A DNA stretch of 21,012 bases, taken from the IMG/VR virus record IMGVR_UViG_3300031711_000029, positions 1 to 21,012 of that record; one strand, 5' to 3'. Positions 1 through 21,012 of this stretch are shown here, one piece after another. The translations under genes and the position numbers were made by a program. The notes beneath the pieces were generated by a model. The model had not been told where the DNA came from, ran no database searches, and worked only from the letters and a program-made list of their open reading frames with translations. How positions within the stretch are numbered: the first letter of the stretch is position 1; the number at the start of each line of letters is the position of its first letter. This DNA comes from a virus.

Positions 1-3000
1 TGATCAGTTCGTCTCGCCGAGCGCCCACAGCAAGACGGGCCTCCTCGGCCGTCGCCCACAACGGGGCAGTGTCAATATTCGTGGGTGCCCCTTTGTAACC
101 AACCTTGCGCCCTTGCTGGTGCCAATCGCTCTGCACCTCGGCAAGATGGAGTGCGCGTTGACCATCGACCGTGCGATCGTCGAAGCGGACATGGGCGACG
201 ACGTTGGGCTCATCCCAGTGGGGGGAGCGGTATGAAGTCCGATCGAAATCCTCGCGCTCGATTGCCGCGCGTTGCCTCAGAAGGTTGCCGCGATCGCGCT
301 CCGTGTCAGCGTAGGCGCGCCGCAGTTCGTCGTTGGAAGTGAGCGGCTTGAATTCTTCCTGAAGAGCGTCAAAAGCCGCGGCGTACTCAGGAGAGTCCAG
401 CGCAACCCGTTGACTGAGGGCCATTACCTCACGGTTTTTTGCCTCAATTTTCTGTCTGATTGCGAGCGTCTGGCCGGCGGTCAACATGCGGCCACGCATC
501 TCTTCCTGCTTGGCCTCAAGATTGACCCTCTGATCGTCGATCTCCTCTAAGCGAGCATTCCGCGCCGTCTCCGCCGCAGTGCGGTCGCCTGGCAGCGTCA
601 GCAGCAGTTCGCGATAGTTCTCGCCGCCAGGGAGTTTGTAGGATTCGAACTTGGTCGCGCCCGGGTAAGAGTCGAAGCCGTCTTGCTCTCCAATCGCAAC
701 AGCATCAGCGATCGCTTCGTCGTCATCGGCGGGGATATTGTCCACGCCGCGCCTGCGCAGGAACTCTCGCGCCGAAGCTCCGGTGAACGCCTCAAACGGG
801 ATGGGTCCCTTCGCCGTCTCTTCAAGCTGAAGGCTATTCGCCCGCACATAGGCGGCGACGTCGTCGCGCGAGATCGCGCCCTTCTGGCCCTTCAGCCAAT
901 CTTCCAGGCCGAGCCACTTCATCTCTTCCGGCTTCACGCCGGGGGTATTCTTGATCGTCGCGAGCCATTGCTCCGGCGACGCCTTCGCCTGCTTGGCGCC
1001 GGTCACCGCGCGCTCGGCCGCCGAGTAGAAGGTCGGAACGGTCGCGGGCTGATTGAGCGTCCGGCCATCTCCAGCCGCAGCGGTCGCCCCCTCGCCGCCG
1101 CGCACGATCAAGCCCTCGTTGCGGTACATCGCCTCAGGGTCGCCGCGCCCCATGCGCGCCGCGCGCGTGGCGTAGCGGGCCGCCCACAGCGTCGCGTTGG
1201 CCTCGGCCTCATTGAGTGGCCGCCCAGCGTCGAGCAATTTCTGCTTCACATCCTCGAAGATCGCCTGGCGCTGTTCGTCGGGCGTCTTGGGCGCCTCGCC
1301 GAACATGGTCGGCTGAGTCCGCATGAACTCGGCTTCGAGGTCGGCGATTTGCTCCTCGCGGCCCTTGGGGGTGTCGAGCTCCGGCTTGACCATCGGGCTC
1401 GGCGCGTCGGCCATGCGTAGGCCTTCCTCGCGCAGCAGCGCGGGCAGCTCGCGGATGAAGGCGCGGGTAACGGCGGCGATGCTCTCGCCTTCCTTCACGC
1501 GCTTGGCGGCGCGGTTGAGCCCGGCGGAGATCGGGCCGGCGCGCGAGCGCAGTCGATCGAGCGCCTCGACAAGCTGGTCGGCGCGGTCGGCGATGCTCGC
1601 ATTGGCATCGGTGAGAACGTTGCCGGCTTCCTCGATAACGTCGGCCTCTTTGGCAAGCGTCGCGAACACGCGCGCGTCGTTTTTCAGCGCCTTCATCGCG
1701 TCGCCGAAGATCTTCATGCGCTCGCGCATCAGGGTGCGGACTTCGCCGCCTTCCATCTGCTTGAGCCAATCGGTCTGGCCCCCGGAGCCGTCGATCTCCC
1801 GAACCGTCCCAGCCGAAAGCGCGTCGCCGATCAGCATCTTCGCTTCGTTGATCGACTGCGGCTTGAGCTTGACGATGTCGTCCATCAGCGCGACGTGAGC
1901 CTCTGGGGGCGCCATATTGCCGACGAGCGAGGCGAACTCCGGCTTCACCGCCCTGTTGAGCACCATGCCCCAGGCGCCGTCGGACAGATTGGCGAGCCCG
2001 CGGCCCTCGCGCACGTCAGCGCGCCCGGTCGGGATCGAGTCGTCCCAGATTTGCGGGGCGTCGCGCAGGATGCGGGCGATGTCCAACGGCTCGCCGACGC
2101 CTTCCTGGATATTCTTCTTGGCGGCGAGCGCGCGCACCATCGCGGGCGTCCAGCCATCCGCCTCACGCACGAGGAATCCAGGCAACTTGACGTCGGCGTC
2201 GGGAGAGCCGGCGACGATCCGCTTCAGCAAGTCGTCGCGCTGGTGGCCGTCGCCGACCATCATCCGCCCATCGAGCCGCTCATGGATGATGGCGTTGTTG
2301 GCCGCCATGGCGTTCCAGTTTTCCGGCTTCGGCACGACGGAGCTCAGCCGCCCGGTGACGCCCTTGGCGTTGGAATTCCCCTTGTATTGGTACTCCTCCG
2401 CGTCGGTCTCAGTGGTGCGCGGGTCGAACGTCATGTTGCGATAGGCCGGCAGACCGTAGCTGTTGTCGATGAACCGCTCGCCGGCCTGGCCACCCGGCGC
2501 TGGCGCCGCTCCAGCGCCGGTGTCAGGCGGGAAGGCGCCAGGGTCACGCGCGGGCGGCGCACGCATCGGCGGCACGGGCGGTCCGACGGTGTCGGGCGAC
2601 TCGGCCTGTGCGACCAGTTCGCGGAAGACGCGCAGTTGCTCGGACGGCTGCACGCCAGCCTCGCGCGGCGGCGCCGTAGCGGCGTCGTTCATCGCCTGCT
2701 GGACTTGCTCCGACGTGATCGAGGTGATTGGCGGCCGGTCGCGGACGCTCTCCGGCACTTCCGGCGGCGTCGGATAGGGGCGCTTGGCGACAGCGGTCCC
2801 CGCCTCGCCCTCGACCGGCTTGCCTTCCCACAGCGGCGGGGCGATCGCGCGGGGCGCGCCGGCTTCCTCTGCGGCTCCCGTCGGTGCGCCGCCGCTTGGG
2901 CGTGGCTGGCGGGGCGGGGCGGCGGCGGGCGCAGCAGGCGGCGGCGGAGCGCCGCGGTCGCTCCAATCGTGGAGATTGGCGTCGCGGTAGGTTGAGCCCT

Positions 3001-4414
3001 CTTCCAGGCCGTTCTCTTTTTCCCACGCATGCACGCGATCGGTGAAATCCTTGACGAGCGGGTCCATTTCCAGCGTCGGCGCCATGCCTTTCGCCCGGCG
3101 CACGAACTCGTCGATCCACGGGCTGGCGTTCGGCCCAAACAGGTTCGACAAGGCGCGCAGGCCGCCGAAGAAGCCGCCTGCCACGGCGCCGAACACCGCC
3201 GCGTCGCCCATGTCCTTGATCGCCGGCACGAGGCCGCTCTCACGGCCAAACGCGCGGTTGGTCGCCTGAAGGTCGGGCTCTCTAAGTCCTGTCAGCCCCC
3301 AGTTGATGATTGCGGTGTTGACCGCGTGCTCGGCAGTGTTGCCGGCCCAACGCAAAACTGGCGAGGCGAAGCGCTCCCCCCATGTCGCCTCGCCGCCGAA
3401 CGGCACGGCGAGCATCGCAACATTGACCGGATCGCGGAAACTGCCTGCAAACCCGCCGACGGCACTGGCGACATCAGCGGCAAACGGCGAGCTGTAGCGC
3501 GCTGCTTTCTGGTTTGCGGAGCTGGCCGCCTGCTCATAAGAGTTGGCGGCGTCATTGGTGAGGACGCTGAGCGACTTGGTGGGCGAGATTGCGTCCAAAA
3601 CATCGCGGGCGACATCAGAGCCACTGCCGCGGTTCTTGGCGAGGTCGGCGCGCGCCTGATCCCATAGGTCGTTTTGCTTCTGACGCACCAGCGCCCAATA
3701 GCGATCGCCGCCGAACAGGCCGTCGGGATTGGCGGGGTTGAGGTATGTCCCCCACGACTGCTGCTTGGCTTGGTCTTGAAGCGCCGCGATCGCCTCATCG
3801 CGGAAGCCGCCATAGGCGGGGTTCGGCAGCGAGACGCCGGTTGCTTCCTTGATCGCATCGTTGGTGCGCTCGATCGCGTCTTCCTGCGCGAGCGAATAGG
3901 AGAGAGAGCCCAGCGAGTTGTGGATCGTCGCGGCGGCGGACGCAGCGGCCGCAGCAACCGCCGGGTGGGTGGGGAGGTCCGGGAATACGGTCTCGCCGCG
4001 GTCGATCGCGTCCTGGCGCGCCTGCGCCGCATTGACGTCGACGTCGGCCTGCGCGGACGCCTGCGCCTTCTCTTCCGGCGTTTGATTGCCGGTCCAGTAG
4101 TTCGGCGCTGGCGGCGGGGCCGGCGTAGAATAGAGAGCCGCGCCGACGGGCGGCTCCGCCTTGGGAGGCTGCTCGCTGACGACCGAGAACGTCGATGCGG
4201 GATTGGCCTGCGGGCCGCTGTGACGGGTCCAGAAGTCGGCGAGCGAGGAAGGGGTCGTAGCGTCATAGCCCTCGCCGTCAGCGCCTCGCCCCGACAGGAT
4301 CGCGGCTGGCGTCCCCGAGAAGTCAGGGTCGGTGGCGCTCGGCCGCGGCGTCGGCGCCGGGGCGTCGGGAATTGGAGACGAGTTCGCGGTGTCGATCGGA
4401 GAGGCGTCGTTCAT
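1..4414 (-). CDS. Very large phage ejection/polyvalent protein with ddrB-like ParB domain (partial, C-terminus beyond left edge)
   Basis: I translated this frame base by base from the ATG at 4414 to position 2: 1471 codons without a stop, so the gene is real but truncated by the window edge. The ATG overlaps the stop of the upstream 1287-residue gene (ATGA), with AGGTGA four bases before it, indicating translational coupling. Residues 1-110 are Pro/Ala/Ser-rich. Residues about 331-341 and 405-426 are hydrophobic and Gly-rich. A Pro/Ala linker lies near 488-511. Residues about 660-840 resemble the ddrB-like ParB-superfamily domain: EYQYKG at 674, the GDGHQR motif with H724, then KKNIQEG and NLSDGAWGMVLN. 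A long charged helical stretch follows. PTFYS starts at 1127, LPGGENYREL at 1261, SPHWDEPN near 1397 and EVQSDWHQQGRK at 1426, all segments I associate with large phage polyvalent proteins. Its slot after three other internal proteins matches T7 gp16, the large ejected protein. Domain names are from memory of the families. The end and total length are unknown. Confidence 0.85.
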   Translation of the reverse strand, partial: MNDASPIDTANSSPIPDAPAPTPRPSATDPDFSGTPAAILSGRGADGEGYDATTPSSLADFWTRHSGPQANPASTFSVVSEQPPKAEPPVGAALYSTPAPPPAPNYWTGNQTPEEKAQASAQADVDVNAAQARQDAIDRGETVFPDLPTHPAVAAAAASAAATIHNSLGSLSYSLAQEDAIERTNDAIKEATGVSLPNPAYGGFRDEAIAALQDQAKQQSWGTYLNPANPDGLFGGDRYWALVRQKQNDLWDQARADLAKNRGSGSDVARDVLDAISPTKSLSVLTNDAANSYEQAASSANQKAARYSSPFAADVASAVGGFAGSFRDPVNVAMLAVPFGGEATWGERFASPVLRWAGNTAEHAVNTAIINWGLTGLREPDLQATNRAFGRESGLVPAIKDMGDAAVFGAVAGGFFGGLRALSNLFGPNASPWIDEFVRRAKGMAPTLEMDPLVKDFTDRVHAWEKENGLEEGSTYRDANLHDWSDRGAPPPPAAPAAAPPRQPRPSGGAPTGAAEEAGAPRAIAPPLWEGKPVEGEAGTAVAKRPYPTPPEVPESVRDRPPITSITSEQVQQAMNDAATAPPREAGVQPSEQLRVFRELVAQAESPDTVGPPVPPMRAPPARDPGAFPPDTGAGAAPAPGGQAGERFIDNSYGLPAYRNMTFDPRTTETDAEEYQYKGNSNAKGVTGRLSSVVPKPENWNAMAANNAIIHERLDGRMMVGDGHQRDDLLKRIVAGSPDADVKLPGFLVREADGWTPAMVRALAAKKNIQEGVGEPLDIARILRDAPQIWDDSIPTGRADVREGRGLANLSDGAWGMVLNRAVKPEFASLVGNMAPPEAHVALMDDIVKLKPQSINEAKMLIGDALSAGTVREIDGSGGQTDWLKQMEGGEVRTLMRERMKIFGDAMKALKNDARVFATLAKEADVIEEAGNVLTDANASIADRADQLVEALDRLRSRAGPISAGLNRAAKRVKEGESIAAVTRAFIRELPALLREEGLRMADAPSPMVKPELDTPKGREEQIADLEAEFMRTQPTMFGEAPKTPDEQRQAIFEDVKQKLLDAGRPLNEAEANATLWAARYATRAARMGRGDPEAMYRNEGLIVRGGEGATAAAGDGRTLNQPATVPTFYSAAERAVTGAKQAKASPEQWLATIKNTPGVKPEEMKWLGLEDWLKGQKGAISRDDVAAYVRANSLQLEETAKGPIPFEAFTGASAREFLRRRGVDNIPADDDEAIADAVAIGEQDGFDSYPGATKFESYKLPGGENYRELLLTLPGDRTAAETARNARLEEIDDQRVNLEAKQEEMRGRMLTAGQTLAIRQKIEAKNREVMALSQRVALDSPEYAAAFDALQEEFKPLTSNDELRRAYADTERDRGNLLRQRAAIEREDFDRTSYRSPHWDEPNVVAHVRFDDRTVDGQRALHLAEVQSDWHQQGRKVGYKGAPTNIDTAPLWATAEEARLAVGARRDELI

Positions 4415-7400
4415 TCAGTCACCTGTGCATCGTTGGTGACGGTCACCATGCCGGGGGTGTTGCGGTATGGCTGCGGGGCTGGCGCCGGAGCGCGGCCCGC
4501 TGGCTGGGCGGGCGCGGCAGGCGGCATCGTTGGGCCGGTGTTGGCGATGTAGGAGCCCTCATTGCGCTTGCGCAGCGAGGCGTCAAGCGACGGGTCTTGG
4601 AGATCAAGCATCCAAGGCTTGCCCGTCGTGTGGTCCATGACGACATGGTCGCCGTCCACCTGGCCGTCGCGATAGACCTGATACTTGCCGCGGAACACGC
4701 CATCGCGATCTGGCATCGCCATCAGGGTCGAGCCGTTGATCTGGTTGGCGCTGATCGGCTGGCCGTTCGCTCCCATCGGCGGGTTTTTCATGCCCTGCAA
4801 GTCGGCGTTGGTGATCGAGCCGATGACCTTGTTGAAGTCGTCGGCCTTGATCTCGCGCGGCACGACAACCTTCCCCGCATCGTGATTCCAGAACGTCCCT
4901 GGCGTCATGCGATCGGTCAGGCCGCCATACTGGGCGCCATCGTGGACGGAAGCGCCGAGCGCGCGGTTGTAGTTCGAGTTGATCAAGTCCTGCGCGTTGT
5001 CGAGCATCCCCTTGGGCTTGGCGTCAATGCCCTGGCGCTGCGCGTCGGCCGTCATCAGGATATTCGCCTCGCCGCGCACGCGTGCTTCGCCGTCGGGCCC
5101 GAAGTGCGACAGCGCCGTCCCAACCGGGTCCGTGTAGGATTTCAGGACGCTGTTGGAAAAGTCGGGGAGGTCCTTCGACGCCACCTTGTCCTGGCGCTGG
5201 TGGACCACGCTGGCGATGTCTTGAATGATCTGCGGATCGTCGCCGGCAAGCGCGTGAGCGCCGACCGCCTGGAATGCCGGAACGTCGCCGCCGATCTCGC
5301 GGAACGCCGCGGCCGCGTCCGGGCCGCCACCTTTCACGAGGTTCTCGGCCAGCGTGACCATCGGGTCGCCGCCCTGCGCCGCGATCTTGCGGAATTGCGA
5401 TTTCTCGTCCGGGGTGAACACCGGCGCCGTGCCGGGCGCGAGGCCGAAGCCCTTCTCGACCACGGTCCGATCGACGAGCCGGCCTTCCATCTTGGCGGCG
5501 AGTTGGGGGTCGCTCGGATCCAACGCTTTCGTGCCGTTCGGCAGGAACCCGGCCCGTGAGGCGCGTTCGTAAGGGTCGGTCTTGATGTCGGACTGGTAGG
5601 TCTTCAGGTATTTCTGCGAGGCGTCGAGAGTCGAAGCCATGATCGGCAGGTATGGATCGTCGGGGTTCCGCGCCTTGGCATAGGTGAACGCCGCCGCCTG
5701 TTGAGAAACGTCCGCCGCCACTTCGGCCGGTGACTTGAGCCGGTAGCTCATGAGCTGGTTGCGTGCCTGGTCAAGCTGGGCGAAACGCAGCCGCACCGCC
5801 GGGTCCGGAGAGTTGGCGTAGGCTCCCTTCAGCGAGTCGTATTCCTTCGGCTCGATCGGCTGGCCGCTGGCGAGGTCGCCAATCCGCGCATCGAGGTCCT
5901 TCTGCGCGCTGGTCGAATAGCGCTGGGCGTCGGCCGCCTTCTGTTTCTGGATCTGGTCGATCTTCTGCTGGAGCTCAAGGCCGAGCTGAGCCTTGTCTTG
6001 CGGGTGCATCCAGTCGATCGGCATGCCGGTGCGATATGGCGCGGGCGCTCCAGGGGCGCCGGACGCGCGCACGTCGGGCGCCTTCTGGAGCGTGCCGTCC
6101 TGCATGACGAACGACCATGAGCCATCCTGCGCCGGCGTGACGCCGGTCGCGCCCTTCGGCCACATTGTCTCGGGCGGGATGAGGTGCGGGTTGACGACGC
6201 CACCCGGCAGCTTTGGCGTGATCCCTTGGGTCGCGTCGCTCTTGACCCCGGCGTCAGCCTGGGCGACCTGCTGCGGCGGCGGGGCAACACCTGGGACAGC
6301 GTTGCCCTTGGCATCGGTAGCGACCAGCGTCCCGTCAGCAGCAGGCGCCCACGGGCCGCCAGCCGGCGACATGGCGCCGACCTTGGCCGCCATGGCGTTA
6401 GGGGACGACGCCACATCGTTGGCGGGCGCGGCTGTTGGGGCTTCCCACGTCACCTTGCCGCCAGCGATCGGCGGCAAGCCGATGAATGGGTTGGCCGTCA
6501 TCCCAGCCGGCATGCCCGCGGCTGCGGTGACGCTGGATCCAAACCCAGCGCGCTTCGCCACGTCGGCATAACCATCAGCCGTCGGATGAACTCCATCAGG
6601 GCTGATCTTGGTCGGATCAAGCGGGACGAAGGATGCGCCATTCGAGGTCGCGGCCTTGTTGAGCGCGTCGTTGAGCGACAGGCCGCTGACCTTGACGGCG
6701 TCGAACTTCGGCCCGACGCCGACGATCGTCACTTGGCTCGGATCGAGCCCCTTCGCCTTGAGCGCCTTGAGCTCGGCCGCGACATAGGCGGCCGGGTCCT
6801 GCCCCGGGTCATTCGAGGCTCCGGTCGAGAGGATGATCCGCTTGCCGGCGAGTTGCTCGGCTGGGAGCGCGTTGATGTTGGAGAGGACGGTCTGCGGCGG
6901 CAGGCTTTCCTTCGCCCAGCCTTCGGTCGCCTTCTGGCCGACGGCGCCGGCCACGCCGACGCCAAGGCTATCGCCGATCGCGCTGAAGGAGCCGCTCGCG
7001 GCAGCGGCCGCCGAGCCCGGCTTGCCGCCGAGTACCCCGACGTTCTGGTCAAAGGAGCGGATCGTGTTGAGGCGGCCGGTGTAATTGTCGCCGGCGCGCG
7101 GCGTTGCGTCGGTGTAGCCGCGCGGGCGCTCGTAGTGCATCTCGGCGTCGGCGATTTGCTCCGGCGTCGAGGCGGCGTTCACCTGCGCGTCGATCGGGCT
7201 CGCGCGGAGTTCCTGCAAGGCGGAGACGGCTTGCGTCTGCCAATCCTTGCCGCGCATGTCGAGCCGGGTGTCCTTGTGGCCGTAGAGGCCATGCCCTTGA
7301 GGTGCCCCATTGGCGTCCGGGTCGTGCACGGCGTTGGGGTTGAAGGAGCTTTCATTGGCCCCAGCCCCGGTCAGCATCAACGCTTCTTTCGGCGTCGCCC

Positions 7401-8274
7401 CTTGCGATACGAGGAATTGGTAGTGGGCTTCCGGCGACAGCGTCCCGCTTTCTCCAGGCTGACTCCACGGCTTCGTGTAAGGCGCATTGACCGTGCCGAA
7501 CCCGCTCACGCCCGGCGGCGTCGGCTGGTCCCACGCCGTCGTGCCGGACGGCCCGAAGGTGAAATACTTCTCCAGGGCTTCAAGCCTCGACGTGTCGCCG
7601 GTCTTCTCGGCCTCGTCTATCTGCGAGCGCACCCACGCGCGCCCGTAGGAAGCGCCGAACTGCTGGCGGCGCTGGACGTATTGCTCGGGGGTGATCGCCC
7701 CGCTCTGCATCAAAGAAGAACCGCGCTGATTCCATGCGTCGATCGCCGCGCCGCGCTGCGCCTGCCCGTCGGGCGTGTCAGGCGCGCCAATCGCCGACGA
7801 GATCACATCGTCGCCCTGCGTCATCCAGTCGGCGGTGTTCGCGTTGTTTTGCAGCTTGTTGACGTGGCCGGTGACGCGCTCCTGATCCTCGGTGAGGTCG
7901 GCGCTCTTTAGCGTCGCCCATCGGTTGGCTAGATTTGGGTCTGAGAATGTAGCCTTCGCCGCGTTGAAGTTGTCGCCGTAGGCTTTAGTGAAATCAGTAG
8001 CCGCGGCAGGATCCGTGGTTTGCGACAGGTCTGTGGTTGTCTTGATGCGACCGACCGCATAGGCGGCATCGGCGTTTGCCATCTGCGACGCATCTTGCTG
8101 GCGCGCTTGGACGGCTCCAAACTGCGCCATGTCCGAGCCCAACGTCTCGAAGCCGTGGGCAAACGCCTGCGCGCCCTGCGCCAGGGCTTGCGGGTTCCAG
8201 CCTGGCAAGCCCTGGCGCCGCGGCAGCTTGTCGGGAAGATCGCCTACGTCTTGTTCGGTGGGGAGCTTTGCCAT
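4411..8274 (-). CDS. Internal virion/ejection protein (gp15/gp16-type) with lysozyme-like and SGNH-hydrolase-like domains
   Basis: This 1287-residue protein starts with ATG at 8274. Residues 1-250 are helical, rich in Gln, Ala and Asp, like internal core proteins. Residues about 278-405 resemble a phage-tail lysozyme/transglycosylase domain: SPEAHYQFLVSQGATPKEA, then AGANESSFNP with E308 as the likely catalytic acid, then GHGLYGHKD. Residues about 425-580 carry SGNH/GDSL blocks: GDS with S436 as nucleophile, STGASND with N488, and DGVHPTADGY with D560 and H563. Residues 600-760 are a Pro/Gly/Ala-rich linker. Residues 760-1220 are mostly helical, with a Gln/Lys-rich coiled-coil-like part near 780. 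The C-terminus is Pro-rich. In T7, ejected core proteins form a channel across the envelope and one cuts peptidoglycan, so a wall-opening role at infection is inferred. The enzymatic activities are predicted only. The gene ends in a four-base overlap with the next large gene. Confidence 0.9.
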   Translation of the reverse strand: MAKLPTEQDVGDLPDKLPRRQGLPGWNPQALAQGAQAFAHGFETLGSDMAQFGAVQARQQDASQMANADAAYAVGRIKTTTDLSQTTDPAAATDFTKAYGDNFNAAKATFSDPNLANRWATLKSADLTEDQERVTGHVNKLQNNANTADWMTQGDDVISSAIGAPDTPDGQAQRGAAIDAWNQRGSSLMQSGAITPEQYVQRRQQFGASYGRAWVRSQIDEAEKTGDTSRLEALEKYFTFGPSGTTAWDQPTPPGVSGFGTVNAPYTKPWSQPGESGTLSPEAHYQFLVSQGATPKEALMLTGAGANESSFNPNAVHDPDANGAPQGHGLYGHKDTRLDMRGKDWQTQAVSALQELRASPIDAQVNAASTPEQIADAEMHYERPRGYTDATPRAGDNYTGRLNTIRSFDQNVGVLGGKPGSAAAAASGSFSAIGDSLGVGVAGAVGQKATEGWAKESLPPQTVLSNINALPAEQLAGKRIILSTGASNDPGQDPAAYVAAELKALKAKGLDPSQVTIVGVGPKFDAVKVSGLSLNDALNKAATSNGASFVPLDPTKISPDGVHPTADGYADVAKRAGFGSSVTAAAGMPAGMTANPFIGLPPIAGGKVTWEAPTAAPANDVASSPNAMAAKVGAMSPAGGPWAPAADGTLVATDAKGNAVPGVAPPPQQVAQADAGVKSDATQGITPKLPGGVVNPHLIPPETMWPKGATGVTPAQDGSWSFVMQDGTLQKAPDVRASGAPGAPAPYRTGMPIDWMHPQDKAQLGLELQQKIDQIQKQKAADAQRYSTSAQKDLDARIGDLASGQPIEPKEYDSLKGAYANSPDPAVRLRFAQLDQARNQLMSYRLKSPAEVAADVSQQAAAFTYAKARNPDDPYLPIMASTLDASQKYLKTYQSDIKTDPYERASRAGFLPNGTKALDPSDPQLAAKMEGRLVDRTVVEKGFGLAPGTAPVFTPDEKSQFRKIAAQGGDPMVTLAENLVKGGGPDAAAAFREIGGDVPAFQAVGAHALAGDDPQIIQDIASVVHQRQDKVASKDLPDFSNSVLKSYTDPVGTALSHFGPDGEARVRGEANILMTADAQRQGIDAKPKGMLDNAQDLINSNYNRALGASVHDGAQYGGLTDRMTPGTFWNHDAGKVVVPREIKADDFNKVIGSITNADLQGMKNPPMGANGQPISANQINGSTLMAMPDRDGVFRGKYQVYRDGQVDGDHVVMDHTTGKPWMLDLQDPSLDASLRKRNEGSYIANTGPTMPPAAPAQPAGRAPAPAPQPYRNTPGMVTVTNDAQVTE

Positions 8275-8341
8275 AGCCGGCGCATCCTTGAAGAGGCCGC
8301 CGGGACTATACCGTCAATCGAGCGGGATTCGTAGTGGCAGG

Positions 8342-8962
8342 CTAGTAGCCGAGATCGTAGCTGACGGCCGTCTGCGGCCCGTAGCCGCCGGCGTACCCGC
8401 CGCCCTGCAACTTCATCGGCGTGCTATAGCCGCTGTAGGGGTTGCTCAACGACAGCGAACGGAACATCGAACCGACGCCGCTCGCCATCGTGCCGGCCGC
8501 GGAGAGTGTGTCACTCTGTTGGGTGATTTCGCCCTGGTACTTCGCCGCTTCGCCCTGATTGTAGAGCCCGGCCGCTTGGTTCTGCCCCTCAGACAGGCTC
8601 ATCAGCGCATTGTATTCGCCGCGCTTGGCGATGTTGCCACTGAGGTTGAGGACGGACGGCGAGGTCGCATCCACACCGCTCGCCGCGGCGCGCGCCTGCA
8701 AGGTCGACTGGACAAGGCGCGTCTGGCGGCGCTGCTCTTCCATCTGCCGCTGGCCCATTGCAGTCGAGCTTTCAGCCTGCTGCATGGCCTCTTTCTGCTG
8801 GTACTCACCCATCGCCTTGGCGTTTGCGCCAGCGGCCATCGTCCCCGCAGCACCAACGGCGGCGCCAGCGAGCGACGTGACGGCGCCCATCACCCCCAAC
8901 GTGATCGGATCGAACGCCGCGGTTTCCGAGAAACTAAGGAGTCGATCAAAGGTCCTTGACAT
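8342..8962 (-). CDS. Internal virion protein, gp14-like
   Basis: This 206-residue protein begins with ATG at 8962, inside the end of the gp13-like gene (17-base overlap), so translation is probably coupled. Near the N-terminus, residues about 20-50 form an Ala/Gly-rich hydrophobic stretch (VMGAVTSLAGAAVGAAGTMAAG) that could insert in a membrane. It is followed by a Gln/Glu/Arg-rich helical segment around residues 55-90 and a Gly/Tyr/Ser-rich C-terminus. This layout, a short hydrophobic start then Gln-rich helices, is typical of the T7 gp14 type of internal core protein, and T7 gp14 is about the same size (196 residues). Position between gp13-like and the long ejection proteins supports the call. 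No catalytic motif is seen. The assignment rests mainly on layout and gene order. Confidence 0.75.
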   Translation of the reverse strand: MSRTFDRLLSFSETAAFDPITLGVMGAVTSLAGAAVGAAGTMAAGANAKAMGEYQQKEAMQQAESSTAMGQRQMEEQRRQTRLVQSTLQARAAASGVDATSPSVLNLSGNIAKRGEYNALMSLSEGQNQAAGLYNQGEAAKYQGEITQQSDTLSAAGTMASGVGSMFRSLSLSNPYSGYSTPMKLQGGGYAGGYGPQTAVSYDLGY

Positions 8963-9329
8963 AGATCACCCCCCCGGGTGCCACTTCCTTATGAAAACCG
9001 AGACGTAGGAGCCATCTTTCCCCGCTCTCGATTGTCGTGGCAGTCGCGACCACCCGCTTGATGCCGCCATTTTTAGCCTGCGCGAGCCCCGCCAGTCCAG
9101 CTTTGTGCAGTGCAACCGGGTACTTGTGGGCCTCGGGGGCGAGATCGGCGAAGGCCAGCCGCACGCCGTTTGGCAGCATGCAGATCCCTCCAACGCCAAT
9201 CACCTTGCCGTCGGCCTTCCCCGCCAGCGCCAGAACCCGATAGGGCGGCAACTGCGCGCCGCCGGAGAAATTGGCGGTGTATTCGGCGACGTCCGCGCGG
9301 GTCGCCGGCCCGACCTCGATCTTGACCAT
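8946..9329 (-). CDS. Small GNAT-like / gp13-like virion-associated protein
   Basis: This is a 127-residue protein. Its ATG at 9329 shares a base with the TGA of the tail nozzle gene (TGATG), a standard coupling arrangement. The sequence has the feel of a minimal N-acetyltransferase (GNAT) fold: an opening beta strand KIEVGPATRADV, an R-x-x-A-L-A strand, the GKVIGVGGICML strand pair, a helix rich in Ala, Leu and Lys, then RVVATATTIESGERWLLRLGF, which resembles the closing strand and 'LGF' turn of GNAT proteins. The usual acetyl-CoA pyrophosphate loop (Q/R-x-x-G-x-G/A) is not clear, so enzymatic activity is doubtful. In T7-like phages the gene directly after the tail nozzle is gp13, a small protein needed for virion morphogenesis. 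That role fits the position. Confidence 0.65.
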   Translation of the reverse strand: MVKIEVGPATRADVAEYTANFSGGAQLPPYRVLALAGKADGKVIGVGGICMLPNGVRLAFADLAPEAHKYPVALHKAGLAGLAQAKNGGIKRVVATATTIESGERWLLRLGFHKEVAPGGVIYVKDL

Positions 9330-12157
9330 CAGTTCGTCGATTCAATGGAAAAAGTCACCCCGTTGATCGTCGCTGGGTTTGGCGAGGCAGATTGGAGATA
9401 GAGGCGCGGATCGGTGTCGTGGTCGGAGCCGATCTCGAATTGCTTCGAGTCGTATTGCGCCCAGACCGTCCCGTCGGCGACGAGCGCTCCATACTCCACC
9501 TCCGGCAGGTCGTCGAGCTTGCCGTTCGGCGTGAAGATGCCGTTCGGCTGATTGTCGGGGTCGTTCGGCGTCCACGTCCCGTAGCGCACGCCCTTCCACC
9601 ACGTATTGGTCAGCACGAGGCCGCAGTGGTCGAGGCGCTTCACCTGATTGATGGCTGAGCCCATTTGCGCCGCGTAGGCGAGCTTGGCTGAGATAAATTC
9701 GGCCTGATAGGGCAGGCCGGCGACTGCGGCGATGACCGCGACGCCATTGGGGATGGTGACTGTCCCGTTTGATTGGACAACGGCCGTGCCGAGATCGCCA
9801 AAGTGGCCAGCGCCGCCGTCCCCCCAGATCGCCACGGTCTTGCCGATGAGGTGATTGAAGCCGGAAAGGATGGTTGCTGGCGCCCCCTGATAGACGAGGT
9901 TGGCGTCGACGCATTTCGAGATCGCCGCCCCCTGGCACTCGTCGACCCGCGCCCACTTCTCCAGATAGCGAACGTGCTGGCCCTGGATGACGCGGTTGAT
10001 GACGAAGTAGACCTGATCCTCGCGAAAGCCCGGCAGGATGGCGATGCCTTCGATCACGCCGTCGGTCTGCATGCGCCACCAAGCGATGACGTCGTCGTCG
10101 ATGTCGTAGATCAGCGACGCCATGATTCCGTCGGTGCGGATCATATTGATGCGCGTGTCGGGCTGGCGCTGCACAGCCATGTCGACGAAGCCGGGAAGCC
10201 CGATGTCCGGATTCAAGCGCGTGAGGTCGCTCGGCTTATAGTTGTAGATCCGAATGTCGTAGACGAGATCGTAGAGCCGCCGGCCCGACTGGTCGAGATA
10301 AACCACGCGCTGATCGACAGCGACCGCCTGCAAGCCGTAGGCGCCATTCGTCACGGAGCGCCGCAGAATGAAATTCGACGGCGTCAGCGGGCTCTCGATC
10401 GCGTCCGACATGGCGGCGAGGATCGACGTGTCCGCACCAGCGAGCATATGGTCGATCGACACCATCCAATTGATGTTGGCGATCGGGCCTTGGCCGACGG
10501 CCGTGTCGAGCGGTGCCGCATCGCCGGTCGCATCGTAATCGAAGTTCGTGTAGTCGTCGGAAATCGAGCCCCAAAACTTGTCGGCGCCTGACCACCACAG
10601 CCGCCCTTGGTGCAGAGTTGTCGCCGTCGGATAGCCCTGCCCGGCCGACCACTCGGATTGCAGCCAGTCGTGCGTCTTGTCTGTGCCCCAGAAGGGGACA
10701 AGCACTTCAGCGTTGGCGACGGTCGCACTGGTGATTGATGTGATGTGACAGACGCCGTAATTGCCGCCGCCGCCATAATTGATAACGATGACCGCGCTGC
10801 CGCTGACGTAGTTCCCCGGCTCGAAGCCTATCTGATACCAGACGATCTCGTTGTTGAGGCCGTCGGTGATCGTGTCGCTTTGGTTCGAGGTGTACGTCTT
10901 GTAAGTCGAGAACCCGGTCGTCGCGCTGGTGAACGAGCGCTGCACGCTGATCGTGCCGGTCCATGTTCCTGAAATCGTGAATGTGAAATTGCGGTCTGCG
11001 GTCGCCGTATTTTTGACGTTCCCGGAGCCGTCGACCGTGCTGACGTAGGAAACGCCGGACACGCGCAGCGCATCGGTGAAGGTCCCGTCAAACGAGACTG
11101 TCTCGTTGATGTATTGCCCGGTGTGGAAGAGCCGGAACAGCGTACCGACATCGTCCACGGTGAAAAGGCCGCCGCTCGCCGTCAGCGTGACGTTGCCATA
11201 GAGGGCGCTGGGCTGAAGCGTGAGCGAAGCATTGCTCGGCGCACCGGACATAGGGCCCTTGATCGGGCGATATTTGACGATCGACCAGCTTGTCGGCGTA
11301 TAGCGGTTGATCTGGTATTGAGGGTATCCGGTGCAGGCGACGTAGACGAAGTCGCCAGATTGCGTGGAGCGGATGAGCGATGGAGTGACCGAAGGCGATC
11401 CAATCGCGTCCGCGCCCCACGGTGCCGGCAATGTGAAGACGCCCGCGGCTTCGATGGCGATCGAGGTGACCTTCACCTGCTGCGCCCATGTCGGCAGCGA
11501 TTGCGCATTCGTGTTAGCGTTCTGGACGGAGATCGTCGCTGAAAACTGCGGGTAGACCGTCGTCGCTCCAGGCGTGAAGGCGAGCGAGTAGGTCCCGGTG
11601 TCGAGTTTTGCGACTGGGAAAACATCATCGAGACCAGCCGTCGTCCCGATCGCGAAGTTGATCGGTCCATTAGCGACGACAATGCGCAGCGCGTGTTCGG
11701 TGTTGAGGTCGCCAGGCGCCACCGACATGGCGACGCTCGCATTCGCGGTAGCGCCGTTGTTCATCCCTGAGAAAGACAGGCCGCCGCTTGTGCTTGATGT
11801 CGCTGTGCCGGTCGTTGTGATCGACCACGAGCCGAAGGCCGGGATCGTCGTGGCGACCGCCGCGCGGGTGACGAGCGCATCGTCGATCCAAATCCGCATA
11901 AGGTTGGCGGTAAGTTCGATCAGCGCCGTGTCGGCGAAGGCGGCGACGAACGGGATAATCTTGGTCGGCGCATTGTTGTAGATGCCACCGACATATTGCG
12001 TCCCTGGCCGCAGCATCATTGGCCCGAGCACGCGCGGCAGATAGTTGATCTGGGATTGCGCGGAAAGGCGCAGATGCTCGATGTCGCTGCGGGCCATTGC
12101 CAGCAGGCTGACTTCTCCACGGTTTAGGGCCGCGAGAATTTGGTTCTGCCGAGCCAC
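9329..12157 (-). CDS. Tail nozzle protein, tail tubular protein B-like (gp12-type)
   Basis: This 942-residue protein starts with GTG at 12157 (residues MARQNQILAALNRGEVSLLA). AGGAGG lies five bases upstream, which decides the start. The N-terminal 70 residues, with LNRGEVS and RVLGPMMLRPGTQYVG, match the opening of podovirus tail nozzle proteins, where N-G-E-x-S and 'RPG' motifs recur. Residues about 100-480 are Thr/Ser/Gly-rich beta structure. Near residues 505-535, GYPTATTLHQGRLWWSG and FWGSISDDYTNFD give the signature I associate with these nozzles. It would form the distal part of the short tail that contacts the cell surface. T7 gp12 is 794 residues, so this one is longer, mainly in the beta-rich first half. 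It follows the tail tube gene after a 19-base gap. Confidence 0.88.
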   Translation of the reverse strand: MARQNQILAALNRGEVSLLAMARSDIEHLRLSAQSQINYLPRVLGPMMLRPGTQYVGGIYNNAPTKIIPFVAAFADTALIELTANLMRIWIDDALVTRAAVATTIPAFGSWSITTTGTATSSTSGGLSFSGMNNGATANASVAMSVAPGDLNTEHALRIVVANGPINFAIGTTAGLDDVFPVAKLDTGTYSLAFTPGATTVYPQFSATISVQNANTNAQSLPTWAQQVKVTSIAIEAAGVFTLPAPWGADAIGSPSVTPSLIRSTQSGDFVYVACTGYPQYQINRYTPTSWSIVKYRPIKGPMSGAPSNASLTLQPSALYGNVTLTASGGLFTVDDVGTLFRLFHTGQYINETVSFDGTFTDALRVSGVSYVSTVDGSGNVKNTATADRNFTFTISGTWTGTISVQRSFTSATTGFSTYKTYTSNQSDTITDGLNNEIVWYQIGFEPGNYVSGSAVIVINYGGGGNYGVCHITSITSATVANAEVLVPFWGTDKTHDWLQSEWSAGQGYPTATTLHQGRLWWSGADKFWGSISDDYTNFDYDATGDAAPLDTAVGQGPIANINWMVSIDHMLAGADTSILAAMSDAIESPLTPSNFILRRSVTNGAYGLQAVAVDQRVVYLDQSGRRLYDLVYDIRIYNYKPSDLTRLNPDIGLPGFVDMAVQRQPDTRINMIRTDGIMASLIYDIDDDVIAWWRMQTDGVIEGIAILPGFREDQVYFVINRVIQGQHVRYLEKWARVDECQGAAISKCVDANLVYQGAPATILSGFNHLIGKTVAIWGDGGAGHFGDLGTAVVQSNGTVTIPNGVAVIAAVAGLPYQAEFISAKLAYAAQMGSAINQVKRLDHCGLVLTNTWWKGVRYGTWTPNDPDNQPNGIFTPNGKLDDLPEVEYGALVADGTVWAQYDSKQFEIGSDHDTDPRLYLQSASPNPATINGVTFSIESTN

Positions 12158-12162
12158 GCTCC

Positions 12163-12168
12163 CCTCCT
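12163..12168 (-). promoter_or_regulatory. Strong ribosome binding site for the tail nozzle gene
   Basis: AGGAGG on the minus strand lies five bases before the GTG at 12157. It is the best Shine-Dalgarno match in the tail region and fixes a non-ATG start for the long nozzle gene. Confidence 0.8.
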
Positions 12169-12176
12169 AGCGGGTC

Positions 12177-12809
12177 TCACTCGTCTCCAGGCCAATAAGG
12201 AAGGATCGACCCGCGGGGCGCGCGAGATTGAACCCATGTGCCGACCGGCATGGACCTCGGCGGCAAGTCCATAGCGTCCTTGGCGATCGCTCGGCGCCGG
12301 ATCATCTCCTTGCGCTTCTCAAGCTCTTCCATCTTTTGCGACCACTGCTTGACCCGCGGGCAGAGCAGCCACGCGAGGTGGATGCCGAGATACTCAGAGA
12401 ACCCCGGCGTCCACAGGCTCATGTTCCAACCCCAATCGGGGTCGCTGGAGACGTATTTGACGTAGATCGGCGAAATGTCGCTGTACCAGACGTTGTTCAA
12501 ATCATCGTAGCGGCGCAGCGGCGGATCGAAGATTTCGTTGTCGGCGACGAGATACGTCTTGGTCCAGTCAGGCGGCTTGGGGAACGCGTACTTGTAGCCG
12601 AACTGCGGAACCTCGTTGGCGCTCGCATCCACTTTCACGTTTCTGATCGCGTGCAGCCAATATGCGTCATAGAGCACCGTCAGCACAGCGTCTGACCACT
12701 CGCTGTCCAGCAAGCGCCGTGGCTCGCGATTCTCCGTCAGGGAGCCAAGGGGGCGCTCTTCGAGCCACCGCAGCGCTTTGTTGTAGACGCCGAGCTGAGA
12801 CGCGGCCAT
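12177..12809 (-). CDS. Tail tube / adaptor protein, tail tubular protein A-like (gp11-type)
   Basis: This is a 210-residue protein (T7 gp11 is 196). The ATG at 12809 has GAGGG eight bases upstream. The N-terminus, LGVYNKALRWLEERPLGSLTENREPRRLLDSEWSDAV, is the classic start of the gp11 family: a helix 'YN.AL..LG' followed by a 'L.E...R.L...W' segment. The family then has a long helix ending in aromatic residues, here LYDAYWLHAIRNV. The middle (FGYKYAFPKPPDW, YVKYVSSDPDWG) also follows the family pattern. The protein would form the ring joining the portal to the nozzle. It sits directly before the nozzle gene, as in T7. The C-terminal third is Lys/Arg/Glu-rich helix followed by a Pro-rich tail. 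Confidence 0.88.
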   Translation of the reverse strand: MAASQLGVYNKALRWLEERPLGSLTENREPRRLLDSEWSDAVLTVLYDAYWLHAIRNVKVDASANEVPQFGYKYAFPKPPDWTKTYLVADNEIFDPPLRRYDDLNNVWYSDISPIYVKYVSSDPDWGWNMSLWTPGFSEYLGIHLAWLLCPRVKQWSQKMEELEKRKEMIRRRAIAKDAMDLPPRSMPVGTWVQSRAPRGSILPYWPGDE

Positions 12810-12859
12810 GGCTAAGCCCTCTCCTGCTTAGTGGCGGCGGCCGAAGCCGCCTGCCGCCG

Positions 12860-13336
12860 TCACGCCGCGCGCTGTCCCTGCGCCCGGAGAAATTCATAGA
12901 CCCACTTGTTCGCCGCCTCACGGCTTTCGAGGCCGCTCTGCACAACGCGGCCGTCCTTCGTCCGCCGGATGCCCCATTTCTTGGCGAGGCCGAGGTCTTC
13001 GACGGAATATTCCGTGTCGCCGGCCGGGATTTCCGCCTTCTCGCGAATGATGACGGGCGGGAAGATGAAGCGGGTGACCGCGCCGTGGCCGTAGGTCGCG
13101 AACACGATGAGCTCGCCGTACCACGACTTGTCCTCGCACATGACGGCGATCTTCGCCCCTGGAGCGAGCTGGCGGCCGGCGACGTGGCGCCAATATTCAA
13201 TGCTGAGGACGTCGTCAGGCTTGGTGCCGACTTCGGCGATCGCAAACCACGAGGTCTGGCGGAATTGGGATTCGTGGAAATTCTTCAAGGGGACGGCGAG
13301 GTCTTTGGCCTTCGCCTCAATCGTGGCTTCGCTCAT
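12860..13336 (-). CDS. Hypothetical phage head/tail-joining region protein
   Basis: This is a 158-residue protein that I do not recognise. The ATG at 13336 has GGAG seven bases upstream. It starts with a charged helix and then shows alternating beta-type segments (SWFAIAEVG, AKIAVMCEDKSWYGELIVFATYG, AVTRFIFPPVII). It ends in a short domain with KKWGIRRTKDGRVV and a terminal helix, EAANKWVYEFLRAQG. It is the first gene after the terminator that follows the capsid module, and it precedes the tail tube gene. That position suggests a head-completion, head-fibre or tail-assembly role, but this is context only. No signal peptide or membrane segment is seen. Confidence 0.75.
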   Translation of the reverse strand: MSEATIEAKAKDLAVPLKNFHESQFRQTSWFAIAEVGTKPDDVLSIEYWRHVAGRQLAPGAKIAVMCEDKSWYGELIVFATYGHGAVTRFIFPPVIIREKAEIPAGDTEYSVEDLGLAKKWGIRRTKDGRVVQSGLESREAANKWVYEFLRAQGQRAA

Positions 13337-13490
13337 TGCCGACTCCAGTAACTACGGGTAGCGCATTGCGCCCCCGATGATTACCAGAGATTGGGGCAAG
13401 CGGCAAAAGGCGCGCGCTCGATCCAACGAAAAACGGCGGCCTGAAGGCCGCCGTCCTTGTCGCCCCATTCGCCCCAGAACGAAGATGAGA
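13337..13490 (-). other. Intergenic region with terminator
   Basis: This 154-base gap lies between the small head protein gene and the 158-residue gene. It holds the intrinsic terminator at 13428-13454 and, beyond it, the 10-base word shared with the gap upstream of the vWA gene (13391-13400). No further gene is seen. Confidence 0.7.
13428..13454 (-). terminator. Intrinsic terminator after the capsid module
   Basis: A perfect 9-bp GC-rich stem (ACGGCGGCC / GGCCGCCGT) with the tetraloop TTCA on the minus strand is followed by five Ts. It lies after the capsid and small head protein genes and before the tail genes, the same place as the major late terminator downstream of gene 10 in T7. Confidence 0.9.
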
Positions 13491-13847
13491 TCAGCTCGTC
13501 GCAATCAGGCTAAGCGTGACGCCGTAGCCGGACGTGGTCGCCTGCACGGCGGAGACATAGGCGAGGCGCCCAACGTCCGTGCCGACCGCCACATAGTCCG
13601 TGGTGATCAGAACGAAGGAGCCGAGCTTCAGGCCCCGCTTCTGGCCGTCGGAGATGTAGTTCGCGCCGAGGATCGTCGCGATTGCGTCGCCGCCGGTCGC
13701 GCCGGTCGCCTTCGTCGCCCACGAAGCGGCCCAGTTCGGGTTGTTCGAGGAGTCGTTGTAGGCGAACAGATTGGGAGCGTTCTCGATGCCGGAGGTGAGC
13801 TGCGAGAGGAAGCCGCCGACATAGCCGCTCGGGGTTGCAGTGGTCAT
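13491..13847 (-). CDS. Small head protein, possible capsid decoration/cement protein
   Basis: This is a 118-residue protein from the ATG at 13847. A longer version would need a TTG at 13874; AAAGG upstream of the ATG and the normal-looking MTTATPSG start favour the ATG. The sequence is rich in Gly, Ala, Thr and Ser with beta-type stretches: GYVGGFLSQLTSGIENAPNLFAY, GDAIATILGANYISDGQKRGLKLGSFVLI, and a C-terminal VGRLAYVSAVQATTSGYGVTLSLI. Similar small proteins with the 'D-A-I-A-T-I-...-A-N-Y-x-S-D' pattern lie just after the capsid gene in many podophages. They are thought to be structural, perhaps cementing the shell. The function here is inferred from position. It is separated from the capsid gene by a strong hairpin and followed by a terminator. 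Confidence 0.78.
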   Translation of the reverse strand: MTTATPSGYVGGFLSQLTSGIENAPNLFAYNDSSNNPNWAASWATKATGATGGDAIATILGANYISDGQKRGLKLGSFVLITTDYVAVGTDVGRLAYVSAVQATTSGYGVTLSLIATS

Positions 13848-13884
13848 GGTCGTGAGCCTTTTCAGTTGGACCAAGTGAACTATG

Positions 13885-13907
13885 CGGGGGCTCGCGCGGA
13901 GCCCCCG
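13885..13907 (-). other. Strong hairpin between capsid and small head protein genes
   Basis: A perfect 9-bp stem (CGGGGGCTC / GAGCCCCCG) with a five-base loop lies just after the capsid stop. No T-run follows on either strand, so it does not look like a complete intrinsic terminator. It may protect the abundant capsid message or reduce read-through. Confidence 0.7.
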
Positions 13908-13920
13908 ATTATGCTCCCGA

Positions 13921-14778
13921 TCAGCTCAGGGCCGAGCCGTCATGCGCAACCTGGAAGGCGCCGTTCGCTTGCAAGAGCTTGGAGCCCATGTAGACGGAGG
14001 TGCGGGCCCAGGAGAAGTCCTGGCGGCGGTGGTAGTCGGCCATCGCCTGGATCTCGCCGGAGTTGACCGCGTGGCCGATGGCGTTGCGGTGGAAGGCGTA
14101 GCACAGCTCGTTGTTCGTGCCGGTGCCGGTGATCAACGGGGTCTCGATCCAGTTGAAGCCGGCCCAGCGCAGCATGCGCCGCATGCCGCCGCCGCCGACG
14201 CCCTGGCTCGCGCCGGTCAGGACCTTCACGTCCACATAGAAGGCGTTCGTGAATTCCTTGGTCTGGTAGAGGTAGCCCATGAACGCCGGGGTCACGACGA
14301 AGAACATATTGTCGATCTCTTCGATCGGCACGGCATTGTTGCCCATCTTCGTGCGAACCTTGGTCACAAGGGCCAAGTTCGCCGTGACGGCGGTTCCGGT
14401 GTTGCTCGTCGTGGTCGCGAGCTGAGCCAGGATGTCCAGGTCCATCGTGCGGTTGATGACCTTCATCGAGGTCTCTTGCATGATCCGCTTGCCGTCGCCT
14501 TGCGAGGCGAACAGGTTGAAGCCGGTGCGCTGCACGAGGTCGTGGTATTCGACGAGGACCGCCGGATACTGGTTGAGGTTGTCGGTGCGCGACGGGATCA
14601 TGCCGTTCACGCCGCGGGTCTGAGCGACCGCGGAGCCGGAGTCGGCAGTCAGGAACGTCGCCTGGTTGCCCTTGATCACCGCTTCCGTGACGCAGCAGGT
14701 GCGCAGCAGGCTGACGCCCACCTCGAAGCCGGCGATGAACTCCTGCCTATACTGGGTCTGGAAGGCACTGTCCGACAT
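13921..14778 (-). CDS. Major capsid protein
   Basis: This 285-residue protein has its ATG at 14778, with AGAGG about ten bases upstream. It opens with MSDSAFQTQYRQEFIAGFEVGVSLLRTCC, resembling capsid starts in which a helix 'Y..EF..GFE....L' leads into the shell domain. Further points are GVNGMIPSRTDNLNQYPAVLVEYHDLVQRTGFNLFASQGD, a long central helix VINRTMDLDILAQLA, the segment NMFFVVTPAFMGYLYQTKEFTNAFYVDVK, and a WNWIETP-like strand near 225 (FNWIETPLITG). The layout is that of HK97-fold capsids of podophages, though shorter than T7 gp10A (345 residues). Position after scaffold and before a small head protein and terminator supports it. Two inserted-looking genes separate it from the scaffold gene. 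Confidence 0.85.
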   Translation of the reverse strand: MSDSAFQTQYRQEFIAGFEVGVSLLRTCCVTEAVIKGNQATFLTADSGSAVAQTRGVNGMIPSRTDNLNQYPAVLVEYHDLVQRTGFNLFASQGDGKRIMQETSMKVINRTMDLDILAQLATTTSNTGTAVTANLALVTKVRTKMGNNAVPIEEIDNMFFVVTPAFMGYLYQTKEFTNAFYVDVKVLTGASQGVGGGGMRRMLRWAGFNWIETPLITGTGTNNELCYAFHRNAIGHAVNSGEIQAMADYHRRQDFSWARTSVYMGSKLLQANGAFQVAHDGSALS

Positions 14779-14858
14779 AGTATTAACCCCTCTGAAAGAG
14801 AACCTATGCTTGGTTCGACTTCCGTTAGGGGTGTCTCGACTTTGGAAGCCTCGGGATG

Positions 14859-14871
14859 TCTACTTAGTAGA
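14859..14871. repeat. Inverted repeat upstream of the capsid gene (left)
   Basis: TCTAC-TTA-GTAGA is a 5-bp dyad with a 3-base centre. It shares the word GTCTACT with the second dyad about 100 bases away. Confidence 0.55.
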
Positions 14872-14961
14872 GCCGATGCCAACCTGATCAAGGGCCTTGC
14901 GTCGTCGGTGCGCCATGCTCTCTCTGGGCCATTTGAAATGGGGTGTCAGAACGAGCCGGCG

Positions 14962-14977
14962 CGTCTACTAATAGACG
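14962..14977. repeat. Inverted repeat upstream of the capsid gene (right)
   Basis: CGTCTA-CTAA-TAGACG is a 6-bp dyad with a 4-base centre. It shares GTCTACT with the left dyad, which suggests a common binding protein or common origin. Confidence 0.55.
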
Positions 14978-15008
14978 TATCGCTCGGTTGTGTAAATAGG
15001 GGTAGCAA

Positions 15009-16058
15009 TCACTCGATTTTAGCGAACTCGCCCCATGCCAACTTCGCCTCTTCGCAATAGGCCGCGTAGGCTTGCTCCTTCGTCCAGAACGAGCCTATGC
15101 GGCGACCGACGCCATCGACCTTGATCCATGCACCCCACTTACCCTCTGCGGCGATGTAGGAGACGCCGCGGTAGCCGCTTGTGTTGCGGCTGGAGGTCAA
15201 AGCATTGGCGATGTTTTGGGATTGGGTTGCCTCCCGCAAGTTGCAGAGGCGGTTGTCGTCGCGGATGTTGTTTTTGTGGTCGATCTTCTTGGCAGGCCAA
15301 ACGCCGTGAGTGATCACCCACGCCAACACGTGCGCGGGATATTGCTTGCCGAACAGTCCAACCCGCCAATAACCGTCTGGATTGAGACGGCCTGCCACCG
15401 TGCCGATCTGCCCGCGGAAACCAAGCGCGCGCCTCCATTTCAATTTGCCGGTAGCCGAATCGTAGGACAGAGCATCCCTGACTTCGTCGACTGTCGGCCG
15501 CTCATTCCGACGGCGCGGCTTTTTCTCGCGCGCCGCTGGCGACGGCTTCACGAAGTCGACCCCGCGAGCAAATTCTCCATAGGTCGCGATCGCCGCCTTT
15601 TCGTAAGCCGCCGCCGCTTCCTCTATCGTCTTGAAGACTCCGAGATACTGCTTGCCGAGTTGGGCCTGCCAGAGGCCGCTGGCCTTGTGCCAGCAGACAC
15701 CCTTCACGCCAGACCTGTTGGTGATTGGGCGCCCTTGGTTCGCCATGTTTTGCGCCTGCGTGCACTCACGCAGGTTGCGAATCCGACAGTCGGCCTTGTC
15801 GCCGTTCCGATGGTCGAGACGCTCTGGCCAGCGCCCATGCACCCATGCAAATGCGGCGTGATGGGCAAGCACTATTGAGCCGTCGATCCGAATGCGGCGA
15901 TAGCCATCATCCTTGTCGACGCGCGCGCCGGCCTCTTGCCCGGCAATGGCGCGACCGGACGTGATCAGCCACGCAAAAACGCCCGTCGCCGGGTCATAAG
16001 CGACATACTGCCGCAGCCGCTCGATCGACGGGCGCTTGGCGAGATTGGTTCTCACCAT
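15009..16058 (-). CDS. Double HNH-AP2 homing-endonuclease-like protein
   Basis: This 349-residue protein (ATG at 16058) contains the same two-domain unit twice. Unit 1 (about 12-165) has an HNH part with HHAAFAWVHGRWP, LDHRNGD (D82, H83, N85) and RNLRECTQAQNMAN, then an AP2-type DNA-binding part from NRSGVKGVCW to YGEFA (114-164). Unit 2 (about 189-347) repeats it: AHVLAWVITHGVWP, IDHKNN (D260, H261, N263), CNLREATQSQNIAN, then NTSGYRGVSY to WGEFA (292-346). A basic linker, KKPRRRNERP, joins them. Single HNH-AP2 proteins of about 150-200 residues are common free-standing homing endonucleases in phages. Both units keep the HNH core residues. The gene lies between vWA and capsid and is unlikely to be needed for the virion. 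It could instead be a nicking or packaging-associated HNH, but the AP2 pairing favours homing. Confidence 0.88.
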   Translation of the reverse strand: MVRTNLAKRPSIERLRQYVAYDPATGVFAWLITSGRAIAGQEAGARVDKDDGYRRIRIDGSIVLAHHAAFAWVHGRWPERLDHRNGDKADCRIRNLRECTQAQNMANQGRPITNRSGVKGVCWHKASGLWQAQLGKQYLGVFKTIEEAAAAYEKAAIATYGEFARGVDFVKPSPAAREKKPRRRNERPTVDEVRDALSYDSATGKLKWRRALGFRGQIGTVAGRLNPDGYWRVGLFGKQYPAHVLAWVITHGVWPAKKIDHKNNIRDDNRLCNLREATQSQNIANALTSSRNTSGYRGVSYIAAEGKWGAWIKVDGVGRRIGSFWTKEQAYAAYCEEAKLAWGEFAKIE

Positions 16059-16190
16059 GGGTCGCCGTCTTTGCGGCGGCGATACCAGGTGCGCCTAGAC
16101 ATCCCGAGTGCGGCCCACGGCTGTTGCGCCTCGATCGTTGAAGCGCGCTCCGACGTCAGCGGGCGCCGGAAAGGCCGTGGGCCTTCGCTT
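16052..16190 (-). other. Helix-turn-helix-like reading-frame remnant without a start codon
   Basis: Between the vWA and HNH-AP2 genes, a minus-strand frame ending at the TGA at 16052-16054 encodes LTSERASTIEAQQP followed by WAALGMSRRTWYRRRKDG. The second part looks like a resolvase-type helix-turn-helix. The frame is open from inside the end of the vWA gene, but the only ATG lies within the motif. It ends two bases past the HNH-AP2 ATG, in another frame. It is most likely a fragment left by rearrangement, or a non-ATG-started small protein. Confidence 0.4.
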
Positions 16191-16824
16191 TTGGGGCATG
16201 CGGACCGAAACGAGCGCGGTCTTCATCCGAATAGTTCATCGCTACCCCGCGCGCGCCGTATGAAGCCCGCATGCTGGCGGTCGCACTCATTGTCTCCGCA
16301 AAATTGGCTGAGTCGACCGACATAGTCTGACCACGCAGATTGCCAAGGTCAGCCCCTTGGGCGGCGTTGTCGAAGTCGGCGCCGAGGAAGATAACCTGCC
16401 AACCGCGCGCGCGGCACCGATCTAGGAGCTTCTTCGCAGACTCGCGATTGTGTTCGCGCGATTCGTTCTCATGGCCATCGGTCATAATCACGATCGCCGA
16501 TTTCTCCGGCGCGTCCGCATCGGCGACGGTAACGAGACGACCGACGGCGTCATAAAGCGGCGTCATCCCGCGTGGCGATACTTCGTGGTCGCCGATCGGC
16601 TTCCATGCCGACGCGACAACATCTTTCCGCAAAACGTCAAAAGGGCCAGCGCTGTCGAACACGGCGACCGTGACGAGAATGTTCTTGGTTTCCTTGTCCT
16701 TGGCGAGCCCTTGAACGTAGGCATTCACGCCACCGAGCGCGTCAGACCAGCGCGACGCCATCGAACCAGAGCGATCGAGCAGGATATAGTCGTGCTGCGC
16801 TGCCACCTTCTTTGCCTTAGCCAT
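16156..16824 (-). CDS. von Willebrand factor A (vWA) domain protein
   Basis: This 222-residue protein starts at the ATG at 16824, with GGGAG seven bases upstream; the preceding TTG codon is less likely. Almost the whole protein is one vWA domain: the first strand HDYILLDRSGSM carries the D-x-S-x-S metal site (D17, S19, S21), the second site is T88 in RGMTPLYDAVG, and the third is D116 in IVIMTDGHENES. A further strand, GWQVIFLGAD, follows. The last 60 residues are polar, with Ala/Ser-rich helix. An intact MIDAS metal site usually means metal-dependent binding to a partner protein. No MoxR-type ATPase or other usual vWA partner is near. The gene follows the terminator after the scaffold gene, so it may have its own promoter. 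Its role in the phage is unknown. Confidence 0.9.
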   Translation of the reverse strand: MAKAKKVAAQHDYILLDRSGSMASRWSDALGGVNAYVQGLAKDKETKNILVTVAVFDSAGPFDVLRKDVVASAWKPIGDHEVSPRGMTPLYDAVGRLVTVADADAPEKSAIVIMTDGHENESREHNRESAKKLLDRCRARGWQVIFLGADFDNAAQGADLGNLRGQTMSVDSANFAETMSATASMRASYGARGVAMNYSDEDRARFGPHAPKAKAHGLSGAR

Positions 16825-16858
16825 CAAATATCTCCCATCGCCGGGGTGGCGATGACAC

Positions 16859-16887
16859 TATATGGCACAGAACGGCACTTGGGGCAA
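16859..16887 (-). promoter_or_regulatory. Possible promoter for the vWA gene
   Basis: On the minus strand TTGCCC (16887-16882) is followed after 17 bases by CATATA (16864-16859), a passable sigma70-like pair. It starts just downstream of a terminator T-run and about 35 bases before the vWA ATG. The match is moderate. A phage-specific promoter using the shared CTTGCCCCAA word is an alternative. Confidence 0.3.
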
Positions 16888-16921
16888 GAAAAAGCGGCCC
16901 GGCGATTCCTCGCGGGCCGCT
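16888..16921 (-). terminator. Intrinsic terminator after the scaffold gene
   Basis: The 8-bp stem AGCGGCCC / GGGCCGCT is extended by GCGA/TCGC with one bulged C, closed by a GGAA loop and followed by five Ts on the minus strand. It lies about 20 bases after the scaffold stop and separates the portal-scaffold block from the vWA-HNH-capsid block. Confidence 0.88.
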
Positions 16922-16941
16922 CACTATTGAAGGCTGGGCCG

Positions 16942-18054
16942 TCAGGCCGCCGACCTCTTCTTGATCGTGTCGAGCTTGTCGAAGATGTCGCGCCACTCGG
17001 CTTGGAGCGCCTCGCGGTTCGGGCCGCGGTAGTAGGCCCAGCCCTTCTCGCTATTGGCTCCCGCCTTCATCATCCCGTCGAGCTCTTGGAAGCGAGTCTC
17101 GGCGCTTTGCTGCGGCGTCATGTTGCCCATCGGCGGCTCGGTGGCGAACGGGTTCGCCTCGCGCGCCTTGGCGGCGAAGAACGCCATGATCTCGGGATTG
17201 TTGCCGAGCTTGCGGCCATCCTCGCCGCGCGCACCCATGATGGAGTTCCAGGCCACGTCGTCGGCCGGGAAGTAGTTTCTGGCCGCGTTCATCGTCGGCT
17301 TGAACTTGTCGCCAAAATCAGCGCGCATCTTCTCGCTGCCATTGATCGCATCGCGCTCGTCGGCCTCCGCCTGCGCGTCTTTGATGCTGTCCTGCATCTG
17401 CGCGACCCAGCCGAGCACGCCCTTGACCTGTGAGCCGGTCAGATTGAGATCGTGCGCGGCGGGCTTGAACGACTCGATCATCTCCTTGTCGGCCTCGCCC
17501 CACACGATGCCCTTGCCGAGATCAACCTCGTAATCCTCCGGCTTCTCCGGGATGCCGTTCGACTTGCGGAACTCGGCGAGCTCCTCGGCGGTCGGGTTCT
17601 TCGACAACGCGCGCTTCAGCTCGCCAGCCGAGACGCGCTGTTCGAGCGCGCGATAGGCGGTGAGGATGTCCTTGGGCGAGCCATAGCGCTCCAGGCGGGC
17701 GAGCAGCTTCTTGTCGTCGCCGGCGAGCTCCTGGCGCCAGTCTTCAGGCCATTTGCCTTTGACGGCGGCCTCAGCCTCGGTTGGCTTCCGTTCGCCGTCG
17801 GCGAGCGTTCCGGCTGCGGCGGGTTTCGCAGCGACGACGGGCGGCGCCTCGCCAGCAGCGGGCGTCTTGCCCCCGTCGGCCTGCGGCGTGGCGAGCGGCT
17901 TGGCGGCGACGACCGTCGCGCCATCGGCCGGCGGCGGCGGCGGCCCGCCCTTGCCAGGCTGGCCATCGGCGAGTTTGGCGTTGCCGAGATCGGTCGGCGG
18001 CCCGCCAGCGCCAGGCGCCGGAGCGGCAGGATCAATGTGGTCGTTCTCAGCCAT
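16942..18054 (-). CDS. Capsid assembly scaffolding protein
   Basis: This 370-residue protein has its ATG at 18054 and GGGAG seven bases upstream. The first 95 residues are disordered and very rich in Pro, Ala and Gly. The core begins with KWPEDWRQELAGDDKKLLARLERYGSPKDILTAYRALEQRVSAGEL (about 101-145, read in parts), the hallmark 'P.dW.....D.k.l..L.ry.s..d.....' segment of podophage scaffolds. Next comes ELAEFRKSNGIPEKPEDYEV and a helical, charged remainder ending in a basic C-terminus, DKLDTIKKRSAA. Scaffold proteins assemble the procapsid and commonly use a basic C-terminal helix to bind the shell. Size and position between portal and capsid fit T7 gp9 (307 residues). It ends just before a terminator. 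Confidence 0.85.
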   Translation of the reverse strand: MAENDHIDPAAPAPGAGGPPTDLGNAKLADGQPGKGGPPPPPADGATVVAAKPLATPQADGGKTPAAGEAPPVVAAKPAAAGTLADGERKPTEAEAAVKGKWPEDWRQELAGDDKKLLARLERYGSPKDILTAYRALEQRVSAGELKRALSKNPTAEELAEFRKSNGIPEKPEDYEVDLGKGIVWGEADKEMIESFKPAAHDLNLTGSQVKGVLGWVAQMQDSIKDAQAEADERDAINGSEKMRADFGDKFKPTMNAARNYFPADDVAWNSIMGARGEDGRKLGNNPEIMAFFAAKAREANPFATEPPMGNMTPQQSAETRFQELDGMMKAGANSEKGWAYYRGPNREALQAEWRDIFDKLDTIKKRSAA

Positions 18055-18065
18055 TTTCGCTCTCC

Positions 18066-18419
18066 CTAAGTGGTTGGCATTTCGTCGTCGTGGACCGCTG
18101 GCGCGGCCGCATTCTCGGTCGCGCGCATGGCGGCGATTTGCGACGGCGTCATGTTGAAGGCGCGGAGGAATTGGAGCGCCACGAAGCGCTTGCCCTCAGC
18201 GAACGCGGTGTCGCGATCACTGTCAGGGCGGAACGATAAATCGTCCTTGCGGCAAACCTCGAACAACAGCCAGTTGACGAAGGCGCCCTGTTGCTCGGGC
18301 GTCGCCTCGCCGCCGACAAGCCCTTTGACCGCGTAGACGATCGCCGTGTTGAGCGGGGCCGGCAGATAGGGCGCGTTGGCGGGGACTTGGACCGCGACTT
18401 TCTTGACGCTCGAAGCCAT
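18066..18419 (-). CDS. Small Bbp19-like phage protein
   Basis: This 117-residue protein (ATG at 18419) starts four bases after the portal stop, with no clear ribosome binding site of its own, so it is probably translated by coupling to the portal. The core, FVNWLLFEVCRKDDLSFRPDSDRDTAFAEGKRFVALQFLRAFNM, has the 'D-L-S-F-R-P ... T-A-F-A-E-G-x-R ... G/A-L-Q' pattern that I associate with the Bbp19-like domain found in many podophages beside the portal gene. Its role in the virion is not established. It may be a minor head or assembly factor. The C-terminal 20 residues are acidic and Ala-rich. Confidence 0.8.
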   Translation of the reverse strand: MASSVKKVAVQVPANAPYLPAPLNTAIVYAVKGLVGGEATPEQQGAFVNWLLFEVCRKDDLSFRPDSDRDTAFAEGKRFVALQFLRAFNMTPSQIAAMRATENAAAPAVHDDEMPTT

Positions 18420-18422
18420 GGG

Positions 18423-20150
18423 CTATACGGCCCCGCCCTGTTGCGGTTGCTGCTGGGGCAAAATGCCGCCTTGTTGCAACATCGTCGCTGCCTGGCCGAT
18501 CTTGCCGGCGATCGTCGCGCCCTGGTCGGCGGCGCCGGCAACTTGCTGCATGGTCTGCGCCTGCGCGGCGGCTTGGCGGTCCTGCGCCTTCTGCGGATCG
18601 GCGATCTCTTTGGGTACGAGCCACTTGGCCGGCGCGCCAGAGCCGGTGACGGCGTCGCGGAACGCCTGGTCGACGTCGACGTCGTGCTTGACGGCAGGGT
18701 CGATCGCCATGCCGAGCTGCAAGAGCTGGCCGACTTGGGTGAACGCCTGCGCGTTGGCGCGGGTTGCCGCCAGGGTCAGCGGGCTGTCGAAGATGAAGCG
18801 GATGTCCTGACCGCGCAGGAGCGGCGGCATCATCGCGACCGGGCCGAAGCCGTTCATGCGCAGGATCATCTCGAAGGTCTGATCGCAGACCGCGCCGTTG
18901 TATTCCGACTGGATCGGCTCGAATAGCGGCGTCGTGTTGCGGATGAACTCTTCCCACAACTTCGAGACCTCGAAGGCGGTCCGGGCATGCGAGGTGTCGG
19001 GAAGGCGGATTTGGTTGAGGTAGTGGCCGTCGGCGATGATCTTGGCGATCCGCGACTCGCGGTCGACGCCCCAGCCGAGGTTGGGCTGCGTCTTCATCAG
19101 CGGCTCAAGCGCGGGGCCGGTGCGTTCATCGTATTCGGCGTCGACCCACGTAATGCCCCCGGCAAAGCCGTTGACGCCGCCCTGGATCACCTGTCCGACC
19201 GCCTTCATCGGTGGATCGACCGCCTTCTGGCCGGCTTCGAGCAGGGTCAGGGTGATCTGTTGGAGCATGCGGGCATCGGCGATGTTGACCACCGTCGGCG
19301 GCGCGTAGCCGTAGCCGAAGCCGGGGACCGTTTCCCAACGCGGGCAGATATAGCCCATCTGCCATTGGCCGATCTCTTCGAGGATGGTGTCGTGGTCAAC
19401 GCAGACCCAAACCGAGGTGAAGGGCAGCTTGCGCTTGTTGGTGCGGCGATCGCCGCCGGGCGCGCGCTCCTGCTTCGCGGAGCCGATCGAATCGTAATTA
19501 TCGGTCGGCAGGACGATGTGCCGGCACTGCACTTCGCCATGCGGATCCTTATCAGCCGCCGTCCTCACGGTGTCCGGCACCGTGTCTGGGAACAGCTTGA
19601 CGAGATTGATGTTTGAGATCTTGCGCTTGACGTGGACCTCGTTGACCCTGCCGCTCGAATCCTCTGAGAAGGCGACGTCGCGCATGTGATGGGTGCGGAA
19701 GGCGAGGCCGGTGAAATCCTGGTTCGGCCGCAGCGAGATGCAGGCGTTGCCGATCGTGACGAAGTCGCGGTCGCCCTCTTTCGAGGAACGTGACCATCCC
19801 GACATATTGTCGTACATCGCCTGTCGCATTTGCTCGCTCGCCCAATCGAGCCATATGCGGCAATGCGTGTCGGTGTTGATTTTGTCGGATTGCGTGCGCG
19901 CGTGGAACCACGCTTGGCCCGGAGGCCGCAGCATCGCGCTGATCGAATTAGCGAGGTCGCGCGAGGCCATCGCCGGAATGCCGGTCATCAGGTGGGAGGC
20001 GAACTCCATGCCCATGGAGCGAACCCAGGTGTAGTCCGCGCGCTCGGGATAGAACTGCTCCGCGGTCGCTTGCCATAGGCTAAGTATTGGTAATCGCTTA
20101 GCAAACAGACTGTCGGAAATCCCGATGAGGTCCTTAGCCCGCTGGTCCAC
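18423..20150 (-). CDS. Portal protein (head-tail connector)
   Basis: This 575-residue protein starts with GTG at 20150. GAGGAGG six bases upstream makes the non-ATG start convincing. It matches podovirus head-tail connector proteins (T7 gp8, 536 residues): residues 14-40 LFAKRLPILSLWQATAEQFYPERADYT, then TGIPAMASRDLANSISAMLRPPGQAWF, the helix-rich WLDWASEQMRQAMYDN, and later GFGYGYAPPTVVNIADARMLQQITLTLLEAGQKAVDPPM, the family's best conserved stretch. The C-terminus is Gln/Ala/Pro-rich. It would form the ring through which DNA enters and leaves the capsid and to which the tail tube attaches. The first 17 bases overlap the 3' end of the HNH gene, whose coding sequence contains the portal ribosome binding site. 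Confidence 0.92.
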   Translation of the reverse strand: MDQRAKDLIGISDSLFAKRLPILSLWQATAEQFYPERADYTWVRSMGMEFASHLMTGIPAMASRDLANSISAMLRPPGQAWFHARTQSDKINTDTHCRIWLDWASEQMRQAMYDNMSGWSRSSKEGDRDFVTIGNACISLRPNQDFTGLAFRTHHMRDVAFSEDSSGRVNEVHVKRKISNINLVKLFPDTVPDTVRTAADKDPHGEVQCRHIVLPTDNYDSIGSAKQERAPGGDRRTNKRKLPFTSVWVCVDHDTILEEIGQWQMGYICPRWETVPGFGYGYAPPTVVNIADARMLQQITLTLLEAGQKAVDPPMKAVGQVIQGGVNGFAGGITWVDAEYDERTGPALEPLMKTQPNLGWGVDRESRIAKIIADGHYLNQIRLPDTSHARTAFEVSKLWEEFIRNTTPLFEPIQSEYNGAVCDQTFEMILRMNGFGPVAMMPPLLRGQDIRFIFDSPLTLAATRANAQAFTQVGQLLQLGMAIDPAVKHDVDVDQAFRDAVTGSGAPAKWLVPKEIADPQKAQDRQAAAQAQTMQQVAGAADQGATIAGKIGQAATMLQQGGILPQQQPQQGGAV

Positions 20151-20781
20151 CGAGAGCCTCCTCTATTCCGAGACCTCTCTTAAGGCGAACCCTCACACCG
20201 CTCGCCGTAAACGATGGGGCGGCGACTCGATATATGTCCATGAACGGCATCAAATTGCCGCGGTAAACGTATCTTGGCGTCGTGCGTTTGTTGTTGTTTT
20301 GCTCGGTGCGCGTCGCCCACCGCACATTACCGGGGAAATACCCCTTGTCGTTGTCAATGCGGTCGACTGTGTGCTGCGGGCTGGGGCGCGGACCGACGTT
20401 GGCGAAGAATGCCTGAAAACTCACGCGCCACTCATCGCAGACGGCAATGCCGCGCGAAGAGTACTCCTGGTAGCGCTTGTCGCTCGGGGTGTAGCAACGC
20501 GCCAGCATGCAGCGCCACGATTTATATTCCGGCGACTGCGACATGCCGTGCGTGACCGCCGCGTCCGCCAATTCCTTCTGTCGCGCCGTAGCCGTCTCGA
20601 CATGGTAGCAGCCGCAAGACTTAGTGTTGCCGCACTTGAGATTTTGGCCGACGACAGAGACGTAATTCCCGCAGTCGCAGCGGCAGAGCCATTTGATTGG
20701 CCCAGACGGCGCGCATCCGTCCCGCCGCAACACCGCGAGGCGCGCGAACTTCATGCCGGAGAGATCGACAAGCGCCGGCAT
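20134..20781 (-). CDS. Zinc-ribbon HNH-type endonuclease-like protein
   Basis: This is a 215-residue protein. I chose the ATG at 20781 because GGGAG lies seven bases upstream and the frame above it overlaps the end of the neighbouring gene in another frame. Residues 8-60 form a likely zinc ribbon: MKFARLAVLRR, then C33, C35 and C37 in CRCDCG, then C50, C56, C58 and H60 in KCGNTKSCGCYH. Residues about 88-160 carry the HNH-like part: YKSWRCMLARCY, GIAVCDEW, then H137, D140, R141 and D143 in HTVDRIDNDKGYFPGNVRWAT. The C-terminal part may bind DNA. Such proteins are widespread in phages as free-standing endonucleases. It is wedged between a small structural gene and the portal, consistent with an insertion, and it overlaps the portal start. 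Confidence 0.82.
   Translation of the reverse strand: MPALVDLSGMKFARLAVLRRDGCAPSGPIKWLCRCDCGNYVSVVGQNLKCGNTKSCGCYHVETATARQKELADAAVTHGMSQSPEYKSWRCMLARCYTPSDKRYQEYSSRGIAVCDEWRVSFQAFFANVGPRPSPQHTVDRIDNDKGYFPGNVRWATRTEQNNNKRTTPRYVYRGNLMPFMDIYRVAAPSFTASGVRVRLKRGLGIEEALGGPAG
20157..20163 (-). promoter_or_regulatory. Ribosome binding site for the portal gene, inside the HNH gene
   Basis: GAGGAGG on the minus strand lies six bases before the portal GTG and within the last codons of the HNH gene. It decides the portal start. Confidence 0.85.
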
Positions 20782-20794
20782 TGAAGGGCTCCCG

Positions 20795-21012
20795 TCACTG
20801 ACCAGAACCGAGGGATCGGCTGGCATAGGTGTCGGCGGCGGTGGCGACTGGGGCGCGCGACTGGCCGTTTGTGCCCTGTTTGCCGGTGATGGTCGAGGCG
20901 CGGCCGTCACGCCCAGCCGCGGCGAGCATCGCCTGCTTCTGAGCTTCCAGCACGGCGGAGGAATTGGCGTCGGGCTGCGGCGCCGCGGCGGCGACTTGCG
21001 GTGTGGCGGGGG
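20795..21012 (-). CDS. Small pre-portal phage protein (partial, N-terminus beyond right edge)
   Basis: This frame enters from the right edge and ends at the TGA at 20795-20797, giving the last 71 residues. It is too incomplete to show a start. The fragment is Ala/Gln-rich, then has AVLEAQKQAMLAAAGRDGRASTITG and ends with ADTYASRSLGSGQ. Small proteins carrying a 'GR-x-G-R-x-S-T-I' motif and a 'D-x-Y...L-G' end are common directly before portal genes in podophages. T7 gp7.3, a tail assembly protein, has the same place and size class, but I cannot claim homology. It is clearly a real gene: the alternative frame used by the longer version of the HNH gene here is low-complexity Pro/Ser sequence. 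Confidence 0.7.
   Translation of the reverse strand, partial: PATPQVAAAAPQPDANSSAVLEAQKQAMLAAAGRDGRASTITGKQGTNGQSRAPVATAADTYASRSLGSGQ

What the first reader, a model, noticed from the sequence alone, without database searches (positions are those of the whole stretch)
1..4414. Giant polyvalent protein in the gp16 ejection slot
Seen: at least 1471 residues, open to the edge, coupled by ATGA to the lysozyme/SGNH protein, with a ddrB-like ParB motif (GDGHQR, H724) and later segments PTFYS, GGENYREL and QSDWHQQGRK. Known: polyvalent proteins of phages and conjugative elements combine many domains and are thought to enter the host with the DNA to counter defences or modify host functions. Inference: here the ejection motor protein itself may be the carrier of such effector domains.
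Basis: partly seen in the sequence, partly recalled or inferred. Interest (0 to 1): 0.7.

Follow-up and report, generated by a model that had tools for sequence, protein, structure and literature searches.

The report
ParB-like clamp in phage ejection protein
A short-tailed phage has, in the gene position of the protein that phage T7 shoots into the cell ahead of its DNA, a very large protein that combines a fold known from ParB (a DNA-gripping, nucleotide-switched clamp) with add-on host-targeting domains, which suggests a concrete, testable way such phages might grip and pull in their DNA.

Summary
In detail: an open-ended 1471-residue ORF (4414..2, minus strand), ATGA-coupled to the lysozyme/SGNH gene, with every quoted motif at the stated place. 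Gene order matches T7-like podoviruses (pelagiphages, cyanophage P-SCSP1), and the ORF sits in the gp16 slot. It has three recognisable parts: a conserved N-terminal core; a 330-residue ParB module; and a C-terminal domain cut by the contig end. The ParB module is not Pfam ddrB-ParB (tested, no match; P1 DdrB as control matches at 2e-39). Its AlphaFold model (pLDDT 93) matches chromosomal ParB/Noc over both the CTPase-type domain and the HTH-type domain (Foldseek probability 1.00). More than 450 viral contigs carry it, usually in 790-1100-residue proteins directly after a gp15-slot gene. In larger members the same scaffold gains ADP-ribosyltransferase, zeta-toxin kinase, helicase or LPD domains, so 'ejection-slot protein as effector carrier' is supported at family level. 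In the window itself the only candidate effector is the truncated C-terminal domain, an unnamed and widespread domain with a GNAT-like predicted fold. Inferred mechanism: the ParB module is the cytoplasmic DNA clamp of the ejectosome. Virion presence, nucleotide binding and DNA binding are untested.

The parts
2..4414 (-). Giant gp16-slot ORF, at least 1471 aa, truncated at its C-terminal side by the contig end
4411..4414 (-). ATGA stop/start overlap coupling the gp15-slot and gp16-slot genes
   Evidence: the same 4-base overlap in 47 of the 85 relatives that have a gp15-slot neighbour
3092..3964 (-). Conserved N-terminal core (residues about 151-441), shared with compact 790-1100 aa relatives
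   Evidence: SI2 phage protein matches the N-core profile at 2e-68
3146..3202 (-). Gly/Ala-rich hydrophobic segment (residues 405-423), candidate membrane helix
   Evidence: mean hydropathy 1.37; a similar segment in most relatives; below the usual 1.6 cut-off
2486..3091 (-). Pro/Ala-rich linker, residues 442-643
1415..2485 (-). ParB-like module, residues 644-1000
2096..2443 (-). ParB/Srx-type N-domain (model residues 15-130, protein 658-773)
   Evidence: 7bm8 Z 8.1, rmsd 2.8, 94 aligned; 6ryk Z 8.3, rmsd 3.1, 99 aligned
2237..2254 (-). GDGHQR, residues 721-726, aligned with GERR of ParB
2099..2125 (-). AAKKNIQEG, residues 764-772, aligned with the ENLQR motif of ParB; N768 invariant
1808..2098 (-). 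HTH-type DNA-binding domain (model 130-226, protein 773-869), first HTH helix shortened
   Evidence: 4umk_A Z 8.1, rmsd 3.9, 93 aligned; alignment
1415..1807 (-). Helical tail of the ParB module
2..1081 (-). C-terminal domain ('CT', from residue 1112), truncated; GNAT-like predicted fold with large insertions
   Evidence: model made from a relative, L113
4411..8274 (-). gp15-slot protein, 1287 aa, with inserted lysozyme and SGNH domains
7111..7428 (-). Phage_lysozyme2 (residues 283-388), E 9e-5, below the curated cut-off
6565..6843 (-). SGNH/GDSL hydrolase-like (residues 478-570), E 0.01, below the curated cut-off
8342..8962 (-). gp14-like internal virion protein (phrog_418)
   Evidence: E 2e-26
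9329..12157 (-). gp12-like tail tubular protein B
   Evidence: homologues in syntenic phages
12177..12809 (-). gp11-like tail tubular protein A (phrog_394)
18423..20150 (-). Portal / head-tail connector (PF12236)
   Evidence: E 1.7e-60

Best explanation
The ORF is the gp16-equivalent ejection protein of a T7-like podovirus, probably of an alphaproteobacterium. It consists of a conserved N-terminal core that works with the gp15-slot tunnel protein, a ParB/Noc-type module, and a variable C-terminal part that in this phage begins with a GNAT-like polyvalent-type domain. Working model: the protein is packed in the head, threaded out before the DNA and crosses the inner membrane; its ParB module then closes on the entering genome in the cytoplasm as a nucleotide-switched DNA clamp or ratchet, while the C-terminal domains modify host targets. 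Shown by sequence: the slot, the module and its homology to ParB, and the swapping of C-terminal domains in relatives. Inferred: packaging, ejection, nucleotide and DNA binding, clamping, and any effector activity.
For: Slot: portal, capsid, TTPA, TTPB, small acetyltransferase-like gene, gp14-like, gp15-slot, then this gene, as in Lederberg EXVC029P, HTVC028P and P-SCSP1g. Of 123 ParB-module proteins, found by the module alone, 85 directly follow a gp15-slot homologue, 47 of these with the same ATGA overlap, and 101 carry the N-core. Fold: AF2 pLDDT 93.2; the first 30 Foldseek rows are ParB, Noc or Spo0J, 22 of them at probability 1.00; two-domain matches 7nfu Z 8.4, rmsd 4.6, 195 aligned and 6t1f Z 8.4, rmsd 4.7, 175 aligned. 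Sequence: profile match to chromosomal ParB runs colinearly through GERR, ENLQR and the HTH; score 25.7, above all 100 block-shuffled controls (maximum 22.8). The module is in the 2563-aa gp16-slot protein of the isolated cyanophage P-SCSP1g, E 1.5e-45. Mechanism lead: T7 gp16-C binds DNA without sequence preference, is modelled in the host cytoplasm, and mutations there release the clamp that stops entry at about 850 bp (PMC8954989). Effectors on the same N-core and ParB scaffold: ART-PolyVal (L038, L189), zeta toxin (L042), Sno-type helicase (L021), LPD23 (L037, below cut-off).
Against: No virion proteomics. The acidic residues that ParB uses for metal and CTP hydrolysis (recalled: E in GERR, E in ENLQR) are H and K here, so hydrolysis may be lost or altered. 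The first HTH helix is shortened. Hydrophobic segments are weak for membrane helices. No detectable similarity of the module to T7 gp16. Giant relatives such as Ruegeria phage 45A6 and the Salipiger prophage carry the module without the N-core, so it can also travel as a polyvalent domain.
Confidence: 0.5

Rival explanations
1. The ParB module is an injected NTP-regulated nuclease or nucleotide-degrading effector, as proposed for DdrB-like ParB domains, and not a clamp for the phage's own DNA.
For: Iyer et al. 2017 argue this for DdrB-like ParB domains and list DNase/NTPase activities of ParB/Srx domains (PMC5512222); the module also sits in polyvalent giants without the N-core.
Against: Both the CTPase-type and the HTH-type domains of ParB/Noc are kept, which a lone nuclease would not need; it is near-constant in the compact gp16-slot proteins, as expected for a core function.
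Confidence: 0.25
2. The ParB module is structural only: a degenerate fold used for core assembly or as a DNA spacer, without nucleotide switching.
For: Catalytic acidic residues replaced and HTH shortened.
Against: Q676, K678, G723, H724, R726, N768 and D778 are invariant in 57 sequences at 24-48% identity to the window, which suggests a ligand site.
Confidence: 0.2
3. The protein is not ejected: it is an infection-expressed polyvalent or genome-maintenance (partition) protein that happens to lie beside virion genes.
For: No proteomics for any member; some members are prophages.
Against: Conserved overlap with the gp15-slot gene, N-core shared across the family, and the same slot in isolated lytic phages; no match in 72,556 plasmid records.
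Confidence: 0.12
4. One reading: a ddrB-like anti-defence protein.
For: ParB superfamily, virion-gene context, and a weak profile similarity to DdrB in the helical tail.
Against: PF18763 does not match (control); the similarity to DdrB is reached by 2 of 100 shuffled controls; DdrB podoviral prophages lack the N-core and the gp15-slot relative.
Confidence: 0.15

Closest known systems
T7 gp16 (internal core / ejection protein)
   Same: Position after the gp14 and gp15 genes; large; expected to be ejected
   Different: No ParB fold reported; T7 gp16 has an N-terminal transglycosylase, whereas here the lysozyme is in the gp15-slot protein; known gp16-like proteins are 609-1337 aa (PMC8954989), this family reaches about 4000
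P-SCSP1 cyanophage 2563-aa protein in the gp16 slot (MPP-C clade)
   Same: Same slot and same ParB module (E 1.5e-45); its authors suggested internal virion proteins from size and position only (PMC9860041)
   Different: No N-core match at the thresholds used; 25-29% identical in the module to a relative
Chromosomal ParB / Noc / KorB
   Same: Two-domain fold; R and N of the nucleotide motifs; Q of the NPxQPR motif kept
   Different: GERR is GHQR, ENLQR is KNIQE, HTH shortened, no ParA partner seen, part of a much larger phage protein
P1 DdrB and DdrB-like ParB (PF18763)
   Same: ParB superfamily domain in a phage protein near virion genes
   Different: Profile does not match; different N-terminal context
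N4 virion RNA polymerase
   Same: Giant multi-domain protein ejected with the genome (PMC12633501)
   Different: No RNA polymerase domain detected here
Polyvalent proteins (ART-PolyVal, LPD families)
   Same: The CT domain co-occurs with ART-PolyVal and LPD38; relatives on the same scaffold carry such domains
   Different: The window protein itself matches no Pfam polyvalent domain

Membership tests
DdrB-like ParB (PF18763) | Match to the curated profile | tested here: not met
   none in the window and 8 relatives at E 10; positive control P1 DdrB 2e-39
ParB/Noc CTPase-clamp fold | ParB/Srx domain plus HTH domain in one unit | tested here: met
   AF2 pLDDT 93; Foldseek probability 1.00 (22 of the first 30 rows, all ParB/Noc/Spo0J); matches of 175-195 residues at rmsd 4.6-4.7; profile above all shuffles
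ParB/Noc CTPase-clamp fold | CTP binding and hydrolysis | not testable with these tools
   R and N of the motifs invariant, catalytic acidic residues replaced; needs biochemistry
gp16-type ejection protein | Gene directly after gp14-like and gp15-like genes in a podoviral structural cluster | tested here: met
gp16-type ejection protein | Detectable homology to T7 or P22 ejection proteins | tested here: inconclusive
   Profiles of the slot proteins found no T7 chain in PDB; a gp15-slot relative matches phrog_992 'head protein' and phrog_342 'internal virion protein with endolysin domain'
gp16-type ejection protein | Present in virions and delivered to the cell | not testable with these tools
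   needs mass spectrometry and delivery assays
Polyvalent protein | Several unrelated effector domains in one virion- or transfer-linked protein | tested here: inconclusive
   No Pfam effector domain in the window protein; relatives with the same scaffold meet it; the truncated CT domain is GNAT-like only by fold, Z up to 9.9

The most novel reading that the evidence does not exclude
A large group of podoviruses uses a ParB-type, nucleotide-switched DNA clamp inside the ejected gp16-equivalent to capture and ratchet the incoming genome, and grows effector domains on the same molecule, so the DNA-entry motor and the effector delivery vehicle are one protein.
Probability: 0.3. Interest if true: 0.85.

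Novelty: new variant of a known kind. Interest (0 to 1): 0.62.

Why it matters
How ejected podoviral proteins hold and move DNA before transcription takes over is unsettled; T7 gp16-C is proposed to clamp and ratchet DNA (PMC8954989). A recognisable ParB fold in that slot, in hundreds of phages including an isolated cyanophage, gives the clamp idea a concrete chemistry (nucleotide binding, clamp closure, known mutant classes) that can be assayed at once. It also annotates a class of giant 'hypothetical' proteins and one unnamed 500-residue domain found in at least 573 viral contigs.

Tried and rejected
Pfam, NCBIfam and PDB sequence searches with the window protein gave no credible hit. PHROG phrog_10691 matches (4e-36) but is of unknown function. 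ddrB-ParB Pfam search in the window, eight relatives and 185 gammaproteobacterial genomes: nothing, so no family alignment from there. Profile comparison with DdrB gave only a tail match not separable from shuffles. PDB profile searches of the gp15-slot, gp16-slot and CT alignments found no relative. The sequence profile alone does not find ParB in PDB, so the ParB call rests on the predicted fold plus the shuffled-profile test. Phrog_7348 'endolysin' and the 'lysin' labels on CT-domain proteins look like labels inherited from other domains of giant proteins; no lysin domain was found in CT. The Nature 2026 SNIPE paper uses ParB only as a label. Foldseek found no significant PDB match for CT (best E 0.1); GNAT rests on the VIA second look only. 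Artefact of assembly is unlikely: L179, L020 and L021 have the same gene order.

Full report
Observation. The window is a linear 21,012-base IMG/VR record. ORF 4414..2 on the minus strand has 1471 codons and runs off the edge. Its ATG overlaps the stop of the 1287-aa gene as ATGA. All quoted motifs are present once, at the stated places, including H724.

Context. The genes upstream in the transcript are portal (PF12236, 1.7e-60), scaffold-like, capsid (phrog_3437), TTPA (phrog_394), TTPB, a 127-aa protein (phrog_4177) in the place annotated 'acetyltransferase' in pelagiphages, a gp14-like internal virion protein (phrog_418, 2e-26), the lysozyme/SGNH protein and then the giant. The same order is annotated in Pelagibacter phages Lederberg EXVC029P and HTVC028P and, from TTPB onwards, in cyanophage P-SCSP1g. 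The portal is closest to pelagiphage portals at about 27% identity. The nearest relatives of the whole cluster are L179 (uncultured Rhizobiales MAG; TTPB 67% identical), L020 and L021. Hosts of ParB-module prophages are mainly Alphaproteobacteria such as Stappia, Methylobacterium, Aureimonas and Rhodobacteraceae.

ParB module. Residues 644-1000 align with 454 viral-contig loci and 35 bacterial-genome loci. Q676, K678, G685, G723, H724, R726, N768, D778 and A780 are invariant in the 57-row alignment. The AlphaFold2 model has mean pLDDT 93.2 and pTM 0.85. Foldseek against PDB lists ParB, Noc and Spo0J chains in its first 30 rows, the first 22 with probability 1.00 and the others 0.95-0.99. VIA-align covers both domains: Noc 7nfu Z 8.4, rmsd 4.6, 195 residues; ParB 6t1f Z 8.4, rmsd 4.7, 175 residues; several rows with higher Z have rmsd above 11, as one would expect if the two domains sit at a different angle. 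A profile alignment with twelve chromosomal ParBs plus Spo0J is colinear over 152 columns: GHQR over GERR, KNIQE over ENLQR, then the HTH and the following helices. Its score, 25.7, exceeds all 100 block-shuffled controls (maximum 22.8). The score against DdrB, 24.4, is reached by 2 of 100. PF18763 does not match any member tested although P1 DdrB does. I therefore call it ParB/Noc-like and not DdrB.

Family anatomy. Among 123 ParB-module proteins, collected by the module only, 101 carry the N-core profile and 85 directly follow a gp15-slot homologue; 47 of these have the same 4-base overlap. About 21-22 of them were used to build those profiles, so the counts lean slightly upwards. Complete members have a median of 1085 aa; 13 of 103 exceed 2000. 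The smallest typical form, about 790 aa, is N-core plus ParB module, as in Dunaliella viridis virus SI2. The module is also in the 2563-aa gp16-slot protein of P-SCSP1g (1.5e-45), which the discoverers of that clade took for an internal virion protein from size and position (PMC9860041). On the N-core and ParB scaffold, relatives add ART-PolyVal (L038, L189), zeta toxin (L042), Sno-type helicase (L021), or LPD23 and HTH domains (L037, LPD23 below its cut-off). Other giants (Ruegeria phage 45A6, Salipiger) have the ParB module, helicase and LPD38 without the N-core. L002 and L102, syntenic with the window, have the CT domain in the slot but no ParB module. The slot is thus modular.

C-terminal domain. 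From residue 1112 the window enters a roughly 500-residue domain with no Pfam or NCBIfam model, found in at least 573 viral contigs, often beside ART-PolyVal. The window stops within it, after QSDWHQQGRK; relatives continue with PDAPFKTTW, ELALKR, GYDRVAWTTG and GGEGMKGFYD. The AF2 model of a complete relative (L113; pLDDT 85.9) has no significant Foldseek PDB hit. In the VIA second look the top rows are almost all GNAT-fold proteins: mycobacterial ICL2 C-domain Z 9.9, rmsd 3.0, 137 aligned; NatD Z 9.2, rmsd 3.2, 130 aligned; AtaT Z 8.9, rmsd 4.5, 133 aligned. That the ICL2 C-domain is GNAT-like is from memory. I take it as a probable GNAT-fold domain with large insertions; acetyl-CoA binding is inference.

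Mechanism. For T7, gp16-C is modelled in the host cytoplasm, binds DNA without sequence preference, and mutations in it release a clamp acting at about 850 bp of genome entry (PMC8954989). A ParB-type clamp in the equivalent slot fits that role. Replacement of the ParB catalytic acids by H and K argues for altered or absent hydrolysis, which would still allow a one-way clamp. The lysozyme sitting in the gp15-slot protein matches the known swap of the peptidoglycan hydrolase between gp16 and gp15 homologues (PMC8954989). Ejection, clamping and effector activity are inferred, not shown.

Novelty. Ejected giant proteins (N4 RNA polymerase) and ParB-superfamily domains in virion-linked phage proteins (DdrB; PMC5512222) are known. 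I found no paper describing a ParB/Noc-type module in the podoviral gp16 slot (open-access library only). I file it as a new variant of a known kind.

Noticed in passing
window 4411..8274 (-): gp15-slot protein holds inserted lysozyme and SGNH/GDSL-like domains (both below curated cut-offs), while its C-terminal half is the conserved tunnel-like part; a hydrolase moved from gp16 to gp15 as in K1E.
   Followed up: partly
window 2..1081 (-); L113:4586-6202: Unnamed 500-residue domain (FYS..GVKPEEMKW..GGENYREL..EIQSDWHQ..AWTTG..GGEGMKGFYD), in at least 573 viral contigs, no Pfam or NCBIfam model, GNAT-like predicted fold, often beside ART-PolyVal.
   Followed up: partly
window 15009..16058 (-) and 20134..20910 (-): Two ORFs that by eye look like HNH/AP2-type homing endonucleases within the structural gene cluster, the first with a repeated unit; not searched against profiles.
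   Followed up: no
window 16156..16827 (-): ORF that looks von Willebrand A-like (DRSGSM motif; phrog_7371, 4e-39, unknown function) between scaffold and capsid genes.
   Followed up: no
window 8946..9329 (-): 127-aa protein in the place annotated 'putative acetyltransferase' in pelagiphages (between TTPB and the gp14-like gene); conserved in L002, L020, L021, L037 and L179.
   Followed up: partly
L313-L392: DdrB-like ParB proteins (about 950 aa) form a separate podoviral prophage-type group without the N-core or gp15-slot relatives of the window.
   Followed up: partly
L042:8837-13207: Same N-core and ParB scaffold with a zeta-toxin kinase domain at its C-terminal part.
   Followed up: no

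Follow-up and report, generated by a model that had tools for sequence, protein, structure and literature searches.

A gp15-slot protein of a T7-type phage with a phi29 gp13-like lysozyme domain and an SGNH hydrolase domain in tandem

Why would a phage protein encoded in the place of an ejection protein have an esterase-like domain next to a wall-cutting domain? Peptidoglycan O-acetylation gives bacteria resistance to lysozyme. The literature that we found says little on how phages handle O-acetylated walls at entry. The DNA analysed here (the window) is a virus fragment of 21,012 bases from IMG/VR, record IMGVR_UViG_3300031711_000029. It encodes a protein of 1287 residues in which the two domains are found together. 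Residue numbers refer to this protein and base positions to the whole window.

Gene order and the gp15 slot

The window belongs to a divergent T7-type podovirus. On the minus strand, the genes run in the order HNH endonuclease, portal (PF12236, E=1.7e-60), Bbp19-like protein, scaffold-like protein, VWA-domain protein and a second HNH endonuclease; these are followed by the capsid (PF19821), two small proteins, tail tubular A (phrog_394), tail tubular B (phrog_376) and a small phrog_4177 protein. Next come a gp14-type internal virion protein (8342-8962, minus strand; phrog_418, E=1.8e-26), the 1287-residue protein (4411-8274, minus strand) and a large gp16-slot protein (2-4414, minus strand; phrog_10691, E=3.8e-36), the open reading frame (ORF) of which runs off the record. 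This order is T7-type, and by position the gp15 slot, in which the original prediction had placed the protein, is therefore the right one. No similarity to the T7 gp15 family was found in Pfam or PHROGs. The gp15 assignment is thus one of slot; presence in the virion and ejection are predicted.

The ORF is intact and has an ATG start. It shares an ATGA overlap (4411-4414) with the next gene, and homologues are found in the same slot of other phages. A frameshift or an assembly artefact was ruled out on these grounds.

Two enzyme domains in one chain

The original prediction named E308, a GHGLYGH segment, S436, N488 and the D560/H563 pair as signs of a lysozyme-like and an SGNH esterase-like domain. 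All of these residues are where it put them, and both domains were borne out, beyond what chance would give, by profile searches and by predicted structure.

Residues ~278-405 (7060-7443, minus strand) form a PF18013-type phage-tail lysozyme domain. This identity is well supported, and muramidase activity is predicted. When the domain is searched alone, residues 283-388 match PF18013 with E=5e-7 and 30.4 bits, against a curated cutoff of 28.2 bits; with the full protein as query the score is 23.1, which is under the cutoff. A profile of three sequences has phi29 gp13 as its first match in the PDB (E=9e-4) and aligns E308 with Glu45 of that protein. E308 (codon 7351-7353, minus strand) is part of a GANESSF motif which starts at residue 305; GHGLYGH starts at residue 327. 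The glutamate is invariant in all seven lysozyme relatives. Glu45 is the suggested catalytic residue of gp13, and in a related GH184 muramidase its counterpart has been proved essential by mutation (PMC10394673).

Residues ~430-578 (6541-6987, minus strand) form an SGNH hydrolase domain, also with a well supported identity; its esterase activity is predicted. Matches to GDSL/SGNH families are weak yet consistent: PF13472 (E=3.5e-4, under the curated cutoff), the NCBIfam Rv0518-type GDSL lipase (E=4.5e-5) and phrog_19273 (E=2.4e-6). A profile built from 19 relatives matches solved SGNH hydrolases in the PDB; there are no Ape chains among these matches. The putative nucleophile Ser436 (codon 6967-6969, minus strand) is in the block I GDS motif (residues 434-436). 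The block III Asn488 (codon 6811-6813, minus strand) is in STGASND, which starts at residue 483 and has GxxN rather than GxN spacing. Block V (DGVHP) holds Asp560-Gly-Val-His563 (6586-6597, minus strand).

The 19 relatives are a divergent set (30-44% identity to the window domain). Nine residues are invariant in all of them: Gly434, Asp435, Ser436, Gly477, Gly485, Asn488, Gly519, Asn535 and His563. The oxyanion Gly of block II, which is found in 16 of the 19, is replaced in the window by Ser457, and the block V Asp is present in 12 of the 19 and absent in seven. Activity may be reduced or altered because of these two features. They would also fit an SGNH domain that is catalytically weak or dead, and which serves as a carbohydrate-binding module holding the muramidase on its substrate. 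We consider such a module quite improbable, as invariance of Ser, Asn and His in 19 of 19 sequences this divergent is hard to explain without catalysis.

Structure prediction, which had been proposed as a check on the two folds, was run on residues 270-590 with AF2, using a 23-row alignment of the window protein and the proteins of related loci. The model has a mean pLDDT of 87.3. Apart from the ends, its sole segment with a pLDDT below 50 is residues 418-427 (6994-7023, minus strand), a probable flexible linker between the two enzymes. In the model, the SGNH motif residues lie where they are expected, at the ends of strands and loops. Neither of the two outcomes that had been named as refuting the original prediction was seen, since residues 278-405 match a lysozyme-type fold and the model of residues 430-578 matches the SGNH fold, from which contact between Ser436 and His563 is predicted. 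In Foldseek searches of the PDB, the lysozyme half of the model matches phi29 gp13 (probability 0.98), lysozymes (0.96-0.99) and a GH184 muramidase (0.91). The SGNH half matches PAF acetylhydrolase (PAF-AH), TesA and others with probability 1.00. Sialate O-acetylesterase and CE3 esterase are also matched, and OatA lower down; it should be noted that the CE3 esterase 5b5s (1.00) is one among many SGNH enzymes, and that lipid and thioester hydrolases are among the neighbours too. The best BFVD match is a protein of an uncultured phage labelled 'SGNH_hydrolase domain'. It covers 393 alignment columns, which is more than either domain alone. A model from the single sequence is poor (pLDDT 44), yet most of its PDB matches are already SGNH proteins.

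An exchanged cassette and a phage SGNH family

Close relatives of the window were found through the portal, with L109 and L113 in addition. Their counterparts of the 1287-residue protein keep the C-terminal core and mostly the N-terminus, while the enzyme cassette in the middle varies. The N-terminal segment (residues 1-244; 7543-8274, minus strand) aligns with the proteins of L090, L093 and L094 at 25-37% identity in blastp; it is kept irrespective of the enzyme that follows it. The C-terminal ejection-protein core (residues ~682-1277; 4444-6231, minus strand) is 34-38% identical to the proteins of L090 and L093, and 28% to that of L109. Between these segments, a strong PF18013 domain is all that L090 has; L093 has a BPSL0067-type domain and a lysozyme 56% identical to that of the window, L113 has only a lysozyme and L109 has no enzyme. 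L094, which has the N-terminus alone in common with the window, carries a T4-type PF00959 lysozyme. Swapping of lytic domains in ejection proteins, including lysozymes on gp15 homologues, is already known (PMC8954989).

The SGNH family of the window was not found in the 50 related records (mostly portal relatives), and is private to the window among them. PF13472 has matches in these phages to two fibre-like SGNH proteins, from L096 and L097, which belong to a different family; two further matches, on primase/helicase-like proteins, are probably spurious.

Relatives of the SGNH domain are found elsewhere. The block III motif, written as an IUPAC pattern, was scanned over IMG/VR and matched two contigs only; in both, an SGNH domain adjoins a transglycosylase domain. 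The two domains are 36-42% identical to that of the window. A second scan gave 39 loci, with none in bacterial and archaeal genomes. Single-sequence scans of the protein or of the SGNH domain over IMG/VR and genomes, a search of plasmids with this domain and a full-length tblastn of the 1287-residue protein against 50,697 phage records gave no match either. The domain is, from sequence comparison, a member of a phage SGNH family without a recognised host homologue.

Members of this family are fused to five unrelated muralytic folds: PF18013, SLT, PF00959, PF07486 and M15. PF18013 is in one chain with the SGNH domain in the window and at four other loci (L118, L130, L142 and L155), and SLT or SLT_3 at six (L119, L121, L124, L127, L134 and L138) and weakly at L122. 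The cell-wall hydrolase PF07486 is the partner in L120 and L137. PF00959 accompanies it in a tape-measure-like protein of a Helicobacter pametensis prophage (DBB24053.1), and an M15 peptidase does so in the cultured Synechococcus phage S-H38 (QPB07895.1). PG_binding_1 is in the same chain in L129 and L133, and LysM is also among the domains of these proteins. L126 has a PHROG match only, together with a stretch that looks lysozyme-like by eye. The exceptions to fusion are short stand-alone SGNH genes (L128, L136 and L140) and SGNH proteins of 131-156 residues that form a more distant set.

The co-location is not due to selection, because the loci were gathered by SGNH motif or profile, searches which are blind to muralytic domains. 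In 19 records (1.02 Mb), SGNH-bearing ORFs make up 4.9% of the DNA; all eight SLT matches and all five PF18013 matches fall in such an ORF. By a naive estimate, 11 of 11 distinct co-locations would arise by chance with a probability of ~4e-15; this figure is too strong, since long virion genes are where lytic domains tend to occur. No number of independent fusions is claimed, because the SGNH tree is poorly resolved (two of 18 branches supported); the best tree requires 12 partner changes.

These data bear on whether the pairing in the window is an accident of cassette mosaicism, in which the SGNH domain is a passenger with no functional coupling to the lysozyme. The free exchange of the central cassette among relatives would fit such an accident, as would the privacy of the domain to the window. 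Against it, the family occurs next to unrelated muralytic folds, before them in some chains and after them in others, and in proteins of different virion types, well beyond the naive expectation. An accidental pairing is very improbable in our judgement. The recurrence of the same SGNH family beside many unrelated wall-cutters suggests instead a common way around wall modification.

Possible role at entry, and precedents

O-acetyl groups at C6 of MurNAc block the action of both lysozymes and lytic transglycosylases; Ape enzymes, which are of the SGNH type, take these groups off (PMC1199599, PMC6174289). We think it probable that the 1287-residue protein is a T7-type ejection protein with a gp13-like muramidase and an SGNH esterase in tandem, the latter most likely removing O-acetyl groups, a substrate that we infer. 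The protein would be packed in the capsid and ejected into the periplasm at infection. The SGNH domain would strip ester groups, most likely O-acetyl on MurNAc C6, off the strand that is next to be cut; the muramidase, which such groups block, would then open the wall for the DNA channel. With the two activities tethered, the phage could cut the very strand that it has cleared. Another ester on or near peptidoglycan is a possible substrate. The notion that the esterase helps the cutter, part of the original prediction, gains from the fusions, in which the partners are five unrelated muralytic folds and also peptidoglycan-binding domains; the choice between O-acetyl and another ester is left to inference.

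M15 and PF07486 enzymes do not cut glycan in the way that O-acetyl blocks. Their fusions to the family therefore fit a peptidoglycan substrate in general, and not O-acetyl removal in particular.

The esterase might instead act on something other than peptidoglycan on the way in, such as capsule, O-antigen or an outer-membrane lipid, with the lysozyme working independently. Most described phage SGNH domains are indeed found in tail fibres and spikes, where they deacetylate polysaccharides (PMC9862828, PMC7693777), and the lipid and thioester hydrolases near the modelled fold would also suit this reading. However, ejection proteins act once the surface layers are behind, and the fusion partners of the window family are peptidoglycan hydrolases and peptidoglycan-binding domains, not spike or fibre domains; the SGNHs in the fibre-like proteins mentioned above are of another family. 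A surface or membrane target is thus unlikely, and removal of esters from the wall remains the preferred reading.

Tentatively, this reading can be extended to the family. It is quite possible, if doubtful, that phages carry a family of SGNH peptidoglycan de-O-acetylases, without recognised host relatives, which serves as a general means of countering wall O-acetylation when the genome enters. In ejection, tape-measure and tail proteins alike, this family would have been repeatedly fused to muramidases, transglycosylases, cell-wall hydrolases and endopeptidases. A dedicated esterase, if true, would account for the presence of the same SGNH domain next to many unrelated lytic folds; fused to a wall-cutter, it would be a direct answer to O-acetylation at entry.

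In the open-access literature searched, neither an ejection protein with an esterase nor the window SGNH family was found described. Precedents for a two-enzyme pairing are phi11 Gp44, phi29 gp13 and Ape1 with LtgA. A review from 2017 counted five two-domain virion lysins, phi11 Gp44 among them, all in phages of Gram-positive bacteria (PMC5380687). Gp44, which is tail-associated in a Staphylococcus phage, is likewise a virion protein that carries both a lytic and an SGNH domain (PMC4876445, PMC5380687); it differs in being a siphovirus baseplate protein of a Gram-positive host with an endopeptidase/Tal N-terminus, and its SGNH domain resembles a carbohydrate esterase (2WAO). The phi29 gp13 protein (morphogenesis protein 1, PDB 3CSQ/3CSR), also from the virion, combines a PF18013-type muramidase with another domain, but that domain is M23/LytM-like rather than SGNH, and gp13 is a tail protein and not an ejection protein. 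In Neisseria, Ape1 requires the transglycosylase LtgA as its partner (PMC7083599). This pair also joins an SGNH esterase to a glycan-cutting enzyme, the esterase removing the group that blocks cutting; unlike the window protein, these are host enzymes on separate chains, and no sequence match of the window family to Ape was found.

The gp15-like ejection proteins of K1E and K1-5 and gp16 of T7 are capsid-internal, and among them the wall-cutting domain has been exchanged between the gp15 and gp16 slots (PMC8954989); in contrast to the window protein, they have no reported esterase domain. SGNH deacetylases of tail spikes and fibres, of the G7C gp63.1 type, share the SGNH fold in a virion protein (PMC7693777). 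They are likened to the window domain by fold, whereas they are surface-exposed, directed to receptors or polysaccharides, and have other domain partners. Lysozyme-SGNH fusions such as that of the window are in effect ready-made two-enzyme lysins for O-acetylated walls, should the predicted activities hold.

Enzyme combinations in related phages

The gp15-slot ejection protein of L093, a related record, is encoded at L093:19-3861 on the minus strand. It carries a BPSL0067-family domain at residues ~313-399, which we take to be NlpC/P60-like, together with a lysozyme; this two-enzyme combination is unlike that of the window. The SGNH family of the window has other carriers. In Synechococcus phage S-H38 (L158), two neighbouring genes (L158:502-4269 and 4273-7863) encode a PF18013 lysozyme protein and a protein with SGNH and M15 peptidase domains, and a baseplate hub gene adjoins the pair. 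The family is also found as short stand-alone genes, of ~195 aa, in the records L128, L136 and L140.

Tail tubular B and the phrog_4177 protein

Tail tubular B (window 9329-12157, minus strand) is longer than its family, at 942 aa versus 712 positions. Most phage matches start only at residue ~262, and the alignments thus suggest an additional N-terminal domain, common to close relatives. Between this gene and gp14 lies a gene for a phrog_4177 protein of 127 aa (8946-9329, minus); it is kept there in the relatives and is placed at about the position of gp13 in T7. Judged by eye, its product looks acetyltransferase-like.

Other genes in the structural block

Two HNH endonuclease genes (15009-16058 and 20134-20910, both minus) break up the structural block, and the first contains two tandem HNH_3-AP2 units. 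A von Willebrand A-domain protein (phrog_7371; 16156-16827, minus) is encoded between the scaffold and capsid genes.
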